Shown piece after piece: positions 1 to 64,000 of a stretch of DNA of 64,000 nucleotides (positions are counted from its first letter, which is position 1; every line of letters begins with the position of its first letter). The notes beneath the pieces are model-generated. The model made no database searches and had not been told where the DNA came from. It was given only the letters and a program-made list of their open reading frames with translations. Made by a program: the position numbers and the translations under genes. The DNA comes from an uncultured Planctomycetota bacterium (GTDB lineage: Bacteria > Planctomycetota > Phycisphaerae > Sedimentisphaerales > UBA12454), in the NCBI GenBank assembly GCA_903847315.1, contig CAINDG010000025.1, positions 1 to 64,000 of the forward strand. Direction: 5' to 3'.

Positions 1-1
1 A

Positions 2-697
2 CATGTATTGTTGCACAAACCGGAAATAAGACTTTTTGATTTTTCTCAGGCCGATGCTTATATCCGCCGCATAACTTACTTACACAAAACAGTGTTACCT
101 AAGGGATCTATAGATTTCGGGGAAAATATTCCCGACCATGATATAAGTCTGGTCAGCCCGACTGTTGAACTTATTGCTCGAGCCGATCTCCATCCAGCGC
201 TGTCCGACCTGTTACTGGAAGCGGCAACTGAAGTACATTCGCGAGCAGGATTAACTCAAAGTCGCGGCGAATTTCCTGCTGCGATCGAGCATGAATATCG
301 CATCAGCCCGGATGCCGCCCGCTTCTATAAATCAGGCAAAAGTTTTCTCTACAGGTATATGCCGTTCTGGCTGGCCAGTTTGCTTAACCGTACTTTAATT
401 GTTTTTGTGCCGATGATTTTGGTTTTAATACCGGGAATGCGCAGCATCCCGGCCATCTATCGCTGGCGAATGCGTTTGCGTATCTTCCGCCGGTATCGGG
501 CCTTAATGGTTCTCGAAAAAGATATGATGACCGAGGCGGTCAATAGAGAAGAATTATTGCAGCGGCTCGAAAATATTGAAAATGCCGTGAACAAAATGAA
601 AGTCCCGGCGTTTTTAGCCGAACAATTTTATGGATTACGCGGCGACATTAATTTTGTCCGCCAGAAGCTGACAAATGTCCGTTCAAACAAATCATAA
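2..697 (+). CDS. TAXI-family TRAP transporter solute-binding protein, C-terminal part (partial)
   Basis: The frame is open to the left window edge, so the TTG at 8 is not the true start and only about 230 C-terminal residues are seen. They resemble the C-terminal extension of long TAXI-type TRAP solute-binding proteins: an ARADLHPAL segment, a PDAARFYKSG segment, then a hydrophobic stretch around LIVFVPMILVLIPG that looks like a membrane anchor, and a basic, probably coiled-coil tail rich in Glu and Arg. TRAP systems take up organic acids with a sodium gradient. The membrane permease is not in the window. The family call rests on remembered family sequence; the substrate cannot be told. Confidence 0.7.
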   Translation, partial: HVLLHKPEIRLFDFSQADAYIRRITYLHKTVLPKGSIDFGENIPDHDISLVSPTVELIARADLHPALSDLLLEAATEVHSRAGLTQSRGEFPAAIEHEYRISPDAARFYKSGKSFLYRYMPFWLASLLNRTLIVFVPMILVLIPGMRSIPAIYRWRMRLRIFRRYRALMVLEKDMMTEAVNREELLQRLENIENAVNKMKVPAFLAEQFYGLRGDINFVRQKLTNVRSNKS

Positions 698-720
698 GCA
701 GTACAGTGAACAGCAATTAG

Positions 721-739
721 CCCCCACTTTTAGTGGGGG
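721..739. repeat. Perfect hairpin after the TAXI gene
   Basis: CCCCCACT-TTT-AGTGGGGG forms an 8-bp stem with a 3-base loop, 23 bases after the upstream stop codon. No T-run follows on either strand, so it is at best an atypical terminator or an mRNA 3' end protector. It is followed to about 820 by an A+T-rich stretch of repeated TTTTGAATTT-like words, a style seen again near 54.1, 56.57 and 60.22 kb. Confidence 0.5.
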
Positions 740-831
740 TTCGTCGGCGGATTTTGAAAATTGGAATTTTGGTATTTTGAATTTGTTTCGGATTTTGATA
801 TTCGATTTTCGAATTTAAACAGGGTTTCATT

Positions 832-1032
832 ATGGACAAAAGAACAAAATCAGTTAGCACAGCGGTGATATTTGTTTGTGGGATAACGTTTATTGCTGTA
901 TTTATAAAATTGGCTTCAGAGCAAAAAATCTCCACTTACGCTGCTTTAATTGCCGGCGCAGCAGTTTTAGTTGGTGATTCAATCGCTGCATATGTAATCT
1001 TCACAAAACCCGATAAATATGACAATCCGTAA
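832..1032 (+). CDS. Small two-helix membrane protein, unknown function
   Basis: A 66-residue protein with a short charged N-terminus (MDKRTKS), two hydrophobic segments (about residues 10-26 and 36-56) and a charged C-terminal tail (KPDKYDNP). The amphipathic pattern with clear loops is that of a real small inner-membrane protein rather than a chance frame. The ATG has only a weak AGGG upstream. I do not recognise a family. It stands alone between the TAXI gene and accD, with a fragment of the dispersed CTCGCAATGACA repeat just downstream (about 1039-1050). Confidence 0.5.
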   Translation: MDKRTKSVSTAVIFVCGITFIAVFIKLASEQKISTYAALIAGAAVLVGDSIAAYVIFTKPDKYDNP

Positions 1033-1136
1033 AAGGGGCTCGCAATGACAATACGAACGAACCCCCTTGCAGGCAAGGAAACTAAAAAAAATGCTCGATT
1101 TAATCTGTCAGTTCTGATAGAATCCCCGAATTAACT

Positions 1137-2009
1137 ATGAGTATATTAGGAACAATGGCAAAAAAAACAAAAGCAAGCTGGGACGGATTCAGCCTAAAGC
1201 CGCGAAGGGAAATGCCGGAAGGCCTGTGGCTCAAATGCCCCGGCTGCGGCAAAATGCTTTTCAAAAAAGCGGTCAGCGTAAATCTGGACGTCTGCCCCGA
1301 ATGCAACTACCATTTTCGCATCGGAGCTGCGGAAAGAATCAAATACCTCGTTGACGAGGGCACATTCGAGCAGTTTTTGACGCTATTGGTCACCGCAGAC
1401 CCGCTGAATTTCGAGTTCAGGGGCACAACTTATAAGGAACGGGCAAAGGCATCTGAAAAAATGGCGGCCGGCAAAGAGGCAATGCTCGTCGGCAAGGCGT
1501 TTATCAAGGGCAGAGCTGTTATGCTGGCTGTTATGGATTTTAATTACCTGGGCGGGTCGATGGGCGCTGTTGTGGGCGAAAAATTAAGCGCGGCAATCGA
1601 AAGAGCGATAGCAGAATCTTTGCCGCTGGTAGTGGTCAGCTCGACGGGCGGGGCAAGAATGCATGAGGGCGTTGTGTCGCTGGCACAGATGGCAAAGACG
1701 AGCGCGGCACTGGCTAAACTTGACGATAACGGCGGACTTTTTATATCCGTCCTGACAGACCCGACGACCGGCGGCGTGACGGCGAGTTTCGCGATGCTGG
1801 GCGATATTATCATAGCCGAGCCGGGGGCATTGATAGGTTTTGCCGGGCCAAGGACGATTTTTGAGACGATTAAAGTTGAGCTGCCAAAGGGCTTTCAAAG
1901 GGCGGAATTTTTGCTCGAACACGGTTTTGTCGATATGATTGTGCATCGGAGGGACTTGAGAAGCGAAATAGCACGCCTGATTGACTACTGCGGCAAAAAC
2001 CAGACTTAA
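1137..2009 (+). CDS. accD: Acetyl-CoA carboxylase carboxyltransferase subunit beta
   Basis: Beta half of the carboxyltransferase that moves the carboxyl group from biotin to acetyl-CoA to make malonyl-CoA, the first step of fatty acid synthesis. The N-terminal zinc ribbon is visible as two CxxC pairs (C34/C37 and C53/C56), followed by the crotonase-fold domain with GGSMG and STGGARMHEG oxyanion segments. Length (about 290 residues) is normal. A second in-frame ATG at 1155 is the family's usual start position (MAKKTKASW) and is a real alternative; neither start has a convincing Shine-Dalgarno site. accA is not in the window. Confidence 0.95.
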   Translation: MSILGTMAKKTKASWDGFSLKPRREMPEGLWLKCPGCGKMLFKKAVSVNLDVCPECNYHFRIGAAERIKYLVDEGTFEQFLTLLVTADPLNFEFRGTTYKERAKASEKMAAGKEAMLVGKAFIKGRAVMLAVMDFNYLGGSMGAVVGEKLSAAIERAIAESLPLVVVSSTGGARMHEGVVSLAQMAKTSAALAKLDDNGGLFISVLTDPTTGGVTASFAMLGDIIIAEPGALIGFAGPRTIFETIKVELPKGFQRAEFLLEHGFVDMIVHRRDLRSEIARLIDYCGKNQT

Positions 2010-2063
2010 AATAACGCATCGCCGTACCGGCGACGGCTAAACAAACTTACATAAAATCATCAT

Positions 2064-2091
2064 TTGCAATCCTCATTTTTCTGCGTATAAT
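2064..2091 (+). promoter_or_regulatory. Sigma-70-type promoter of hisC, predicted leaderless
   Basis: TTGCAA (2064-2069), 16-base spacer, TATAAT (2086-2091). The hisC ATG begins at 2100, only 8 bases after the -10 box, so transcription should start at or within a base or two of the start codon. There is no room for a Shine-Dalgarno site, and none is seen. Confidence 0.75.
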
Positions 2092-2099
2092 TTGAAATT

Positions 2100-3149
2100 A
2101 TGAGTTATTTTCGTGAAAATATCGAGAAAATGGCAGGTTACGAGCCGGGCTTTCAGCCTGAAAATCCCAATGTGGTCAAGCTGAACACCAATGAAAATCC
2201 ATATCCGGCAAGTTTGAAGGTGCTGGCGGCACTGAAAAACATAACGCTGGAACAGGTTCGCAAATATCCGCAGCCGATGGGCGATACTTTCAGAGAGGCC
2301 GCAAGCAAGATTCTCGGCGTGAAATCTGAAAATATTATCTGCGCCAATGGCGGAGATGATTTGCTCAATATGGCGGTCAGGGCATTTTGCGATGAGAACC
2401 GTCCGCTGGCATATCCGACGCCGACGTATTCGCTGTATCCGGAACTGGCGAAGATTCAAAACTGCCCCGCTATCGAAATACCATTCGATGAGGAATTTAA
2501 TCTGCCGGCAAAACTCGCATCGAGCGGAGCGGCATTGACAATCGTTTGCAATCCGAACGCGCCGACGGGAACATTTATACCAAAAGAAGAACTGGCGCAA
2601 CTGGCGGATGAGACAAAAGGAGTATTGCTGATTGACGAGGCTTATGTCGATTTCGCGGAAGATAACTGTTTGGAGCTTGCGAAAAGTTTCGATAATGTAA
2701 TTATCCTGCGGTCGATGAGCAAAGGCTATTCGCTCGCGGGGATGCGGTTCGGGTTCGGAATCGCAAACGAAAAACTAATAAAAGGCCTGATGAAAGTCAA
2801 GGATTCCTATAATGTCGATACGGTCGCGATTGCCGCGGCGACGGCGGCGATACAGGACCAGCCTTATTTCAAAAATAACGTCCAGAAAGTCAAAATAGAA
2901 AGAAAATTTCTGACGGATGAACTGACGAAACTGGGCTTTGAAGTGCCCGCGAGCCAGACGAATTTTGTGTTCGCAAAACCGCCAAAGGGTAGAGCTATCG
3001 ATATCTACAACAAACTGAGAGAACAAAATATTTATGTCCGATACTGGGCGTATTCCGATATTAAAGATAAGCTGAGAATTTCGGTTGGAACGACCCAGCA
3101 GACTCAAATGCTTATTAACGCATTAAAAGGAATTTTTGCCGAGGGATAA
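2100..3149 (+). CDS. hisC: Histidinol-phosphate aminotransferase
   Basis: A PLP-dependent fold-type I aminotransferase that converts imidazole-acetol phosphate and glutamate to histidinol phosphate. Visible marks are the substrate-side NTNENPYP start, NPNAPTG, the DEAYVDF segment with the PLP-binding Asp, and the Schiff-base lysine K208 in SMSKGYSLAGMR. At 349 residues it is full length. It opens a run hisC-hisB-ispF-cysS-ruvC that is tightly packed. Its own promoter ends 8 bases before the ATG (see entry), so it is probably translated from a leaderless mRNA. Confidence 0.95.
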   Translation: MSYFRENIEKMAGYEPGFQPENPNVVKLNTNENPYPASLKVLAALKNITLEQVRKYPQPMGDTFREAASKILGVKSENIICANGGDDLLNMAVRAFCDENRPLAYPTPTYSLYPELAKIQNCPAIEIPFDEEFNLPAKLASSGAALTIVCNPNAPTGTFIPKEELAQLADETKGVLLIDEAYVDFAEDNCLELAKSFDNVIILRSMSKGYSLAGMRFGFGIANEKLIKGLMKVKDSYNVDTVAIAAATAAIQDQPYFKNNVQKVKIERKFLTDELTKLGFEVPASQTNFVFAKPPKGRAIDIYNKLREQNIYVRYWAYSDIKDKLRISVGTTQQTQMLINALKGIFAEG

Positions 3150-3153
3150 AATA

Positions 3154-3738
3154 ATGGCTGATAGAAAAGCAAAAATAGCGAGAAAGACCAAAGAAACAGA
3201 CATCAGCGTTCAAATCAATCTTGACGGCGTCGGAAAATATGAAATCGACACCGGCATAGGATTCCTCGACCATATGCTATGCCATTTGAGCAAGCACAGC
3301 AAAATGGACCTTGTCCTCAAAGCCAAGGGCGACCTTGAGGTTGACCAGCATCATACGGTAGAAGATGTCGCGATATGTTTAGGACAGGCACTAATCGAGG
3401 CGCTGGGCGACAAGAAAGGCATCGCCCGATACGGCAATAGTGCAGTACCAATGGAAGATGCACTGGCGAATGTCGCTTTGGATTTGTCCGGCAGACCTTT
3501 CTGCGTTTACGATGTAAAATATAGAACGGAAAAAATCGGCGATTTCGACGTCGAATGCGTGGAAGAATTGCTGAGAAGTTTCGCGAATAACGGCAAATTC
3601 AATTTGCATATAACCGTTTCGCACGGCACAAACAGCCATCATATCGCAGAGGCGATATTCAAGGCAATCGGACAGGCGCTGGGGCAGGCTGTTAAACTTA
3701 CCGGCGGCGATATACCGAGCACAAAGGGGTCCCTGTGA
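3154..3738 (+). CDS. hisB: Imidazoleglycerol-phosphate dehydratase
   Basis: Manganese enzyme of histidine synthesis that dehydrates imidazole glycerol phosphate to the ketone used by HisC. The conserved metal-site motifs are present: GFLDHML, DQHHTVED, and near the end GTNSHHIAEAIFKA. It is the single-domain bacterial type (about 195 residues), without the phosphatase domain of the E. coli protein. The start was set at the ATG at 3154 because GAGGG lies 8 bases upstream; the longer frame from a TTG at 3136 would overlap hisC. Its 3' end overlaps ispF by 4 bases. Confidence 0.95.
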   Translation: MADRKAKIARKTKETDISVQINLDGVGKYEIDTGIGFLDHMLCHLSKHSKMDLVLKAKGDLEVDQHHTVEDVAICLGQALIEALGDKKGIARYGNSAVPMEDALANVALDLSGRPFCVYDVKYRTEKIGDFDVECVEELLRSFANNGKFNLHITVSHGTNSHHIAEAIFKAIGQALGQAVKLTGGDIPSTKGSL

Positions 3739-4247
3739 ACGGCGATATAAATTACGAATACAGAACAGGCATCGGCACCGATATCCACCGCCTTGTCGAA
3801 GGCAGACCACTGAAACTGGGCGGGGTTCTCGTGCCTTTCGATAAAGGATTGCTGGCATACAGCGACGGCGACGTTGCGCTGCATGCCCTGATAGACGCAA
3901 TCATCGGCGCAGCGGGACTGGGCGATATCGGAATGCTATTTCCCAATAGCGACCCGCAATTTAAAGATATCGACAGCAAGGAACTTGTGCTGAAAGTTAA
4001 AGATTATATAGCAGGCAAAAACTGGGAAGTGGTAAACGCCGACATTACAATCACCGCTGAAGAGCCGAAACTGGGACCATTTAAAATGCAGATGAAAAGA
4101 TGCATCGCCAGTTTACTATGCATCGATTTTCTCAATGTAAATGTAAAAGCAAAAACCAACGAAGGGCTCGGCGAAATAGGAACAGGACTTGCGATTTCAG
4201 CTATAGCGAACGTATTATTAAGAAGAAGACTCAAAAGAACATTGTGA
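3735..4247 (+). CDS. ispF: 2-C-methyl-D-erythritol 2,4-cyclodiphosphate synthase
   Basis: Fifth enzyme of the MEP isoprenoid pathway; it cyclises CDP-methylerythritol 2-phosphate and releases CMP. Zinc ligands are visible as D16-x-H18 (TDIHRL) and H50 (SDGDVALHA). The C-terminal NVKAKTNEGLGEIG segment is typical. It starts with GTG inside the end of hisB (GTGA overlap), so the two are translationally coupled. A second MEP-pathway gene, dxr, lies about 22 kb away on the other strand. Confidence 0.95.
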   Translation: MNGDINYEYRTGIGTDIHRLVEGRPLKLGGVLVPFDKGLLAYSDGDVALHALIDAIIGAAGLGDIGMLFPNSDPQFKDIDSKELVLKVKDYIAGKNWEVVNADITITAEEPKLGPFKMQMKRCIASLLCIDFLNVNVKAKTNEGLGEIGTGLAISAIANVLLRRRLKRTL

Positions 4248-4257
4248 GGAAAAACAA

Positions 4258-5688
4258 TTGTCTCTTAAATTGTATAATACACTGACCCGCAAAATTGAAG
4301 AGTTTACCCCCCTGCAGCAAGGCAAAGTCGGAATGTACAGCTGCGGGCCGACGGTTTACTCGCATCCGCATATAGGAAATTTCAGGAGCTTTCTCGTCGC
4401 GGATTTGCTGAAGCGGTTTTTGGAATTCAAAGGCCTAAAAGTTACGCACATTATGAATATAACTGACGTCGGCCATCTGGTCGATGACGCGGATGAAGGG
4501 GCAGACAAACTCGAAGAGGCAGCAAAAAAGCAAAAAAAAGACCCTCTGGAAATCGCAAAATTTTATACTGAGTCGTTTTTAGAGGCAAGTAAGCTTCTTA
4601 ACATCAAATCGCCAGACAAATACCCAAAAGCGACGGAACATATCAAAGAAATGATAGATATGATTAAGATTCTCGTCGATAAAGGCTATGCTTATGTTGT
4701 CGGCAATAACGTTTATTACGATGTTACAAAATTCGCCAATTACGGGCAGCTTTCCGGCAATACACTGGACGATTTAAACGCGGGCGCGAGGATTGAGGTT
4801 AATCAGGAAAAGAAAAATCCGCAGGACTTCGCGCTCTGGAAGCACGACACCAAGCACCTTCAGCAATGGGACAGCCCCTGGGGCAAAGGATTTCCCGGCT
4901 GGCATATAGAATGCTCGGCGATGAGCTCAAAATATCTGGGAGCGGAATTCGATATTCATACCGGCGGAGAAGACAATATATTCCCCCATCACGAATGCGA
5001 AATTGCGCAATCCGAAGCGGCAAGCGGCAAAAAATTCGTCCATTACTGGCTGCATACGCACTTTTTATTGTTCGACGGCGAAAAAATGTCCAAGTCAAAG
5101 GGCAATCTTTATACGATTCAGGAACTTCTCGATAAGGGGTTTAAGAAAAACGCCATACGATACTCGCTTATCTCGTCGCATTACAGGCAAAATTACAATT
5201 TTACCTTCGACGGCCTAAAGGCCGCTGAGCAGGCGATAGATAAAATACAGCAATGCGTCCTTCTGCTGACAGATTTACGCGGAAATAAGAAGGAAGGCAA
5301 AATCAGGGAGCAATTGCAGAAACTGGCCTCTAATTGTCTGACGGAATTTGAAAACGCTCTTTCTGACGATTTGAATATTTCAAAAGCTCTGGCTGTGTGT
5401 TTCGATTTCATACGGGAAGTCAATAAAGCCAGTGATATGAATTCTGCCGAAGCTGCCGTTATGCTCGATACCATTAACAAAATCGATTCGGTACTCGGCG
5501 TGCTGGAAACCATAGATAAAGAAGTGCCGGACAATATAAAAGAGCTTGCCGAGAAAAGAAAAACGGCAAAGCTTGGCAAATATTGGAAAATAGCCGACGA
5601 TGTGCGGGCTGAAATTATGGCCCTGGGCTGGACGATTGAAGACACTCCTGACGGTGGATGCAGATTTAAACGGCGGGAGGAAACTTAA
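4258..5688 (+). CDS. cysS: Cysteinyl-tRNA synthetase
   Basis: Class I aminoacyl-tRNA synthetase that charges tRNA-Cys. The zinc/substrate cysteine C29 lies in SCGPTVY, the HIGH box appears as HPHIGN (residues 36-41), the second zinc region as [10 protein letters not shown] and [10 protein letters not shown], and the KMSKS loop as K276-S280. Length of 476 residues is normal. The start is TTG at 4258 with GAGGA about 6 bases upstream; no better ATG exists before the catalytic domain. The TAA stop shares its last base with the ruvC ATG. Confidence 0.95.
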
Positions 5689-6158
5689 TGAAGATTCTCG
5701 GCATTGACCCCGGGCTGCAAATTTGCGGTTATGCCGTGATTGAAGCTGACAGGAACCAAACGAAACTGCTTGAGGCGGGAGTTTGCAGAACCGACCCCAA
5801 AAAACCGATTGAGAAAAGATTAGTGCAGATAGCACAGGACATAAATTTATTGCTGGAAAAATTCAAACCTGCCTGCGTCGCGGTTGAGGATTTGTACTCA
5901 CACTATTCTCATCCGAAAACCGCTATCTTGATGGGACACGCAAGAGGTGTTATACTTGCACAGGCTTGTAAAGTCGGCACGGATGTAAAGAGTTTTGCGG
6001 CGACAAGGATTAAAAAGTCGCTGACGGGCAATGGCAGAGCATCGAAACTGCAGGTGCAAAGGAGCATAAAAAGTCTTCTTTGTCTTGCGAATGTGCCGGA
6101 GCCGCCCGATGTGGCCGATGCGATTGCAGTCGCACTTTGTTGCGCAAATATGATATAA
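5688..6158 (+). CDS. ruvC: Holliday junction resolvase RuvC
   Basis: Endonuclease that cuts Holliday junctions symmetrically to finish recombination. The RNase H-like acidic residues are in place: D7 (GIDPG), E67 (VAVEDLY) and the C-terminal pair D141/D144 (PPDVADAIA). At 156 residues it is slightly short but complete. It overlaps cysS by one base and is followed by ruvA and ruvB, so all three junction-processing genes are together. Confidence 0.93.
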   Translation: MKILGIDPGLQICGYAVIEADRNQTKLLEAGVCRTDPKKPIEKRLVQIAQDINLLLEKFKPACVAVEDLYSHYSHPKTAILMGHARGVILAQACKVGTDVKSFAATRIKKSLTGNGRASKLQVQRSIKSLLCLANVPEPPDVADAIAVALCCANMI

Positions 6159-6191
6159 AGGATTGCCGCGGCCTGACGGCCTCGCAATGAC
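6158..6191 (+). repeat. Dispersed repeat between ruvC and ruvA
   Basis: The short gap holds GGATTGCCGCGGCC-TGAC-GGCCTCGCAATGACA, a form I recognise as a dispersed intergenic element found in many bacterial genomes, with a GGCC-TGAC-GGCC core. Its end sequence CTCGCAATGACA recurs at about 1039-1050. It sits inside an otherwise compact operon, directly before the ruvA ribosome site. Confidence 0.55.
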
Positions 6192-6197
6192 AGGAAA

Positions 6198-6830
6198 ATG
6201 ATAGCACAGATAGAAGGAAAATTAGTTCAGCTCGACGGCGACAAGGCATTAGTGCAGGTCGGACAAATCTGCTACGAGGTGCTTGTGCCGGGCTATCTGG
6301 CAAGTCTCCTGGCGGGCAAAATCGGACAGGATATTATCCTTTGCACGATGGAATATTACGAAGGCTCGCCCGGCGGCGGAAACCTGATTCCGCAAATGGT
6401 GGGATTTTTCAGCACCGGCGAAAAGGAATTTTTCAAGAGATATACGAGCGTAAAAGGTATCGGGATAAAAAAAGGACTTAAATCGCTCGCCCTGCCGATA
6501 GCGACCGTAGCGGCGGCAGTCGAAAGCGGTGACGAGAAAACGTTGACCGCCCTGCCGGGGATAGGTAATAGACTTGCTCAGCATATAATCGCGGAGCTAA
6601 AAGGAAAACTGACAGGCTTTGCCGCGGGGGCGGAGCAGGCAAGGGCAAGAGAAGAAACGACTTTCGCAGGTTTCCAGATTGAGGCTCTTGAAATTCTTAT
6701 CGCATGGGGCGAAAAACGAAATGAAGCGGCTGAACTTATCAATTTGGCATGCAAAAAACATCCAAATATTAAAACCGCCGAAGAACTTGTACCGCTGGTT
6801 TACAGAATTAAACAGGGGATTGAGGTATAA
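6198..6830 (+). CDS. ruvA: Holliday junction branch migration protein RuvA
   Basis: DNA-binding part of the RuvAB motor; a RuvA tetramer holds the junction and seats RuvB rings. The OB-fold N-terminus (MIAQIEGKLVQL) and the helix-hairpin-helix region (VKGIGIKKGLKSL and LPGIGNRLAQHIIAELKGKL) are visible, then the flexible linker and C-terminal domain III. AGGAAA stands directly upstream of the ATG. It is separated from ruvB by 3 bases. Confidence 0.94.
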   Translation: MIAQIEGKLVQLDGDKALVQVGQICYEVLVPGYLASLLAGKIGQDIILCTMEYYEGSPGGGNLIPQMVGFFSTGEKEFFKRYTSVKGIGIKKGLKSLALPIATVAAAVESGDEKTLTALPGIGNRLAQHIIAELKGKLTGFAAGAEQARAREETTFAGFQIEALEILIAWGEKRNEAAELINLACKKHPNIKTAEELVPLVYRIKQGIEV

Positions 6831-6833
6831 AGG

Positions 6834-7874
6834 ATGGCAATTGATAGGGTCCTAAACTCTGATTCGACAAACGAGCAGGAAGAAAATTTCAACGCTTCGC
6901 TGCGGCCGACGACTTTCGCGGAGTGTATCGGTCAGGTAAACGTAAAAGAAAAATTGTCAATCGCCATTACCGCTGCGAAAAAGAGAGGCGAACCGCTGGA
7001 GCATATCCTGTTTTACGGCCCGCCGGGGCTTGGTAAAACAACACTTGCTCACGTCATCGCCAACGAGATGAAGGCAAGAATAAAGACCACCTCAGGCCCT
7101 GCCCTTGTCAAACAGGGAGATGTGATGGGGCTTTTGAGCAATGTAAATACAGGCGATATACTTTTCATTGACGAGATACATCGGCTAAGCACGCCTGTCG
7201 AGGAATTTATTTATCCTGCGATGGAGGATTTCCGGGTCGATTTCACAGTTGACAGCGGACTTCACGCAAAGACGATAAATTTTCCGCTGAAGCGGTTTAC
7301 GCTGATAGGCGCAACAACAAGAGCAGGTTTATTAAGCGCACCGCTTCGGGGCAGGTTCGGTATGCTGTATCATTTGGAGTTTTACAGCAATAGCGAACTT
7401 GCGCAGATACTGATACGCTCGGCAAAACTGCTGAACTTGTCCTGTCAGGACGGTACGCTTGAACTTATCGCCTCGCGAAGCAGAGGAACGCCTCGAATCG
7501 CGAACAGGCTGTTAAAAAGGGTCCGCGATTACGCGCAGGTAAAAGGCAAAGGCAAATTAACTACCGATGTAGTCGCAAGCGCACTGAAAATGGAGCAGAT
7601 TGACGAACTTGGACTCGACGAACTTGACAGGTCGTTTTTGCGGGCGATTGCGAATGTCTATAACGGCGGACCGGCGGGCATTGAGGCACTTGCGGCCACG
7701 CTGGGCGAAGAAAAAGATACACTCGAAGACGTTGTCGAGCCGTATTTGCTGCAGATAGGATTCGTCCGCAGGACAAATCGGGGCAGAGAAATAACAGACC
7801 AGGCGTGTAAACACCTGAATATCAAACTAAAAGAAAGAAAACAACCGGGGACCGGCGAGCTTTTTGAGAAATAG
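6834..7874 (+). CDS. ruvB: Holliday junction branch migration ATPase RuvB
   Basis: AAA+ motor that pulls DNA through the RuvA-bound junction. Walker A is GPPGLGKTT (residues 62-70), Walker B is FIDEIH (D113/E114), with sensor and arginine-finger segments GATTRAGLLSAPLRGRFG. The winged-helix C-terminus (GGPAGIEALAATLGEEKDTLED) is typical. The 346-residue length is normal. The ATG has a weak GAGGTATAAAGG upstream, spanning the end of ruvA. Confidence 0.96.
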   Translation: MAIDRVLNSDSTNEQEENFNASLRPTTFAECIGQVNVKEKLSIAITAAKKRGEPLEHILFYGPPGLGKTTLAHVIANEMKARIKTTSGPALVKQGDVMGLLSNVNTGDILFIDEIHRLSTPVEEFIYPAMEDFRVDFTVDSGLHAKTINFPLKRFTLIGATTRAGLLSAPLRGRFGMLYHLEFYSNSELAQILIRSAKLLNLSCQDGTLELIASRSRGTPRIANRLLKRVRDYAQVKGKGKLTTDVVASALKMEQIDELGLDELDRSFLRAIANVYNGGPAGIEALAATLGEEKDTLEDVVEPYLLQIGFVRRTNRGREITDQACKHLNIKLKERKQPGTGELFEK

Positions 7875-7906
7875 GAAACAACAATAACTGAAAAGGAATG
7901 AAAAAA

Positions 7907-8869
7907 ATGAGAAAAATTACTTCGCTGATTCTATTATCTGTTTTCGTAATGTTAGCGGCGGCAGGCTGCCAACAACCCGCTAAACGAGCCGACGGCAGTC
8001 CGCTGGCGGTAAAGGAAGAACTGATTAATATTTATTATCTTGCCGGCAAACTCGGTATGACTGTATCAACGACAACCGATGACAAAATCACCTTTAACGA
8101 TACGGTCAACACTGTAACGATTCTGCCGAAGCAGGACCAGATTTATGTCAATAATAATTATCTTGGGCCGATTGGAAAAACGAAAAAAATCGACGATTTG
8201 CTCTGCGTCAACTCCTCTATAGCGGACGAGATAAAAAACAAACTTCCGAAATCATTCGTACAAAAGCCGGCAGAGGCTGCACCATTACAGCCTAAACAAC
8301 AGCCTGCAAAAAGCGCCTGGGAACCTACAGGAAAAACCATAGTAATCGACGCAGGTCACGGCGGCAAAGACCCCGGCGCGGCCAGCTCTCGCGGCGGAAA
8401 TGAAAAAGGCATAAACCTTGAGGTTGCCCAGCAGATTGCACAAGTATTGCGAGATAAAGGATACAGGGTAATAATGACGCGGAACAACGACGAGTTTATC
8501 GAGCTTGAAGAACGCGCGGCAATCGCCAACCGCAGCCACGCTGATATTTTCGTAAGCATTCACGCAGACTCATCTGCCAAGAGCAATACAAACGGCTTTA
8601 CAGTTTATGTCGAAAGAAGCAGCTCGCGGGCGTCAAAAGATCTTGCCAGTGCGATAGACGACCGTATGGCTCAGACCGGCATAAGCAGCAACGGCACCAA
8701 AAAAGCCGATTATCGCGTGCTTACGCATACCGGCTGCCCTGCCGTTTTGATTGAGCTCGGTTATCTGTCGAACTACTGGGAGGCGAAACAATTGAAAAAT
8801 GACGATATGCAAAAACGCCTTGCTTACGCTGTCGCAAACGGAATAACAGATTATTTTAAACGCAAATAA
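7907..8869 (+). CDS. N-acetylmuramoyl-L-alanine amidase, lipoprotein
   Basis: Zinc amidase (Amidase_3 fold) that cuts the amide between MurNAc and the stem peptide. The N-terminus is a lipoprotein signal with lipobox LAAAGC. A region of about 80 residues that I do not assign follows, then a Pro/Gln linker and the catalytic domain from GKTIVIDAGHGG. Zinc ligands and catalytic residues are visible as DAGHGG, NEKGIN, SIHAD and VLIELGYLSN. The start was set at the second ATG, because GGA lies 9 bases before it; the ATG at 7898 touches that site. It points to a peptidoglycan wall. Confidence 0.87.
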   Translation: MRKITSLILLSVFVMLAAAGCQQPAKRADGSPLAVKEELINIYYLAGKLGMTVSTTTDDKITFNDTVNTVTILPKQDQIYVNNNYLGPIGKTKKIDDLLCVNSSIADEIKNKLPKSFVQKPAEAAPLQPKQQPAKSAWEPTGKTIVIDAGHGGKDPGAASSRGGNEKGINLEVAQQIAQVLRDKGYRVIMTRNNDEFIELEERAAIANRSHADIFVSIHADSSAKSNTNGFTVYVERSSSRASKDLASAIDDRMAQTGISSNGTKKADYRVLTHTGCPAVLIELGYLSNYWEAKQLKNDDMQKRLAYAVANGITDYFKRK

Positions 8870-8881
8870 ACAGAAAATTTC

Positions 8882-9694
8882 ATGAACACACAAAATGTTT
8901 CGATAGCGTTCGGACTGACGCTTTTTGCGGGACTCTGTACCGGCATCGGCAGTGCAATGGCGTTTTTCGCCAAAAGAACCAGCACACGATTTCTCTCTAC
9001 GGCTATGGGCTTTTCAGCGGGAGTTATGATTTATGTTTCTCTTGTCGATATATTCCCCGACGCCAAGATGCACCTGACCGCTGAACTGGGCCTGCTAAAA
9101 GGCTACTGGCTGACCGTTACGTCTTTTTTCGCCGGTATTTTTATAATGGCGACTATCGACAAACTTATTCCCGCGGTGGATAACCCGCACGAATTACGAA
9201 AGATTGAATCGAGCGATTATCCGGGTACAGCACAGGAATATCCGGGACTTTACCGTGTAGGGGTACTTACCGCTCTTGCGATTGCGATACATAATTTTCC
9301 AGAAGGTTTCGCCACATTTGCGGCAGCGGTCCAGAACCTGCGGCTGGGAATACCGATTGCCATTGCCATCGCCATTCATAATATACCGGAAGGCATCGCT
9401 GTATCGGTGCCTGTTTATTATGCGACAGGCAATAAGAAAAAGGCTTTCTGGTTTTCTTTTCTCTCCGGCCTGGCAGAGCCCATAGGCGCGATTATAGGAT
9501 ATGTTATCCTTACTAATATCTCCAGCAATATCATAGGCAGTCTGGTTCTTGCCGCTACAGGCGGTATAATGGTATTTATTTCCATCGATGAACTGCTCCC
9601 TGCAGCGGAAAAATACGGCAAGCATCATTACGCCGTCTATGGTTTTATCGCAGGTATGGTTGTTATGGCGGTTAGCCTTTTATTATTTGTATAG
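8882..9694 (+). CDS. zupT: ZIP-family zinc/divalent metal transporter
   Basis: Eight-helix inner-membrane transporter that brings zinc and related metals into the cytoplasm. Two metal-binding signatures are clear: HNFPEG in helix 4 and HNIPEG in helix 5, with a conserved GLAEPIGA in the next helix. A hydrophilic loop (about residues 95-120) with a few acidic and His residues lies between helices 3 and 4. At 270 residues it matches ZupT. It follows the amidase by 12 bases and precedes manA by 6, so probably shares their transcript. Confidence 0.88.
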   Translation: MNTQNVSIAFGLTLFAGLCTGIGSAMAFFAKRTSTRFLSTAMGFSAGVMIYVSLVDIFPDAKMHLTAELGLLKGYWLTVTSFFAGIFIMATIDKLIPAVDNPHELRKIESSDYPGTAQEYPGLYRVGVLTALAIAIHNFPEGFATFAAAVQNLRLGIPIAIAIAIHNIPEGIAVSVPVYYATGNKKKAFWFSFLSGLAEPIGAIIGYVILTNISSNIIGSLVLAATGGIMVFISIDELLPAAEKYGKHHYAVYGFIAGMVVMAVSLLLFV

Positions 9695-9700
9695 AAAAAA

Positions 9701-10642
9701 ATGAATCCGTATCCGTTGAAATTCAGGCCGATTTACAAAGAGCTTATCTGGGGCGGGCATAAGCTGCGAAATATTCTCGGTAAAGATTTCCCCGCAGATA
9801 AAAAAATCGGCGAAAGCTGGGAGCTTGCCGATTTGCCGAACGATAAATCAGTTGTCGCAAACGGCGAATTTGCCGGGCAAACCATCTCCGAGCTTTTGCA
9901 AAAATATCCGCAGGAACTGACCGACAAAAAATACATTCCGCCTTTCGGATTGCTTATCAAATTTATCGATGCTGCCGATGTTTTAAGCGTTCAGGTTCAT
10001 CCTGACAAAGAAGCGGTAAAAAGGCTTAAAACCGGCAGTCCCAAAACCGAGTGCTGGTATATAATCGAGGCGGAAAATGGAGCCTGCATTTACAAAGGTC
10101 TCAAATCCGGCACAACAAAAGAGCAGTTTGAGCAATCTATAAAGAATGGCAGATGTGCCGAGCTTCTTAATAAAGTCCCCGTAAAAGCAGGCCAGTGCCA
10201 TTTTCTGCCGGCAGGTACAGTTCACGCAATCGGAGCGGGAATTTTATTGGCTGAGGTTCAAACGCCGTCGGATACGACCTTCAGGGTATTCGACTGGAAC
10301 AGGCTGCAGAACGGTAAACCGCGTCAGCTTCATATTGCCGAAGCGATTGAGAGTATCAATTTTAACCAGAAAATTACAGACCTGCCCATAACAACTTCCG
10401 GCAGACTCGTTGATACCGAATTTTTCAAGATTGATAAAATCACGGCGCAAGGGGGCACATCAAATAAAATTGCCGAAGGAATAACGAAAGTAATTATAAT
10501 TATCAGCGGCAGCGGCCGATTAATTTCCAAAGATTCACAGGCAGTCGATTTCGCAAAAGGACAGACAATTCTGCTGCCAGCCGCGTTTAAAGGCGAAACC
10601 AAGTTTGATAATTACACTGAATACCTGCTGGCTACACTTTAA
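9701..10642 (+). CDS. manA: Mannose-6-phosphate isomerase, class I
   Basis: Cupin-fold zinc enzyme that interconverts fructose-6-phosphate and mannose-6-phosphate, feeding GDP-mannose for glycans. Visible are the N-terminal FRPIYKELIWGG, the metal motif QVHPDKE, and AGTVHAIGAGILLAEVQ. The 313-residue length is that of the short bacterial form. Its place just before the NusG-like gene and the polysaccharide region fits a role in supplying sugar nucleotides. Confidence 0.92.
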   Translation: MNPYPLKFRPIYKELIWGGHKLRNILGKDFPADKKIGESWELADLPNDKSVVANGEFAGQTISELLQKYPQELTDKKYIPPFGLLIKFIDAADVLSVQVHPDKEAVKRLKTGSPKTECWYIIEAENGACIYKGLKSGTTKEQFEQSIKNGRCAELLNKVPVKAGQCHFLPAGTVHAIGAGILLAEVQTPSDTTFRVFDWNRLQNGKPRQLHIAEAIESINFNQKITDLPITTSGRLVDTEFFKIDKITAQGGTSNKIAEGITKVIIIISGSGRLISKDSQAVDFAKGQTILLPAAFKGETKFDNYTEYLLATL

Positions 10643-10643
10643 A

Positions 10644-10672
10644 TTGACACAGACCATAATTACTAATACAAT
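10644..10672 (+). promoter_or_regulatory. Consensus sigma-70-type promoter of the NusG-like gene, predicted leaderless
   Basis: TTGACA (10644-10649), 17-base spacer, TACAAT (10667-10672), starting one base after the manA stop codon. The next ATG is at 10681, 8 bases after the -10 box, so the mRNA should begin at or next to the start codon. This gives the regulator its own transcription, independent of the operon in front. Confidence 0.8.
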
Positions 10673-10680
10673 ATACCCTT

Positions 10681-11235
10681 ATGCTCAAGCTTGAAGAAAA
10701 TCCGCCGACAATATGGCCGTCCGATACGAGTATAAAGGACTTTCAGGGTACCTGGTGGGTTGCCCATACCAAAAGCAGAAATGAAAAGGCGCTTGCCTGG
10801 CAGATGCAGAAAAAAAATATAAGTTATTTTCTGCCTATGACGGAAAAAGTTTACAGGAAAAGCCGCAGAGTCTTTCGTTCGATGCTGCCTTTGTTCAGCG
10901 GATACATTTTTTTTTGCGGCAGCGAAGCGGACAGGCTGGAAGTGCTTAAAACAAACCGTGTAGCCGGCCTTTTGGAGGTAAAGAACCAGCAGCATTTGAT
11001 AGCGGAGCTTTCGCCGATTGAAAAAGCCCTTCAAAGCGGCGTAAATCTTGCACCATACAATTATATTAAAGCAGGTCAGCGATGCAAAGTTATAGCAGGC
11101 CCTCTTATGGGAACAGAAGGTCTGGTTGCCAGCGAACAGAACAAGACAAGGCTCATTCTTCAGGTTGATATTCTCGGCAAGGCCACGTGTCTTGAAATTG
11201 ATTCTGCCCTGCTGGAAATAATCGCAGAAAATTGA
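10681..11235 (+). CDS. NusG/RfaH/LoaP-type transcription antitermination protein
   Basis: A NusG paralogue that would ride on RNA polymerase and suppress pausing or termination in long operons. The N-terminal NGN domain is seen from WWVAHTKSRNEKALAW through FSGYIFF, and a C-terminal KOW domain around YIKAGQRCKVIAGPLMGTEGLV. At 184 residues it resembles the specialised NusGs linked to capsule and polysaccharide clusters rather than the housekeeping NusG, which would sit near secE and rplK. It lies directly next to the polysaccharide region and has its own strong, leaderless-type promoter. Which operon it acts on is inferred from position only. Confidence 0.8.
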   Translation: MLKLEENPPTIWPSDTSIKDFQGTWWVAHTKSRNEKALAWQMQKKNISYFLPMTEKVYRKSRRVFRSMLPLFSGYIFFCGSEADRLEVLKTNRVAGLLEVKNQQHLIAELSPIEKALQSGVNLAPYNYIKAGQRCKVIAGPLMGTEGLVASEQNKTRLILQVDILGKATCLEIDSALLEIIAEN

Positions 11236-11259
11236 GTTAAAGAAATTAAGGAGCAGTTT

Positions 11260-11622
11260 ATGAACTGGCTAAAAATCGTCTCAATTCTAATCGTTATCGA
11301 TGCCATTGTTATACTGCTTAAGCCGGATTTTGTGAAAACCTATATCGGCATGCTTGCCGAGGGCGCAAAAATTTATCTCGCAGCGATTCTCAAAGCCGTA
11401 TTCGGACTGATTTTTCTCTTCGGCGTTTCAAACAAATGCACCCTGCCATGGGTAATAGTAGCTACCGGAATTGTGGCTCTTGCGGGCGCGGTTTTCATTA
11501 TCGCAATGCCGCAAAAGGCCAGGAATATGGCCGGCTGGTTCGCGACAAAGAGCAACACGACATTGCGGTTCCTGGCGATAATATACCTGTTTATCGGCGC
11601 ACTTTTAGTATACTCGGCATAA
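11260..11622 (+). CDS. Four-helix membrane protein, unknown function
   Basis: 120 residues, almost entirely hydrophobic in four segments (about residues 4-20, 36-57, 62-80 and 98-118) joined by short charged loops. AAGGAG stands about 7 bases before the ATG. It follows the NusG-like gene by 24 bases and probably shares its transcript. I do not recognise a named family with confidence. Confidence 0.6.
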   Translation: MNWLKIVSILIVIDAIVILLKPDFVKTYIGMLAEGAKIYLAAILKAVFGLIFLFGVSNKCTLPWVIVATGIVALAGAVFIIAMPQKARNMAGWFATKSNTTLRFLAIIYLFIGALLVYSA

Positions 11623-11724
11623 AACAGATTTTAAAATTATTATGGCATGGCAGGTTCTTTAATATACGGCAATTACAAATGTTGATAAATAAAAATTATA
11701 AATTAATTATTCGGACAATCTCAC

Positions 11725-12432
11725 ATGAAAGTAGATTATAACAAAATATATTCGAGCTATTCGGAGGAGAACATTGACTACGTAAAGAGGACAGGTCTCT
11801 GGAAGGCAAAAAATATTTGCAAGTTAATAAAAGATGAGCCGGCAGAATCAATTCTTGAAGTTGGAACAGGCAGAGGTGATGTTCTGAACGCCTGTTATCC
11901 GTTCAAGCTAAAAATCGGTGCGGATATCTCGGAAGAAGCCCTTAAGCAACATCACAATATGTATAGTACACATAAACTGGTACAAATAGACGCCGATAAG
12001 CCTCTGCCCTTTAGCAACAATGAAGTAGATTTTGTCCTGTTATGTGATATTTTAGAACACGTTGAAGACCCAAAACCGCTTCTCAGAGAAGCAGCCCGGG
12101 TCGGCAAGAATGTATTATTAAAAATACCCATTGAAGATGCAATTTTATTAAACATTATGAGGAAAATTAATAAAGTTGAATACGGCCCGCAGCACCCGTC
12201 GGGGCATCTTCACTGCTGGACGATATCAAAAACACAAAATATTATCGAGGATGCCGGACTGAAAATAATCCGGAGTAAGTTCCTTCCAATGCCTGTAGAT
12301 TTACTTGAAAAGAAATATCTGCTGAAAAACATCACAGTTTCGTTTCTATCATTTGCAGACATTTTCACGATAAACAACTTTTTTTCAAGGATTCTAATAG
12401 GGGGTTCTTATTTTGCCGTTGCGCGGAAGTAA
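11725..12432 (+). CDS. Class I SAM-dependent methyltransferase
   Basis: 235-residue Rossmann-fold methyltransferase. Motif I is ILEVGTGRGDV, motif II lies in IGADISEEAL, and the DFVLLCDILEHVEDP segment is the usual motif IV region of the Methyltransf_11 group. The C-terminal part (about residues 150-235) should hold the acceptor-binding surface. It is the last + strand gene before the convergent polysaccharide genes; a sugar or lipid-linked glycan as substrate is inference from context. Confidence 0.75.
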   Translation: MKVDYNKIYSSYSEENIDYVKRTGLWKAKNICKLIKDEPAESILEVGTGRGDVLNACYPFKLKIGADISEEALKQHHNMYSTHKLVQIDADKPLPFSNNEVDFVLLCDILEHVEDPKPLLREAARVGKNVLLKIPIEDAILLNIMRKINKVEYGPQHPSGHLHCWTISKTQNIIEDAGLKIIRSKFLPMPVDLLEKKYLLKNITVSFLSFADIFTINNFFSRILIGGSYFAVARK

Positions 12433-12457
12433 AGCTTCGGCTATATGGCGTTTTTGT

Positions 12458-13396
12458 TTATGTGTTATTATTTTTTTTAAAATCTTCAGGCGACTTATAC
12501 CACAGCCATATAGCGGATACCCCTCCGACAACAAATGCCCAGCTTAAGGTGACGGCCCTGTCTATAACTGCTGCCGTTACGCCCACCTCAAGAGGTGCCC
12601 CCAAAACAATCGCACCTGCACCGAGTACTGCCTCACGAATACCCAGTGCACCAGGCGTAATGTTAATAAACATCATAACAAAACCTAACGCTCCAAGCAC
12701 AAGATAACCCGCGGGATTAATATCTTTACCCATACCATGATAAATAACCGCAAGCCTGACGGATGTAAGAATAAAATTTAAAAGAAGAAAAAACGCTGCC
12801 AGAAATAAGGACTTTGTATCCTGCGTAACTACCTGCCGACCGCCAATAAAATCTCTCAGGGCAATCGCCAGCTTCGATGTTCCTTTGGGGATGGGCAGCG
12901 GAAAATATATAAGAAATATAGAACCGATCAAGCTTATAAGAAAAATACCCATTAAAATCTGCTTGTGCACATCGGCAAATCCATAAACAAGAACCATAGC
13001 AATTATTCCAATTAGAGCCGCGGCAGCAGATAATAGAAGAGTCAAATAAACGGCAAAAATACCAAACTGTGAATACTTCAGACCATAATGTCTTTTAAGA
13101 TAGTTTGCCATAAAAAGTGTGCCAAACTTCATCGGTACATAATTCAGCAGCATACAGGCATTCTGCAGCAGAATCATATCCCAGAATAAAGCTCTTATCC
13201 CCATCGGTTTGAGAATCGCCATTACTACTACGGCACTATTCAGAGTACCGATAAAACATATAACATAAATAACAATCAGTTCAAAGACGCTAAGTTTTAA
13301 CAGCTCCCTGACCTGCTGCCAGTGCCCGGCGAGATACCAGATTAGAAAGGCAATTATCGCTATGCCAAGAATACGTTTTAGCCATTTAGTTATCAT
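12458..13396 (-). CDS. Lysylphosphatidylglycerol synthase-like (UPF0104) membrane protein
   Basis: 312 residues with about eight membrane helices, of the family that includes the flippase part of MprF and archaeal AglD. These proteins are thought to move or modify lipid-linked material; no soluble aminoacyl-transferase domain is attached here. Marks are the central GGRQVVTQDTKS loop and the late FVMMFINITPGALGIREAVLG segment typical of the family. It overlaps the glycosyltransferase before it by 4 bases and is the last gene of the - strand polysaccharide run. Confidence 0.75.
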   Translation of the reverse strand: MITKWLKRILGIAIIAFLIWYLAGHWQQVRELLKLSVFELIVIYVICFIGTLNSAVVVMAILKPMGIRALFWDMILLQNACMLLNYVPMKFGTLFMANYLKRHYGLKYSQFGIFAVYLTLLLSAAAALIGIIAMVLVYGFADVHKQILMGIFLISLIGSIFLIYFPLPIPKGTSKLAIALRDFIGGRQVVTQDTKSLFLAAFFLLLNFILTSVRLAVIYHGMGKDINPAGYLVLGALGFVMMFINITPGALGIREAVLGAGAIVLGAPLEVGVTAAVIDRAVTLSWAFVVGGVSAIWLWYKSPEDFKKNNNT

Positions 13397-14508
13397 TTTG
13401 TATATTCTTTGACTAACCGTTGAAGTATTTCAAGCATAGTCTGAACATTCCCGTTCCATTGATAATTTCCAACAACAAATTCTCTGCCTGCCCTACCCAT
13501 ACTTTCACGCAAATTCCGGTCTTTTGCCAGTTTTATTACCGCCTCGGCAAGAGCAGCAGAATTTTTCGGCTCAACTAATATCCCGGTTTTGCCATCAATA
13601 CAAACCTCAGGCACACCACCAACCATTGTGGCAACAACAGGCACACCGCAGGCCGACGCCTCAACCACAACAACACCAAACGATTCACTCGGATAAATCG
13701 ACGGATGCGCTATCACATCGAAACTCCTCATAACCTCAGGCAATTGCTCATTGGGGACAAACCCTATAAATTCAATTTTTTCAGCCACACCCAGTTCGGC
13801 TGCTAACTGCTGCAGTTTATATTTCATTTCACCTCTCCCGACCATTATCAATCTTGCGTTCGGCACTTCCCTGCAAATCCTCGGCATAGCCTTCACCAGA
13901 AAATCGGGGCCGTATCTCCGCAAAAGGGCTTTTACAAATCCAATCCTAAACTGGCCGGTATATTTTCCCTCTTTAGGCGTCTCCGACGGCTTGAACAATT
14001 CGCAATTAATTCCAAACGGAATGTGTTCTATCGGCCTATTGGGTGTTACGATTTCGAGCGTTTTTTCCATCATAAATCTGCTTGTCGAGCATATTAAATC
14101 CGCTCTTTTAAGCGCATAGTGAAGCGGCAATTTCAGCAGCAGCGGCATATGCAGCCCATAGTCCCATATAACGTCCATCCCCCAAACTGAGATTACCAAC
14201 GGATGATAATTTGCGAAAGCAGCTATCACTCCGTGCGTCGAGGCATAGTGTGCATTCACCACGTCCGGTTTTAATTGCCTTATGCGACGACCGGCGGTTA
14301 ACAACAGGTATAAATACGAAAGAAACTTACAAATTACACCGCAGTTATCCTTCCGTCCTATTCTGACCGTATGAACATTCACCCCGACTATATCAGCGCT
14401 ATTTATGCTGATAATGTCTACCTTGTGCCCTCTTTCCGCAAACGCCTTTGCCCATCGCTGTGTATGCACCGAAGCAGCATTGGCCAATATGCATATTTTC
14501 ATTGCCAT
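13393..14508 (-). CDS. Glycosyltransferase family 4
   Basis: 371-residue GT-B fold retaining glycosyltransferase. The N-terminal domain starts MKICILANAASVHTQRWAKAF (GT4-type acceptor side). The C-terminal nucleotide-sugar domain shows FIGFVPNEQLPEVM, the HPSIYPSESFGVVVVEASA segment with the E-x7-E pattern, and CGVPVVATMVGGVPEV. Two in-frame ATGs (14508 and 14502) are possible starts. It overlaps the flippase-like gene. A remnant of a second amidotransferase lies just upstream. Confidence 0.85.
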   Translation of the reverse strand: MAMKICILANAASVHTQRWAKAFAERGHKVDIISINSADIVGVNVHTVRIGRKDNCGVICKFLSYLYLLLTAGRRIRQLKPDVVNAHYASTHGVIAAFANYHPLVISVWGMDVIWDYGLHMPLLLKLPLHYALKRADLICSTSRFMMEKTLEIVTPNRPIEHIPFGINCELFKPSETPKEGKYTGQFRIGFVKALLRRYGPDFLVKAMPRICREVPNARLIMVGRGEMKYKLQQLAAELGVAEKIEFIGFVPNEQLPEVMRSFDVIAHPSIYPSESFGVVVVEASACGVPVVATMVGGVPEVCIDGKTGILVEPKNSAALAEAVIKLAKDRNLRESMGRAGREFVVGNYQWNGNVQTMLEILQRLVKEYTK

Positions 14509-14529
14509 ATAACCTAAATATTTTTTAAT

Positions 14530-14634
14530 TCAGCTTTCGAGATTAATCCACTTCCAGATTTCTTTGCCGCGGTTTTTCCGGCAGTCTGCCAGAATCGCCC
14601 TGTTTGTGCCCTGAGATATTAAGCATCCTTTTTC
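14530..14634 (-). pseudogene. 3' remnant of a second asparagine synthase-type gene
   Basis: Read on the - strand this stretch encodes about 33 codons ending NRGKEIWKWINLES and a stop, closely matching the C-terminus of the intact asnB-like gene at 16033-17838 (NHGREIWKWINLENW). On the DNA, 27 bases are identical in both (about 14535-14561 and 16059-16085). No start or upstream domain is present; the frame closes at an in-frame stop. The best reading is a leftover of a duplicated or recombined amidotransferase gene, with the methyltransferase at 14657-15874 now between the two copies. Confidence 0.8.
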
Positions 14635-14656
14635 TTACTGAGCGGGATTTGGCAAC

Positions 14657-15874
14657 TTATTTGGAATCCTGCGGCCGAACACCTTTGGGGCCGGTTCGTT
14701 TGGTTCCAACTACTCCGATCCCATTCTTGTTTTCAAAGGTCTTGCTAATGTTACTATACCCTAAACGGTTGAACCAATCCACTACCTCCTCGGTTGTGTA
14801 ATGATATTGATATCGAGGAGAAAAATTATCGAACAGAGATAGTTCCATTTCGTAAACGGTTCGTTCTGAGTATAGCTTTTTGCCCGTAAGTGCGTTGTAA
14901 GAGTGAGTATAAAGCCATAAAAATGGGGCGCCTGCAAAGCAAAACAAATGGAGAACAGGATGCGGCAGTCGGACCGTAACAACCCGAATCGCATTGCTTA
15001 TTGCGTACGCGATGGGGTTTTTCTGCTCCGCACTATAAACTTCAATGTAGCCGACGCCGTCTTTTTTGAGGCACGATGATACTATTTCAAAACCACGGAA
15101 AGTATCGGGGGTATGATGAAGAACCCCGGCACTGTGGACTATATCGAAAGCTTCCTGCTTAAATGGAAGTTTGTGTATGTTGCTCTGAACAATATGAACA
15201 AGAGAAGCATAGGCAGGTTCGGATTTTCCAAGACGGTCTTTGACTCCATCAACTGAAAATGACATATCGGTTGCGAATACTTCCGCTCCCGTCTCGGCCA
15301 ATGCCAGCTCGACTTCTCCATGACCACAACCTGCATCCAGAATCTTTTTACCCGGCAGGTCCTCAATTTTCATATCTACGCAATCCAGAAAGAGCTTTCT
15401 TCTTGCCGGGATATCCCGACCCCACGCTCTTTCCGATTCTCTCATTGCACCCCATTCCGATGAGAAACTGTCCAGAGTATGTTTGAAGTATTTTTCGAAG
15501 TTTTTATCTTTAGTCCTGGTTTGACTGAGCAAAATATCTCTTACGTCGGACGGCAGGTTATTCAAATGCTGCAACAGCAGCGGAACCGCTCCAGCCATAG
15601 CATTCGGCAGAAGGCGGGGAATTCCATTGACCACAGGAAAGAAATGATTTTGCCCGCATTGAATAACTCCCGAGGAAACGTCCCTGCAGAAACACTGTTG
15701 GCATTGATGCTTGAATTTCGGATCAACTTGTCCCCATGGGCAGCCCTGGGTACAAACAGGACGACCATCTTTAATCACGGGATTACTCGGCAAAGAAACT
15801 ATCTCGAAAGGAAAGACGCGGAATGAACTTCTGCACTCCGGACACTCCAGTACATCCAGCAGCCTATACCTCAT
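14657..15874 (-). CDS. SAM-dependent methyltransferase with N-terminal zinc-ribbon (Trm112-like) domain
   Basis: About 405 residues. The first 95 hold a cysteine-rich region (LECPECRSSF, then further Cys in CTQGCPWG and HQCQQCFCRDV, and HFFPVVNGIPRLLP), which looks like a Trm112-type zinc domain with an inserted second cluster. The catalytic domain shows KILDAGCGHGEVELALAE (motif I), VFATDMSF and FDIVHSAGVLHHTPDTF. The start was moved to the ATG at 15874, which has AGGAG 9 bases upstream; the TTG at 15880 is too close to it. Such fusions are common in polysaccharide clusters; the acceptor is unknown. Confidence 0.78.
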   Translation of the reverse strand: MRYRLLDVLECPECRSSFRVFPFEIVSLPSNPVIKDGRPVCTQGCPWGQVDPKFKHQCQQCFCRDVSSGVIQCGQNHFFPVVNGIPRLLPNAMAGAVPLLLQHLNNLPSDVRDILLSQTRTKDKNFEKYFKHTLDSFSSEWGAMRESERAWGRDIPARRKLFLDCVDMKIEDLPGKKILDAGCGHGEVELALAETGAEVFATDMSFSVDGVKDRLGKSEPAYASLVHIVQSNIHKLPFKQEAFDIVHSAGVLHHTPDTFRGFEIVSSCLKKDGVGYIEVYSAEQKNPIAYAISNAIRVVTVRLPHPVLHLFCFAGAPFLWLYTHSYNALTGKKLYSERTVYEMELSLFDNFSPRYQYHYTTEEVVDWFNRLGYSNISKTFENKNGIGVVGTKRTGPKGVRPQDSK

Positions 15875-16032
15875 CGGCAAAATCTCCTGTCACTGATTTT
15901 TACTGCCATAACTTTTAATCTTTCACATAATTTAATTTTATTTTCAGCTTGCTCGCCCGTTTCCTGACGTATAGCGTTGGATAATATACATATTTGCATT
16001 TGGAAGCATTCTACACCCTTTTATCCGGCAAT

Positions 16033-17838
16033 TCAATCAAAATATTTCTTGTGCCAGTTTTCGAGATTAATCCACTTCCAGATTTCCCTGCCGTGGTTCT
16101 TTTTATTGTTGATATGCGACAAAAACATCTCCTCGACTTTGTCCCATTTCCAGTAAGGCCGGTTTTTGAAACTGTCGGAATAGATAATTTCCCTGCAGAA
16201 GTCGGCAACTTTCGGCCTTCTGAAAAATTCGTCTTCCGGTGTGCCGAAACCTATTTTGTCTTTCCTGTTTTTTATCATTTCCGGCAGGATATCCCTGACC
16301 GCTTCTTTAAAAATTACTTTTGTTTTGCCGTCACGAAGCTTTTGTTCAGGAGCAAGCGATAGAGCCGATTCAACCAGATTCAAATCGAGGAACGGCACCC
16401 TGCTTTCGATGCTCCACCGCATTGCGTTCTTGTCTTCCCACTGCAAAAGATGCGGAATCGCGGTCGAAAAAAGCGTCAGCCGAAGAGCCTCGTCAAGCGA
16501 CAATCTTTCCCATCTCGGGTCGCTTTTGCCGGGGCACAATTCTTCAAGAAGCTGGTGATTGACCCATTTATTGACCATTTTTCGCCAAAGCAGCTTTTTA
16601 AGAAATCCCGGCAGCAGCATAAATTTAAACATAAGTATCGGAAAAACATTCTTGAAATTCCGCACATACTTAATCATCTCCCGCACAAGTTCGATAAGCC
16701 GAAGGTCCGCCAGGAGCTCAAAATACCGGTAGCTGAAATAATATATATATCCCGCAAAAATCTCATCGCCGCCCTGCCCGTCCAGCAGCACTTTCGCCCC
16801 TGCCTGGTGCGCAAGTTTCATTACGCGATACTGCGCATACGGGCTAAGTGACAGCACCGGCTCTTCCATAGCACCGACAAAATCCGAAAACTCGATTAGG
16901 AAATCATCTTCGTTCATCTCGGTAAAAAATTGCTCCGTTTTTGTAAGCCTGCCGACCTCTTTAATATATTTGCTTTCGTCAATAGCCGTTCCCGGGGCGA
17001 CAAACGAAAACGTATAGAACTTATAGGGAAGGAATTTATCGAGCGTACAGACTATTGAAGACGAATCGATGCCGCCTGAAAGGCAGCTTCCGATTGGAAC
17101 ATCCGCAACGGTCTGCGATTTTACGCTTTCAACAAAGGCCTGCTTGATAATTTCTTCATTGACGTTTTGACGGCGTTTCGGCGCATACCACTTTTGAACA
17201 AAATATTTTTGTGTCTTCAAATCGTATTTCAAAAAGTTCCCCGGCACGAGCGAATAGATATTTTCAAAAAAGGTATTTTTGTCGCAATGCTCAAGATTAT
17301 ACGCCAAAAACTGCATTATCGTTTTTTCGTTCGGCGAGGTCTGAATATTATGAGAAAGAATTGCTGAAATTATCGACGAGAAAATTAATTTGCCGTCCTG
17401 CAAACAATAATAAAGGGGCTTAATTCCGAAACGGTCCCTGCTGAGAACCAGCTCCTGTTTTTTACTGTCATATATACAGAACGCCCACATCCCGTTAAAC
17501 ATATCGAAGGTTTTAATATCCCACTGCTCATAAGCGTGAATGATAACTTCCGTATCGGTTTTGCTTTTGAATTTGTGGCCGAGTTTTTCAAGCTGCTCCC
17601 GAATCTCCTGAAAATTATATATCTCGCCGTTATATATAATCCAGATAGTTTCATCCTCATTGCACATCGGCTGATGGCCTGCCGATGAAAGGTCTATAAT
17701 CGACAATCTCCTGTGTCCCAGCGAAACACGGCTGTCAACAAGAACCCCCTCATCGTCCGGCCCGCGGAAACGCGCTTTATCGTTCATCAGATTGATGAGC
17801 TTTTTGTCGGGCCAGGTAAAACCGTTTATTCCGCACAT
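16033..17838 (-). CDS. asnB: Asparagine synthase (glutamine-hydrolysing) family amidotransferase
   Basis: 601 residues. The N-terminal class II glutaminase starts with the nucleophile Cys2 (MCGINGF), with RFRGPDDEG, HRRLSIIDL and YNGEIYNF. The C-terminal synthetase has the PP-loop SCLSGGIDSS and the later LLDGQGGDEIFAGY. Inside a glycan cluster such enzymes often amidate sugar acids or related groups rather than make asparagine, so the substrate is open. It sits 3 bases after the GT39-like gene upstream. A partial second copy lies at 14530-14634. Confidence 0.85.
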   Translation of the reverse strand: MCGINGFTWPDKKLINLMNDKARFRGPDDEGVLVDSRVSLGHRRLSIIDLSSAGHQPMCNEDETIWIIYNGEIYNFQEIREQLEKLGHKFKSKTDTEVIIHAYEQWDIKTFDMFNGMWAFCIYDSKKQELVLSRDRFGIKPLYYCLQDGKLIFSSIISAILSHNIQTSPNEKTIMQFLAYNLEHCDKNTFFENIYSLVPGNFLKYDLKTQKYFVQKWYAPKRRQNVNEEIIKQAFVESVKSQTVADVPIGSCLSGGIDSSSIVCTLDKFLPYKFYTFSFVAPGTAIDESKYIKEVGRLTKTEQFFTEMNEDDFLIEFSDFVGAMEEPVLSLSPYAQYRVMKLAHQAGAKVLLDGQGGDEIFAGYIYYFSYRYFELLADLRLIELVREMIKYVRNFKNVFPILMFKFMLLPGFLKKLLWRKMVNKWVNHQLLEELCPGKSDPRWERLSLDEALRLTLFSTAIPHLLQWEDKNAMRWSIESRVPFLDLNLVESALSLAPEQKLRDGKTKVIFKEAVRDILPEMIKNRKDKIGFGTPEDEFFRRPKVADFCREIIYSDSFKNRPYWKWDKVEEMFLSHINNKKNHGREIWKWINLENWHKKYFD

Positions 17839-17841
17839 ATA

Positions 17842-19521
17842 TCAATCTTTAGGTTTATCAGTTGATTTTATTATTGGGGTTCGCAGGTCAAAGAGTACGT
17901 AATTCGGCATACCGGCCTTTAAAAACCTGTGGTATTTGTCTATTTCGCCCGGCTCGCCGGGTATATAGTCATATTTATAAAGTTTCTGAAGCATTCTGCT
18001 CAAATTTGTCAAATATTCATCGGACTGCGGATCGCCCACAGCCAAAGGCATAAGATAATATGGGTATTTGCCCGTACCGGCCCTTTTTATAATTTCTTCA
18101 ATTGTGGTAGCAGGCGTGATTTCCCTGTCGAGATACCAGGCGATTTCCGGCCGATAGAAAGCGCCTTTCGATTCGTGCTGGTCGACAACGAAGTCTTCGA
18201 AACTGAGCAGATATTTGTCCGACGGGATGCGAGAGTTAATCATTTTCAGCATCCTGATTTTTGATTCTGCCTGCCAGCGAATCGCATAGTAATAATTTGT
18301 ACCTGCGACGCAGTAGCCTACGCATAAACTTAAAACCGCCAAAACAACAACAATAGCGATTTTAAAATTGATTTTTTTGATGGAGTCCCAGAGCATAAAA
18401 ATGCCCAAAGACGCCGCAATTGCTACAAACGGATCCATCGGATGCAGCCAGGTTTGATGCTTCCATAAACAGCCGCGGAGAATAAACAACGCAAAAAACG
18501 GCACCATAAAGAAAAGCAAGAACTGCGGAAACTGCCTTTTTGTTCTGCCGGTATCAAGGTCAGGCTTTACCATAAAAACAAAAAGCTGGCCGATTGTAAT
18601 GTAGAGTATCGCAATTATCAAAATAGGTAAAGTATAGTCTGTAACAGAAAATTCCCACAGCTTGCCAAACCATAACCCCCAGTCAAAGCCTTGCATCTGC
18701 TGCATCTCGCCTTTCGCCGCCCGCCATTTGTAGAGTTCAATTATTTTTGTCGGGTCTCCGCCATATCCGATGAGCATAATAGTGAAAGTAATCACCAGAC
18801 TAATGCCCGGCGAAAGAGCCATAATCGCAAGCAATGGGATAGATGGAAACTGTTTTCTTTTCAGGCAGCGAAAAACGTAATGAACGCCTATCGCAAGGGC
18901 ATAGAAAAAACCTGTCCATGCTATTTGTAGGCCGAGAAAAAGACTGAGAGCCAGCCCGATTTTGTGAAATTTAGTCGGCTCAGGATTGTCTTTAAAGGCT
19001 TTTATTATAACGAGATAGAAATATATTACGCTGAGGCCGAACAGTGTTGACCAGCCCATTGAAAAGTATGCGGTAATAGGGAATATAGCATAAAGAAGAC
19101 CCGCGAGCAAAGCAGGCAGCGGCTTCATAAGCCCTTTGAGTATTAGCATAAATAAGGCCATTGTCGGAATCGAAAATAATAGATCGACAAAGCGGAACGT
19201 CCATTCCTGAACACCGAATATAGAACCGAAGAACCATAAAAGAATACTTGCAAGATGGGGATGGTCAAAATATCTTTTCGGATTTTCTATTGGCGGGTCG
19301 CCGACAGCCCAGGTAGTCAGACCTTTTGTATAAGCCAGGCCATATTTGACATGTGTTCGAGCAGTCCATGCGCCGGTAGCCTCGGCCCAACTGTGAAGTC
19401 CGTAAAAAGGCCGGTCTATTTCCCTGCCATGCAGAATGGCCATAAGGATAATAATTCCAACTACACAGAGCCAGTAGTTTATATAGTCTGTCTGGTCCTT
19501 ATTTTGAATTTTTTCGGCCAT
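17842..19521 (-). CDS. GT39-like (ArnT/PMT) membrane glycosyltransferase
   Basis: 559-residue polytopic protein with roughly ten membrane helices and a soluble C-terminal region of about 150 residues. The first outside loop carries RPFYGLHSWAEATGAW, in the position where PMT-type enzymes have their catalytic acidic residue, and a FDHPHL motif follows. These enzymes transfer sugars from polyprenyl phosphate carriers on the outer face of the inner membrane. It lies between the second GT39-like gene and the amidotransferase in the same direction. Confidence 0.75.
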   Translation of the reverse strand: MAEKIQNKDQTDYINYWLCVVGIIILMAILHGREIDRPFYGLHSWAEATGAWTARTHVKYGLAYTKGLTTWAVGDPPIENPKRYFDHPHLASILLWFFGSIFGVQEWTFRFVDLLFSIPTMALFMLILKGLMKPLPALLAGLLYAIFPITAYFSMGWSTLFGLSVIYFYLVIIKAFKDNPEPTKFHKIGLALSLFLGLQIAWTGFFYALAIGVHYVFRCLKRKQFPSIPLLAIMALSPGISLVITFTIMLIGYGGDPTKIIELYKWRAAKGEMQQMQGFDWGLWFGKLWEFSVTDYTLPILIIAILYITIGQLFVFMVKPDLDTGRTKRQFPQFLLFFMVPFFALFILRGCLWKHQTWLHPMDPFVAIAASLGIFMLWDSIKKINFKIAIVVVLAVLSLCVGYCVAGTNYYYAIRWQAESKIRMLKMINSRIPSDKYLLSFEDFVVDQHESKGAFYRPEIAWYLDREITPATTIEEIIKRAGTGKYPYYLMPLAVGDPQSDEYLTNLSRMLQKLYKYDYIPGEPGEIDKYHRFLKAGMPNYVLFDLRTPIIKSTDKPKD

Positions 19522-19578
19522 AATTCTTTCTTTCTTATCTTATAACAGAATTAACGATAATTTCTACAATTTTTTCAG

Positions 19579-21135
19579 CTACTTCTTTAGCGATGTACGG
19601 TTCTTTGTCCGATGGTTCATTTCCGTCATTGTCTGTACGGAATTTTTCGGAGCAGCGGCAGAGCTTATACTTGCAATAAGAGATGCTGCACATATTGCCA
19701 ATAATGGCAGGAACATATGATTGTATCTGGGCTTTGTCTCCAGAAAAATATGAGAACCCGTAGTTAATATTGCAGAATATATAAATACTGTTACTACATT
19801 CCATTTGGTGACAATTGGATGACATCGTCTAAATATCGCCGCACTGGCAAGCAATACAATCAACATATGATACAATCTTTCAATAAAAGTTACCGGCCAA
19901 TACAGCGGATAAAACGGACTTGTATCCGGTATCGACCAGCCCAATTCTTCTCCTCTGCCCCAAAGCGCTGCAAATTTGTATTTCATTACCATTTTTATGA
20001 AGCCGATGGGATCTTCTTTCAGCCTCTTTAAGGCTAATTCTTTTGCAACTCGATCACGGAAGACAGCTTGATTCTCATTTGGCCCAGGCACGCGACTGGC
20101 CGCTTCACGTTCTACAAGGTCTTCATCGGCCTGCGTCCAACGGCCATGACTGACAATATTAGTTCCCACCAACATACTCCAGCCTCTTATTTGTGACGGA
20201 AAAGGTGAAGCTATACCAAGCGTTGCCTTGTTACAGAACATCATAGGTATAACCAAAAATATAACCCCTGCCAAAAAGCATGCCGGGTACAGAAAACGCT
20301 TTAGCAGTACGTTATTGTCAATGACGAGAAAGCATAACGCTGCTAAAATAAAAAGAGGAGCGGTTGGTCGCACCCAATATGCTGCGCCAAAAGTCAGGCC
20401 GGAGCACAGTAAAAGACCTGCTGAAATTTTCCATTTATCTTTATTTCGGCTTTTTAATAACAACCACATACCAAAAAATACTATCACACTAAAAAGCACA
20501 TCGCTGCCAAGCAGGTTCGTGAATAATATATGGTCAGGCCATACGACCAGCAGCATCGAAGAGACAATAGCAATTGTTTTGTCAAATGTAATGTTAAAAA
20601 CCAAACTATATACCAGCCAAATTTGCAAAGTTGATAGTATCGCCAAACTTATAGTTGGCACAAACTCATTAATGCCAAAAATCAAGTAATGCAGAGCAAA
20701 GAATATAGCAGAACCCGTGGGATAGTGATGATAAATTATGTATTTGCCGTGGAGTATATCTATTGCCATGTTGTGAAAGTTTTTAAAATCGGAAACTTGT
20801 TCAACCCTTCCGAATATAACCCAGCCAAGCCTTAATATCAGCGCCAGTATAAGAAGGCGCTTTAAGGATGTTCTTTCTGCCAACCGCCGCAACCATCCAA
20901 GCAACTGCTCCGGCTTGACAAGAATAAACAGAAATAAACCTCCCCAGAACAACAGCAGGTCAATTTTAATCTGGCCGAACGGCCCTGCCCATGGACCATC
21001 CCACGGCAGTGAACTGAACAGGCCGTAAACCAAAATAATGGCAAATATCACAGACCCCATTGAGGCAGCAAAATTCCCGAAACGCATGTCTCTGTCCGGC
21101 GATATCTGATTACCAGAAATTTGTTCGTAGTCCAT
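19579..21135 (-). CDS. GT39-like membrane protein, probable glycosyltransferase
   Basis: 518 residues with an N-terminal hydrophilic tail of about 25 residues and 10-12 membrane helices. After two helices comes a helical region and the loop VSDFKNFHNMAIDILHGKYI followed by HHYPTGSAIFF, the layout of polytopic glycosyltransferases of the PMT_2/ArnT superfamily. A charged external loop (about residues 325-395) precedes the last helices. The link to a defined family is weaker than for its neighbour at 17842-19521. 68 bases separate it from the epimerase gene upstream. Confidence 0.65.
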   Translation of the reverse strand: MDYEQISGNQISPDRDMRFGNFAASMGSVIFAIILVYGLFSSLPWDGPWAGPFGQIKIDLLLFWGGLFLFILVKPEQLLGWLRRLAERTSLKRLLILALILRLGWVIFGRVEQVSDFKNFHNMAIDILHGKYIIYHHYPTGSAIFFALHYLIFGINEFVPTISLAILSTLQIWLVYSLVFNITFDKTIAIVSSMLLVVWPDHILFTNLLGSDVLFSVIVFFGMWLLLKSRNKDKWKISAGLLLCSGLTFGAAYWVRPTAPLFILAALCFLVIDNNVLLKRFLYPACFLAGVIFLVIPMMFCNKATLGIASPFPSQIRGWSMLVGTNIVSHGRWTQADEDLVEREAASRVPGPNENQAVFRDRVAKELALKRLKEDPIGFIKMVMKYKFAALWGRGEELGWSIPDTSPFYPLYWPVTFIERLYHMLIVLLASAAIFRRCHPIVTKWNVVTVFIYSAILTTGSHIFLETKPRYNHMFLPLLAICAASLIASISSAAAPKNSVQTMTEMNHRTKNRTSLKK

Positions 21136-21203
21136 AATTTTTTATCCTTGGCACTGGCAACTTGACTATTGTTAACAGAGTATCAAGTTTCATCCTTCTT
21201 GCT

Positions 21204-22313
21204 TCACAACCCAATTTTAGCAATTATCTTTACAATCCTCTCGGCTGCTTTGCCATCCCATAATTTGGGTCGTTTAGCTTTCGAAACGCTGCGATTGCTC
21301 ATTATTTTTCTAAAGCCGCCAACAATCGCCTGCCTTGTTAAATTTACAAGACGGTTGGTGCCTTCAGTAATAGTTACAGGACGTTCGGTGTTTTCGCGAA
21401 GGGTAATACACGGCACTCCAAGAATTGTGGTCTCTTCCTGGATCCCGCCAGAATCGGTCATAACCAGACGCGATTCGCTTGTAAGTTTAAGAAAATCAAG
21501 ATAGCCTATCGGGTCCACAATGTGAAAATTCTTAAGGGAGCTTATATGACGGCCAAGTTTTGTTTTATACAGGTTTTTGCGAGTACGAGGATGGATTGGA
21601 AAAATCAAGACAAGCTCTTTTTGGATTTGCTCAAACGCATAAACTATTTCCGTAAACCGTTTGGAGTTATCCACGTTGCTGGGGCGATGCATTGTAATTA
21701 CGCCATATTTCCGAGGCTGGAGTTTAAGTTCGTCAAGTATTGTTGACTGAGCGGCTTTTTTCAGATTGGCCATAAGAGTATCAATCATAACATTGCCAAC
21801 AAAATAAATCTTTTCTTTAGATATGCCTTCCCGCTTAAGGTTAGCAACACCACTTGGCTCAGAAACAAAAAGTAAATCACTTATGGCATCTGTAAGTATC
21901 CTGTTAATCTCCTCGGGCATAGTGCGGTCAAAGCTCCGGAGACCTGCTTCAACATGAATAAGTTTTACGCCGAGTTTAGCCGCTACCATGCCGCAGGCGA
22001 TTGTACTATTTACGTCGCCTACGACCAGCACATAATTTGGCTTAAAATCAAGAACAACCGGCTCAAAGCGTTTCATAATTTCAGCTGTCTGCATTGTATG
22101 ACTGCCCGAACCCACTTCAAGGTTGACATCTGGTTCGGGAATCTGTAACTCTTTAAAGAACAAGTTGCTCATTTTTTCATCATAATGCTGGCCTGTATGA
22201 ACAATTCGAACATCAAAACCGCCGTGAGCTTTGAAAGCTCGCATAAGCGGAGCTACTTTCATAAAATTCGGCCTTGCACCACATACACAGATTATTTTTA
22301 TTGCTTTAGGCAC
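21204..22313 (-). CDS. wecB: UDP-N-acetylglucosamine 2-epimerase (non-hydrolysing)
   Basis: Interconverts UDP-GlcNAc and UDP-ManNAc, a precursor for many surface glycans. Typical segments are CGARPNFMKVAPLMRA, VHTGQHYDEKMS, VGDVNSTIACGMVAAKLGVKLIHVEAGLRS, MPEEINRILTD and the later TDSGGIQEETTILGVPCITLRENTERP. The start was set at a GTG (22313) because AAGGA stands 7 bases before it and it avoids overlap with the gene in front; the longer frame starts at 22340. UDP-ManNAc dehydrogenase is not in the window. Confidence 0.92.
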   Translation of the reverse strand: MPKAIKIICVCGARPNFMKVAPLMRAFKAHGGFDVRIVHTGQHYDEKMSNLFFKELQIPEPDVNLEVGSGSHTMQTAEIMKRFEPVVLDFKPNYVLVVGDVNSTIACGMVAAKLGVKLIHVEAGLRSFDRTMPEEINRILTDAISDLLFVSEPSGVANLKREGISKEKIYFVGNVMIDTLMANLKKAAQSTILDELKLQPRKYGVITMHRPSNVDNSKRFTEIVYAFEQIQKELVLIFPIHPRTRKNLYKTKLGRHISSLKNFHIVDPIGYLDFLKLTSESRLVMTDSGGIQEETTILGVPCITLRENTERPVTITEGTNRLVNLTRQAIVGGFRKIMSNRSVSKAKRPKLWDGKAAERIVKIIAKIGL

Positions 22314-22332
22314 TGTTTGTTCCTTTTGATAT

Positions 22333-23373
22333 TTATTCATTTTTCAGGCGATGAAACAACTTCAGCATCCATTCCGTCAAATCAACGCTTCGATTTACAA
22401 ATTCATCCCGTTTTTGCTGCCATTGTTCTTTAATTTTATCATTAGCGAGCCATTCGTCCAAACACTCAAGGAGTTTGTCGAAATCTTTTGGTAAAAACCC
22501 GCGAGTCAGTCCGTGATTTTGCAGGTTTTCTATAACCGAAAGCCTGCCTACAAATGTATTGCATCTTATTGAAGGCGTTGCAAGAACCGCCGCTTCGCGA
22601 GTCATCGTCTGGCTGTCTCCGATTATTATTTGCGCAAAAGCCATTATATCAAAGATTCTGTCAACATCAACTTTCAGAAGGTAGGGCTCAAGACTGCGGT
22701 CAATGACTTTTTCAGCGCTTATAAAGACCCTGCCGTGCTTTGAAAGTTTACTTACCAGCAAGCGAGCCTGGTCGGTAGAGAGACCTTTTGCGCCAACATC
22801 GTGATGAGCGGTAAGAGAGACAAGCCGAACAAGAAAGTATTTTTCATTTTTGCCGACGCCAAGTTCACTGAGAATATTGGGGTTCGGCTTGAACTTTTTC
22901 GGATGAAGATACGCAAGTTCGTGCAGGCCGGGATATTTAATATGTTTTTTGCCAAAGTTGTCTGTCAGACTGTCGGGAGTAACTATGTAATGAGCAAAAG
23001 GATAAGCCAGTTTTGCAAACAAGGGAACCACTTTTGCATCGTCAGCATTGAATATAATTGATTTGGCGCCGACAAGCCGTGCGACATAAGGCGCCGCCAG
23101 AGATGTGCCGACAATAAAATCGGTCGGTTTTTGTTTTGCGATTTTATAAACAGCCGAAAAGGTTTTTAAATTCTGCACGCCGAGAGCAAAAAAACCGGTC
23201 TTTTTTCGAGGTATAATTTTGTACTCAAAACCGGCTCTGTCGAGAAGAGCTATGAGACAATCCTTCTGACGCGCAACAATATGCACTTCATTGCCGGTCT
23301 TTTGCAGTTCGGTTATCGCATTTTTAAAAAGATGAAAATGCGCAGGATGTCCCAGGTCGAAGATAAGTCTCAT
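22333..23373 (-). CDS. DUF354 protein, GT-B-fold glycosyltransferase-like
   Basis: 346 residues. The start MRLIFDLGHPAHFHLFKNAI and the later GDSQTMTREAAVLATPSIRCNTF are hallmarks of the DUF354 family, which has the two-domain fold of UDP-GlcNAc 2-epimerases and GT-B transferases and is common in polysaccharide clusters of archaea and bacteria. Its exact reaction is not established. The ATG overlaps the stop of the GT2 gene (ATGA), so translation is coupled. Confidence 0.82.
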   Translation of the reverse strand: MRLIFDLGHPAHFHLFKNAITELQKTGNEVHIVARQKDCLIALLDRAGFEYKIIPRKKTGFFALGVQNLKTFSAVYKIAKQKPTDFIVGTSLAAPYVARLVGAKSIIFNADDAKVVPLFAKLAYPFAHYIVTPDSLTDNFGKKHIKYPGLHELAYLHPKKFKPNPNILSELGVGKNEKYFLVRLVSLTAHHDVGAKGLSTDQARLLVSKLSKHGRVFISAEKVIDRSLEPYLLKVDVDRIFDIMAFAQIIIGDSQTMTREAAVLATPSIRCNTFVGRLSVIENLQNHGLTRGFLPKDFDKLLECLDEWLANDKIKEQWQQKRDEFVNRSVDLTEWMLKLFHRLKNE

Positions 23374-24320
23374 TTCAAATCCTTATTGGATTCCATATCG
23401 AACCACATCCCAAAAAGCGTAAACTGCACAGCCGTGATGAAACAGAACATCGAAGCCAGCGCATTTATCGGCGGAATATGCCCCTCGGCAAACCATTTGT
23501 AGAATACCCTGATAAAGAGCGCTATCGTCGCGACATCGAAAAAGAAAGCGAACATATAGAAGAAAATCAGCGGATGAAAATCCCGGATAATATATTTTTC
23601 CTTCATCCTGTATAAAAAGCATTTGAACAGCAGCCAGGAAAGTTTCGGCACAATGGTGTGAATTTTTATGCCGCTTTTTTCGCCTATGTTATAAACCGGC
23701 TTTATCGGGACATCTCGAACTTTCAGATTGTAAATGTTAAGCTTAACCAGCAAATCGTTCGGCATACCGTATCGCTTGTAAATTTTATCCGGGTCAATAA
23801 GCTCAAGAGAGCGAAGATTTATCACAGTATAGCCGGTTTGAGAATCCGCGATATGCCAGTAGCCGCTGGCGATTTTGGTCATAAGTGAAAGAAACGAATT
23901 GCCCAGGTACCTGACTTTCGGAATGATTTTCCATGCGTTTCCTGTAAAAAGGCGGTTGCCCTTGGCATAATCTATTTCGCCGTTTACGACAGGATCAAGT
24001 AGCGAAGGCAAATCTTCAGGGTCCATTTGCGCATCGCCCGCCATAACCGCTGTGGCGAATATTTTATTATCTCGCGCCCATTTATATCCCGTCGCTATGG
24101 CGCCGCCGACGCCCTGATTTTTTTCATGGCATATCAGGATGACTCTTGTGCCGGGTTTTTGGGCGTACTGCTTAACGATTTCGGCGGTCTTGTCCTTGCT
24201 TTTGTCGTCAACAACGACAATCTTATCGACATAATCTGGCATCGTCTCAATCACCCTGCTTATAAGTATTTCCTCATTATAAGCGGGCACTACCACGCAA
24301 ACCGTTTTGTTTTTATACAT
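23370..24320 (-). CDS. Glycosyltransferase family 2 (DPM1/GtrB-like)
   Basis: A GT-A fold transferase at the N-terminus: VCVVVPAYNEEILISRVIETM, KIVVVDDKSKDKTAEI, and the metal-binding AVMAGDAQMDPEDLPSLLD. Two hydrophobic helices at the C-terminus (about residues 240-265 and 275-305) anchor it, as in polyprenyl-phosphate sugar synthases. That role would supply the GT39-like enzymes downstream with their lipid-linked sugar donor (inference). The start was set at the ATG at 24320, which has AGGA 8 bases upstream; the frame runs on to a TTG at 24344. Confidence 0.85.
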   Translation of the reverse strand: MYKNKTVCVVVPAYNEEILISRVIETMPDYVDKIVVVDDKSKDKTAEIVKQYAQKPGTRVILICHEKNQGVGGAIATGYKWARDNKIFATAVMAGDAQMDPEDLPSLLDPVVNGEIDYAKGNRLFTGNAWKIIPKVRYLGNSFLSLMTKIASGYWHIADSQTGYTVINLRSLELIDPDKIYKRYGMPNDLLVKLNIYNLKVRDVPIKPVYNIGEKSGIKIHTIVPKLSWLLFKCFLYRMKEKYIIRDFHPLIFFYMFAFFFDVATIALFIRVFYKWFAEGHIPPINALASMFCFITAVQFTLFGMWFDMESNKDLK

Positions 24321-24345
24321 ATCCTGTTCCTTTGTGTCGGACAAA

Positions 24346-26415
24346 TTATCTGTCGAAGATTATCCTGATAATATCGTTGTAGGTTACCAATAAAATCAAT
24401 CCAACTATAATCGCAAGACCGATATAAACCAGGCCTTCCTGCACTTTCTCGTGCACAGGCGAGCCTTTTATTTTTTCGATAATCAGCAGCACGACAAGAC
24501 CGCCGTCAAATATCGGCAACGGCAGAAAATTCATTACCGCAAGACAGGCGCTAATCATACCCATAAAATGCAGATACAGAATAAATTCCCTTTCAGAGAT
24601 AATCTTCGAACTGGCCGCAATCATACCCACCGGCCCCATAAGGCTCTTGGGACTTATATCCCGCATAATCAGGCCTTTGAGAGTCATATAAGTCTGAACA
24701 ACAAATTCCACAGTCTTTCTGCTCCCCATTCCCAGGGCGTTGACAGTCCCGTTCGCCTTGTAAAGCTTTTTTAACGGCTTGAAAGGAAGCTCCTGCAAAA
24801 TCTGCGCCTTGATTTGAACGGAATTTTCCCCGCCAGGCACGGCAAAATCAAATTCTTTGCTGCTCAGGATACTGCTGTATTTAATCTTAACCGTTTTGCC
24901 TTTGTTCTTTTCCAGTACCGCGGCAATATCAAAATAATTTCCTGTTTTGCTGCCGGCGATGGAAACTATTTCCGCTCCTTGCGGCATATTAGCAGGCCAT
25001 GGAAACGTATTCGCATCCGCGGTTGCCGCGGCAAAAGTACTTTCCATATCCAGACCGACACTGATGCCGATAATCGCCCTGCCGTCAGGTGCCTGCTTGG
25101 GGGTCACAGTCGCTTCAACAAGTTCATTGTTCCGCAAAACAGTCATCTTAAGTACCTGTTTCAGATGAGCGGTTGTTACATCCCGAAGCTGTTTATAGGT
25201 AGGATTAGTTACATCCGCCACCTTGACTATAATATCTCCCTTTTGCAGAACCTCGTTAGCCTCCTGCGAATCGGCCGAGGCTATTTTTAGTCTTGGTATC
25301 AGGCCGTATATATGAGACGGCACAAAAACGCCCTGCTCCTGATATTCCATTGCCGAAGTAAAATCGAGTGCGAAGTTCCTGACTGCCGGTTCCGTCTGGC
25401 CGGGTCTTTTAAAGGTAAGCGAAACATTCGGCTCGAAACTATTCTGCATCTTTGTGCTGAACTGCCAGAATTGTTCGACTTTGCTGCCGTCAATCGCCGT
25501 CAGCACATCGCCGGGCTTAACGCCGGATTGTTCGTATAACTGCTTCGGCTTGGCAACTTTTGCGATTTCAAGCGACTCAGCAGGCACTATTCCAATGCCT
25601 TTTATTCCCATCGAGGGCAATTGAACCGGAACAACATTTATATCTTCGATTTTGCCGTCGGTTTTTTTTACCTTCAAATTAATATGCTGGTCTTTTCCCG
25701 AAAGCGCCGCGGCAAACGCGATACTGCTGAAATCAATATTACCTTTGCCGTCAACTTCGATTATCTCATCGCCCGCTCTCAATCCGGCCTTCGCGGCTGG
25801 ATAGCCCTGCAAACAATCGCCTATAACGGCAGGCGACAGGTGTATCCCCACCGTAAAGACAATGACAAAAAGTATGGCGGCCAGAATAACATTCAGCGTA
25901 ACGCCGGCCGAGACTGTAACGATTCTTTTCCATATCGCCACGTTGACAAATGAACGCGGGTCCTCGCTGGGCTTATCCGCGCCGACATCTTCCTGACCGA
26001 GAAGTTTTACAAAGCCGCCTATCGGCACAATCCTTAACTGATATTCTGTTTCTCCCGCCCTGCAGCGAAACGGAATTTTTAAACATAAAAGTCCCAGGCT
26101 GTCAGGGTCGTTGTCTTTAAGAAATATCGTCGGCAGGATTCTGAACTGAATAAAGTTCTCGATTCTTTTGACGCCGATTATAATCGGCCCGAAACCTATC
26201 GCGAACGCCTCGACTCTAATGCCGGAAAATTTACCCGCGATAAAATGCCCGAACTCATGCACAAAAATAACAATTCCAAGGCCGACAAACGATATAATTA
26301 TGCTGCTGCTGGTGCTGAGATTCCTGGCGATAAAATAAACAACCACAGCGATTGCCAGCAAAAGGAAAAATGCGTTTGTACTATTTCTCGCTTTTACATT
26401 ACTTTGTTCAGACAT
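24346..26415 (-). CDS. rseP: RIP metalloprotease RseP (site-2 protease)
   Basis: Intramembrane zinc protease that cuts membrane-bound anti-sigma factors and leftover signal peptides. The zinc motif HEFGH (H53-H57) lies in the first helix pair, and the second active-site motif MNFLPLPIFDGG near the C-terminus. At 689 residues it is clearly longer than the usual 430-450, because the periplasmic part between them holds about three PDZ-like modules (VIGDCLQGYPAAKAGLRAGDE, LYEQSGVKPGDVL and a third around PQGAEIVSIAG) instead of two. The ATG has GAGG 7 bases upstream and overlaps the end of dxr by 22 bases, the usual dxr-rseP pairing. Confidence 0.9.
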   Translation of the reverse strand: MSEQSNVKARNSTNAFFLLLAIAVVVYFIARNLSTSSSIIISFVGLGIVIFVHEFGHFIAGKFSGIRVEAFAIGFGPIIIGVKRIENFIQFRILPTIFLKDNDPDSLGLLCLKIPFRCRAGETEYQLRIVPIGGFVKLLGQEDVGADKPSEDPRSFVNVAIWKRIVTVSAGVTLNVILAAILFVIVFTVGIHLSPAVIGDCLQGYPAAKAGLRAGDEIIEVDGKGNIDFSSIAFAAALSGKDQHINLKVKKTDGKIEDINVVPVQLPSMGIKGIGIVPAESLEIAKVAKPKQLYEQSGVKPGDVLTAIDGSKVEQFWQFSTKMQNSFEPNVSLTFKRPGQTEPAVRNFALDFTSAMEYQEQGVFVPSHIYGLIPRLKIASADSQEANEVLQKGDIIVKVADVTNPTYKQLRDVTTAHLKQVLKMTVLRNNELVEATVTPKQAPDGRAIIGISVGLDMESTFAAATADANTFPWPANMPQGAEIVSIAGSKTGNYFDIAAVLEKNKGKTVKIKYSSILSSKEFDFAVPGGENSVQIKAQILQELPFKPLKKLYKANGTVNALGMGSRKTVEFVVQTYMTLKGLIMRDISPKSLMGPVGMIAASSKIISEREFILYLHFMGMISACLAVMNFLPLPIFDGGLVVLLIIEKIKGSPVHEKVQEGLVYIGLAIIVGLILLVTYNDIIRIIFDR

Positions 26416-27554
26416 TCTTTGACCTCAATTCTTGCCCAATTGTCGGCTGAAATCAAATCTTCCAGCGTCGCGTTCGTTTTGACTTTATGTTTATTCAGAC
26501 AATATTCGATAATTTCGACTATATTAACAAATTTTATGTTTCCTTCCAGAAATTCTTTAACCGCCGCCTCATTTGCCGCGTTAAACACCGCCGCCGCCGT
26601 TCCGCCGGTTTTGGCGACTTCGTAACCGATTTTCAGCGCCTTAAAAACTTTCATATCCGGTTTTTCAAACGTAAGTTTGCCGATTTCCTCCAGCCGCAGG
26701 TGTTTTGTTATTCCCTTTACCCTTTTTGGAAATGTCAGGGCGTATTGTATCGGCAGGCACATATCCGGAGCAGACATCTGCGCTATCACCGAGCCGTCCA
26801 CAAACTCGACCATCGAATGAACAATCGACTCCGGATGGACGAGCACCTCGATTTTTTCCACCGGCACATCGAAAAGCCATTTCGCTTCGATTATTTCAAG
26901 GGCCTTGTTCATCATCGTAGCCGAGTCTATGGTTATTTTCTTGCCCATATTCCACGTAGGATGAGCAAGAGCCTGTTCGATTGTCGCGTTTTTAATTTGC
27001 TCGGCTGTCGCGCCCCTGAACGGCCCGCCGCTGGCCGTCAGAATTATCCTGTTTACTTCTTTGGCGTCGCCGGCCTGCATCGCCTGAAAAACAGCCGAGT
27101 GTTCGCTGTCAACCGGTATTATTTTTGCGCCCGTTTGTTTCGCGATTTTCGTCAAAAGCGACCCTGCGATAACAAGCGGCTCCTTATTGGCTATAGCGAG
27201 AATTTTACCTGCCTTTGCCGCTGCCAGAATCGCCTCAAGCCCCGCCGCCCCCACTATCGCTGCTATTACAATATCGACATCCTCACTCGAAACCGCGAGC
27301 GAAAGCGCCTTATTGCCGACAAGTATTTCAGTTTCACAATCACCCAATAAGCTTTTAAACGCATTGACTTTTTCGGGATTGGTAACTACCGCGATTTGAG
27401 GCTTAAACTTCCTGACCTGCTCGGCAAGCAGTTCGACATTGTTATGAGCGGTAAGTACGGTGACCTTATAATCGCCGCCAAGCGCATCTATAACCTTCAA
27501 GGCGTTTCTGCCTATTGAGCCTGTCGAACCGAGTATTGCTATTTTTCTAACCAT
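26394..27554 (-). CDS. dxr: 1-deoxy-D-xylulose 5-phosphate reductoisomerase
   Basis: First committed enzyme of the MEP pathway, converting DXP to methylerythritol phosphate with NADPH. The NADPH loop GSTGSIGRNAL, the metal site VDSEHSAVFQ and the HPTWNMGKKITIDSATMMNK segment are all present. The start was set at MVRKIAILGSTG; 15 extra upstream codons in the frame do not belong to the family. A TATAAT box (27571-27576 on the - strand) lies 16 bases before the ATG, with no recognisable -35 and no Shine-Dalgarno site. Confidence 0.95.
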   Translation of the reverse strand: MVRKIAILGSTGSIGRNALKVIDALGGDYKVTVLTAHNNVELLAEQVRKFKPQIAVVTNPEKVNAFKSLLGDCETEILVGNKALSLAVSSEDVDIVIAAIVGAAGLEAILAAAKAGKILAIANKEPLVIAGSLLTKIAKQTGAKIIPVDSEHSAVFQAMQAGDAKEVNRIILTASGGPFRGATAEQIKNATIEQALAHPTWNMGKKITIDSATMMNKALEIIEAKWLFDVPVEKIEVLVHPESIVHSMVEFVDGSVIAQMSAPDMCLPIQYALTFPKRVKGITKHLRLEEIGKLTFEKPDMKVFKALKIGYEVAKTGGTAAAVFNAANEAAVKEFLEGNIKFVNIVEIIEYCLNKHKVKTNATLEDLISADNWARIEVKECLNKVM

Positions 27555-27599
27555 ATATGAATTTCGGTTAATTATACGTTGAGAAATGAATTTTGGCAC

Positions 27600-27999
27600 T
27601 AATTTGCTAAAATTGACATAAGTCTTTTTAATGAAAGAAATTAGATAAATTGCAGAAAATGAACCAAATTATCATTAAGCGGAGAAAATAGGTTGAGTTT
27701 TAAGAGAGAAAAAGATAGAATTTTGGCAGACATTGAGGAAACAGCGGAGGAAGAAACTTAAAAGTTAAAACCAAATGACAGCGTACTTCTACCATCCATA
27801 GCAGAGGTACTCTGCGGAGGACAGGTCGCAAAGTAGCGACTACGGAGAATGGAGTTTGCGTAGCCAGGCGTTTAATCCATCTCTGGCAGATTAATATGGA
27901 AATGTCGGATAAAGATGTACCATCATCAGCTATGCAGAAAAGTCCTATACGTTATTGAAAAGTTAAGATAATTTCGTTGTCAATAAAGGAGGTATTATT
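27600..27999. other. Gene-poor left edge of the DUF4062 island, with hairpin repeats
   Basis: 400 bases without a recognisable gene. They hold a 22-codon frame from a TTG at 27693 to 27761 (reads MSFKREKDRILADIEE onward) with GGAG 8 bases upstream, which may be a tiny gene or the cut-off start of a lost one. They also hold a perfect hairpin GCAGAG-GTA-CTCTGC (27801-27815) and a second GTCGC...GCGAC stem near 27825-27840. A strong AAGGAGG (27986-27992) serves the next gene. Confidence 0.5.
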
Positions 28000-29649
28000 A
28001 TGCCACGAGAAAATATAGTTGAGACAACCCGAAAATATCAAGTTTTTATAAGCTCGACTTTTAAATATCTTAAGGAAGAAAGAAAAAAAGCAGTTGAAGT
28101 AGTTGTTGCCGATGGACACATACCAATAGATCTAAGTATGTTTGCCGCACATACACAAACCGACCTCGATATTATTCTCCAATCCATAGAAGAATGTCAG
28201 ATCTATATTATTATATTAGGACATTGCTATGGATCAATTATTGAAGAAGAGAAACGCGAAAAGCTTTTCAAAATGCTGGGGGATCCTAACCCTGATCTAT
28301 CGCAAAAAATGAGTTATACCGAATTCGAATATAGATTGGCCAAGAAAAAAGGGTTGGCAGTATTGTCGTTCGTTCTCAAGGATGACGAAATAGAGGAAAA
28401 GAGAAAGGAGCTTAATCATAAGAATATAGAAGACGCTAATGAACTTGACAATCGCGGACTTTTGATAAGCTTTCACAAACTGGTAAAGAGTGACCATTTC
28501 TACAGACCATTCAGCACCAAAGAAGAATTCAAATGTCACGTTCTTCAATCTTTACATAAGGCCATTGCTTATCTTAAAATACCAGGATGGATTCGTGAGC
28601 CGGAAGATCCCAAACAACAGGAATTGATCAAATCTGTTTCTAATAACCCATTTATATTGGATATTGTTAAAAAGCTAAGTGGATTCAAAACTTTAGATAG
28701 TCGTTTTCACCGAAGCAGGGAAAAGAAAATATCTGCTGCTCAATTATTTAGCCAGACCTATCACAACGCGTTATTCGAGCATGAATTGAACCTTTTCTTG
28801 GAATCTGGATCGTGTGTTACATATGTCGCAAAGGCACTTGCTCCCAGCCTTGCTGGCGATCGCATTGATGAAAAAGGTGATCCTCGCATAAGTATCAGTA
28901 CGAATAATGTTATAGCCTATCAACTCCTCTGGTTATGTCACAAGATACCGATTACTTTATTTCCCTGGGGTGAGCCAGAAGTTCTCTATGGTGCGACATA
29001 TGGACGCATGGGGCGTCGACCTGACCAGGCTGACCCGGATCCGTATTATGATCAAGCACCTTTGGATGTCGATGAAGTAAATGAAATTAATAAACTTAAA
29101 ACCATGCCTTTCAGTATTGCAAAATGGGAAAATCAAGCTCCAGGACTTATACTTGGCGCCACATCGGGACTGCAAATTTCTGAAAAACATAATATTGTCA
29201 AGGCCATCAAAGATCCAGAAACAGGGGAGGTCAAAATTCTTGACGAGTCGGTTGAAAAGAAAGTTATCGATTTAATTAATAAATGTTATGGCCCACATGT
29301 TGGCAGTTACAAAAACAAAATGTTTAAACGGTTCTTATATGATGTTGGACAACCAATCATGGTTTTCCTGGAAAGTGATAAAATCGACAGTCAGATCAGA
29401 GCGGGTGTATGTCATTTCATGCTGGATCAGAAATATTCTTGGCAAAAATTCCTTACGGAACTCCCTTTGGCTTTTTGCGTCGGGTGTTCACAGAATGAAA
29501 AAGATAGTCTGATCCAAACGTTTAAGAGACTGGAATTTGAGGTGATTCCTGGAAATGACTGGGCTAATTACACTGCTATTATAGCTAGAAACAACCGATT
29601 TATTGAGAAATTTGAGAAGAAAGTGCAATTTATCCCACCAAATCGATAA
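28000..29649 (+). CDS. DUF4062-domain protein with a long C-terminal domain of unknown function
   Basis: 549 residues. The N-terminal part from KYQVFISSTFKYLKEER through about residue 180 is a DUF4062 domain, a Rossmann-like module (FISSTF..L..ER start, IIILGHCYGS, MSYTEFEYRLAKKKG) found in large signalling and conflict-related proteins. The rest is not a family I can name. The pattern ESGSCVTYVAKAL, ISTNNVIAYQL, LILGATSG resembles the sugar-phosphate-binding fold of DeoR C-termini and ribose-phosphate isomerases, which would suggest a sensor; this is inference from layout only. No nuclease or pore motif is seen. AAGGAGG lies 7 bases before the ATG. The gene is visibly richer in A+T than its neighbours and stands alone, pointing to transfer. 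Confidence 0.75.
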   Translation: MPRENIVETTRKYQVFISSTFKYLKEERKKAVEVVVADGHIPIDLSMFAAHTQTDLDIILQSIEECQIYIIILGHCYGSIIEEEKREKLFKMLGDPNPDLSQKMSYTEFEYRLAKKKGLAVLSFVLKDDEIEEKRKELNHKNIEDANELDNRGLLISFHKLVKSDHFYRPFSTKEEFKCHVLQSLHKAIAYLKIPGWIREPEDPKQQELIKSVSNNPFILDIVKKLSGFKTLDSRFHRSREKKISAAQLFSQTYHNALFEHELNLFLESGSCVTYVAKALAPSLAGDRIDEKGDPRISISTNNVIAYQLLWLCHKIPITLFPWGEPEVLYGATYGRMGRRPDQADPDPYYDQAPLDVDEVNEINKLKTMPFSIAKWENQAPGLILGATSGLQISEKHNIVKAIKDPETGEVKILDESVEKKVIDLINKCYGPHVGSYKNKMFKRFLYDVGQPIMVFLESDKIDSQIRAGVCHFMLDQKYSWQKFLTELPLAFCVGCSQNEKDSLIQTFKRLEFEVIPGNDWANYTAIIARNNRFIEKFEKKVQFIPPNR

Positions 29650-29977
29650 AGTTTTACTGATTTCTTGGCAGGTAGTTTTACTTTGACGTTATACGGAAAT
29701 CATATAATCAGAGTTGAGTGAAATCTGGTGACACCATATCGGGGAAAAAGGAATGTAACTTTTTATTGAAAGAATTTTTAAAAAGGCAAGATTCCAAAGA
29801 ACAGATACCACTCTGCGAAGTAGCGTCGCTACGTAGCACAAGACCAGAAGTAATGGACTTGGCCATCCCTAACGGGATTGCATTAGCTCAGGCATGTTGC
29901 CGCCTATGATACAGGTAGCGGGTAAATAAACTGCGATTTTATTTGAAAAACTTTCACATATCGCTATAAATACCTCT
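29650..29977. other. Right edge of the DUF4062 island
   Basis: No gene is seen. The stretch contains ACTCTGCGAAGTAGCG with a GTAGCG-T-CGCTAC inverted repeat (about 29810-29838). This is related in wording to the CTCTGCGGAG and AGTAGCGAC elements on the other side of the island (27809-27840). The last 35 bases hold the promoter of the BioD-like gene. Confidence 0.5.
29943..29970 (+). promoter_or_regulatory. Sigma-70-type promoter of the BioD-like gene, predicted leaderless
   Basis: TTGAAA (29943-29948), 16-base spacer, TATAAA (29965-29970). The ATG is at 29978, 7 bases after the -10 box, so the transcript should begin at the start codon. No Shine-Dalgarno site is present. Confidence 0.7.
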
Positions 29978-31075
29978 ATGAAACCACTTTACATAAGCGC
30001 TACAGGGCAGGACAGCGGCAAAACCGCTGTGATTTGCGGCCTGATTCAGCATTTGCGCAAGCAAGGCCACAATCCCGGCTACTGCAAACCTGTCGGCCAG
30101 CGATACGTTATGTATGAAGGCCACAGTGTTGATGAAGATGCCGTGCTCACACATATTGCCTTTGGTTTTAAAGACCGTCCTCAGGATATGAGTCCCATCG
30201 CTGTCGCGGACGGCTTCACGGCGAGGTTTATTACAAACCCGGATGTCTCATCGCTTGAGAAACAAATAACCGACAGTTACGAACGGCTCAAAGCCCAGCA
30301 TTCGATGGTGATAATCGAAGGCACAGGTCACGCCGGCGTGGGAAGTTGTTTCGGCTTGTCCAACGCCCGCGTCGCACAAATGCTCGGCGCAGATGTTGTA
30401 ATAGTCTCAGCAGGCGGCATCGGCAGGCCCATAGATGAAATTTCATTGTCCCTTGCCCTCTTCAAACAATATAACGTCAATGTCATCGGCGTAATTTTGA
30501 ATAAGATTTTCCCGCAGAAATATGAAAAAATCAAATCGATTGCCCCTAAAGGTCTGGAGATAATAGGCACAAAACTTGTTGGCACTATACCTTACGATTC
30601 AGACCTTTCGTATTTCTCCATAGGTCAGGTCGCCGAGGAGTTCGGCTACAAGATTTTGTGCGGAGAAAAATCTCTTTCAAATATAATCGAGCATACCGTC
30701 GTCGCCGCGATGGAGCCGCAGAATGTTCTAAAATACATCGACAAAAACACATTGATAATTACGCCCGGCGACCGCATCGACAATATTCTGCTTACACTCG
30801 CCTTGTCCGAATCGATTGATTTTCACGACAAGTTATGTTCCGACGGCCTGATACTCACAGGCGGGCTAAAACCGGATTCGACCATTCTATCGCTCCTTCT
30901 CAAAAGCAGTATTCCTGTCCTTCTCACTGACGAGGACACCTTTACCGTAACGGCTAAAATGAAGGATTTGCACTTTAAAATACGCGCCGACGACCGCGAC
31001 AAGATTGCGAGAACTTATGAATTGCTGAAAGATAACGTCGATACCGACGCCATTCTTCAAAATTTATCAGCCTGA
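29978..31075 (+). CDS. BioD-like P-loop / DRTGG-domain protein
   Basis: 365 residues. The N-terminus is a dethiobiotin-synthetase-like P-loop domain (AAA_26) with Walker A GQDSGKT (residues 10-16), [14 protein letters not shown] and [14 protein letters not shown]. The second half (from about residue 210) is a DRTGG domain: [14 protein letters not shown] and [11 protein letters not shown]. This pair is known as the N-terminal regulatory half of long phosphotransacetylases and as a stand-alone protein; no phosphate acetyltransferase domain follows here. The role is not established; sensing of a metabolite linked to acetyl-phosphate metabolism is a guess from the family. Confidence 0.8.
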
Positions 31076-31250
31076 GGCTAACTCAAAAGGCTGGACACCT
31101 GGCGTCAAAGATATTATGATTTACAAGGGTGCAGGCCTTATCGTGCCGGTGGCAGGCGATATTAAACTTATGCCCGGCACAGCATCAAATCCTGCATTCA
31201 GAAAATTCGACGTTGACGTCGAAACTGGAAAAGTTAAAGGCTTATTCTAA
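31074..31250 (+). pseudogene. fhs: 3' remnant of formate-tetrahydrofolate ligase
   Basis: An open frame without a start codon encodes about 58 residues from [20 protein letters not shown] to [14 protein letters not shown] and a stop. The GAG-x-IVP, GDI-x-x-MPG and D-x-D-x-TG-x-x-x-GLF spacing matches the extreme C-terminus of formate-THF ligase (about 555 residues when whole). Roughly nine tenths of the gene is missing, cut at the end of the BioD-like gene. The next intact gene is folD, its usual pathway partner, so this is probably a collapsed fhs-folD pair. Identification is from remembered family sequence. Confidence 0.75.
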
Positions 31251-31262
31251 TTTTATCGCTGA

Positions 31263-31345
31263 TTTCGCTGATTATGCAGATTGTCATTCCCGCGAAAGCG
31301 GGAATCCAGTTCTAACAATCAATAAAATCTGCGTAATCTGTGATT
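31263..31345. repeat. MITE-like nested inverted repeat upstream of folD
   Basis: Outer arms (31263-31282 and 31326-31345) are imperfect inverted copies of AATCTGCRTAATCWGYGA-type sequence, 15 of 20 positions matching. Between them lies a perfect 8-bp hairpin ATTCCCGC-GAAA-GCGGGAAT (31286-31305) with a GAAA tetraloop, in the familiar context GTCATTCCCGCG...CGGGAATCCAG that occurs as a dispersed element in many bacterial genomes. No coding frame lies inside. Confidence 0.65.
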
Positions 31346-31359
31346 AAAAAGGAGTCTAA

Positions 31360-32244
31360 ATGGCTGCCAAAATCATTGACGGCAAACAAATCGCATCCGA
31401 TATCAGGGCCGAGTTAAAAGCTCAGGTCGAAAAACTCAAGGCCAAAGGCGTCATCCCCGGCCTTGGAGTTATCCTCGTCGGCGCTGACCCCGCAAGTATC
31501 TCTTATGTAACCGCAAAAGAAAAGGCCTGTACTGAAATCGGCATTTATTCCGATGATAACCGCCTGCCTGCCGAGACGAGCGAAAAAGATTTACTCGCAC
31601 TCGTAAACAAAATGAACAAAGACCCGAAAATCAACGGCATTCTCATCCAGCTTCCCCTTCCAAAACATATCAACGAGCAGAAAGTTCTTCTGGCTATCGA
31701 CCCCGCCAAAGATGTTGACGGCTTTCATCCCGTAAGTGTCGGCAAAATGGTCGTAGGCCAAAAGGCATTTCTCCCCTGCACTCCAAATGGCGTTGTTCAG
31801 TTATTACTTCGCAGCGGCGTAAAACTCGACGGCGCAGAGGTTGTCATTGTCGGCAGAAGCAATATCGTCGGCAAACCGCTTGCCAATATGCTGATTCAAA
31901 AATCTTCCTCCGGCAACGCTACTGTAACTATCTGCCATACGAGGACAAAGGACATAGCCGCCCATACGAGAAGAGCTGATATAGTTATAGCCGCGGCAGG
32001 CAAAGTGAACACTATTACAGCCGATATGGTAAAAGACGGCGTTGTCGTTATAGACGTCGGCGTAAATCGTGTTGCCGATGCGACAAAGAAGACTGGTTTC
32101 AGACTCGTTGGCGATGTGGATTTTGAAGGCGTCAGCAAAAAGGCAAGTCTAATAACCCCCGTCCCCGGCGGCGTCGGACCTATGACTATTACAATGCTGC
32201 TTTACAATACAGTCGAAAGTGCCAAGACAGCGTCCGGCATTTAA
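31360..32244 (+). CDS. folD: Bifunctional methylene-THF dehydrogenase/cyclohydrolase
   Basis: Interconverts 5,10-methylene-THF, methenyl-THF and 10-formyl-THF in one-carbon metabolism. The signature pair is visible: SYVTAKEKACTEIGI with the catalytic Lys, and GILIQLPLPKHI, DVDGFHP and the C-terminal PVPGGVGPMTI; the cofactor loop is VGRSNIVGKP. At 294 residues it is full length. AAGGAG stands 6 bases before the ATG. With the fhs copy upstream broken, 10-formyl-THF would have to be made through FolD or another ligase elsewhere. Confidence 0.95.
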   Translation: MAAKIIDGKQIASDIRAELKAQVEKLKAKGVIPGLGVILVGADPASISYVTAKEKACTEIGIYSDDNRLPAETSEKDLLALVNKMNKDPKINGILIQLPLPKHINEQKVLLAIDPAKDVDGFHPVSVGKMVVGQKAFLPCTPNGVVQLLLRSGVKLDGAEVVIVGRSNIVGKPLANMLIQKSSSGNATVTICHTRTKDIAAHTRRADIVIAAAGKVNTITADMVKDGVVVIDVGVNRVADATKKTGFRLVGDVDFEGVSKKASLITPVPGGVGPMTITMLLYNTVESAKTASGI

Positions 32245-32333
32245 TTTATAGACTCCTTAAAACTGTCAAACTTATTCTGGCGTTTCTAATTACAATCTGT
32301 ATAATAAGAGCACTGTTTACAGGGAAAACAAGG

Positions 32334-34325
32334 ATGAATGATAAACATATTGGGCTAACCAAAGAACAAATCAGCCAGCTTGAAAAACAAAATTGTCAGT
32401 GCGGCAACTGGAAAGATGTGCTCGTATCGCCCGATTTTAAGCATGAAACAATCAAGAACACGACATTTTCAGGCAAAATCAAGCTCGGCAAATTCGATAA
32501 ACAGGTCAGCTTTTTCGGCGGTGTAAAAAAACCGGCGGGAATTTGCAACGCTTTCCTTCACAATTGCACGATTGGCAATAACGTTTATATTTCCAACGTA
32601 TCAAACTATATAGCGAATTATATTATTGAGGACGACTGCATAATCGACCATATAGACCTGCTCGCAGTGGAGGGTCAAACGACGTTTGGCAACGGCATTA
32701 AGGCAACAGTCGTCAATGAAGGAGGCGGAAGAGAAATAACGATATTTGACGGCCTTACCGCTCAGATTGGTTATATCGTAGCTCTTCACAGGCATAAAAC
32801 AAAGGTTCGCGAAAAAATTGAAAAGCTGACCGCTCAATATGTCCAAAGCGTCAAATCCGACATCGGCATAGTTGGTAAAGGCTCGCATCTTTCAAACTGC
32901 GGCACAATCAAAAACGTCAAAATCGGTCCTGCCGCGATTATCGGCGGTGTAAAACGGCTCGAGAACGGCACAATCAAAAGCTGCATCGAAGACCAGACGG
33001 AAATCGGCACAGGCGTAATCGCAAAGGATTTTATAATCGCCGAAGGCGCAAAAATAAGTGAAGGTTCGATTATCCTCAATTGCTTCATCGGACAGGCTAC
33101 AAAAATGAACAGACAATTTTCTGCGGAGAATTCTGTCTGCTTTGCCAACTGCGGTTTCCATCACGGCGAGATATGCTCTATTTTCGCAGGACCTTATACG
33201 GTCAGTCATCACAAATCAACTCTGCTTATTGCGGGCCTGTTTAGCTTCTTTAACGCCGGCAGCGGCACTAATCAAAGCAATCATATGTACAAAGTCGGCT
33301 CGGTTCATCAGGGAATTTTAGAGCGAGGTACTAAAATAACCAGCGATGGCTATCTGATGTACCCCGTAAGAATCGGCGCTTTTTCAGTTGTCGTAGGCAG
33401 GCATTACGCACATCCCGATACTGCCGACATACCGTTTTCATATCTTTTCGAAGAGGAAGAAAAGAGTTTTATTGTGCCGGGCGTAAACCTGCGAACCGTA
33501 GGCACCTTTCGCGACGGCGAAAAATGGCCTAAACGAGATGAACGAAAAGCACCCAATAAAATGGACCTGATTATTTTCGATGTGCTAAGTCCCTACACAG
33601 TGCAAAAAATTATCAAAGGTCTCGAACTATTGCATAATCTTCAGCCTCTCCAGACCAATACATCGAAAGAAGTGGTTTGCAATAACCTGCACTTCAGTTC
33701 TTCTGCCCTGCTTAAGGGCATTGAATATTACACTATGGCTATAAATAAATTTCTCGGCGATTGCCTGATTGAGAAACTTCGAAATTCCAAATTAAATTCC
33801 GTTTCCGACCTGCAAAAAATTTTCCAGTCCGCAGATTCAGCCGGTACAGGCAAATGGCTCGATATTGCCGGCCTGCTTGTGCCTGAAAAATGTATAAATT
33901 CACTGCTGGACGATATTGAGGCGGGGAAACTACCTGCCCTTGAAAACATTATAGAAAGATTGAAAAAGTATCACTCGAATTATTCCGAGTACCGCTGGTC
34001 GTGGGTCTGCGAAAAAATTCAAAATATAATGCAAAAACAGTCAAAGCTTTCTGATACTGAAAAAGTACTCAAGATTATCAGCGACTGGGCCTCGGCGTGC
34101 AAAAAATTAAATTCGCTCATCCTGGCCGATGCCGAAAAGGAATTTTCAGATGTACCGCGAATCGGGTTCGGCGTTGACGGCGATGAAAAAACAAGGGATG
34201 CCGATTTCGACGCTGTAAGGGGAACGTTCGAGGGCAATACTTTCGTCCGCGAGATTAAAGGGCAGCATGAAGTAATAACCAAAACCGCGGAAGAAATGAC
34301 GAATAAAGTTAAAGCACTTCGTTAG
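32334..34325 (+). CDS. DUF4954-family protein, left-handed beta-helix-like
   Basis: 663 residues. The first two thirds are built of short repeats in the style of hexapeptide/left-handed beta-helix proteins (LHNCTIGNNVYISNVSNYI, IVGKGSHLSNCGTIKNVKIGPAAIIGG, TIKSCIEDQTEIGTG), with a long conserved core around NAGSGTNQSNHMYKVGSVHQG and FSVVVGRHYAHPD. The last 200 residues are helical. This layout is that of DUF4954 proteins known mainly from Bacteroidetes and relatives, where a sugar- or nucleotidyl-transfer role is suspected but not shown. AGGGA lies 8 bases upstream of the ATG, and a TATAAT at 32300-32305 may be its -10 box. Confidence 0.8.
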   Translation: MNDKHIGLTKEQISQLEKQNCQCGNWKDVLVSPDFKHETIKNTTFSGKIKLGKFDKQVSFFGGVKKPAGICNAFLHNCTIGNNVYISNVSNYIANYIIEDDCIIDHIDLLAVEGQTTFGNGIKATVVNEGGGREITIFDGLTAQIGYIVALHRHKTKVREKIEKLTAQYVQSVKSDIGIVGKGSHLSNCGTIKNVKIGPAAIIGGVKRLENGTIKSCIEDQTEIGTGVIAKDFIIAEGAKISEGSIILNCFIGQATKMNRQFSAENSVCFANCGFHHGEICSIFAGPYTVSHHKSTLLIAGLFSFFNAGSGTNQSNHMYKVGSVHQGILERGTKITSDGYLMYPVRIGAFSVVVGRHYAHPDTADIPFSYLFEEEEKSFIVPGVNLRTVGTFRDGEKWPKRDERKAPNKMDLIIFDVLSPYTVQKIIKGLELLHNLQPLQTNTSKEVVCNNLHFSSSALLKGIEYYTMAINKFLGDCLIEKLRNSKLNSVSDLQKIFQSADSAGTGKWLDIAGLLVPEKCINSLLDDIEAGKLPALENIIERLKKYHSNYSEYRWSWVCEKIQNIMQKQSKLSDTEKVLKIISDWASACKKLNSLILADAEKEFSDVPRIGFGVDGDEKTRDADFDAVRGTFEGNTFVREIKGQHEVITKTAEEMTNKVKALR

Positions 34326-34327
34326 AA

Positions 34328-34412
34328 TTTTAGCCACTAAGGCATCCGCCGTCGCTGCGAGCTTCCGTCTTCGCTAAAGCTATGGCGGACAGGCGCCGGA
34401 CACAGAGGCTTA
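34328..34412. repeat. Composite dispersed repeat with inserted inverted repeat
   Basis: The sequence TTAGCCACTAAGGC... and ...GGACACAGAGGC, which reads like the common TTAGCCACTAAGGACACAGAGG intergenic element, is split by about 55 bases. The insert has TCCGCC (34345-34350) and GGCGGA (34384-34389) as inverted ends and a CTTCCGTCTTCGCTAAAGC core, a form I also recognise as a dispersed element in metagenomic bacterial genomes. It marks the 3' side of the HEPN-like gene. Confidence 0.55.
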
Positions 34413-34432
34413 TATATTTCTTTTCTTCTTTT

Positions 34433-35545
34433 CTATACAGTTTTGTTGAACTTGATTTTGCCAATGATATTTGATTTATCAAACACCATCGGCTCTGCAG
34501 TAATCGGGCTCTTCCGTGCTAAGTCCCTAGCAAGTTTACCCATCTTTTCTAATACAGAGTGAGCATAATCCATACCATCCAATGTTGGTTTTTGTTCCTC
34601 TCCAGATGGAGCAAATTTTTCAATCATATTGCTAAAGTCAATGAAATGTGAACCTTGACTTCTAGATTTACATATTATTTCAGGGTCTTTTGGAAGAAAA
34701 TATAAAACTGAAGGAATACTTTCTTTTCCTTCTATTTTCAATTCAGTACATTTAGCAAGAACCTTTTCTTGTGCTATTGCTAGTGGCGCAGAATGCACAA
34801 TTAGATTTCGATAGCTACTCATAACTTTTATCCATCCACCAGTCCCTGTTGCCTCTTTTAATTGCTGTATTACTGGTTCACTAACCGAAAACTTCTTTAG
34901 AGGTTCAATAAGTTGGCTCATCATCGTAATCCGGTTTTTCCCAGAATCATTGACTTTAAAAACAATGGCAATAAATTCCGCCAAATAGTCTCTTAGAATA
35001 CAAATATCAACAAGAAATCCTTGCAATGCCATATTCACAAATTCCGTAAAACCATCCATAATTTGATTGCCATCTTTGAAGGCAGAGCGTTGAATAATTC
35101 CATTAACTTGGTTGTGATATGCTTCGGATATTTCTCTTAACCGCCAGGCTGCCGTCCTAAGTTGGTATGCAATTCGGCTGCTCATATCCCATAAAAATCC
35201 ATCCTGCTTCTTGAACGCTGCATGTGCGATATCTCTCCATGTCTGGACAGTCAGTTCTATCAGCCATCCCCCTTCTGTACTTCGGTTATATGGCCGCCAT
35301 TCTGCGGGTGCTCCTCCGCTCATATGGATAACGTGATAGTAGAAATCAACGCCGTAGATTTTCAGCCCCAGCGATTCGAGTTTTTTGTATACTTCAGCAT
35401 AGGTGCCAATTTCCATCTTTATGCTTTGTCTTCCCTCTATCTCTGGGAAAAACTTAACCTTCCCGTTTTTTTCATTGATTGCCCTAGCACCACCTGCTAA
35501 ATGAAATATGCGTATAGCTGGCCATTCATTCTGTGTTTCCGTCAT
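34433..35545 (-). CDS. Protein with HEPN-like RX4H motif, unknown function
   Basis: 370 residues. The first 100 form an alpha/beta region with no family I recognise (AIRIFHLAGGARAI, EIGTYAEVYKKLESLGLKIYG). From about residue 105 it is almost all helical, and R246-N-L-I-V-H251 (SSYRNLIVHSAPLAI) fits the RX4-6H signature of HEPN domains, many of which are RNases in toxin-antitoxin and phage-defence proteins. A Cthe_2314-type HEPN protein is one possible relative. No antitoxin-like partner lies next to it. It is isolated between repeats on both sides, which suggests it is accessory. AAGGTGAT stands about 8 bases before the ATG. Confidence 0.6.
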   Translation of the reverse strand: MTETQNEWPAIRIFHLAGGARAINEKNGKVKFFPEIEGRQSIKMEIGTYAEVYKKLESLGLKIYGVDFYYHVIHMSGGAPAEWRPYNRSTEGGWLIELTVQTWRDIAHAAFKKQDGFLWDMSSRIAYQLRTAAWRLREISEAYHNQVNGIIQRSAFKDGNQIMDGFTEFVNMALQGFLVDICILRDYLAEFIAIVFKVNDSGKNRITMMSQLIEPLKKFSVSEPVIQQLKEATGTGGWIKVMSSYRNLIVHSAPLAIAQEKVLAKCTELKIEGKESIPSVLYFLPKDPEIICKSRSQGSHFIDFSNMIEKFAPSGEEQKPTLDGMDYAHSVLEKMGKLARDLARKSPITAEPMVFDKSNIIGKIKFNKTV

Positions 35546-35801
35546 TGTCCTATCACCTTGACCATTCTACCTTTTCTTTACAAATTCCCTCTCTCCCCTC
35601 TAAATTTTATTTCCTCTGCACAGCTTTATATGGGAAATCCATGGCCACCATACCCATTTCCATTACAATACAAAAGTCGCATCCCAGCCTTAGAGATATA
35701 TTATACCCTATCAGTTTTTTTAATGCCAGAGGTTGTTTTGGGGGAGGGGATTAAATAAAAAAGCATTTGTTTGTTTCGTTTTTTGCAGTATTATTTTAAA
35801 A
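35546..35801. other. Spacer between the HEPN-like gene and the transposase remnant
   Basis: 256 bases, rich in C and T and then A+T. No gene, RNA or repeat was recognised. With the remnant and repeat array that follow it makes a 503-base stretch without an intact gene. Confidence 0.4.
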
Positions 35802-35879
35802 ATGCGTGAAATAATCGGATATATGGCGACGTGGAATACATACGGCAGTTGGCTGCCGGGCGATGATAACGAAAAATAA
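35802..35879 (+). pseudogene. Truncated REP-associated tyrosine transposase (IS200/Y1-like), N-terminal stub
   Basis: An ATG opens 25 codons reading GYMATWNTYGSWLPGD near the N-terminus before a TAA. The TW-x-TYG-x-WLPGD pattern is the N-terminal signature of Y1/RAYT transposases, the single-copy enzymes linked to REP hairpins. The reading frame is then cut: the stop codon lies in the first base block of the hairpin repeat array (GAAAAATAAA). The rest of the gene, including the His-hydrophobic-His motif and catalytic Tyr, is absent. Confidence 0.8.
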
Positions 35880-36036
35880 AAATATCCCCGCAAAGCGGGG
35901 TATTTCCCCGGCACAAGCAGATTGATAGAAAAAATCCCGCAAGGCGGGAAATTACCCCGGCACAGGTGCGGACGAATAATGAAAAATAAAAATATCCCCG
36001 CAAAGCGGGGCATTACCCGGCACAGGTCCGGGGGTT
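35871..36036. repeat. REP-like hairpin array, three units
   Basis: Three units of about 53-57 bases, starting near 35871, 35928 and 35981. Each has an A-rich lead, then a G+C hairpin, then a TTACCCCGGCACAGG-type tail. The hairpins are CCCCGC-AAA-GCGGGG (35886-35900), TCCCGC-AAG-GCGGGA (35935-35949) and CCCCGC-AAA-GCGGGG (35996-36010). The first and third units share 25 identical bases at their start. The array lies between two convergent reading directions (transposase stub and NtrC-type gene) and may also serve as a 3' end for the latter. Confidence 0.8.
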
Positions 36037-36048
36037 AACCACGAACCA

Positions 36049-37395
36049 TCATATTTGAATATTATATTCTTTGATTTTGCGATAAAGGGTTCTTTCGCCG
36101 ATGCCGAGGAGTTTGGCGGCCTTTTCACGATTGTTGCTGACCTTTGCGAGGGTATCAATAATCGCCTGCCGTTCGAGATGGTTAAGCGAACCGCCCCCCG
36201 CTACCTGGCCTGCTAATTGCCTTACGTGATGGATTTCAGCAGGTATATCCTTTACATCGAGAACCTCCGAGTCGCTCATAACGGCCATCATTCTGATACA
36301 GTTTTTCAACTGCCTTATATTTCCGGGCCAGTCGTAAGCTCTGAGGATTTTCAATACGCTGTCAGAAATAGTTTTTTTTGTCTTGCCTAACTCATCGGCG
36401 GCCTGCGATAAGAAATAATCGACAAGCTCCGGGATATCTTCGGGCCTGTCTCGAAGAGCCGGGACGGTTACACTGACACCCTTGATTCTGTAGAAAAGGT
36501 CCTGCCTGAATTTGCCCTGTTCGAGGAGATTTGTAAGGTCGTGATTCGTAGCGCTGATAACGCGAACATTGACAACGGTGGATTTGTTCGAGCCGACCGG
36601 CACTACGATACCATCTTCGAGAACCCGCAGTAATTTCGCCTGCATAGTAAGCGGCATATCGCCGATTTCGTCGAGGAAAAGCGTGCCCTTATCAGCAGTC
36701 TCAAATAATCCTTTTCGAGCTTCCGTCGCGCCTGTAAATGCGCCTTTCGCGTGGCCGAACAGTTCGCTTTCGAGCAGCGACTCGGTTAAACCTGCGCAAT
36801 TGAGCGGTTTAAACGCGTTATTCCTTCGCGGCGAATTACTATGTATCGCCTGGGCGAGCAATTCCTTTCCTGTGCCGGACTCGCCTTCAATAAGAACGGT
36901 TATATTGGTCGGCGCAATTCGTTTGAGAACGGTCAAAACAGACTGCATTGCGGGACTTTTGCCGACTACCCCTTCAAACATAAAACCATTTTTGCGGTTT
37001 TCGGCTGACGGAGAAGTCAAAAACTTTTTCAATGCCCTTTCAGTCGTTGCGCGAAGCTGGTCTATATCGATAGGTTTGACTAAATAATCGAATGCGCCGT
37101 TGCGCATCGCTTCTTTGCAGGTATCTATCGTGGCAAAAGCAGTAATAAGAATGACATCGCTGTGCGGATTTTCTTTCCTGGCTGTTTTTAAGATATCAAT
37201 GCCGTTGATTTTATTATCGTTAAGATTCAAATCGGTTATAACGATATCGATATGTTTGCTGCCGAGCAGTTCGACGGCGTTTTTCGCGTCATAGACAGCA
37301 ATTGTTTCGCCGCCGGTCTGCGAAAGGGCTTCTGCCAGCACGTCTGCGTGGCCGGCTTCATCGTCTATAATCAGTATTACAGGTTTTTCCGCCAT
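36049..37395 (-). CDS. Sigma-54-dependent response regulator, NtrC family
   Basis: About 448 residues in three domains. The receiver domain has D11/D12, the phosphorylated D55 (IVITDLNLND) and the Lys in LVKPID. The AAA+ domain has GESGTGKE, the sigma-54 contact loop GAFTGA and DEIGDMP. The C-terminal Fis-type helix-turn-helix ends in NREKAAKLLGIGERTLYRKIKEY. It activates sigma-54 promoters when phosphorylated. The start was set at MAEKPVILIIDDE (37395); the longer frame has no family support. It lies one base after the stop of its partner kinase. Confidence 0.93.
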   Translation of the reverse strand: MAEKPVILIIDDEAGHADVLAEALSQTGGETIAVYDAKNAVELLGSKHIDIVITDLNLNDNKINGIDILKTARKENPHSDVILITAFATIDTCKEAMRNGAFDYLVKPIDIDQLRATTERALKKFLTSPSAENRKNGFMFEGVVGKSPAMQSVLTVLKRIAPTNITVLIEGESGTGKELLAQAIHSNSPRRNNAFKPLNCAGLTESLLESELFGHAKGAFTGATEARKGLFETADKGTLFLDEIGDMPLTMQAKLLRVLEDGIVVPVGSNKSTVVNVRVISATNHDLTNLLEQGKFRQDLFYRIKGVSVTVPALRDRPEDIPELVDYFLSQAADELGKTKKTISDSVLKILRAYDWPGNIRQLKNCIRMMAVMSDSEVLDVKDIPAEIHHVRQLAGQVAGGGSLNHLERQAIIDTLAKVSNNREKAAKLLGIGERTLYRKIKEYNIQI

Positions 37396-37396
37396 A

Positions 37397-38119
37397 TCAT
37401 TTTTCTTCCAGAGGCAACTGGATGGTAAAAGACGTGCCTTTTTGCGGCACACTGTCAACTTTTATCGAGCCGTGATGTGCTTCGATGATTTTTTTAGACG
37501 CTGAAAGCCCCAGTCCGCTGCCGCCGAGCTTTGTCGAATAATAAGCATCGAAAATCCTGTCCAGGTTTTCCGGCTCGATTCCCTTGCCTGTATCGCTAAC
37601 AATAATTACGGCGTTTGCGCCGTTTTTCTGGGTTCTAAGCATCAGTTCTCCGCCGTTGGGCATCGCCTGCTGAGAATTTATAAAAAGATTAAGCAAAACC
37701 TGCTTCAGCATATCAGCGTCCGCCCTGCAAATCAACTGCTGACTGCAGAGAGCGGTTCTGAGCGTAATCGAACGGCTGACAGCCTGCGGCGAATAAAAAT
37801 CCGTCATATCCGTTACAAGATGGTTAATATCGACAGAGACAGGATGCAGTTCGGTCTTTCGGATGTACCGCAGAAAATCTTCGAGAATCTGCTCGAGCCG
37901 GTCAGTCTCTTTCTGGACGACAGCGATTTTTCTGGCTGCCCTTGCGGGGTTTGCGTCTTTGGAGCCGAGTTCTTCCTCTATCAGTTTGAGATTAACTTTG
38001 ATAATCGAAAGCGGATTTTTTATTTCGTGAGCCAGGCCGCCTGTAAGACGGCTTAGTTCCTCAAGCTCGGATATTTTCGAGGTCTGTTCTTTCACGTTTT
38101 TTTCGCGATTATGCAACAT
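37397..38119 (-). CDS. Soluble sensor histidine kinase, NtrB-like
   Basis: 240 residues without a membrane segment or a clear sensor domain. The phospho-acceptor helix has H31 in GGLAHEIKNPLSII, and the ATPase domain has the N box LLNLFINSQQAMPNGG, the G1 box DTGKGIEP and the G2 box GGSGLGLSASKKII. It is cotranscribed with the NtrC-type regulator and is its likely partner. The short coiled-coil start suggests that the signal comes through a protein partner. It lies 39 bases after pnp in the same direction. Confidence 0.9.
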   Translation of the reverse strand: MLHNREKNVKEQTSKISELEELSRLTGGLAHEIKNPLSIIKVNLKLIEEELGSKDANPARAARKIAVVQKETDRLEQILEDFLRYIRKTELHPVSVDINHLVTDMTDFYSPQAVSRSITLRTALCSQQLICRADADMLKQVLLNLFINSQQAMPNGGELMLRTQKNGANAVIIVSDTGKGIEPENLDRIFDAYYSTKLGGSGLGLSASKKIIEAHHGSIKVDSVPQKGTSFTIQLPLEEK

Positions 38120-38158
38120 ACAGTTCAGAACAGATTATCGGCATCGGCGGCAAAAACC

Positions 38159-40300
38159 CTATGGTTTTGCTTTTGCCTTTGCATCTGCTTCTGCCTCGGC
38201 CTTGAGCTGAATAAGAGCGGCCTTTCTTGAAAGTTTAAACCTGCCCTGGTCATCGATTAAAAGAAGTTTTACCGGAATTTCATCGCCGATTTTAAGAACA
38301 CTATCGACATTTTTGACATAACCGTCGGCAATTTCGCTTATATGGCAAAGGCCCTCGACGCCCGGTATAATCTCAACAAACGCTCCGAAGTCTTTAATGG
38401 AAACAACTTTTGCGTTTGGATAAATGCGTCCGACAGTCGGCGGTTCGGTCATTGCCTGGATAAGTCTCTTTGCTTCCAGATGGCCGTCGCCGCCAACACA
38501 GCTTATATAAATCGTGCCGTCCTCTTCGATTTCTATCTTTGTGCCCGTCTTTACCTGAAGCGCTTTTATTGTTTTTCCGCCCGGGCCGATTATCTTGCCG
38601 ATAAACTCCGGGTCGATTTCGATGCTCGTAAGTTTCGGGGCATATACGCTCAACTGCTCTCGCGGCTTGCTGATGGTTTGCAACATAATCTCGAGCAGTT
38701 TAAGACGAGCCTGCTTTGCCGCTTCGAGCGATTCGACAATAATATCATACGACAGAGATGCCGCTTTTATATCGAGCTGAATAGCGGTTATACCGTTCTT
38801 TGTGCCGGCAACCTTGAAATCCATATCGCCGAAATGGTCTTCATCGCCGATTATATCCGTAAGCAGGACATATTTATCCTGCTCTTTTACCAGACCTATC
38901 GATATGCCTGCAACAGGCTCCAGCATAGGAACGCCTGCATCCATAAGGGCAAGTGTTCCGCCGCAAACTGACGCCATAGAGCTTGAGCCGTTCGATTCTG
39001 TAATATCGGAAACTATTTTTATGGTGTATGCAAAATCATCTATGCTCGGCTTTACACGTTCAAGTGCCTTTTCCGCCAGCGCTCCGTGACCGATTTCACG
39101 GCGGCCGGTACCACGCATCGGCTTGACTTCGCCGACACTATAAGGCGGGAAATTATAATGAAGCATAAACTTCTGGCCGTACTCTTCCATAAGACCATCG
39201 ACAATCTGTTCATCACTGCTGGTTCCGAGAGTTACCGCGACAAGAGACTGCGTTTCGCCTCTTGTAAACAGCGCCGAGCCGTGAGACCTCGGCAGCAAGC
39301 CCACTTCGCACGTTATAGGTCTTATATCGGTAAAGGACCTTCCATCAGGCCTTTTGCCGTTTAGAATCATATCTCTTACAACTGCTTTCTGCACATTATC
39401 GATTATTCTGCCGAGAAGTCTCGTTGAGCAGCGAGGCTCCTGACCAATCTGCGGTTCGGGGCAATACTGCTCCTTCATTTTTTCAACAATACCTTTCAGT
39501 GTTTCATTTCTTTCGGATTTTAATTTAATGCCGAAAGCCTGTTTGAAATCACTGGAATATTTCTTGCTTATTTCATCGGCAAGTGCCTGGTCCCATTCAA
39601 TTTCAGGTACTTGTTTTTTCTTGCCGCATTTTGCGACCAATTCGTCAATCAAATCGCAAACATCTTTTATTGACTGCTGAGCAGTCTGGACAGCCTGTGC
39701 CGCGACATCTTCAGTAACCTGTTTCGCATCGACTTCAATCATATTTATTGCATCGCGTCCGCCTGTCAGTATCAGATTGAAATCGCTTTGTTCACGCTGG
39801 GCATGAGTCGGATTGATAACAAATTGTCCCTCAACCCTGCTTAATCTTACTGCCCCGACAGGGCCGTTGAATGGTACCGTGCTTATCGCAAGAGCGGCAC
39901 TGGCGCCAACCATCGCAAGAATATCAGGGTCATTTTCCGGGTCTGCACTGATTACCGAAACGATTATCTGGACTTCATCATAATAACCGTCGGGAAAAAG
40001 CGGACGCAGCGGCCTGTCAATCATTCTTGAGGTCAGGACCTCTTTTGTGCTGGGCCTGCCTTCCCTTTTCATAAACCCGCCGGGGAACTTGCCGGATGCG
40101 CTTAATTTCTCGCGATATTCAACACTTAGTGGAAAATAATCAAGTTCTCTCGTAGTCGCCGCAGAGACAGCCGTCGCCAGAATCATTGTATCGCCATAAG
40201 TTACAATAACCGCTCCATCTGCCTGTTTGGCTATCTTTCCTGTTTCCAGAATAAGTTTTTTTTCACCGATCTGCTTTTCTACCCTAACAACATCTGCCAT
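38159..40300 (-). CDS. pnp: Polyribonucleotide nucleotidyltransferase
   Basis: Phosphorolytic 3'-5' exoribonuclease of the RNA degradosome. Two RNase PH domains are visible (RPSTKEVLTSRMIDRPLRPLF in the first, HYNFPPYSVGE and RREIGHGALAEKAL in the second), then the KH domain (IGPGGKTIKALQVKTG) and the S1 domain (GRIYPNAKVVSIKDFGAFVEI), and a short Ala/Lys tail. The start was set at MADVVRVEK, which has GAGG 5 bases upstream. It follows rpsO, the usual order, with a gap of about 100 bases. Confidence 0.96.
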   Translation of the reverse strand: MADVVRVEKQIGEKKLILETGKIAKQADGAVIVTYGDTMILATAVSAATTRELDYFPLSVEYREKLSASGKFPGGFMKREGRPSTKEVLTSRMIDRPLRPLFPDGYYDEVQIIVSVISADPENDPDILAMVGASAALAISTVPFNGPVGAVRLSRVEGQFVINPTHAQREQSDFNLILTGGRDAINMIEVDAKQVTEDVAAQAVQTAQQSIKDVCDLIDELVAKCGKKKQVPEIEWDQALADEISKKYSSDFKQAFGIKLKSERNETLKGIVEKMKEQYCPEPQIGQEPRCSTRLLGRIIDNVQKAVVRDMILNGKRPDGRSFTDIRPITCEVGLLPRSHGSALFTRGETQSLVAVTLGTSSDEQIVDGLMEEYGQKFMLHYNFPPYSVGEVKPMRGTGRREIGHGALAEKALERVKPSIDDFAYTIKIVSDITESNGSSSMASVCGGTLALMDAGVPMLEPVAGISIGLVKEQDKYVLLTDIIGDEDHFGDMDFKVAGTKNGITAIQLDIKAASLSYDIIVESLEAAKQARLKLLEIMLQTISKPREQLSVYAPKLTSIEIDPEFIGKIIGPGGKTIKALQVKTGTKIEIEEDGTIYISCVGGDGHLEAKRLIQAMTEPPTVGRIYPNAKVVSIKDFGAFVEIIPGVEGLCHISEIADGYVKNVDSVLKIGDEIPVKLLLIDDQGRFKLSRKAALIQLKAEAEADAKAKAKP

Positions 40301-40402
40301 AAATACCTCATGAAGTAAGAACACTTCAATTTTTAAAAAATAATAGGTTTAAAATATCCGTACACTCCTGCTTCGCTGGAAACAGAGAGAGTAACCGGAT
40401 AA

Positions 40403-40669
40403 TTATTTGCGGAGCCCAAGACGATTAATAATTTCTTTATATTTCTTTATGTCTCTTTTACTGATGTACTTAAGCAGCGCAGACCTGTTGCCGACCATTT
40501 TCAGCAAACCTCTTCTCGATGAATGGTCCTTGGGATGCGTCTTGAAGTGATCGGTAAGTTCGTTGATCCTTGTGGTGAGAATAGCTATCTGGACGTCCGC
40601 GGAACCGGTGTCCTTTTCTGAAGTCCTGAATTCTTCAACAACCTTTGTTTTTTTTTCCTTCGTCAACAT
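40403..40669 (-). CDS. rpsO: 30S ribosomal protein S15
   Basis: 88 residues, the normal length, with the conserved GSADVQIAILTTRINELTDHFKTH-type helical pattern (here in pieces) and HPKDHSSRRGLLKMVGNR. S15 binds the central domain of 16S rRNA and often represses its own mRNA. A strong promoter lies about 67 bases upstream (see entry), leaving a leader of about 60 bases in which such control could act. Confidence 0.96.
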   Translation of the reverse strand: MLTKEKKTKVVEEFRTSEKDTGSADVQIAILTTRINELTDHFKTHPKDHSSRRGLLKMVGNRSALLKYISKRDIKKYKEIINRLGLRK

Positions 40670-40735
40670 CTAAAAACACTGCCTTTCAAAAACCGTCTTT
40701 ATTTACACCAAAACTCCAAATCTTGCGAATTTAGG

Positions 40736-40763
40736 ATTATAACAGCTAAATCCATTTATGCAA
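40736..40763 (-). promoter_or_regulatory. Sigma-70-type promoter of rpsO-pnp
   Basis: On the - strand TTGCAT (40763-40758), 16-base spacer, TATAAT (40741-40736). The rpsO ATG is at 40669, so the mRNA has an untranslated leader of roughly 60 bases, unlike the leaderless genes elsewhere in the window. Confidence 0.7.
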
Positions 40764-40865
40764 TAGTTTTATTGAAGATTGGAAGACATGGCGGCATTTT
40801 AAACCTGAATCGATGTATTGTCTTATGTCGTTGCAATAGCAGGAGTTATAAGCTGAAACCAAAAA

Positions 40866-41978
40866 TCAGCGTGCGATAATTGTAGAGATTCTGAATATAG
40901 GCAGTAAAAGAGCGATGGCGATAGTGCCAATAATGCTGCCCATTATAATAATCATCAAAGGCTCAATCATACTGGTTACATTCTTAATCGAGGTCTTAAG
41001 TTTCTTGTCATAAAAATCGCTTATTCTGTCGCATACATAGCCAAGATTACCGCCTTTTTCGCCCGCCTTTATCATCTGGATTATTGCCGGTGAAATCAGG
41101 TCGCTGTTGACTGCGGTTTTCATCGCCTCTGAAAGCTGAAAACCGGATTCAACTTTATCGCTTGTTTCCTGCCAGAATTGGCCGAAATACTGGTTGTCGC
41201 AGGAGGTTTTCACAATCTGCAGTGCCTCAAACAGGGTAACTCCCGTATTGAGCGTCGTTGCCATAATTCTTGTGCTTCTTGTCATTATAGTATCGGTAAA
41301 CATTGTTCCGAGAACCGGCGTGTGTATCTTGAACCAGTCGATAATTCTCCTGCCCCGGGGAGTTGTGACCGCATAATAAATTCCGCCCGCCATTATAATG
41401 AGCACAATTAATATTATACTTGCGGACTTAAAATTTCTAAATAGATTGCTTAAACTTACCAGCATTTGCGTAAGTTTCGGCAAGGCCTGGCCTCTGGATT
41501 CATAAATTTTCGTAAACTTCGGCAATACAAAAAATAACAGTGTTGTGGTTGCGATAATCGCCATTACCAGCATAATCGCCGGATAAATCAAAGCGCTTTT
41601 GATTTGTTTTTTTGTCTCCACTTCTCCTTCGATATACTTTTGCAGCACTTCGAGCATCTCAGGCATTCTGCCGGACGCTTCCGACGCCTGGATAGTGCTT
41701 ATAAACATCGGACTAAAAACTTTCGGATAGGCCGAAAGCGCAGTGGAAAAGCTTTCGCCGCTCAGCAGGTGCTCGGACAGGTCGAAAAGTATATCCTGAA
41801 ACGCACCGGGCGGCGTTTCCGATGTTATTGATTCGACAGCATCACTGATAACAACACCGCTGGAGAGCATTACCGACAACTGGCTTGCAAAAAGAAGCAG
41901 GTCAGACTGCTTCGCCTTTGAAACCGAAGTATCGTCAGCCGGTTTCATCAAAAGTAATGTGTCAAGTAATGTAGCCAT
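40866..41978 (-). CDS. Type II secretion / type IV pilus inner-membrane platform protein (GspF/PilC)
   Basis: 370 residues with two tandem T2SSF domains (about 25-150 and 230-355), each followed by membrane helices, three in total. It forms the inner-membrane base on which the assembly ATPase acts. Typical segments are SGESFSTALSAYPKVFSPMFI, IQASEASGRMPEML and IKAGEKGGNLGYVCDRI. It is the last gene of the long - strand pilus/secretion cluster, after the ATPase gene. Confidence 0.92.
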   Translation of the reverse strand: MATLLDTLLLMKPADDTSVSKAKQSDLLLFASQLSVMLSSGVVISDAVESITSETPPGAFQDILFDLSEHLLSGESFSTALSAYPKVFSPMFISTIQASEASGRMPEMLEVLQKYIEGEVETKKQIKSALIYPAIMLVMAIIATTTLLFFVLPKFTKIYESRGQALPKLTQMLVSLSNLFRNFKSASIILIVLIIMAGGIYYAVTTPRGRRIIDWFKIHTPVLGTMFTDTIMTRSTRIMATTLNTGVTLFEALQIVKTSCDNQYFGQFWQETSDKVESGFQLSEAMKTAVNSDLISPAIIQMIKAGEKGGNLGYVCDRISDFYDKKLKTSIKNVTSMIEPLMIIIMGSIIGTIAIALLLPIFRISTIIAR

Positions 41979-42007
41979 TTTTTATATTCCCGTACAAATA
42001 TCCGGCA

Positions 42008-43723
42008 TTATCCTTCCGAAGTCGTCACTCGCAGCACTTCATCAACGGAAGTTATACCGGCCTTGGCCTTTTGCAAACCGTCAAGCCGCAATGGCGCCAT
42101 ACCGTTTTTTATCGCGGCTTCTCTTATTTCTTTGAAGCTGGCGTTTCTTGTAATAAGTTCCTGGACTTCCTGATTTGGTACAAAAAGTTCATGTATGGCG
42201 ATTCTGCCGAGGTAGCCGGTATTTCTGCACTTCTTACAGCCTACTCCACGATAGAACTTTGAAGTCGAGTTAAGCTGTTTCTCGACCATCTTTCTGATTG
42301 ATACGGCCGGTTCATACTCTTCCCTGCAGTTCGAACAGATTTTCCTGACAAGTCTTTGCGCCAGCACGCCGACAAGAGAAGCGCCTATCAGGAAAGGAGC
42401 AACTCCGAGGTCAACAAGTCTTGTGACCGCTGCCGGCGCATCGTTTGTATGCAGAGTCGAAAGAACCAGATGACCGGTAAGAGCCGCCTGAACGGCAATA
42501 TTCGCTGTTTCATTATCGCGGACTTCGCCTATCATTACAATATCAGGATCCTGGCGAAGCAGGCTTCTCAGTGCGGTAGCGAAATTAAAGCCCGCCCCCT
42601 CGTTAACTTCAAATTGATTTATGCCTGAGACATTGGCCTCAATAGGGTCTTCGACCGTGCATATATTCACTTCGTCATTGTTTAGTTCGGTAAGCATTGC
42701 ATAAAGGGTCGTGTTCTTTCCGGAACCTGTCGGGCCTGTAACAAGAATTATGCCGTTAGGAGCATGTATTTTTTCTTTCAGAAGCCTGAGATTGTCATAA
42801 CTGAAACCAAGCGTTTCGAGATTAAAGAGTATTCGCTTTGCGTCGAGAATTCTTATGACGACTTTTTCGCCGAAGCTGCCCGGCATAACGGACACTCTCA
42901 AATCAATAGGCCGGCCGCCAACCATTACATGGATTCCGCCGTCCTGCGGGCTCCTGCGCTGGGCGATATCGAGTCCGGCCATTATTTTGATGCGGGAAAC
43001 GACAGCCGAGAGCATCTGGAACGGCGGACGGATTTTTTCATATAATCTTCCGTCAACACGATATCTCACTCGCAGCCTTTTATTGTCGGGTTCTATATGA
43101 ATATCGCTGGCGTTTTCATTGACGGCGTTATAGATAAGATAATTGACAAGTTTTACAATGGGCGACTGCCCCGCCACTTCTTCAAGGTTGCTTATGTCCT
43201 CGGAAACGCTCTCAATCAGCGTAAAATCATCAAGTCCGGTCTCGTCTATGATATCGTCAATAACGAAAACATTCGAAGCGGGCATATAAGCCTGCAAAGT
43301 CGCCTGTATATCTTTCGCAGTCGCGCAGACGACCTGCACATTGCAGCCGCTTATCCGTCCGATTTCATCGAGCAGAAAAACATTCGTCGGCTCGCTTACA
43401 GCCACTGTCAGGGTATTATAGACTTTAAACAGCGGCAGAACATAATGCTCCTCCAGAAAATCACGCGGCAGAATTTCGATAATGTTAGGATCGCATATTT
43501 TCGGGCTTACCTGCGCGTATGGTACACTATAGGCCTCGGCAAGAGCACAGGCTATATCGTTCTCCGTGCAGTAACCTTTTTCCACAAGCAATTCGCCGAG
43601 CAGTTTTTGATGGCCGCTGCTGTTCTGTTGAGAAATCGCCTGCTCAATCTGTTCGGCTGTTATAATTCCCTTTTCCAGCAGTATTTCGCCGAGCTGCAAT
43701 TTATTTGTTATGGTATCTTTCAT
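42008..43723 (-). CDS. Pilus/secretion assembly ATPase (PilB/GspE) with MshEN-type N-terminus
   Basis: 571 residues. The N-terminus has two MshEN-like motifs (LGEILLEKGIITAEQIEQAI and LGELLVEKGYCTENDIACAL), a domain known to bind cyclic di-GMP in MshE and some PilB proteins. The ATPase domain has the Asp box region, Walker B, the His box, and a zinc site CSNCREEY...CKKCRNTGY. The Walker A reads GPTGSGKN, with N337 where Thr or Ser is expected after K336 (codon AAC at 42715-42713). Two Thr follow directly, so function may be kept. It lies 13 bases after the STAS gene and before the platform gene. Confidence 0.92.
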   Translation of the reverse strand: MKDTITNKLQLGEILLEKGIITAEQIEQAISQQNSSGHQKLLGELLVEKGYCTENDIACALAEAYSVPYAQVSPKICDPNIIEILPRDFLEEHYVLPLFKVYNTLTVAVSEPTNVFLLDEIGRISGCNVQVVCATAKDIQATLQAYMPASNVFVIDDIIDETGLDDFTLIESVSEDISNLEEVAGQSPIVKLVNYLIYNAVNENASDIHIEPDNKRLRVRYRVDGRLYEKIRPPFQMLSAVVSRIKIMAGLDIAQRRSPQDGGIHVMVGGRPIDLRVSVMPGSFGEKVVIRILDAKRILFNLETLGFSYDNLRLLKEKIHAPNGIILVTGPTGSGKNTTLYAMLTELNNDEVNICTVEDPIEANVSGINQFEVNEGAGFNFATALRSLLRQDPDIVMIGEVRDNETANIAVQAALTGHLVLSTLHTNDAPAAVTRLVDLGVAPFLIGASLVGVLAQRLVRKICSNCREEYEPAVSIRKMVEKQLNSTSKFYRGVGCKKCRNTGYLGRIAIHELFVPNQEVQELITRNASFKEIREAAIKNGMAPLRLDGLQKAKAGITSVDEVLRVTTSEG

Positions 43724-43736
43724 ATTATTTTAACTG

Positions 43737-44072
43737 TTATGTAAAACTTTTAACTGCTTCACTAAGTTCCTGATACTGGTCCAGCTTGCTGTCGAGCCGG
43801 GTGATTTCCAGAATTTTTTTGATATTGTCTTCAAGGCCGGCAATTTTCAGCTGGCTTCTGTTTTCATGGCAGTAATCTCTCAGCCAGAGCAATTGCTCGA
43901 GTCCTTTGCTGTCGATTATCGCAATTTTTCTCATATCGAGCACAATTCCCGTCCGCTGCCGGCCGATAAGTTCGGTCATTGTGTCCTGGAAAAGTTTGCA
44001 GTATTCATCCACAAACTCGCCATGAAGCTCTGCAACAGTAACATCGTTATAATCCTGTTGTTTTATTTTCAT
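43737..44072 (-). CDS. STAS-domain protein (anti-sigma factor antagonist-like)
   Basis: 111 residues, a single STAS domain. The order is a beta start (VTVAELHGEFVDEY), GIVLDMRKIAIIDSKGLEQLL with the Ser of the DSKG loop at the site that is phosphorylated in SpoIIAA-type proteins, and a C-terminal helix. The start was set at MKIKQQDYNDV, whose ATG overlaps the stop of the HD-GYP gene (ATGA); the longer frame has no support. Such proteins switch partners by Ser phosphorylation; no serine kinase of the SpoIIAB type is in the window. Confidence 0.85.
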   Translation of the reverse strand: MKIKQQDYNDVTVAELHGEFVDEYCKLFQDTMTELIGRQRTGIVLDMRKIAIIDSKGLEQLLWLRDYCHENRSQLKIAGLEDNIKKILEITRLDSKLDQYQELSEAVKSFT

Positions 44073-45661
44073 CTCAAAAGCGCTCCCACCGCGATAGTGC
44101 CGTAATCGCTGAAATTGTCGGAATATAAATCGTCCGTTCCGCCGTTCTGAATAAGTTCCCACAGCTTATCGATGTCGCTGTTCAGGAATATCGAACCGAT
44201 TTCCGGGTCGAATTGTCCGCCTAAACCTTTTTTAATTTCGTTTATCGCCTCTTCGAGTCCCAGAGCCTCTCTGTAAGTTCTCCTTGAAGTCATAGCGTCA
44301 AAGGAATCGGCAATCATAACTATTTTGCCGGCAAGAGGAATTGCATCGCCTGTCAGGCCCCTTGGGTATCCCTCGCCGTCGTATCTTTCATGATGGCACA
44401 AAACACCCGGAACAACATCAGTCATCTGACGGATTTCGGAAAGGATGTTTGCGCCTATAGTAGGATGAGTCTTCATCTGCTCATACTCTTCGTCGGTCAG
44501 TTTGCCTTTCTTTCCCAGCACCGATTCCGGTATGCCGATTTTGCCGATATCGTGCAGCAATCCCGCAAGATATATTTTCTGTATATCTTCTATAGACATC
44601 TTCTTTGTCCGGGCATACCGTTCCGCAATCCACTTGGACAGGAACGCGACCCGCTCTGAATGGCCCCTGGTATATTGGTCTTTTGCATCAATACTGCTTG
44701 TAAGGGCCTTCAATGAACCAATGAATAATTCCTTCAGGTCTCTGAACAAACCCTGGTTTTCGATAAAGACGGCGCATTCGTTCGCGACAGAGTTGAAAAG
44801 TTTCGCGTCGATGCTGTCGAAATCCGCCTTGTCAAGACGATTCGTGGCGACCATCATACCGATAATTTTGTCTTTGCCGTGCAGCGGAACAGCGATAATA
44901 TTTCTTACCCTGCCGAACCACTCGTATTTGAAAGGCGCATCCACCTCGCTGTCAAGCAGGGCTTCTGAGCCTGTCTCAATCTCGGCAAGAAGTCTTTCAA
45001 AAAGCACTTCGTGCATATTTCCGTTCTTATGGTCCATTGCGATAAGACCTGTGCCAGCGGTAAGAACAAGTTTTCTGGAATTGTTAATTTTCTTTTCAAG
45101 AAATACCGCGATTCCCTCGACATTGACAAGTTCTATCAGGCTGTCGCAGGCCATCTGCAGGTAATTAGAGTCGGACTGGCTCACTTTCATATTGGTGCTC
45201 ATCTTATAAAGCAGCATAAGTTCTTCGTATGTTTGCGCAAGTTCGCCGCTAATCATTTCCATCTGCTGCACGACTCTAAGTTCATCATTAAAGCCCTTGA
45301 GGAACATTTTTAGCATTTGTCTGGCATAAGCGACAGTTTCCTGATGCAGCGGCAAGCCCTCGCTGCAGTCAATAACTATTATTGCTGCCGTGTTGCCGCC
45401 GATCGTTATGTCGCAAGCGAGTACTTGGTTGGATTTGCCGAAGTTGTATATCACACCCGGTTCAGAATCTAACACGTGTTTTGCGCACGCGGTGGCTGCT
45501 TCGTAATCGCTGATAAACTTTTCGCCGTTGAAATGAATAATTATGTTGAGTTCGGCATCGTAAACAAGAAAATTGACACCGAGATCTCCCATATCCCTGC
45601 CGAAATCCTTAAGCAGTCTCAACTGGCTGGTACTTAGACGATTTTGCGTTGTTTTCAACAT
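44069..45661 (-). CDS. GAF and HD-GYP domain protein, predicted cyclic di-GMP phosphodiesterase
   Basis: 530 residues. An N-terminal region of about 150 residues of unknown type is followed by a GAF-like sensor domain (about 155-320) and a full HD-GYP domain (about 325-525). All catalytic marks are present: GHSERVAF, LLHDIGKIGIPE, HHERYDGEGYPRGL, and ADSFDAMTS. HD-GYP enzymes hydrolyse cyclic di-GMP. Its stop overlaps the STAS start, and the ATPase with an MshEN domain is two genes on, so it may set the c-di-GMP level seen by the pilus motor (inference). Confidence 0.92.
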   Translation of the reverse strand: MLKTTQNRLSTSQLRLLKDFGRDMGDLGVNFLVYDAELNIIIHFNGEKFISDYEAATACAKHVLDSEPGVIYNFGKSNQVLACDITIGGNTAAIIVIDCSEGLPLHQETVAYARQMLKMFLKGFNDELRVVQQMEMISGELAQTYEELMLLYKMSTNMKVSQSDSNYLQMACDSLIELVNVEGIAVFLEKKINNSRKLVLTAGTGLIAMDHKNGNMHEVLFERLLAEIETGSEALLDSEVDAPFKYEWFGRVRNIIAVPLHGKDKIIGMMVATNRLDKADFDSIDAKLFNSVANECAVFIENQGLFRDLKELFIGSLKALTSSIDAKDQYTRGHSERVAFLSKWIAERYARTKKMSIEDIQKIYLAGLLHDIGKIGIPESVLGKKGKLTDEEYEQMKTHPTIGANILSEIRQMTDVVPGVLCHHERYDGEGYPRGLTGDAIPLAGKIVMIADSFDAMTSRRTYREALGLEEAINEIKKGLGGQFDPEIGSIFLNSDIDKLWELIQNGGTDDLYSDNFSDYGTIAVGALLR

Positions 45662-45680
45662 CAGTGTTTGCCCTTATTTT

Positions 45681-46064
45681 TCATTTTACGGCCGAATTTG
45701 CCAATACGTTTTCAACATGAGCCAAAAGTTCCTTCGGACTGAACGGCTTGCTGAGACATTCTGCCACGCGGAGTTTTTCCTTCTGGTCGTCTTCTATCGC
45801 AAAGCCCCTTGCGGTAAGTATTATCACTGGAATATCCGCAAGTTCCGGCACCAGCCGAAGTTTTTCTATTAATTCAATCCCGGTCATTCCCGGCATCTGG
45901 TAATCGGTAATAATAATATCCGGCTTTTCCTCGCAGCAGAGAGTATAGGCGTCGTCGCCGTTATCTGCGGTAATAACATCGAAGCCGTTGTTGCGAAATT
46001 TCATCGCAACCACCTGAACAATGTGAACTTCATCATCAGCAACAAGTATTTTTTTGTTTCCCAT
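45681..46064 (-). CDS. Single-domain response regulator (CheY-like)
   Basis: 127 residues, one receiver domain and no output domain. The acidic pocket is in ILVADDEVHIV, the phosphorylated Asp in IIITDYQMPGMTG, the Thr in VIILTARG and the Lys in LSKPFSPKELL. The start is MGNKKILVADDE with AGGTGAT about 6 bases upstream. It sits between the hybrid-like sensor kinase gene and the HD-GYP gene, so it probably carries the kinase signal to another protein of the cluster. Confidence 0.92.
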   Translation of the reverse strand: MGNKKILVADDEVHIVQVVAMKFRNNGFDVITADNGDDAYTLCCEEKPDIIITDYQMPGMTGIELIEKLRLVPELADIPVIILTARGFAIEDDQKEKLRVAECLSKPFSPKELLAHVENVLANSAVK

Positions 46065-46083
46065 ATAAATCACCTGTAAAAAA

Positions 46084-47433
46084 TCATCTTGTACCTGTTT
46101 TTACCGTCGCCAATAGCGGCAATTCAAAACCGAAACAACTGCCTTTTCCGACCTGGCTCGTAACAAACACACGTCCGTCATGAACTTTTTCGATAATCTG
46201 TTTTACCAGGTTCAATCCCAGTCCTGTGCCTTTCGCGAATTTGTTGTTCGCCTTTACTCTGTAAAATTTTTCAAAGATACGCGGCAACTCCTCGGCAGGG
46301 ATACCTGCGCCGGTATCGACTATAGTCACTCTGACTACTTGCTGGGATTCATCGACTTCGCTGTTAACGGTTATTTTACCGTCGTTTGGCGTATATTTAA
46401 CCGCATTGCTCAGAAGGTTTATTACAGCCTGCGAAATCATATCTTTATCCGCGTAAACCTGGTCGAACACAATTGCCGTCTGGTCCTCGACGGTTATATT
46501 CTTTTCGGCGGCGTAGCTTTTTACCATTTGCGCCGCATCTCTCACTATCAAAGCGGTACTAACCGCCTCTTTATTGACCTTGATAAGTCCCGATTCGATT
46601 CTCGATATATTCAGGATGTCCTCGATGAGACGATTAAGTCTCTGCGCCTGACTTTGTATGATTGAGTAAAATTCCTTTCTTGTTTTTTCATCGGCCGCTT
46701 CGCCGTCAACGAGCATTTCGGAATAGGCGGTGATTGAGGCAAGCGGCGTCTTAAACTCGTGCGAAACATGGCTTACGAAATCATTCTTCATCTGTGAGAT
46801 TTCCTTCTCGCGTGTGATATCGTGCAGGACCGATACTACCCCGCAAACCTGGTCGTCATCGTCGTAAATGCATGAGATAATACAATCGTATGTCTGGGTG
46901 TTTTCGCCTGACTCAAACTGCAGTTCATGCCGGACGTGTCTTGTCCTGCTGTTTCTGCTGCTGCCGATAAGTTTTTTCAGTTCTCCGCTGCTGACAAGTT
47001 CTTCCATCGGTTTCAGCATCGCTCCTTTGACGTCAAAATCGAAAAGACCCCCTGCCGGCTCGTTGGCCATAATTAACCTGTCGCTCGCGTCGGTTACGAT
47101 AACGGCATCTGAAATACTGTAAATAATGGCTTCGGTATTCCGTTTCTGCCTTTTCAAAAGCTGTAATTGAAGTTTGAAATCTTTGGCGTCATTTATACTT
47201 TGCGATGCCTTTTCGCATTGATTTTTATAGTCGTTCCTGAGACTGGCAACCTGAACGAGAAACATTCTTCTTTCAATAAACAGCCGCCAGCCCAGCCATC
47301 CGGCAGCGCCGATAGCGGCTATGCAGGCTAGTGCCTCCGCCAGAGTCGTACCGCCCAGCGGCATGGCCGCGATGAGCATCAATACGATAAATACCAGTAC
47401 TGCAAGAAAGATGTAATTTTTACTAAACACCAT
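46084..47433 (-). CDS. Membrane sensor histidine kinase with PAS domain
   Basis: 449 residues. Two membrane helices come first (about 8-22 and 26-50), then a coiled coil, a PAS domain (about 95-205, with IYSISDAVIVTDASDRLIMAN split over two motifs), the HisKA helix FVSHVSHEFKTPLASITAYS and the ATPase domain (NLLSNAVKYTPNDG, DTGAGIPAEEL, GTGLGLNLVKQII). The outside loop is only a few residues, so the signal is likely sensed in the membrane or by PAS. It shares one base with the TPR gene upstream. Confidence 0.92.
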   Translation of the reverse strand: MVFSKNYIFLAVLVFIVLMLIAAMPLGGTTLAEALACIAAIGAAGWLGWRLFIERRMFLVQVASLRNDYKNQCEKASQSINDAKDFKLQLQLLKRQKRNTEAIIYSISDAVIVTDASDRLIMANEPAGGLFDFDVKGAMLKPMEELVSSGELKKLIGSSRNSRTRHVRHELQFESGENTQTYDCIISCIYDDDDQVCGVVSVLHDITREKEISQMKNDFVSHVSHEFKTPLASITAYSEMLVDGEAADEKTRKEFYSIIQSQAQRLNRLIEDILNISRIESGLIKVNKEAVSTALIVRDAAQMVKSYAAEKNITVEDQTAIVFDQVYADKDMISQAVINLLSNAVKYTPNDGKITVNSEVDESQQVVRVTIVDTGAGIPAEELPRIFEKFYRVKANNKFAKGTGLGLNLVKQIIEKVHDGRVFVTSQVGKGSCFGFELPLLATVKTGTR

Positions 47434-48620
47434 TAGTCCTTTCCGTTCGTCTTAGCCAGAAGCCGTTGAAGTTCGCTGCCGGAGCCGAATTTTTCGGCTT
47501 CTTGATAAGCAGCTTGCGACTGTTCATTTCTGCCGAGCTTTTCATAACATCTGCCCGTCATCAGCCACGCAAAATTGGCATATTTAGGAACATCGGCGGC
47601 TTTCCGGAAATCAGCAGCCGCCTGCAGATAATTGCCGCTCTTGTAATTCGCCGAGCCGCTTAAAAGCCAGGCTTCCGTCATATCCGGTGCAAGTTCCAGA
47701 ACCTTCTGGCTGCACGTAATCGCCTGACCCAGCGAACCGGCTCCTAAAGCGGCCTGTCCCATCGAAAGCCAAAGCCCGGCATTATTTTTATCCTGTGCCG
47801 CGAGATTCGAGTAATATTTCATCGCGGCCGCGTAATCGCCGGCATTCATTGCGGCTATAGCCATTGTTTTCATATATCTGCTTTTCTCTTCCAGAGAAAC
47901 ACATCGGGAATACAACTGCCGATGAACGTCAAGTGCCTTGGCCCACTGTCCCGTAAGAACATAGCACGAGCCGAGCGCCTCAAGCAGTTTGTTATTTTCA
48001 GGTTTCAGCATCCATGCCTGTTCATAAAGCTGCAAAGCCTGCTGGTTTTTGTTCTGTGCCAGATACATTTGAGCGGCAGAAACTTTCAAATCTGTATCAG
48101 AGGGATTCGACGCCATTTTTGCCGCATAAAGAGACTCTGCGGAATTGAAATCTCCCGCCGCCTGGTACATTTGACCGACTGCGATTATGTAATCCGTATT
48201 ATCAGGAACAATTTCGAGTGCTTTCTTGTACCACTCCATCGCCGAGACTTTATCGCCGAGCCGTTCGCACGTAAGAGCCAGCAAAAACAGACTGGAATCA
48301 TCACGGTCGTTTGCGCTGATATAGTCCTGCAGATAACGCTTTGCCTGTTGGAAATCTTCCTGTGCAAATTTGATTTTGCCAAGCAACAGTTTTGCCTGAT
48401 ACAGGTTCGGGTCTGAATTGAGACATTGTTTTGCCGATTCTTCAGCCTGACTATACTGGCCCGCTTCAAATTGTTCCTGTGCCATTGGAAGTTTTACATT
48501 GGCAGAATCTTTGTCCCATTTCGCCTTAACTTTTTGCCTGCCGGTACGGCTGAGACAATCAGCGGCGAAAAGCATCTCAACGGCACAAATAAATATCATA
48601 ATTTTTATTTTTCTATTCAT
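47433..48620 (-). CDS. TPR-repeat protein of the pilus/secretion cluster
   Basis: 395 residues. A short signal-like N-terminus (IKIMIFICAVEMLFAADC) is followed by about nine tetratricopeptide repeats, recognisable by A/G-Y-x-x-A-x-x-x-Y/F patterns such as GQYSQAEESAKQCLNSDPN and GDKVSAMEWYKKALEIVPD. Exported TPR proteins act as scaffolds, and PilF/PilW-type pilotins for the secretin are TPR proteins, so a role in placing the secretin encoded just before it is plausible. AGGAAACAGGCA stands in front of the ATG. Confidence 0.82.
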   Translation of the reverse strand: MNRKIKIMIFICAVEMLFAADCLSRTGRQKVKAKWDKDSANVKLPMAQEQFEAGQYSQAEESAKQCLNSDPNLYQAKLLLGKIKFAQEDFQQAKRYLQDYISANDRDDSSLFLLALTCERLGDKVSAMEWYKKALEIVPDNTDYIIAVGQMYQAAGDFNSAESLYAAKMASNPSDTDLKVSAAQMYLAQNKNQQALQLYEQAWMLKPENNKLLEALGSCYVLTGQWAKALDVHRQLYSRCVSLEEKSRYMKTMAIAAMNAGDYAAAMKYYSNLAAQDKNNAGLWLSMGQAALGAGSLGQAITCSQKVLELAPDMTEAWLLSGSANYKSGNYLQAAADFRKAADVPKYANFAWLMTGRCYEKLGRNEQSQAAYQEAEKFGSGSELQRLLAKTNGKD

Positions 48621-48630
48621 TGCCTGTTTC

Positions 48631-50385
48631 CTATCTGCCGGACCAGCCGGGTTCCTGTTCTTTGCGGATTTGTTCGAGCATTATTCTTTCCAGAGTTTTG
48701 TACTCCTCCGGTTTTGTTTCAGCGAGAATCTTTTCCTTAAGCCGAACAGCTTCGATAGCGTCCGGCCTGAAACCTATAATCCAGTTCAGCTCGCTAAGAG
48801 CTTTGTCGTACTTTTTCTCGGAATAATATTTGACTGCCCTTGCGTAGCTGTCTTCATAAATGCGCACTCTTGAAATCGGGCTCATTGCTTTTCTCGAGCC
48901 CTGATAAAGCCGGTCCAAATCCTGCTGCTTTTTTTCAGTTTCAGCTGCAAGTTTTTCCGGTTCGTTAATAATATGAGGCGTTATCAATATGATAAGCTCG
49001 TTGCGGATGTTGGCGTTTTTAGTCCTTTTGAAAAGTGCGCCGATAATCGGCATATCACCCGCAATCGGCACTTGTGCGTCAGTGTTTGTAAGTTGTTCCT
49101 TAAACAAGCCGCCGATAACAATTGTTCTGCCGTCCTTTACCATTATATTGCTCTTCACCTGCGTAATGGTTTTCGACGGTATAACAGTACCGTTGCCGGT
49201 AGTGATGATAGAGGCAGTGCTTTCTTCAGGGTTAATCTCCATACGAACATATCCATTGTCGCATATAAACGGCCTAAACCTCAAAAGTGTACCGCTTGGG
49301 AGAAATGCTACTGATGATGTTGTGTTGCCTCCGGATGTTTGCGTTGTACTCTCGGTATAACCGGTCTCGTTGCCGATGTTTATATAACCGGCCTGTTTGT
49401 TCAGCGCCATAATCTTGGGATTGGCAAGCACCGTTACATCTGTCACATCCTCAAGAGCGGTAATCAGGGAAACAAATTTATCATTAGTAAAGCCGACGTT
49501 AAGGCCTGTCGCCGCCGGCGTTATTCCGCTCGTAAGACCTACAGATATACCATTGGTACTTTGACTAACAGTAACGCCCGCTATCGTATTCCAGTTTATG
49601 CCGAATTCGGTTGTCTCCGTCAGCTTGGCGTTGAGGATTGTAACTTCTATCATTATCTGCTTAGGCTGTACGTCTATTTCCTTAATCATTTTGCCAATCT
49701 GGTCGAGCCTTTCGGGATAATCGTAAACAACTATCGTATCTCTCATTGTGAGTTTATCGCCGCCTTCGCCGGCTTCGGTGTTTGTCCCGGCTGGTGTCGT
49801 CGTACCAACTTTGCCGGCTTCGCTTAGCACCGGCGTAATTAGCGCTTTCACCTCGGCTGCGTTGACATAATATAATGTATATGCCCTGCTGGTCATTCTG
49901 GAAGTGTCCTTAACCATCTTTGTATATTCGTCCTCGCCATAAACCCTGATAAAATCGCCGTCAATGTCATAGCGAAAATCATTTCCGAGAACCGCCTTGA
50001 GCGCTTCCTCGAAAGTAACCTCGTAGAGATTTGTAACGTTGAGTTTGCCGTCAACTTTCGCCGATGGTATTATATTTTTCCGGTATTTCGCCGCCAGGAA
50101 TCGCAATGCCTCTCCAACCGACATATCCTGCCTGAAACTTATAGACTGTACCGCCTGGTTGGCAATGGACTTCTCCGCTTCCGTACGCGGCGGTTCAGCC
50201 GCATACACCAGTCCGCTTTCCTGCCGTTCGAGCATTACGGACTCGTCGACATTTACCTTGTTCGGCTCAGGCTGGTTAACATCCGACTGACCGGTCGCGG
50301 CCGCTGCCGAGGCAATTACAGTGATTATGAATAGAAGTATCAGGTTTATGCTATTGCTTTTCATTTTTATTTTTTCTCGTTTCAT
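48631..50385 (-). CDS. Outer-membrane secretin (PilQ/GspD family)
   Basis: 584 residues with a signal peptide (SINLILLFIITVIASAAAATG). Residues about 80-150 are an STN/secretin N0-like domain (DMSVGEALRFLAAKYRKNII), followed by an N1-like domain (YTLYYVNAAEVKALI) and the secretin barrel from about residue 235 to 475 with VPIAGDMPIIGALFKRT and LIILITPHII. The C-terminal 100 residues are helical, with PEEYKTLERIM. It forms the outer-membrane gate and indicates a diderm envelope. AAGGA lies about 8 bases before the ATG. Confidence 0.92.
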   Translation of the reverse strand: MKREKIKMKSNSINLILLFIITVIASAAAATGQSDVNQPEPNKVNVDESVMLERQESGLVYAAEPPRTEAEKSIANQAVQSISFRQDMSVGEALRFLAAKYRKNIIPSAKVDGKLNVTNLYEVTFEEALKAVLGNDFRYDIDGDFIRVYGEDEYTKMVKDTSRMTSRAYTLYYVNAAEVKALITPVLSEAGKVGTTTPAGTNTEAGEGGDKLTMRDTIVVYDYPERLDQIGKMIKEIDVQPKQIMIEVTILNAKLTETTEFGINWNTIAGVTVSQSTNGISVGLTSGITPAATGLNVGFTNDKFVSLITALEDVTDVTVLANPKIMALNKQAGYINIGNETGYTESTTQTSGGNTTSSVAFLPSGTLLRFRPFICDNGYVRMEINPEESTASIITTGNGTVIPSKTITQVKSNIMVKDGRTIVIGGLFKEQLTNTDAQVPIAGDMPIIGALFKRTKNANIRNELIILITPHIINEPEKLAAETEKKQQDLDRLYQGSRKAMSPISRVRIYEDSYARAVKYYSEKKYDKALSELNWIIGFRPDAIEAVRLKEKILAETKPEEYKTLERIMLEQIRKEQEPGWSGR

Positions 50386-50412
50386 ATTCTCTTCCTTTAT
50401 TTTTTTCAGTCC

Positions 50413-51000
50413 TTAAAAAGGCTGAGGAATTTTCCTGGTAATCATTATTCCGTTGCAATCGAGTTCAACTCTGTCTTCAAGGATATTCAGAATCTTGAAG
50501 CGGTATATTTGGCCGTGAAACATATATTTAAAACTCTGGCCTTTTTCAAACAGCTTATTCTCGATAAACGCCTGCGGTTTTTTCCCGCCGACGATTGCTG
50601 TCAGCTTCATATCCGCCGCTGCCGCCTCAGCAGGAGAACTAAACTGCTGGTCTGCATTATTCCGTTCATTATTCGATGCATACGAGTTCTGTCTATTGAA
50701 TCGCTTGAAATTCCCTGCCGAAAAAACATCGTTCGCAATCGCGTTATGTCTTTGCGGTATATACGGCAGTTCGATATACACTATTTTCTGACCCGCCATT
50801 TGCGCCGAAAGTTGATTCGAATCGACAGCGACAGCAGCGGAAACTGCCGCCGGTTTGCCCTTGCCGCTGAAAATCCTTACCCACAATAAAGCCATAACAA
50901 CCAGAAGCAGCAAAGCCGCAATGACCTTCTTGCGATGAGCGGCGTTTCTGGCTGCTGCTGCTTTTTGCCGGTCGATATTTTTAAGTACCGGTTGTTTCAT
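50413..51000 (-). CDS. PilP/GspC-like inner-membrane linker protein (tentative)
   Basis: 195 residues: a basic cytoplasmic start, one membrane helix (about 24-45), a long polar Asn/Ser/Ala-rich linker, and a C-terminal small beta domain (MKLTAIVGGKKPQAFIENKLFEKGQSF). That last motif is the pattern of PilP and GspC homology-region domains, which connect the PilMNO platform to the secretin. Position between pilO-like and secretin genes supports this, but sequence similarity is limited. Confidence 0.65.
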   Translation of the reverse strand: MKQPVLKNIDRQKAAAARNAAHRKKVIAALLLLVVMALLWVRIFSGKGKPAAVSAAVAVDSNQLSAQMAGQKIVYIELPYIPQRHNAIANDVFSAGNFKRFNRQNSYASNNERNNADQQFSSPAEAAAADMKLTAIVGGKKPQAFIENKLFEKGQSFKYMFHGQIYRFKILNILEDRVELDCNGIMITRKIPQPF

Positions 51001-51534
51001 TTATTGCGTCCTGTAAAATATTTCTACCTTCGCGTTCATTGTTAAAACGCCTTCGAGTTTGTCGCTGTTGGTCAGCGAAAGTTCCTCGATGCGGACTACT
51101 CTTTCGCAGGATTCCAGCGTCTTGAAAAAACTGAAAATCTGCGCCAGTCTTCCGCTGCATCGGATATTGACCGGGATGCCGGACAGTTTGGCGGTTTCAA
51201 TTTCGTTTTCGGGCTGAATGGCAAGCCCTGTCAGGCCGTGCTGCTGCATCAAATCGGCAAGTTTCTGCAAAAATGTGCCGTGCGACCTTCCCAGCGGTAT
51301 CTTCGCGTCAAAATTGCCTACCTGCTTTTTCATCTCTTCATTCTGCTGGTAAAGCATCGGCAGCACTTCGACCCTCGCGTTGACAGTCGTGTTATCGGCA
51401 ATCAATTGCGCGTTCGCGGCGTTCAAAGTCCTGGCCTTTTTATTCAGCGGCATATATTGAAAGAACACAAAAGCCACCGCCAGCATTATTACCGCGATTG
51501 ACATAACAAATTGTTTGTTTTTTATTACCTGCAT
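51001..51534 (-). CDS. PilO-like pilus assembly protein
   Basis: 177 residues: one N-terminal membrane helix (about 8-28), a coiled coil (about 30-80) and a ferredoxin-like periplasmic domain (HGLTGLAIQPENEIETAKL and PVNIRCSGRLAQIFSFFKTLE). With PilM and PilN it makes the inner-membrane alignment complex of type IV pili. It begins directly after the PilN-like gene and abuts the PilP-like gene. Confidence 0.82.
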   Translation of the reverse strand: MQVIKNKQFVMSIAVIMLAVAFVFFQYMPLNKKARTLNAANAQLIADNTTVNARVEVLPMLYQQNEEMKKQVGNFDAKIPLGRSHGTFLQKLADLMQQHGLTGLAIQPENEIETAKLSGIPVNIRCSGRLAQIFSFFKTLESCERVVRIEELSLTNSDKLEGVLTMNAKVEIFYRTQ

Positions 51535-51540
51535 AATCTT

Positions 51541-52179
51541 TTAACTCTGCTTGAAATTCGCAAGATAACAGCTTATTTCAAATTCACTCGCCTGGTATTC
51601 TCCGGTCGTTACATTTCTTGAATAATCCGGCACAACCTGGAAGAAATAACCCGATTTTTCCAGCCTGTTAATTATCCCGGCGACCTCTGTCGCGTCGGCG
51701 GCAAGACCTGTAATGATAATTTTAAATTTTGTATCTTCCTCGAAAGGCGATGCCTGCTCCGCCCCTGCCGCGGAAACGGTTCTTACGCTCGTCTGCTTAT
51801 TCAGAAATTCAAGAGGCTCCGTCTTTATCTCGATTTTCTTAAGAACAATCCTTCCATCCAGCAGATGTGTAAGTTCCGCGATAACATTCGAAACAACAAT
51901 CCGGGGCTCGACCATTTTAAGAGTCTCGGACTCGGCCTTTAACTGCTCGTATTTGTTCTCCGCCACAGAATATTCCGCCTCCGAACGCGACTGCAGCAGT
52001 CTGGCGTTTCCCAAACTTACGGTCCTGGCCATTATCAAAGCGATTCTGCCGTTAGCGAATACGCTCCATATCGCCATAACGGCGACAATCAATCCCATCG
52101 CGAAATAAAACTCGCGGTGTTTCTTTTGCTGCGTACGTCCCTGTTTGTACCAGTCCGGTAGAAAATCAATTTCTTTCAT
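51541..52179 (-). CDS. PilN-like pilus assembly protein
   Basis: 212 residues starting MKEIDFLPDWYKQ, the short cytoplasmic segment by which PilN binds PilM (usual motif INLLP; here IDFLP). One membrane helix (about 25-45), a coiled coil and a ferredoxin-like domain follow. It overlaps the PilM-like gene by 14 bases and is followed by the PilO-like gene. Confidence 0.86.
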   Translation of the reverse strand: MKEIDFLPDWYKQGRTQQKKHREFYFAMGLIVAVMAIWSVFANGRIALIMARTVSLGNARLLQSRSEAEYSVAENKYEQLKAESETLKMVEPRIVVSNVIAELTHLLDGRIVLKKIEIKTEPLEFLNKQTSVRTVSAAGAEQASPFEEDTKFKIIITGLAADATEVAGIINRLEKSGYFFQVVPDYSRNVTTGEYQASEFEISCYLANFKQS

Positions 52180-53281
52180 ATGCTCTCTGTTTATTTGTCA
52201 GATTCAAACCTTTAAGACACAAACCCGCTGCTACCGCCCATTCGCAAAGCATCGACCTCTTGTCGCCGGGGAATCGCACATTCGAAATATCGAAGCCTCT
52301 CAATGGCTCGGTAATTTCTATTTCCACTCCCAAATGGCGCTTAATCGCGTTTATAAGCGTCTCTTCGTATGCCTCGCCGCCGGCGAAAACTACCTGGCTG
52401 GGCCGCTGTCCTCTGAATGTTACTGAATAATATCTGAAACAAAGCGATATCTCTCTGGCAAGCTCGTCGATGACTGAATACATACTATCGACAACGACCT
52501 GTCTGGTGGACGGTTCGATTTCTCGCGATTCGGGTTCGTTTCTCAGTTTGCTTCTCAGGTGCATCGCCTCGTCAAGATCGATGCCGAGCCGGGTTGCTAT
52601 CTGACGGTTTATCTGCTCCGAGGCGATACCTATTTGCTTTGCAAAAATAATTTCGCCCGCCCTGCCGATAACAACAATGGTATAACTTTCGCCGATATCG
52701 ACAAAAACATTTGCCTTTTCCTGGTCGGCGGTTCTTCGCAGCGACCTTTGCAAACTCCTGAAAAGCGCACAGGGCATCGTATCGATTGCCACCGGAGTCA
52801 GGCCGGCCTTATCAAGAATATCAATATGGCTTTTCAGCGATTCTTTAGTGACGGCAAAGAGAATAACTTCATTTTTGACCTCATCGCCCTGCCTGATGCT
52901 GCCCGCGGAAATAAACCGGATTTCGTGAGTATCCGTCTTGAGACCTGAGCGTTCGATAATCTCTGATTTGAGGATTTTTTCGATTTCCTTTTCGTCGCTC
53001 GTATCCAGTTTCAGGCTCCTGATAATCAAATCCGCGCTTGGCAGATACGAAACAACGTCTCTTCTCTGGAATTGTCCTTCCGCCAGCATTTCCTTGATTG
53101 CGGCAATCGTGGCTTCGGTTCTCTTCTCATTGCCTTCGGAAATTTCAGTGGCTATCTGTCTCTCATCGGCGGCGGTAACGACTATCTTGCCGCCCTTTAA
53201 CTGCAGTTGCAGCATCTTCACCGAGCCGCTGCTGATGTCCAGTCCGATTGGACTTGTCTTTGTCTTTAAAAATTCAAGCAT
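52166..53281 (-). CDS. PilM-like actin-fold pilus assembly ATPase
   Basis: 371 residues of the FtsA/actin fold. The phosphate 1 loop is IGLDISSGSVKMLQL, the phosphate 2 region is NVFVDIGESYTIVVI, and the adenosine segment is QVVFAGGEAYEETLI. It sits on the cytoplasmic face and binds the tail of PilN. The gene opens the pilMNOPQ set, 6 bases after the GspH-like pseudopilin gene. Confidence 0.9.
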   Translation of the reverse strand: MLEFLKTKTSPIGLDISSGSVKMLQLQLKGGKIVVTAADERQIATEISEGNEKRTEATIAAIKEMLAEGQFQRRDVVSYLPSADLIIRSLKLDTSDEKEIEKILKSEIIERSGLKTDTHEIRFISAGSIRQGDEVKNEVILFAVTKESLKSHIDILDKAGLTPVAIDTMPCALFRSLQRSLRRTADQEKANVFVDIGESYTIVVIGRAGEIIFAKQIGIASEQINRQIATRLGIDLDEAMHLRSKLRNEPESREIEPSTRQVVVDSMYSVIDELAREISLCFRYYSVTFRGQRPSQVVFAGGEAYEETLINAIKRHLGVEIEITEPLRGFDISNVRFPGDKRSMLCEWAVAAGLCLKGLNLTNKQRAYERN

Positions 53282-53287
53282 AATTAA

Positions 53288-53797
53288 TTACTCAATGCTT
53301 ACGTATCCCGTTACCGATTCAATCTTCACTTTCAACGTACTGCCCTCGGCGCTCAATTGCACAAACCCGTTGCTCAAACTGTTGCCGGCGATATCGAAAG
53401 GCGCCCCCATACTATCGAACTTGACGGTATTGGCTGTGCCGAAACCAGTACTGACGATATTAACTTTATTAAGCCTGCTGTCGTTTGCGAAACTTATAAC
53501 GTAACTTGCCCCGATATGCACAGGATGAGTTATCACCTGCCCGGCGGAATCTTTAATGCAGTAGCTTTCCGCTGCCGTATCGAAAACAACCGAACAACTT
53601 TTGCCCGTGCTTATCGCCATACTCTTTGCGTACTCCAGGTCGGATGCGACCATATTGGCCGCGGTCTTAAGCTGCATCGGAGCCGCCGACACATACAGCG
53701 GTACCGCGACAGCGGCTATGATGCCGAGTACTATCAGCACAATGACCACCTCTAACAGCGAAAACGCCGATAGGGTTTTCTTACAATTTTTTTTCAT
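53288..53797 (-). CDS. GspH-like minor pseudopilin
   Basis: 169 residues with a class III prepilin signal: CKKTLSAFSLLEVVIVLIVL, where the residue before the cleavage site is Ala rather than the usual Gly, and the Glu at position 5 of the mature form is kept. The body (LEYAKSMAISTGKSCSVVFD) has the GspH/FimT pattern. Cleavage and methylation would need a prepilin peptidase, which is not in the window. Confidence 0.85.
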   Translation of the reverse strand: MKKNCKKTLSAFSLLEVVIVLIVLGIIAAVAVPLYVSAAPMQLKTAANMVASDLEYAKSMAISTGKSCSVVFDTAAESYCIKDSAGQVITHPVHIGASYVISFANDSRLNKVNIVSTGFGTANTVKFDSMGAPFDIAGNSLSNGFVQLSAEGSTLKVKIESVTGYVSIE

Positions 53798-54195
53798 TTT
53801 TCAGCCTTTAAACGTAAAAAGACTGCACTGATACACTATATTTTTCGTCTTATAGGAACTTCAGCTTAACCCCCAAAAATGCGGATTTTTACTACAGGAG
53901 TGTATTTTTTGTTTTTATTATCGGTCTTTGAATCGGCACAAAATCGCTCCTTGCCTAAGCCGTTCAGGAAGCGTTTGGTGGATTGTTTAGCGGTTAAAAC
54001 CCGCAAAGTCGTTAAAGTCTGCAAAACGATTTTTAGGCGGTATTGTGTAATTGAATGCTGATTTCAGGATGTTTTTTTGAAATGCCCGATAATATTGACA
54101 TTGAAGAATGAAGATTTAAAATTGAAGAATTAAACCATTAAAAATAATTCCACTGTGGGCAACTCCGTAAATTTTAAATTTTAAATTTTAAATTC
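53798..54195. other. A+T-rich spacer inside the pilus cluster
   Basis: 398 bases with no recognisable gene. The side next to the PilX/GspK-like gene has a tandem AAATTTT repeat (54169-54194, three full copies plus part of a fourth) and nearby GAAGAATGAAGATTTAAAATTG words similar to the CAATCTTCAATTTT words at 56.57 and 60.22 kb. A separate promoter for the pilM set could lie here (a TATAGT on the - strand near 53840), but no matching -35 was found. Confidence 0.45.
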
Positions 54196-55353
54196 TTACG
54201 GATTCCGCACTATTGATTTATAGAATGCCCCTGCCGCAGGCGACCAGCGGACAAGATTCTCGCCGCTCGACCAGATTGCAAGGCTGGCTTTTTCCGGCAT
54301 ACCGGTTACCGTTACGCCGTTGGTTAATAAAGTGTTTTGTATGCCGCCGTTTAAAATATATAACGCCCCGTTAATCGTAATTGAATTGCCGGCTTTACTC
54401 CCCACATCGATATAGCTGCCTACCTGAGTATATCCCGTTGCGGCAAGTGTGCAACCTGCCGACTGTATAGTTATCTTGCCGCTGACAATCAATGCCGGAA
54501 AATTCTTCACAGCCTGTATTGTTACATTACCGCCGCCTTGTATTGTCAAATCGCCATTAACGACAAGAGTACCGTTAATGCTCACAAGGCCCTTCAAAGA
54601 CAGAGCGCTGTTGCAATAGTAAACGCCTCCCGGATTTGAACTGCTGGGCGATAAGGTCAGGCCGTTATAAGAAGCACTAAGCTGCCCGACAGAATATGAA
54701 TTACTACCAATGTAATATACCGAGCTGTAATTAGCCGGCAAAATCCCCGGCGTACTAACAGGTGCTTGCGTCACATTTGGATATAACTGCCCCTGAATAT
54801 GGCCGAGCAAAAGGCTGATTATAGTCTTTGTCGAATAAACATCCCCATTTATGCTGCCGTAATTAATAACACTATCGCCAAAATATGCATCCCCTCCGAT
54901 AACAACTACAGATGGGATATCCGACTGCACTGACTGCCAGTACACAATACACGGATTAAGACGCAATTGTGCGGTAAGGCTGCTCTGAGCGACAGTAACG
55001 CCGGCGACCTTTCTGTACGCTGACGATAATATCTGCCAGTTATACTCTGAAAGTTTTGTAACGCTTACATCGTAATAGTCATTGCCGCTAACCAATTGCT
55101 GGGCGGTCGCTCCCGTAAAATATTCCGTCGAAACGTCCTGCGGATTTAAAATAAGTCCTTTCGCGTGTTCAAGTCCCGATTCCGCCAGATAATCCATATT
55201 GGCCCTGACCGTCATATTCTTTCCGCAGGCAAGTTCCGTATCGCCGCGGACAATAAAACCGAGACCTACCACGGTTATTGCCGCTATAACCAGCAGGATA
55301 ATTAAAAGAGCGACTCCTTTGCTCCGGCTTAGTTTTTCTGCATATTTCATCAA
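54196..55353 (-). CDS. GspK/PilX-like pilus assembly protein
   Basis: 385 residues. The N-terminus RSKGVALLIILLVIAAITVV is a prepilin-type helix of the GspK/PilX kind, without the Glu at position 5, as is usual for GspK. The rest is rich in Gly, Ser, Asn and Tyr and reads like a beta-solenoid (GDAYFGDSVINYGSINGDVY, LSLKGLVSINGTLVVNGDLT), in the style of polymer-forming cytoskeletal/bactofilin-like repeats, and is unlike the classic GspK body. It overlaps the GspJ-like gene by 4 bases. Confidence 0.7.
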   Translation of the reverse strand: MMKYAEKLSRSKGVALLIILLVIAAITVVGLGFIVRGDTELACGKNMTVRANMDYLAESGLEHAKGLILNPQDVSTEYFTGATAQQLVSGNDYYDVSVTKLSEYNWQILSSAYRKVAGVTVAQSSLTAQLRLNPCIVYWQSVQSDIPSVVVIGGDAYFGDSVINYGSINGDVYSTKTIISLLLGHIQGQLYPNVTQAPVSTPGILPANYSSVYYIGSNSYSVGQLSASYNGLTLSPSSSNPGGVYYCNSALSLKGLVSINGTLVVNGDLTIQGGGNVTIQAVKNFPALIVSGKITIQSAGCTLAATGYTQVGSYIDVGSKAGNSITINGALYILNGGIQNTLLTNGVTVTGMPEKASLAIWSSGENLVRWSPAAGAFYKSIVRNP

Positions 55354-55982
55354 TCATCATCCGTCGATTTAATCACTCCGCTGCTGTCGAGCAGATAGCC
55401 TGCATAACATCTCTGTTGAGCGGTTATCTGATAGCTCCGGCTGACGCCTTTTTGTAAAATGTCGAAATAAATATTAAGTTTCTGTGCGTATGGCGGAGCC
55501 TGGTCGGTCGTAAAAGTCACATTGCTGCAATTATTAACAAGTGTAATAGTGCTTACCTGCGAATTTGCCGCCAGCCACGTTCTCGTCTGTCCGCTTAATA
55601 TATCCGTAAGCAGCAGCACCGTACCGCTAAGAAGCGAGCTCGGCTGGAAGCTGACTAAATTTATGCAGTTGTTCCCGCTTTCCAGATAGACCATTTCGTT
55701 GGGCTCTATCTTATTGTCGCCGTTATAATCTGCCCGCCATATCGCCACGCTCGTACCCAAGTTCGAACATATTAGTTTGCTGCTTCTTAAAAGTTCGCTG
55801 ATACGAACGGTCGTATAGCGGATTCTGCTGTAAATATCTGATGTGTTATCCGCCGAATCGTTCGCCGAACCCAGTGCAAACGACAGCGCCGCCACTGCGG
55901 TAAGGATTATGCTTATCACCCATACCGCCATCAGCAGTTCGACAAGTGTAAAACCTTTATTTTTTAAAATTATTTTCGTCAT
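55350..55982 (-). CDS. GspJ/PilW-like minor pseudopilin
   Basis: 210 residues with a clear class III signal NKGFTLVELLMAVWVISIIL; the Gly-Phe cleavage site and Glu5 are present. The body is beta-rich with a few Cys. It lies between the GspI-like and GspK-like genes, the order of type II secretion minor pseudopilins. A dispersed CTCTGTGTTCTCTGTGAG repeat lies in the gap upstream. Confidence 0.82.
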   Translation of the reverse strand: MTKIILKNKGFTLVELLMAVWVISIILTAVAALSFALGSANDSADNTSDIYSRIRYTTVRISELLRSSKLICSNLGTSVAIWRADYNGDNKIEPNEMVYLESGNNCINLVSFQPSSLLSGTVLLLTDILSGQTRTWLAANSQVSTITLVNNCSNVTFTTDQAPPYAQKLNIYFDILQKGVSRSYQITAQQRCYAGYLLDSSGVIKSTDDD

Positions 55983-55997
55983 ATTATAATTTTATAC

Positions 55998-56027
55998 CTC
56001 TGTGTTCTCTGTGAGCTCTGTGGCTAA
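55998..56027. repeat. Dispersed CTCTGTGTTCTCTGTGAG repeat, copy 1
   Basis: 30 bases ending in AGCTCTGTGGCTAA, identical to 61904-61933. It fills most of the 48-base gap between the GspI-like and GspJ-like genes, so it is inside a transcribed unit. Confidence 0.8.
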
Positions 56028-56030
56028 TTT

Positions 56031-56567
56031 TCATTTGCTTTTCAGTCTCACAACTTCGGCAAGTTTCACGCCGTTTTGATAAACCTGTACGGTTATCCTG
56101 ATAAAATTCTGCGTTCCGACACCGGTTTGCTGCGATACATAAACATATTCGCAGGTTGCCTGCCTGCTCAAATCGGCGTATATCGGGTCAGTAAAAACTG
56201 CACCGGCCGCGTTTTTTATTTGTCCCTTTGCCTCGCTATAACCGTTATATGTGGAAACTATCAGACTGAAATCGGTGTTGATAATCTGCTCGGCAAGGTC
56301 GCAGGCGAGTTTCGTAGCGATTGTCTGACTGCACCCCTGCTGCTGAACCGTTGCGCTCGATGCGAATGGAAGAAGCAGTCCCGCCGCCGCTATTGACAAA
56401 ATAACAAGAGCTATCAGTGCCTCAACAAGTGTAAACCCCTTCACCAATTTACACTTTGGTTGAGCATTTTGAAAACCGGCCAAAGCGGTTTTGAGTGCTT
56501 TCTTAAGTTTTACCGCCACAATATAAATTGGTGTGGGGGTAAACGCTTTTAAATTTTCAATCTTCAT
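56031..56567 (-). CDS. GspI/PilV-like minor pseudopilin with long leader
   Basis: 178 residues. The prepilin helix VKGFTLVEALIALVILSIAA begins only at about residue 42, so the leader is far longer than the usual 5-10 residues. The leader (FTPTPIYIVAVKLKKALKTA) is open from the ATG at 56567; no in-frame ATG lies nearer the helix, so either a non-ATG start is used or the long leader is real. The body carries two Cys and the LACDLAEQIINTDF pattern of GspI. Confidence 0.8.
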   Translation of the reverse strand: MKIENLKAFTPTPIYIVAVKLKKALKTALAGFQNAQPKCKLVKGFTLVEALIALVILSIAAAGLLLPFASSATVQQQGCSQTIATKLACDLAEQIINTDFSLIVSTYNGYSEAKGQIKNAAGAVFTDPIYADLSRQATCEYVYVSQQTGVGTQNFIRITVQVYQNGVKLAEVVRLKSK

Positions 56568-56582
56568 TTTTCAATCTTCAAT

Positions 56583-56622
56583 AAAAAAAACGGCTGGTCA
56601 GCCCACACTGAACTGACCAGCC
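56583..56622 (-). terminator. Rho-independent terminator after the major pilin gene
   Basis: On the - strand a perfect 10-bp stem (56622-56613 with 56601-56592, GGCTGGTCAG arms) and an 11-base loop is followed by GTTTTTTTTAT. It lies about 65 bases after the pilin stop codon. It would end or attenuate transcription from the pilin promoter, so pilin can be made in excess over the genes downstream. Confidence 0.88.
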
Positions 56623-56687
56623 TGTATCTTTTCTCCGGGTTTTACCAGCCGGAGCTTCGCCGCCTGATGTTTATCCGCCCATGCGGA

Positions 56688-57140
56688 TTACATTGCAGCG
56701 TGAGCAGTGTTATCATTTGCATTAAACGCTCCGGTTGTTGAGTTGTAATACCAGCCGCTGCTGTCATCTGCAGGAGGAACGCCTGTGCCTGTAGATACCT
56801 CGTCACTCTCACCGAACGGATTCTTCGGCATCTTTTGCAGATAAGGACCCCAAAGACCTGTAGCAGGTGCCTGTACCGTAGCCAGTTTGCCGTCGGTGGA
56901 TGTATAGCCGGTCATTGCCTGAACAAACGTAACGCCCGTTACAGTGCCCGGCAGTGCGCTGTGCTGAAGTTTGTAAAGCTGAATCTGCGAACGAACCGTC
57001 TGCAGGTCACTCATAAGAGTTGACACCCTAGCCTGATCGCTGGCATCGCTGAACTGCGGTATTACTATCGCAGCGAGAATGCTGAGGATGACCACAACAA
57101 TCAAAATTTCAACCAATGTAAAACCATTTCTTTTTTTCAT
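56688..57140 (-). CDS. Major pilin / GspG-like pseudopilin
   Basis: 150 residues. Class III signal KKRNGFTLVEILIVVVILSILAAIVIPQF with Gly-Phe cleavage site and Glu5. The body has the GspG layout: long helix (VSTLMSDLQTVRSQIQLYKLQH), LWGPYLQKMPKNPF and the terminal GWYYNSTTGAFNAN, with several Asp that could bind calcium. AAGGAG stands 9 bases before the ATG. First gene of the cluster, followed by a terminator, as expected for the most abundant subunit. Confidence 0.92.
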   Translation of the reverse strand: MKKRNGFTLVEILIVVVILSILAAIVIPQFSDASDQARVSTLMSDLQTVRSQIQLYKLQHSALPGTVTGVTFVQAMTGYTSTDGKLATVQAPATGLWGPYLQKMPKNPFGESDEVSTGTGVPPADDSSGWYYNSTTGAFNANDNTAHAAM

Positions 57141-57414
57141 TTTTTCTTCTCCTTTGCAAGGAAAGGCTTTTATAAATTCTTAAATCTATATCACTAATAT
57201 TGTTAGTCTAATTGCTATAATTGCTATCGGCCAACCGTCCGGACGACTTAATCAACCGTTTTACCCGCCCTTTTTTTAATTCGAATTTATCTCGAACGCC
57301 CCATAAAACTCTAATTTTTATTACAAATACATCCGAAAACAATGTTCCCAGGGTGGTCTATCGCCTTTGAAAGTATACGAAATTAAAAGCTATGTGCAAA
57401 ATGGGACGGAAAAA

Positions 57415-57873
57415 TCAGATGTTTAATGTTTGTGCGTGTTTTAGACCGTTAATTTTGATTGTCCGGTTTGTTTCTCCGTTATGCTGCATATCTATATAAA
57501 TACAATCAAATCCTTTAAGTGCTTCCGCCACCTTATCAGCCCACTCGATAAGAATAACCGACTCAGGTCCTAAAAAATCTTCGAACCCCAGTGCCGCAAA
57601 CTCCGCGATTGTATTTATCCGATACGCGTCGATATGAAAAATATTGAACCTGCCCTGATACTCGTTGACGATTACAAACGTCGGACTATTGACTTGTGCA
57701 GGTTTGTCCGCTCCGGCGCCGGCGGCTATTCCTTTTACAAGACTTGTCTTGCCGCTGCCCAGCGGCCCCGTCAGACAAACCACATTCTCCGGCTCAAGCA
57801 ATGCCCCGATTTTCTTGCCTATCTCGAATGTCTTTTCGACTGAATCTGAAATAATTTGTATGGTTTTATTCAT
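57415..57873 (-). CDS. tsaE: tRNA threonylcarbamoyladenosine biosynthesis ATPase
   Basis: 152 residues. P-loop LTGPLGSGKTSLVKGIA, then VNSPTFVIVNEYQGRFNIFHIDAYRI and the acidic VILIEWADKV, all typical of TsaE. It works with TsaB and TsaD to put the t6A modification on tRNAs that read ANN codons. Its start overlaps the end of thiL by 8 bases. The 274-base gap between its stop and the pilin start holds the pilin leader. Confidence 0.94.
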   Translation of the reverse strand: MNKTIQIISDSVEKTFEIGKKIGALLEPENVVCLTGPLGSGKTSLVKGIAAGAGADKPAQVNSPTFVIVNEYQGRFNIFHIDAYRINTIAEFAALGFEDFLGPESVILIEWADKVAEALKGFDCIYIDMQHNGETNRTIKINGLKHAQTLNI

Positions 57874-58774
57874 TTGTCGCTAAATGGTCGTATCCACCGG
57901 GTTTCAGGTCAATAATTTTCCCATTAGGCATTTTTATTTTTACAGCCCTGCCGCCGGTAATTTTGCCTACCGCGGTAAGTTTAACTTTAAACCGCCATTG
58001 TTTTTTTAGACGCTCGAATTTCTTTTGCGGCATCGTAAACAAAAGTTCAAAGTCTTCGCCGTCATTCAAAGCGGCATTTAAACCGCCGGCGTTTCTGGAA
58101 ACAGGAATTTTATCAGCTTCTACAATCGCGCCTTTCCTGCTCAGCCTGCATATATGATTCAGGTCGCTGCTGAGCCCGTCGCTTATATCCATCATCGAAT
58201 TTGCGCCGGCTTTGGCAATCGCAAGCGATTCTTTCAGGCGAGGCTCAAATTCCAGATGTTTTTTAAATATCGATCCGCCCAGCGTTCCTGTTACGCAAAT
58301 TGCATCACCAATTTTTGCTGTGCTCCTTTTAATAGGTTTTGTTTTACCTGGTACACTCAACATCGAAACGCTGATTGCTAATGGTTTCGTCCAGCTTGTC
58401 ATATCCCCGCCGACAAGTGGACAATTATATTTCTTTGCCGCTATGAGTATGCCTTTATGCAGTCTTTTAAGTCTGCCAGCACCAAAATTCCTCGGCAGAG
58501 CGACTGAAACAACCGCCGCCAGCGGTATCGTCGCCATTGCCGCGCAATCGCTCAAACTTGCCGCCATTGATTTATAGCCGATTTGCTCAAGAGTCGCTTT
58601 TTTCGTATCGAAGTGTACCCCGTCAAGAAGCATATCCGTCGTGATAAGAACCGAACCCCCGCTCGGCAGTTTCACTTCTGCCATATCATCGCCGATACCA
58701 ATGGGAAATTTTGCGGGATTAAGTTTTCCTTTAGCCGCAAAGTACTGAACAAGTTCTGTTTCGCCGCCGCTCAT
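57866..58774 (-). CDS. thiL: Thiamine-monophosphate kinase
   Basis: 302 residues, a PurM/ThiL-fold kinase that makes thiamine pyrophosphate from thiamine phosphate and ATP. Marks are the N-terminal GIGDDMAEVKLPSG, TTDMLLDGVHFD, VGGDMTSW and the later MDISDGLSSDLNHI with DGEDFELLFTM. It lies 12 bases after argH and overlaps tsaE, so the three are probably one transcript. Confidence 0.93.
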   Translation of the reverse strand: MSGGETELVQYFAAKGKLNPAKFPIGIGDDMAEVKLPSGGSVLITTDMLLDGVHFDTKKATLEQIGYKSMAASLSDCAAMATIPLAAVVSVALPRNFGAGRLKRLHKGILIAAKKYNCPLVGGDMTSWTKPLAISVSMLSVPGKTKPIKRSTAKIGDAICVTGTLGGSIFKKHLEFEPRLKESLAIAKAGANSMMDISDGLSSDLNHICRLSRKGAIVEADKIPVSRNAGGLNAALNDGEDFELLFTMPQKKFERLKKQWRFKVKLTAVGKITGGRAVKIKMPNGKIIDLKPGGYDHLATNE

Positions 58775-58786
58775 CGTTTTGCGAGC

Positions 58787-60178
58787 CTACTCGCCCGTGG
58801 CGAGCTGCTTTTTCCAGTAATTTACCTGCTCGATGCCCTGCGCAGGCGATGCCGCCGCCGCCGTCGCGTACGAAGCAGCCACATTTTTACTGCCCAGACA
58901 CAGATAAACATCCTCGCCGATAACATTACTGTACTTTTTGAACTGTTCAATTGAAATTTGAGCAAGTCCCTTGCCGTCTTTCTCGCACTGTGCGACAAGA
59001 GTTCCTACTATTCCATGCGCCGTCCGGAAAGCCACACCCTTTTTAACAAGATATTCCGCCAGCGCCGTCGCGTCCAGAAATCCTTTATCCAGACCGGCCG
59101 AAATCTTTTCAGTTTTAAAAGCGGTATTCTCAACTATCGCGCAAGCCATATCGACACAGGCTTCTATCGTATCCGAAGCCTTAAATGTATGAACTTTATC
59201 TTCCTGCAGGTCGCGGTTATAGCCGCTCGGCTGCGCCTTCAATATCGTCAGTATCGCCATTAGCGAACCATAAACAGCGCCCGCCTTGCCGCGGATAAGC
59301 TCAAGCATATCCGGATTGCGTTTTTGCGGCATCATACTCGACGATGTGCAGAAAGCGTCGTCAATCCGTATAAAATCGAATTCCGTCGTCGAGAATATAA
59401 TCCAGTCCTCGGCGAATTTCGACAGATGCGCAGCAATCAGGCAGCAATCGAAGACGAACTCCGCGCAAAAATCTCTATCGGAAACCGAATCAATCGTATT
59501 ATATGTAATATCCGAAAAGCCCAACAGGCCGCAAACCTGCTTTCTGTCTAAAGGCAGAGACGAGCCTGCAATCGCCCCGCTGCCCAAAGGCGAAAGGTTC
59601 AAAAGCAGTCGGCAGTTTTTCAGTCGAAGATTATCGCGGTTGAGCTGCTCGACAAAACTCAGCAGGTAAGCCGCGATGGAAATCGGCTGCGCCCGCTGCA
59701 AATGCGTATATCCCGGCATAATGTCATTTACATATTTTTCAGCAAGTTTGACAAACGCCTTTTGCAGCAGTGCAATCTTGGCCTGTATCAATTCTATTTC
59801 GTCGCGCATCCACAGCCGCATATCTGTCGCGACCTGGTCGTTTCGGCTTCTGCCGGTATGCAGTTTCTTGCCCGCGTCGCCGATTTTCGCAATCAGCGCC
59901 GCCTCAATCGCCATATGAATATCTTCATAAGTCTTGTCGAATTTGAATTTGCCCTCTGCAATCTGGCGTGAAATCTCAATCAGGGCGTCTTTAATCTGTT
60001 TGAGTTCGTCTTTTGTTAATAGTTTCTTTTCGCAGAGCATCTCCGCATGGGCAATCGAACCGACAATATCGTATTTATAGAGCCGCTTATCGAACGATAG
60101 CGACTCGACAAAATCGACAGCGCCAGAATCGGTAGCTTTGCCTAAGCGATGTTCCCAGCTTTTTTGCGTCTCTGCCAT
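58787..60178 (-). CDS. argH: Argininosuccinate lyase
   Basis: 463 residues, the last enzyme of arginine synthesis, splitting argininosuccinate to arginine and fumarate. The signature loop SSMMPQKRNPDMLELIRGK, the HTGRSRNDQVATDMRLW segment and PGYTHLQRAQP are clear. GGAG stands 8 bases before the ATG and a good promoter lies just beyond. Confidence 0.96.
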   Translation of the reverse strand: MAETQKSWEHRLGKATDSGAVDFVESLSFDKRLYKYDIVGSIAHAEMLCEKKLLTKDELKQIKDALIEISRQIAEGKFKFDKTYEDIHMAIEAALIAKIGDAGKKLHTGRSRNDQVATDMRLWMRDEIELIQAKIALLQKAFVKLAEKYVNDIMPGYTHLQRAQPISIAAYLLSFVEQLNRDNLRLKNCRLLLNLSPLGSGAIAGSSLPLDRKQVCGLLGFSDITYNTIDSVSDRDFCAEFVFDCCLIAAHLSKFAEDWIIFSTTEFDFIRIDDAFCTSSSMMPQKRNPDMLELIRGKAGAVYGSLMAILTILKAQPSGYNRDLQEDKVHTFKASDTIEACVDMACAIVENTAFKTEKISAGLDKGFLDATALAEYLVKKGVAFRTAHGIVGTLVAQCEKDGKGLAQISIEQFKKYSNVIGEDVYLCLGSKNVAASYATAAAASPAQGIEQVNYWKKQLATGE

Positions 60179-60208
60179 AATTATTCTCCAATTAACAATT
60201 TACGGGAA

Positions 60209-60236
60209 ATTATAACCGCAAATCTTCAATTTTCAA
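60209..60236 (-). promoter_or_regulatory. Sigma-70-type promoter of argH-thiL-tsaE
   Basis: On the - strand TTGAAA (60236-60231), 16-base spacer, TATAAT (60214-60209), about 30 bases before the argH ATG. The -35 box falls within the last codons of the acyltransferase gene, in a CAATCTTCA repeat tract. Confidence 0.65.
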
Positions 60237-61188
60237 TCTTCAATTTCTTTTCGTCTCTCGGCCTTGTTTTCCATCGCCGGTGAATCCACCAGTACTGCGT
60301 CGGGTCTTTGCGTATCGAATCCTCAAACGCCTTCGTATATTCCTGTGTAATCCACAATAGCGGGTCGTCCTTATCCTTCCATTCATCCGGCATTATCAGC
60401 CTGACCATTTCAATCTCGAAAAAGAACTTATCTCCCGCCCTTCTGCTTACTCCGACTCCTATCGGCAGGTTATATTGAATCGCCAAAAGTCCTATGCTTT
60501 TATACGTGCTCGCCTTTCTGCCGAAAAAGTCAACGAATATTCCTTTCTTGCCCGCGTCCTGGTCCGCTATGAAGCAAAGCGTCGAACCCTGCCGGACGAT
60601 TTGTTCCATCGACTCCGACGCTCCTTTTTTATCTATAATTTTCTGTCCTTTTCGCTGCCGGACGTCATAGAGATATTTATTAAGAAATTTATTATCGAAC
60701 GGCCGCGCGATACTGTAAATATCGAACCCGAATTCGCCCAGCAGGTACCCCATTATTTCGAAGTTGCCGTAATGGCCCGATACAAGCAATAGGGGCTTAT
60801 GTTCCGCCATCATCCATTTTACCCACTCGACATTTTTATAGCTCGAATACTGTTCCCATTTTTCTTTTTGTATTACCCGCGGCGAAAAAACCACATCCAC
60901 CGCAAGCATCACAAGATTTTCAAAACTCCGTATCCCAGTCTGCTCTATCCACGCATCGTCTTTATCCGGAAAACTTGCCCGCAGGTTTTCAATCGCTCTT
61001 TCCCTGCCTCTGGTGTAATGCTTCCATAGTCCCCTGCCTAAAAAGCGGGCGAATTTCAAAACCTTCTCAACCGGAAACAGGAACACAAAGAACAGAAAAC
61101 CGCGCAGCAGGACATAAACAAGCCATTGTTCGACAATCGTCTGCTTGCGTTTATGCCTTTTTCTTTCCCGTTTTTCTTCTGCCATCAC
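60226..61188 (-). CDS. Lysophospholipid/lipid A-type acyltransferase (LpxL/HtrB family)
   Basis: 320 residues. After a basic start (EEKRERKRHKRKQ) and one membrane helix (about 25-43) comes the acyltransferase domain with the HX4E motif in SGHYGNFEIMGY, ARPFDNKFLN and CFIADQDAGKKGIFVDFFG. The family adds a secondary acyl chain to lipid A precursors or to phosphatidylinositol mannosides; together with the secretin this supports an LPS-bearing outer membrane. The C-terminus ends in a WWIHRRWKTRP motif. Confidence 0.87.
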   Translation of the reverse strand: MMAEEKRERKRHKRKQTIVEQWLVYVLLRGFLFFVFLFPVEKVLKFARFLGRGLWKHYTRGRERAIENLRASFPDKDDAWIEQTGIRSFENLVMLAVDVVFSPRVIQKEKWEQYSSYKNVEWVKWMMAEHKPLLLVSGHYGNFEIMGYLLGEFGFDIYSIARPFDNKFLNKYLYDVRQRKGQKIIDKKGASESMEQIVRQGSTLCFIADQDAGKKGIFVDFFGRKASTYKSIGLLAIQYNLPIGVGVSRRAGDKFFFEIEMVRLIMPDEWKDKDDPLLWITQEYTKAFEDSIRKDPTQYWWIHRRWKTRPRDEKKLKIEN

Positions 61189-61356
61189 TTAATATTTTAA
61201 CTTTCACTAACTATCTGTCAAGCAAAGCTTTATAAAAATTAAAATAATACTCCAACGAATATCTTTAATAAGGGTTTGTATGTGAAGTATAAACAAACAC
61301 CGTATTTTAACAATATAAGACTGATATAAAAAATTAAGAACATGAAAATTTATACT

Positions 61357-61376
61357 TTACAATATTGTAATATAAT
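61357..61376 (+). promoter_or_regulatory. Palindromic operator joined to a -10 box, upstream of the HTH gene
   Basis: TTACAATATTGTAA (61357-61370) is a perfect 14-base palindrome, directly followed by TATAAT (61371-61376). The ATG of the HTH gene is at 61391. A repressor bound at the palindrome would cover the spacer of the promoter, so autoregulation is likely. The -35 region is weak (TTTATA). Confidence 0.7.
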
Positions 61377-61390
61377 GCAATAATATATTT

Positions 61391-61849
61391 ATGCAATCTA
61401 TACGGGAAACGATTTTAAAACAGATGGCAGATTTGGAACTGACTATTTATCAGGTCTCCAAAATGCTTGAGAATAAAATTCCGCAACGAACAATTTATAC
61501 TTTTCTTACTGGTGAAAAAGATACTTCCACGGCAACCGCCTCCCTAATAATGGAAATGTTAGGACTAAGCATAAAAGTTGAGAACGGTAATACTATCTCT
61601 AAAAAGGAAATCTTTATGAAAACACAAAAACCTAAAACATTTCGAGGTAGAGTAATCGCTGAATGGGAAAAAATAGGCAAGCCTGATTGGAGTCCGAGGG
61701 AAATACTTGGTATCTGTTTACTCGTTGACTTCGAATTTAGAATCGAGGGAAACAATCCCGCTCCAATATTTCGCAATAGAATAGAATCAAAAGATTACAG
61801 CAAGGCGATTGCCTGGGCACAAGGCTTAAAATTTTCTGAATGGAAATAA
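61391..61849 (+). CDS. Small helix-turn-helix regulator-like protein
   Basis: 152 residues. The first 60 look like a Cro/XRE-type DNA-binding domain (QMADLELTIYQVSKMLENKI, then PQRTIYTFLTGEKDTS, then an amphipathic helix LIMEMLGLSIKV). The second half (from MKTQKPKTFRGRV) is not recognised; it contains two Trp-rich segments and EWEKIGKPDWSPREILGICL. The palindromic site in its promoter fits self-repression. It is a single gene between divergent and convergent - strand genes, with A+T-rich flanks. Confidence 0.65.
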   Translation: MQSIRETILKQMADLELTIYQVSKMLENKIPQRTIYTFLTGEKDTSTATASLIMEMLGLSIKVENGNTISKKEIFMKTQKPKTFRGRVIAEWEKIGKPDWSPREILGICLLVDFEFRIEGNNPAPIFRNRIESKDYSKAIAWAQGLKFSEWK

Positions 61850-61903
61850 AGAGTTCAGTTTAAATTTGTGTTAATTCGTATGGATTCGTGGTTATATTTA
61901 TAT

Positions 61904-61933
61904 CTCTGTGTTCTCTGTGAGCTCTGTGGCTAA
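61904..61933. repeat. Dispersed CTCTGTGTTCTCTGTGAG repeat, copy 2
   Basis: 30 bases identical to 55998-56027. It is preceded by GTGTTAATTCGTATGGATTCGTGG, another familiar intergenic word, and followed by a partial ATCTCTGTGG copy. It lies between the HTH gene and holA 3' ends. Confidence 0.8.
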
Positions 61934-61953
61934 ATATAGTATCTCTGTGGCAA

Positions 61954-62928
61954 TTACTTTCCTGCAAGATTAACTATCATCGATTCAATCATCGTCTGCG
62001 CCGTTGCCCTGCCGGTTTTTATCTGGTAATCAATCTCCGCAAGCTGCCGCAGCAAATCGCCTATTTTCTTCAGCGTCATCTTTTTCAGAACGCCGAAAAA
62101 CTGCTCCTGATTCCATATCCGAAGCTTTCTTGCTATTCCATCAGGCCGTTCGCCATTTTGCAGCATCACCGACACCGTAAACATCCTGCGGAAATGCCAC
62201 GCGAACGCCCCGACCACCGTATATTCCGCGTCCTTGTCAGCCCCAAGCATCAGCCGCAACTGCTCCATCGCCCTTCCCGCGTCTTTTGCCATCATCGAAT
62301 CGATAACCTCGAACGCCCCGAACACCCTGTTTCGCCCGACAAGCTCGGAAATATCTTTTTCCATTATATTTTTCGCCGACGCCGTATAAGCCGCAAGTTT
62401 ATCTACCTCGCAGCGAAGCATCCCCGGCTCATCGCCCGCGAATTCCACAAGCATTTGTGCAGCGTTATATGATAGGTTTTTGCCGTATTGCTGTCTCGCA
62501 TAATCGCTTACATAGCTGGCAAGTTCTCTCGATTTTAATTGTGCGACTTCTATCAACTGCCCCGTCTTCGGCAGCATCTTCGCAAGCCGCGTATTTGACG
62601 CCCACGTTTCGACCGCGATGATAAGAACCCCGCTCGCCGCCGGATTTTCAAAATATTTTTCCAGAATCTCCCGGTTATCGCTGACAAAATCATCCGCGTC
62701 GCTCAGCACAACCACTCTTCTCTCGGCAAGGAATGGCAAAGTCCTCAATTCATCAAAAATCTCCACCGCCGTAACTTTATCTGTTTCCGCCCGCCACAAA
62801 CACATCTGCATTTGGTCGGGTTTTAAAAGCTGATTAACAAGAGCCGTTACCTGCTGGGCGACAAGGAACTCATCCTTCCCGGCGATTACATATACTGGCT
62901 TAATTTCAGTTTTATTTTTTGATACCAT
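61954..62928 (-). CDS. holA: DNA polymerase III subunit delta
   Basis: About 325 residues, the clamp-loader subunit that opens the beta clamp. The order of segments fits HolA: a degenerate nucleotide-binding N-terminus (KPVYVIAGKDEFLVAQQV), FDELRTLPFLAERRVVVLSDAD, a helical middle (LVEFAGDEPGMLRCEVDKLAAY), and the C-terminal helical collar (VGAFAWHFRRMFTVSVML). The start was set at the ATG at 62928; the longer frame begins with TTG at 62961. No Walker A Lys is present, as usual for delta. Confidence 0.9.
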   Translation of the reverse strand: MVSKNKTEIKPVYVIAGKDEFLVAQQVTALVNQLLKPDQMQMCLWRAETDKVTAVEIFDELRTLPFLAERRVVVLSDADDFVSDNREILEKYFENPAASGVLIIAVETWASNTRLAKMLPKTGQLIEVAQLKSRELASYVSDYARQQYGKNLSYNAAQMLVEFAGDEPGMLRCEVDKLAAYTASAKNIMEKDISELVGRNRVFGAFEVIDSMMAKDAGRAMEQLRLMLGADKDAEYTVVGAFAWHFRRMFTVSVMLQNGERPDGIARKLRIWNQEQFFGVLKKMTLKKIGDLLRQLAEIDYQIKTGRATAQTMIESMIVNLAGK

Positions 62929-63049
62929 ATTTACTTCAAAACCTAAAATTTCTACGCCCAATCAAATAACGGTCAAATAAGTAAGTCCTTTATTAATAAG
63001 TAGTTACATTCCGCAGTGATTCTTTTATATAAACAGTAATCAAACAAAA

Positions 63050-64000
63050 TTACGCCCAGAAAGGTACATATCTGGCGTGCTTACGAGATTCACTTTCCTG
63101 TTCAACAGGTTTAATTACTTTTTCTTCAACAGCATCTTTTATAATTCTTGATACCATCGCACTATTTTCCTTTTGAATTCCAAATCTTTCCCGCAATGAA
63201 GAATTAGTCAAAGACTCACGTTGGACGTATTTTAAACAGGCGTGGAGATAGGTGGCGCGAATTTTGTCATTTTTGTCCATCTTTGATAATGGTCGATGCG
63301 AAAAAAGTGTAACCTTGGTGCTATTATCAATGACTTCAAATAAAGGCGCTGGCAATTGATAAAACTCTGCCTGAAAAACAACCTTATCTATTCCACTTCC
63401 TCGTTCTTCGCATACTCCTATCCTTCGCATAAATGAAGCAAGTGTTTCATTGCGAGATTTTGGTGGACTATCAAGAAAACGCTCTGTTTTTACGAGTGAT
63501 TCGCCAGGATTTGTTATTTCAAGCCGATCGGAAAATATCTCTATCATGGGGCCTGTCCCCTTTAGGAAAAAATCTTGGTGTATTATAGCATTCGCAACAA
63601 GTTCGCGAACAGCAATTTCCGGATACATCGGAACATCCTTTCGCAACGCCTTGCCTATTATTTCATTACGAGGAATAAGACCATTGATAAATTCTATTAG
63701 CCCTCCAAAACCAGAGGCGTATCCTCTTCCTCCTGTTTGTTCCTTTATTGTTTCAAGTCTTGTTGTGCCATTATAAACAACAACGCGAACAGCTTTTCGT
63801 TTCAGACTCTTGAAATCATCAAGTTTTTTTGCAAAAAGAATAGCCCCAAGATTCGTAATACTATATGTCCCTGCATCATCAATCAATATCATGTTATCAC
63901 CGGAAAGTTTTTCCAGTATGCCTCTTTTGTTATCAGGAAGCGGCTGACCAACAAGTTCAAAATATGATGGATAATCTATAAACCTGAGTACTTCATCGGT
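63050..64000 (-). CDS. AlbA/Schlafen-type ATP-binding DNA/RNA-binding protein (partial)
   Basis: The frame is open to the right window edge; 316 codons are seen, the C-terminal part. EVLRFIDYPSYFELVGQPLP and GTYSITNLGAILFAKKL belong to the linker after the AlbA_2 (Schlafen) domain, and REL VANAIIHQDFF with IEIFSDRLEITNPG is the GHKL-like 'RecG C-terminal-like' ATPase part (N and G1 boxes). RRIGVCEERGSGIDK follows, and a C-terminal winged-helix (ESLTNSSLRERFGI). These proteins are often annotated as putative transcriptional regulators and are frequent in accessory regions and near defence genes. Confidence 0.8.
   Translation of the reverse strand, partial: TDEVLRFIDYPSYFELVGQPLPDNKRGILEKLSGDNMILIDDAGTYSITNLGAILFAKKLDDFKSLKRKAVRVVVYNGTTRLETIKEQTGGRGYASGFGGLIEFINGLIPRNEIIGKALRKDVPMYPEIAVRELVANAIIHQDFFLKGTGPMIEIFSDRLEITNPGESLVKTERFLDSPPKSRNETLASFMRRIGVCEERGSGIDKVVFQAEFYQLPAPLFEVIDNSTKVTLFSHRPLSKMDKNDKIRATYLHACLKYVQRESLTNSSLRERFGIQKENSAMVSRIIKDAVEEKVIKPVEQESESRKHARYVPFWA

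What the first reader, a model, noticed from the sequence alone, without database searches (positions are those of the whole stretch)
27600..29977. DUF4062 island: candidate single-gene conflict or signalling system
An A+T-richer, lone gene with a very strong ribosome site lies between related hairpin repeats and between two housekeeping areas. The protein joins DUF4062 to a long C-terminus whose ESGSCVTYVAKAL / ISTNNVIAYQL / LILGATSG pattern looks like a sugar-phosphate-binding (DeoR C-terminal / isomerase-like) fold. A receptor plus DUF4062 combination would fit a nucleotide- or metabolite-sensing defence protein that has not, to my knowledge, been described.
Basis: inference. Interest (0 to 1): 0.7.

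Follow-up and report, generated by a model that had tools for sequence, protein, structure and literature searches.

The report
NAD-destroying enzyme with sugar-phosphate sensor
A single gene from an uncultured bacterium appears to fuse an NAD-destroying, phage-defence-type enzyme to a sugar-phosphate sensor of the kind normally found in gene regulators, a combination we did not find described; the role itself is predicted, not tested.

Summary
The 549-residue gene at 28000-29649 is real. Its first 200 residues are a DUF4062 domain, which a May 2026 preprint (PMC13174449) shows to be a TIR-like NADase of an antiphage system, Swarozyc; the catalytic glutamate is kept (E110, invariant in 8 of 8 relatives). 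The C-terminus is not that system's portal-binding domain. Predicted alone (pLDDT 84, pTM 0.85) it matches the E. coli DeoR sensor half best: Z 14.8, 2.8 A, all 180 residues; ribose-5-phosphate isomerase and eIF2B follow. Seven other proteins with both domains turned up in five phyla. The family is very patchy; 4 of 8 relatives' loci have neighbours from known or candidate defence families. The sensor half also occurs behind a membrane segment (one gene, with an in-frame stop) and alone. Best reading: a one-gene abortive-infection device in which a sugar-phosphate or nucleotide-derived ligand switches on NAD hydrolysis. Ligand, activity and defence are untested. The flanking hairpin repeats are not above chance. 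New variant of a known kind.

The parts
27985..27993 (+). Shine-Dalgarno-type site AAAGGAGGT before the start codon
   Evidence: sequence
28000..29649 (+). Gene for a 549-aa DUF4062 (TIR-like) + DeoR-sensor-like protein
   Evidence: ORF; two-domain relatives; full-length model
28030..28593 (+). DUF4062 / TIR-like NADase domain, about residues 11-198
   Evidence: Pfam E 1.8e-21; profile match to KpSwz E 1e-27 and human TEP1 E 2.8e-6; structure matches to NDT/TIR proteins over residues 11-198
28327..28329 (+). E110, predicted catalytic glutamate (KpSwz E97 position)
   Evidence: aligned to an alanine of a chain whose preprint construct is E97A; invariant in 8 of 8
28594..28701 (+). Low-confidence linker/helical region between the domains
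   Evidence: pLDDT under 50 at residues 198-204 and 206-233
28702..29586 (+). DeoR-C-terminal-type (ISOCOT fold) sensor domain, residues 235-529
   Evidence: VIA: DeoR 7l6l_D Z 14.8, 180 of 180 residues (residues 237-529 of the full model, Z 14.3); Foldseek RpiA E 1.2e-6; hhalign to DeoRC P 9.9e-6
28801..28812 (+). ESGS loop, residues 268-271 (E. coli DeoR DCGT position)
   Evidence: S269, G270, S271 invariant in 8 of 8; aligned with DeoR
28900..28908 (+). TNN loop, residues 301-303
   Evidence: invariant in 8 of 8
29158..29169 (+). ATSG loop, residues 387-390
   Evidence: A387, S389, G390 invariant in 8 of 8
29296..29331 (+). HVGSYKNKMFKR motif, residues 433-444
   Evidence: H, V, G, Y, N, F, K, R invariant in 8 of 8
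29380..29382 (+). K461, lysine in the order of the DeoR 'DHSK' lysine
   Evidence: invariant in 8 of 8; the register with DeoR in this half is not statistically supported

Best explanation
A one-gene, ligand-gated NADase. The N-terminal TIR-like DUF4062 domain hydrolyses NAD+ when several copies are brought into register. The C-terminal DeoR-type domain binds a sugar phosphate or a nucleotide-derived sugar phosphate that appears or rises during phage infection (deoxyribose- or ribose-5-phosphate from nucleotide breakdown are the natural candidates, since deoxyribose-5-phosphate is the recalled inducer of E. coli DeoR). Binding changes how the sensor halves pack, lines up the TIR-like halves, empties the cell of NAD+ and stops the phage by abortive infection. 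Shown by computation: both folds, the retained catalytic glutamate, the conserved sensor loops, recurrence of the fusion. Inferred: NADase activity here, ligand class, oligomer switch, defence.
For: DUF4062 E 1.8e-21. A profile of 8 members matches KpSwz, the solved Swarozyc protein, E 1e-27, and PMC13174449 (text parts 1-3 of 6 and figure legends read) shows that domain to be an NADase needing E97 and proposes oligomer rearrangement as the switch; E110 sits at that place, invariant in 8 of 8. Sensor fold: DeoR Z 14.8 against 10.7 for the next entry, and again from the full-length model, Z 14.3. Profile match to DeoRC P 9.9e-6, score 44.6 against a maximum of 16.5 in 100 column shuffles. The sensor half is about as conserved as the effector half (28 of 43 invariant positions lie beyond residue 200; identities to the window protein 25-45% against 30-46%), at loops where this fold binds sugar phosphates (recalled), which fits one shared small ligand better than a fast-changing phage protein. 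Patchy spread: the full fusion in 2 of 392 phylum genomes including our own. Defence-family neighbours in 4 of 8 relatives' loci. A sensor-half relative behind a membrane segment (L020) and one alone (L030) suggest a reusable module.
Against: No activity, ligand or phage test exists. The window's own neighbours are housekeeping, not a defence island. Pfam DeoRC does not reach its cut-off in any member (best in a fusion E 0.12-0.2). Only the first 75 columns match DeoR by profile; the second half does not. Foldseek alone ranks RpiA, not DeoR, first. The full model is moderate (pTM 0.59) with an uncertain inter-domain arrangement. By fold the N-terminus is as close to nucleotide N-glycosidases (MilB, DNPH1) as to TIR domains, so the substrate could be a nucleotide other than NAD+. 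4 of 8 relatives' neighbourhoods show no clear defence gene (one search gives two untraced matches among 22 neighbours of L010, L011, L012, L014).
Confidence: 0.5

Rival explanations
1. It works like Swarozyc proper: the C-terminal domain is a docking surface for a phage protein (such as portal), and the old sugar-phosphate fold is only a scaffold. Protein binding lines up the NADase halves.
For: KpSwz senses portal protein through its C-terminal domain (PMC13174449). The fold is also used in the multi-protein complex eIF2B (matches).
Against: The loops ESGS, TNN, A-SG and HVG-Y-N--FKR are invariant in 8 of 8 across five phyla, which is unexpected for a surface chasing a phage protein. The match to KpSwz ends at chain residue 181 of 326, before its auxiliary domain.
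Confidence: 0.2
2. A signal maker rather than an executioner: the DUF4062 domain makes an ADP-ribose-type messenger that opens a separate membrane effector, as in Thoeris.
For: In Ca. Scalindua the gene lies about 90 nt downstream of, and on the same strand as, a gene matching PADLOC '2TM effector' models (E 3e-5).
Against: No such partner was seen beside the gene in the window or in the other loci read. KpSwz releases ADP-ribose and nicotinamide, and TEP1 made no further ADP-ribose derivatives (PMC13174449).
Confidence: 0.1
3. A self-sensing nucleotide glycosidase: the N-terminal domain cuts a (deoxy)nucleoside monophosphate, as MilB and DNPH1 do, and the C-terminal domain senses the (deoxy)ribose-5-phosphate product, giving feedback.
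For: Best structural neighbours of the N-terminus are MilB (Z 12.4) and Rcl/DNPH1 (Z 12.3), ahead of SPARTA TIR (Z 11.9), though within one Z unit. PMC12884076 (passages read) states that MilB and DNPH1 release deoxyribose/ribose 5-phosphates; DeoR's recalled ligand is deoxyribose-5-phosphate.
Against: By sequence the domain belongs with DUF4062 (KpSwz, TEP1), where NAD(P)+ is the shown substrate.
Confidence: 0.12
4. Not defence: a metabolic switch that trims NAD or nucleotides when sugar phosphates pile up.
For: Housekeeping neighbours in the window; DeoR-type domains normally sense metabolism (recalled).
Against: Rarity and scattered phyla, atypical base composition, and defence-type neighbours in 4 of 8 relatives' loci do not look like a metabolic gene.
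Confidence: 0.08

Closest known systems
Swarozyc (KpSwz; DUF4062 TIR-like NADase, PMC13174449; PDB 10wc, 11cq, 11cv)
   Same: N-terminal DUF4062 domain, catalytic glutamate, one-gene effector + C-terminal sensor layout, patchy spread
   Different: C-terminal half here is a DeoR-type fold of about 300 residues instead of an HTH/winged portal-binding domain; trigger therefore probably different
DeoR-family repressors (E. coli DeoR, PDB 7l6l)
   Same: Sensor fold over all 180 residues; the leading helix, SG(S/T) loop and TN loop align in the profile comparison
   Different: No DeoR HTH; a TIR-like enzyme takes its place; insertions make the domain about 300 residues; below Pfam cut-off
Ribose-5-phosphate isomerase A
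   Same: Same fold (Foldseek E 1.2e-6, VIA Z up to 10.7), SGST loop
   Different: No DGAD or KGG motif in 8 of 8 members, so no isomerase site expected
TEP1 DUF4062 (PDB 11gz)
   Same: DUF4062 TIR-like NADase (profile E 2.8e-6)
   Different: TEP1 has NACHT and WD40 parts and sits in the vault
Thoeris and other TIR effectors (SPARTA TIR-APAZ, TIR-STING)
   Same: TIR-like fold of the N-terminus
   Different: No ThsA, Argonaute or cyclase partner seen beside the gene

Membership tests
Swarozyc | DUF4062 domain above curated cut-off | tested here: met
   76.6 bits against cut-off 24.7; 7 of 7 fusion relatives scanned also above it
Swarozyc | Catalytic glutamate (KpSwz E97) | tested here: met
   E110 aligns with the alanine two after FTE in the KpSwz chain; that this is the mutated E97 follows from the construct name, not from a residue table; invariant 8 of 8
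Swarozyc | HTH/winged portal-binding auxiliary domain | tested here: not met
   The C-terminus positively matches another fold, DeoR-type; profile match to KpSwz ends before its auxiliary domain
Swarozyc | NAD+ hydrolysis and phage protection | not testable with these tools
   needs protein and phage assays
DeoR family transcription factors | C-terminal sensor fold | tested here: met
   Z 14.8, rmsd 2.8, 180 of 180 residues
DeoR family transcription factors | Pfam DeoRC above curated cut-off | tested here: not met
   no match in the window protein; L010 E 0.12-0.2; L020 16.5 bits against 31.8
DeoR family transcription factors | N-terminal DeoR HTH | tested here: not met
   N-terminus is DUF4062
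Ribose-5-phosphate isomerase A | Catalytic DGAD and KGG motifs (recalled) | tested here: not met
   absent in 8 of 8 sequences
Thoeris | Adjacent ThsA effector | tested here: not met
   window neighbours read as housekeeping, no ThsA match among 52 proteins scanned

The most novel reading that the evidence does not exclude
A DeoR-type sugar-phosphate receptor has been moved from gene control to immunity: it measures a phosphorylated sugar released when phage takes apart or remakes nucleotides (or the ribose-phosphate end of ADP-ribose itself, giving a self-amplifying switch) and fires a TIR-like NADase directly. The same receptor is also wired to a membrane-anchored output, so it would be a general infection-sensor module.
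Probability: 0.35. Interest if true: 0.82.

Novelty: new variant of a known kind. Interest (0 to 1): 0.62.

Why it matters
NADase defences whose triggers are known mostly sense phage proteins or nucleotide messengers (recalled). A defence NADase that reads a sugar phosphate would mean bacteria detect infection through the state of their nucleotide or sugar metabolism, and would give a ready-made, testable receptor: one gene, one predicted catalytic residue, a well-understood pocket fold and a short list of candidate ligands. It also extends the very recent DUF4062 NADase family, which includes human TEP1, with a new kind of regulatory half.

Tried and rejected
Single-sequence searches failed: the genome-contig scan with the full protein gave 0 relatives among 28 stretches; the C-terminal half gave 0 in plasmids (also with three relatives), 0 in phages and 0 in three viral-contig scans. 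Full-length plasmid hits (161 records, 10 rows seen) cover at most 52% of the query; the longest, from Paenibacillus, was translated and has another C-terminus. Viral structure library: 0 matches at E 0.001 or better. No NCBIfam or PADLOC family for the protein (the one NCBIfam row is E 0.053, below cut-off).

Flank hairpins as mobile-element ends: rejected. Terminator scan: 0 found.

Window as a defence island: rejected. PADLOC matches among 52 proteins that I traced are generic: an NtrC-type regulator at 36052-37458 and an ATPase-like gene at 63053 on; the others (mad2, PDC-M43B, homing endonuclease, DolB, IetA) were not traced to a member. The MzaA match (E 1.9e-60) and a weak REase_II match (8.6e-6) were not traced either; a sigma-70-like ORF in L012 is my guess for the former.

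hhalign control: one of 20 second-half shuffles gave score 132 on 11 columns at a matrix edge, which I read as a program artefact; the 100 full-length shuffles had none above 16.5.

Papers: the Swarozyc preprint has no 'isomerase', 'DeoR' or 'sugar' in its main text; its supplement, where auxiliary domains are drawn, was not readable here. 'DeoR' hits in PMC7159879 and PMC8195603 are the author name Deora. Searches 'DeoR + TIR domain + antiphage defense' (0 papers), 'DeoR + TIR domain + phage defense' (2; PMC12118408 not opened), 'ISOCOT' (28, first 20 titles seen) and (titles and abstract starts seen) showed no such fusion. 'DUF4062' gave 9 papers (one opened). A search for the name Swarozyc found 0 papers, probably because it is printed with an accent.

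Full report
What is there. One open frame, 28000-29649 on the + strand, 549 residues, begins just after AAAGGAGGT. Its G+C is 0.384 and its third-position G+C 0.344, against 0.51-0.54 third-position in dxr, rseP, folD and the next gene. The 64-kb window around it reads as housekeeping, and those PADLOC matches that I traced, among 52 proteins of the window and the adjoining stretch, are generic regulators or ATPases (five kinds of match not traced). The hairpins of the flanks are not above chance.

N-terminal half. Pfam DUF4062, E 1.8e-21, residues 14-114. A profile of eight relatives matches KpSwz, the solved Klebsiella Swarozyc protein, at E 1e-27 over profile positions 8-208, and human TEP1 at 2.8e-6. 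The preprint PMC13174449 (text parts 1-3 of 6 and figure legends read; supplement not readable) shows that DUF4062 is a TIR-like NADase, that KpSwz protects E. coli from phage by emptying NAD+, that this needs E97, and that its C-terminal HTH/winged domain binds the phage portal. In the alignment the deposited chain has alanine where our protein has E110 (SYTEFE, 105-110); the construct is named E97A, so I take E110 as the catalytic residue. It is invariant in 8 of 8. By fold, residues 11-198 are close to both nucleotide N-glycosidases (MilB Z 12.4, Rcl/DNPH1 12.3) and TIR domains (SPARTA 11.9, TIR-STING 11.3); these lie within about one Z unit.

C-terminal half. No Pfam match above cut-off, no PADLOC and no NCBIfam family. 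Seven of the eight carry DUF4062 + the same C-terminus in one frame (7 of 7 scanned above the Pfam cut-off); L012 is cut near its contig end, next to a transposase-like frame. Predicted from an eight-row alignment, the C-terminal half has pLDDT 84.0 and pTM 0.85. Foldseek against the PDB: 29 matches at E 0.001 or better, all ribose-5-phosphate isomerase A except one entry listed without a molecule name, best 1.2e-6. VIA realignment of Foldseek's 1000 best: E. coli DeoR first, Z 14.8, 2.8 A, 180 of 180 residues (chain 73-252, the sensor half), then RpiA 10.7 and eIF2B 10.4; the full-length model gives DeoR again, Z 14.3, residues 237-529. Independently, PMC10991401 (passages read) reports for a genuine DeoR-family sensor, CsqR, the same three kinds of match in the same order: DeoR 7l6l, RpiA 4gmk, eIF2B. 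Profile comparison with 20 DeoRC sequences gives P 9.9e-6 over 75 columns (score 44.6; 100 column shuffles at most 16.5; reversed 10.7), including the helix in front of the first strand; the second half of the domain gives no significant match. RpiA's DGAD and KGG motifs (recalled) are absent in 8 of 8, so I expect a receptor, not an isomerase.

Conservation. Of 43 positions invariant in 8 of 8, 28 lie beyond residue 200, among them S269-G270-S271, T301-N302-N303, G331, A387, S389-G390, H433-V434-G435, Y437, N439, F442-K443-R444 and K461. Strands of the model end at or next to most of these loops. A sensor for a changing phage protein would be expected to vary; this half does not vary more than the enzyme half. 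That argument is inference.

Spread. With the C-terminal query: 2 of 392 genomes of the phylum, our own included. With profiles: 2 of 75 in the class of the Brocadia genome, 2 of 397 in our class, our own included, the other being the stand-alone L030, 1 of 247 and 1 of 288 in the phyla of L010 and L017, each only the genome I started from. In 58 relatives the full query hit 4, essentially only in the DUF4062 half. In a nine-row tree the window protein groups with the Acidobacteriota proteins and L012 (87/94, below the tool's star), and the two other Planctomycetota proteins lie elsewhere; long branches (L016, L017, L013) make deep placement unsure. Patchiness plus odd composition favours horizontal transfer; the tree alone does not prove it.

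Company. Of eight relatives' loci, four have neighbours from defence families: Ca. Brocadia L013, TIR_2 genes on both sides (E 6e-28); Ca. Scalindua L015, a 2TM-effector-like gene just upstream (E 3e-5) and a PDC-M60A/C candidate system (E 3e-107, 2e-121); Opitutaceae L017, a type I restriction HsdR (E 3e-129); Nitrospirota L016, a DUF3800 protein matching PDC-M04A (E 1e-12). For L010, L011, L012 and L014, 22 neighbours gave two untraced matches. The sample is small, the scans used different thresholds, and I ran no matched null.

Modularity. A second Ca. Scalindua gene (L020) joins a membrane segment (my reading of the sequence) to the start of the same domain (profile E 1.6e-12, 5.6e-18; Pfam DeoRC E 0.0087), with an in-frame stop before the end. 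L030 carries a divergent copy alone (E 3.3e-7). Both fit a sensor that can be plugged onto different outputs.

Mechanism. I favour a sugar-phosphate- or nucleotide-derived ligand that reorders the sensor halves and so lines up the TIR-like halves for NAD+ hydrolysis. Phage infection disturbs nucleotide pools (recalled); PMC12884076 (passages read) shows phage enzymes of the NDT family that hydrolyse dAMP to deoxyribose-5-phosphate and adenine, one concrete way such a ligand could appear. That DeoR's inducer is deoxyribose-5-phosphate is recalled. Rivals are a protein-docking sensor as in KpSwz, a messenger maker for a 2TM partner, a glycosidase sensing its own product, and a metabolic role.

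Verdict. It is a new variant of a known kind: Swarozyc-like effector, different sensor. It is not filed as Swarozyc (auxiliary domain differs) nor as a DeoR repressor (no HTH, below cut-off). I found no description of the fusion in the searches listed under Tried and rejected, but the Swarozyc supplement was not readable.

Noticed in passing
contig G000:C25:67442-68620 (L031:4443-5621, +), about 3.4 kb beyond the window's end: A second DUF4062 gene in the same genome, 392 aa, with a different C-terminus and no PADLOC match; it lies beside a gyrA-like ORF.
   Followed up: partly
window 34433-35545 (-): A 370-aa orphan frame with third-position G+C 0.34, as low as the finding's gene, without Pfam match above cut-off or PADLOC match.
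   Followed up: partly
L015:6363-7013 (+), Ca. Scalindua: A 217-aa protein like PADLOC '2TM' effectors directly upstream of the DUF4062-DeoR-type gene, possible operon partner.
   Followed up: partly
L020:1219-2115 (+), second gene in the Ca. Scalindua genome: Apparent membrane segment fused to the same sensor domain, with an in-frame stop before the domain's end.
   Followed up: partly
L013:254-1420 and 3716-4180 (+), Ca. Brocadia: Two closely similar TIR_2 genes flank the family member on both sides.
   Followed up: no
L030:343-1512 (+): Stand-alone 390-aa divergent relative of the sensor half near a contig start in another genome of the class.
   Followed up: no
window genome (G000): No classical DeoRC protein (0 at E 0.001) and no RpiA-family match in the window's own genome.
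   Followed up: no

Follow-up and report, generated by a model that had tools for sequence, protein, structure and literature searches.

A candidate two-component and c-di-GMP control module for the extension motor within a type IV pilus operon of Phycisphaerae

A type IV pilus operon from a planctomycete carries, between its secretin and motor genes, a set of regulatory genes that probably (roughly 60%) forms a control unit for the pilus extension motor. The unit would combine two-component and c-di-GMP signaling inside the operon of the machine that it controls, with a STAS protein acting on the extension ATPase PilB. This reading draws on features of the sequence, namely gene content, intact catalytic and phosphorylation sites, conserved gene order, gain and loss as a unit, exchange of the enzyme in one slot, and gene fusions in two phyla.

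The DNA comes from a metagenome-assembled genome of Sedimentisphaerales (Planctomycetota, class Phycisphaerae), and the window is the whole stretch analyzed, 64,000 nucleotides long. Genes on its minus strand follow the order PilM-N-O-P-Q, exported TPR protein, PAS kinase, receiver, GAF-HD-GYP protein, STAS protein, PilB, and PilC, with intergenic gaps of -4 to 29 bp from the PilM-N-O-P-Q run through PilC (Table 1). An earlier note, made from the letters of the DNA, had placed TPR, kinase, receiver, HD-GYP, and STAS genes between the secretin and the motor genes. All genes that it named are present on this strand and match curated profiles (Pfam, NCBIfam), although the secretin (50385-48631) lies outside the segment it had delimited. 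An Rfam search of the window matched no RNA family, and we claim no c-di-GMP riboswitch; a promoter scan differed from shuffled sequence by no more than about two standard deviations, and we make no use of it.

Table 1. Features of the pilus operon, with positions in the window and the basis of each assignment
Feature	Position	Strand	Basis
GspH/minor-pilin-like gene, head of pilMNOPQ run	53288..53797	-	Pfam GspH and N_methyl
PilM	52166..53281	-	NCBIfam TIGR01175 135.7 bits, cut-off 133
PilN	51541..52179	-	Pfam PilN
PilO	51001..51534	-	Pfam PilO
PilP/GspC-like inner-membrane protein	50413..51000	-	Position and conserved family in relatives only
PilQ secretin	48631..50385	-	Pfam Secretin 143.9 bits; TIGR02515 186.8 bits, below cut-off 284
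Exported TPR protein	47433..48620	-	TPR profiles; TIGR02521 PilW 68.9 bits, below cut-off
Sensor histidine kinase: PAS, HisKA, HATPase, two membrane helices	46084..47433	-	Pfam; topology
Single-domain receiver	45681..46064	-	Response_reg 85 bits; ATG start at 46064
Predicted c-di-GMP phosphodiesterase: GAF-like domain, coiled coil, GAF, HD-GYP	44069..45661	-	Pfam; structure model
STAS-domain protein, 111 aa	43737..44072	-	STAS 39 bits; orthologues
PilB extension ATPase with MshEN N-terminus	42008..43723	-	T2SSE 448 bits; MshEN 57.5 bits, cut-off 23.1
Tandem MshEN c-di-GMP motifs, PilB residues 10-64	43532..43696	-	NCBIfam NF053729 61 bits, cut-off 38; column conservation
PilC inner-membrane platform protein	40866..41978	-	T2SSF 198 bits

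The type IVa pilus machine genes PilB, PilC, PilM, PilN, PilO, and PilQ are encoded together. Measured against NCBIfam equivalog/subfamily cut-offs, PilM scores above and PilB and PilQ below; PilB matches solved PilB structures, and its Walker A motif reads GKN, not GKS/T. The N-terminus of PilC is shorter than usual, with alignments to NCBIfam GspF/PilC models beginning at model positions 58-77, and the PilP/GspC-like gene matched no family in Pfam or NCBIfam. The retraction ATPase PilT is encoded elsewhere in the same genome (TIGR01420 445 bits, cut-off 319) and sits between PilB and PilC in two relatives, L203 and L260 (420-421 bits against the same cut-off). A lipobox is present in most of the TPR proteins shown for the relatives, which makes the window protein more likely a secretin pilotin (PilW/Tgl-like) than a signaling part. 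Its membership in the control circuit was rejected, since it is a lipoprotein in relatives and, being variable, is not detected in some of their loci.

The regulatory genes appear intact. The kinase, whose start overlaps the TPR stop codon by 1 bp (TAATG), has a pair of neighboring membrane helices and lacks any extracytoplasmic sensor domain; its H, N, and G boxes, including the phospho-accepting His, are invariant in 57/57 sequences. The receiver, which could alternatively start at a GTG at 46073, supplies the other half of the two-component signature, an Asp, an Asp pair, Thr, and Lys, and this phosphorylation site (D, D, D, T, K) is conserved within the class as well as among other Planctomycetota. 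The HD, HDxGK, and HHExxDGxGYP signatures of the HD-GYP protein are complete, with catalytic residues invariant in 59/59. Its closest structure, also the best fold match, is the GAF-HD-GYP phosphodiesterase of PDB entry 4mcw (151 bits over residues 150-503); the GAF-HD-GYP core is common to both, whereas the structure model of the window protein adds an N-terminal GAF-like domain and a coiled coil. The STAS gene begins with an ATG at 44072 that overlaps the HD-GYP gene by 4 bp (ATGA), an overlap kept in 47/57. A longer reading frame from a GTG at 44162 was rejected, as homologues start at the ATG.

The gene order reaches well beyond the window. Each of the 33 uncut Sedimentisphaerales loci keeps it, and it recurs throughout class Phycisphaerae, which rules out a chance neighborhood of the module genes. 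STAS lies 16-201 bp upstream of PilB in 82 of the 86 PilB orthologues of the class, and no STAS was found beside the other four. Among close relatives, the regulatory genes are absent only where the whole operon is absent: five genus-mates (G001-G004 and G006) lack STAS together with orthologous PilM and PilB, which suggests that the unit comes and goes whole. In a receiver-based scan of named genomes, Planctomycetota accounted for every locus in which PilB accompanies kinase, receiver, and STAS.

Conserved order and gene fusions are evidence that the genes are associated, but they do not reveal how the products work. For the mechanism, we infer a flow of signal in which the membrane-tethered PAS kinase would phosphorylate the lone receiver, and the receiver would act on the co-transcribed c-di-GMP enzyme, which is HD-GYP in the window and a GGDEF cyclase in other lineages. 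This action of the receiver would alter a local c-di-GMP level sensed by the MshEN N-terminus of PilB, with an effect on extension. STAS, as a small PilB accessory docking at or near MshEN, may couple the receiver, the enzyme, or both to the motor.

The slot between receiver and STAS varies among lineages. It is occupied by HD-GYP in Phycisphaerae, by a TM-GAF-GGDEF cyclase with a GGEEF motif in another planctomycete family (L211, L260-L263, and L271), and by both HD-GYP and GGDEF in two genomes (L212 and L274). The slot is empty in 13 loci (L218, L264-L270, L272, L273, L081, L082, and L085), so that the c-di-GMP step is either dispensable there or supplied from elsewhere. The idea that the cell of the window has no c-di-GMP was rejected, since GGDEF proteins are encoded in its own genome. 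In the empty-slot loci, kinase, receiver, and STAS nevertheless remain with PilB, as they do in two rearranged operons (L229 and L277), as would be expected if the receiver acted directly on STAS-PilB in a CheY-like manner and c-di-GMP were a secondary layer in some lineages. We consider such direct action unlikely, as Pfam assigns all the slot enzymes that it identifies to c-di-GMP metabolism, the HD-GYP protein is catalytically invariant and its gene overlaps STAS, and MshEN is kept throughout in PilB.

The proposed c-di-GMP input rests on the N-terminus of PilB, where the earlier note had seen an MshEN-like domain; both the MshEN profile and the NCBIfam MshE-type motif score above their cut-offs. 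The protein resembles MshE, Thermus PilF, and Myxococcus PilB, extension ATPases whose N-termini carry a 24-residue c-di-GMP motif in tandem (PMC5013675, PMC11731258, PMC11656802); the consensus of this motif is (R/K/L)LGxx[LVI][LVI]xxG[LVI][LVI]xxxxLxxxLxxQ in two copies (PMC5013675, PMC11731258). In the window the motifs read QLGEILLEKGIITAEQIEQAISQQ, a 7-residue spacer, and LLGELLVEKGYCTENDIACALAEA. Most motif positions are kept, so the c-di-GMP motif is conserved, but it is atypical. In contrast to the three known ATPases, position 1 of motif I is mostly Q in place of R/K/L in the class of the window (43/57), the 7-residue spacer is conserved, motif II begins with L and lacks its last Gln, and a STAS partner protein is present. 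The window PilB itself has this Q. Two positions of its motif I and one of its motif II carry Ile where the consensus has Leu, positions 11-12 read Tyr-Cys, and Ala replaces the Gln of motif II. In lineages with a GGDEF enzyme or an empty slot, motif position 1 is R or K. With Q at the start of motif I and no Gln in motif II, c-di-GMP binding by PilB of the class is not assured, and for the window protein it is a prediction.

That STAS acts on PilB is suggested by gene fusions. In the planctomycete locus L279, one ORF (STAS-MshEN-T2SSE) joins STAS to the N-terminal end of MshEN-PilB, although only a single nucleotide separates it from the two-gene STAS/PilB arrangement of its relative L278, which counts against this fusion as evidence. 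A single ORF of the same domain order occurs in Massilia sp. HP4 (Betaproteobacteria, L304), preceded by kinase-receiver-GAF-HD-GYP in the same order and followed by PilC. Across 23 named genomes, among the STAS matches listed, PilB adjoins or is fused to STAS only in three Planctomycetota genomes and Massilia; a scan of viral contigs with STAS gave no match. Such fusions suggest that PilB is a fixed partner of STAS.

A fixed partner argues against STAS being the real output of a classical partner switch, in which a kinase would phosphorylate its Ser, a PP2C would remove the phosphate, and free STAS would sequester a protein. The D-S site of such proteins is indeed present (D in 60/60 and S in 57/60 in the class; S in 20/20 of other Planctomycetota tested), a sequence search for solved relatives led only to the anti-sigma antagonist TM1442, and two SpoIIE-type (PP2C) phosphatase genes lie on another contig of the genome. 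However, the operon contains no SpoIIAB/RsbW-type kinase or phosphatase, its own kinase being a HisKA enzyme; three orthologues have Gly instead of the Ser; and the Massilia fusion no longer has the D-S pair. A partner switch, as the earlier note had envisaged, is therefore improbable. The tie to the pilus motor, the other part of the local circuit it proposed, fared better: it agrees with movement as a unit, class-wide order, conserved catalytic residues, exchange of c-di-GMP breaker and maker in the slot, and GGDEF proteins in the genome, whereas the partner switch and the TPR protein drop out of the circuit.

A shared operon alone is no proof of contact and HD-GYP products can lower whole-cell c-di-GMP, but co-transcription for joint expression only, with kinase, receiver, HD-GYP, and STAS acting globally and never touching the pilus machine, has little in its favor given the place directly before PilB kept class-wide, the loss of the module together with pilus genes, the STAS-PilB fusions, and the repeated exchange of the slot enzyme.

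The preferred reading, a control unit acting on PilB, has partial counterparts in known systems. In the Xanthomonas PdeK-PdeR/FimX-PilZ-PilB system, a two-component kinase drives a c-di-GMP phosphodiesterase affecting PilB (PMC11656802), the same combination as predicted here. PdeR, however, is a response regulator that itself carries the EAL domain and acts via FimX and PilZ, whereas receiver and HD-GYP are separate genes in the window, and the module has an HD-GYP (or GGDEF) enzyme and STAS beside PilB, all within the structural operon. Response regulators (PilG/PilH) also control pilus activity in the Pil-Chp system of Pseudomonas, but this is a chemosensory network working via cAMP, in contrast to the lone two-helix PAS kinase and c-di-GMP enzymes found here (PMC11656802).

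The module has the look of an on-board controller of the pilus motor that has so far gone undescribed. Routes by which c-di-GMP or surface signals reach the extension motor are known from few models, mostly proteobacterial; here the control genes lie within the pilus operon itself throughout a planctomycete class, for whose pili the literature searched offers hardly any studies. That literature yielded no case of STAS as a PilB partner. More tentatively, and with the odds just short of even, STAS may represent a new class of PilB cofactor, present in at least two phyla and serving the extension ATPase as its own regulatory subunit. It would integrate receiver phosphorylation and c-di-GMP at MshEN, and the slot occupant (maker, breaker, both, or none) would determine the sign of c-di-GMP control. 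The partnership is directly testable because Massilia sp. HP4 carries the fused form, and the exchanges of HD-GYP, GGDEF, both, or none in the slot amount to a natural experiment on the sign of, and need for, c-di-GMP control of the pilus motor.

The host genome (2.44 Mb in 54 contigs, 97% complete) carries the operon on contig C25, and the operon's closest named relatives are those of Planctomycetes bacterium GWF2_50_10 and of Sedimentisphaerales MAGs, which places the host in or near Sedimentisphaerales (class Phycisphaerae, Planctomycetota). The minus-strand run encodes a GspH-like pilin, PilM, PilN, PilO, a PilP/GspC-like protein and PilQ, followed by an exported TPR protein, a PAS histidine kinase, a single receiver, a GAF-HD-GYP protein, a STAS protein, PilB and PilC, with intergenic gaps of -4 to 29 bp from PilQ to PilC. 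The genes and order named in the earlier note are confirmed and much extended: kinase, receiver, HD-GYP, STAS and PilB follow one another identically in all 33 neighbourhoods fetched from the same taxonomic order and not interrupted by a contig end. The 19 loci fetched from other families of the class share this order, with two exceptions: L193 is truncated at a contig edge, and in L194 (genome G089) kinase, receiver, HD-GYP and STAS occur together while PilB sits on another contig.

Coordinates of features in the window and in compared genomes
Feature	Location	Strand	Remark
pnp, then cytoplasmic kinase and NtrC-type regulator	window 36049-40324		downstream of PilC; position kept in many relatives
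PilC	window 40866-41978	minus	N-terminus about 40 residues short relative to GspF/PilC models
PilB	window 42008-43723	minus	Walker A GPTGSGKN, residues 330-339
STAS start codon	window 44072	minus	ATG within HD-GYP stop (ATGA)
Second motor cluster	G000 (host genome), C40 58012-62925		PilB, PilT, PilB, then PilC
L210 slot protein	L210 (G015), 8327-9664		445 aa, in a divergent operon; by eye resembles a degenerate GGDEF protein

A PilB orthologue (E<=1e-180) was present in 86 of 198 genomes sampled across the class, with STAS 16-201 bp upstream in 82 of them. Among same-genus genomes, G005 carries a STAS of 62% identity and a PilB that is split into two pieces and reaches 77%. In G001-G004 and G006, searches found no STAS orthologue, no orthologous PilB (43-44% versus 78-83%) and no orthologous PilM (no match, or one of 23-27% identity versus 63-71% in the family). 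Because the genomes that lack STAS also lack orthologous PilM and PilB, the module is gained and lost together with the pilus genes. The local signalling circuit proposed in the earlier note is well supported as a conserved module with a hypothetical wiring.

In the examined loci of Phycisphaerae, the slot between receiver and STAS holds HD-GYP. L211, L260-L263 and L271 have a membrane-GAF-GGDEF protein there, its signature reading GGEEF, whereas L212 and L274 have both HD-GYP and GAF-GGDEF. The slot is empty in L218, L264-L270, L272, L273, L081, L082 and L085. L210, from a divergent family of the same taxonomic order, has a slot protein without a Pfam match. Of the comparative evidence, this exchange of maker and breaker of one messenger in a single slot speaks most strongly for c-di-GMP as the currency; the loci with an empty slot mark kinase, receiver and STAS as the steadier core.

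The HD-GYP catalytic residues are invariant (59/59). An AlphaFold model of moderate confidence (mean pLDDT 71, seven sequences) adds to this protein a further GAF-like fold at the N-terminus, together with a long helix, and the closest solved structure is the GAF-HD-GYP enzyme 4mcw. Of 57 class loci, 47 share an identical 4-bp overlap of the HD-GYP and STAS genes. Both the class and the loci of other Planctomycetota conserve the H, N and G boxes of the kinase as well as the phospho-site of the receiver. The kinase has two adjacent membrane helices and no periplasmic domain, and therefore probably senses via its PAS domain or the membrane machine. The TPR protein is a putative secretin pilotin, given lipoboxes in most of the relatives shown and a PilW match below cut-off.

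MshEN domains carry two copies of (R/K/L)LGxx[LVI][LVI]xxG[LVI][LVI]xxxxLxxxLxxQ (PMC5013675, PMC11731258), a consensus that permits L at the start. In 57 class PilB sequences, motif I retains G, L, G and the last Gln, with Q as first residue in 43; this residue is R or K in lineages with a GGDEF or empty slot. Motif II starts with L, as in Thermus PilF, where this is linked to high affinity, and retains LGE, its final Gln being mostly replaced by A, T or G. Binding of c-di-GMP by this PilB is plausible from these motifs. The host genome encodes GGDEF proteins, PilT and six MshEN domains.

Walker A of the operon PilB has Asn where a Ser/Thr usually coordinates Mg. KN occurs in 35/35 readable order-level copies, KS in 40/40 readable copies taken from the class outside this order and from the other near lineages, KT in 8 distant copies, and KS or KT in the host's paralogues; the remaining catalytic motifs are conserved.

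The STAS D-S site is largely retained in the class (D 60/60, S 57/60), and the host's SpoIIE phosphatases lie on a contig other than the operon's. In L279 (genome G541), STAS, MshEN and T2SSE form one 680-aa ORF, possibly through assembly error; in its relative L278, STAS and PilB are separate with an ATGA overlap, so the fused and separate states differ by one nucleotide. The betaproteobacterial Massilia sp. HP4 encodes, in order, a kinase, a receiver, GAF-HD-GYP, a 679-aa STAS-MshEN-T2SSE fusion and PilC, then pilin-like, PilM-like and PilN-like proteins. This independent case supports an action of STAS on PilB. Its STAS domain (24.8 bits, cut-off 22.6) lacks the D-S pair, which argues against an obligatory phospho-serine switch.

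In the open-access literature searched, we found no paper on STAS together with PilB, one unrelated paper that combines a STAS domain with type IV pili and c-di-GMP, and nothing relevant on Phycisphaerae pili, HD-GYP with planctomycete pili, or Massilia; a 2024 review of PilB control mentions neither STAS nor HD-GYP (PMC11656802). The module would be a variation on the ways in which two-component systems and c-di-GMP control type IV pili, STAS being its undescribed part.
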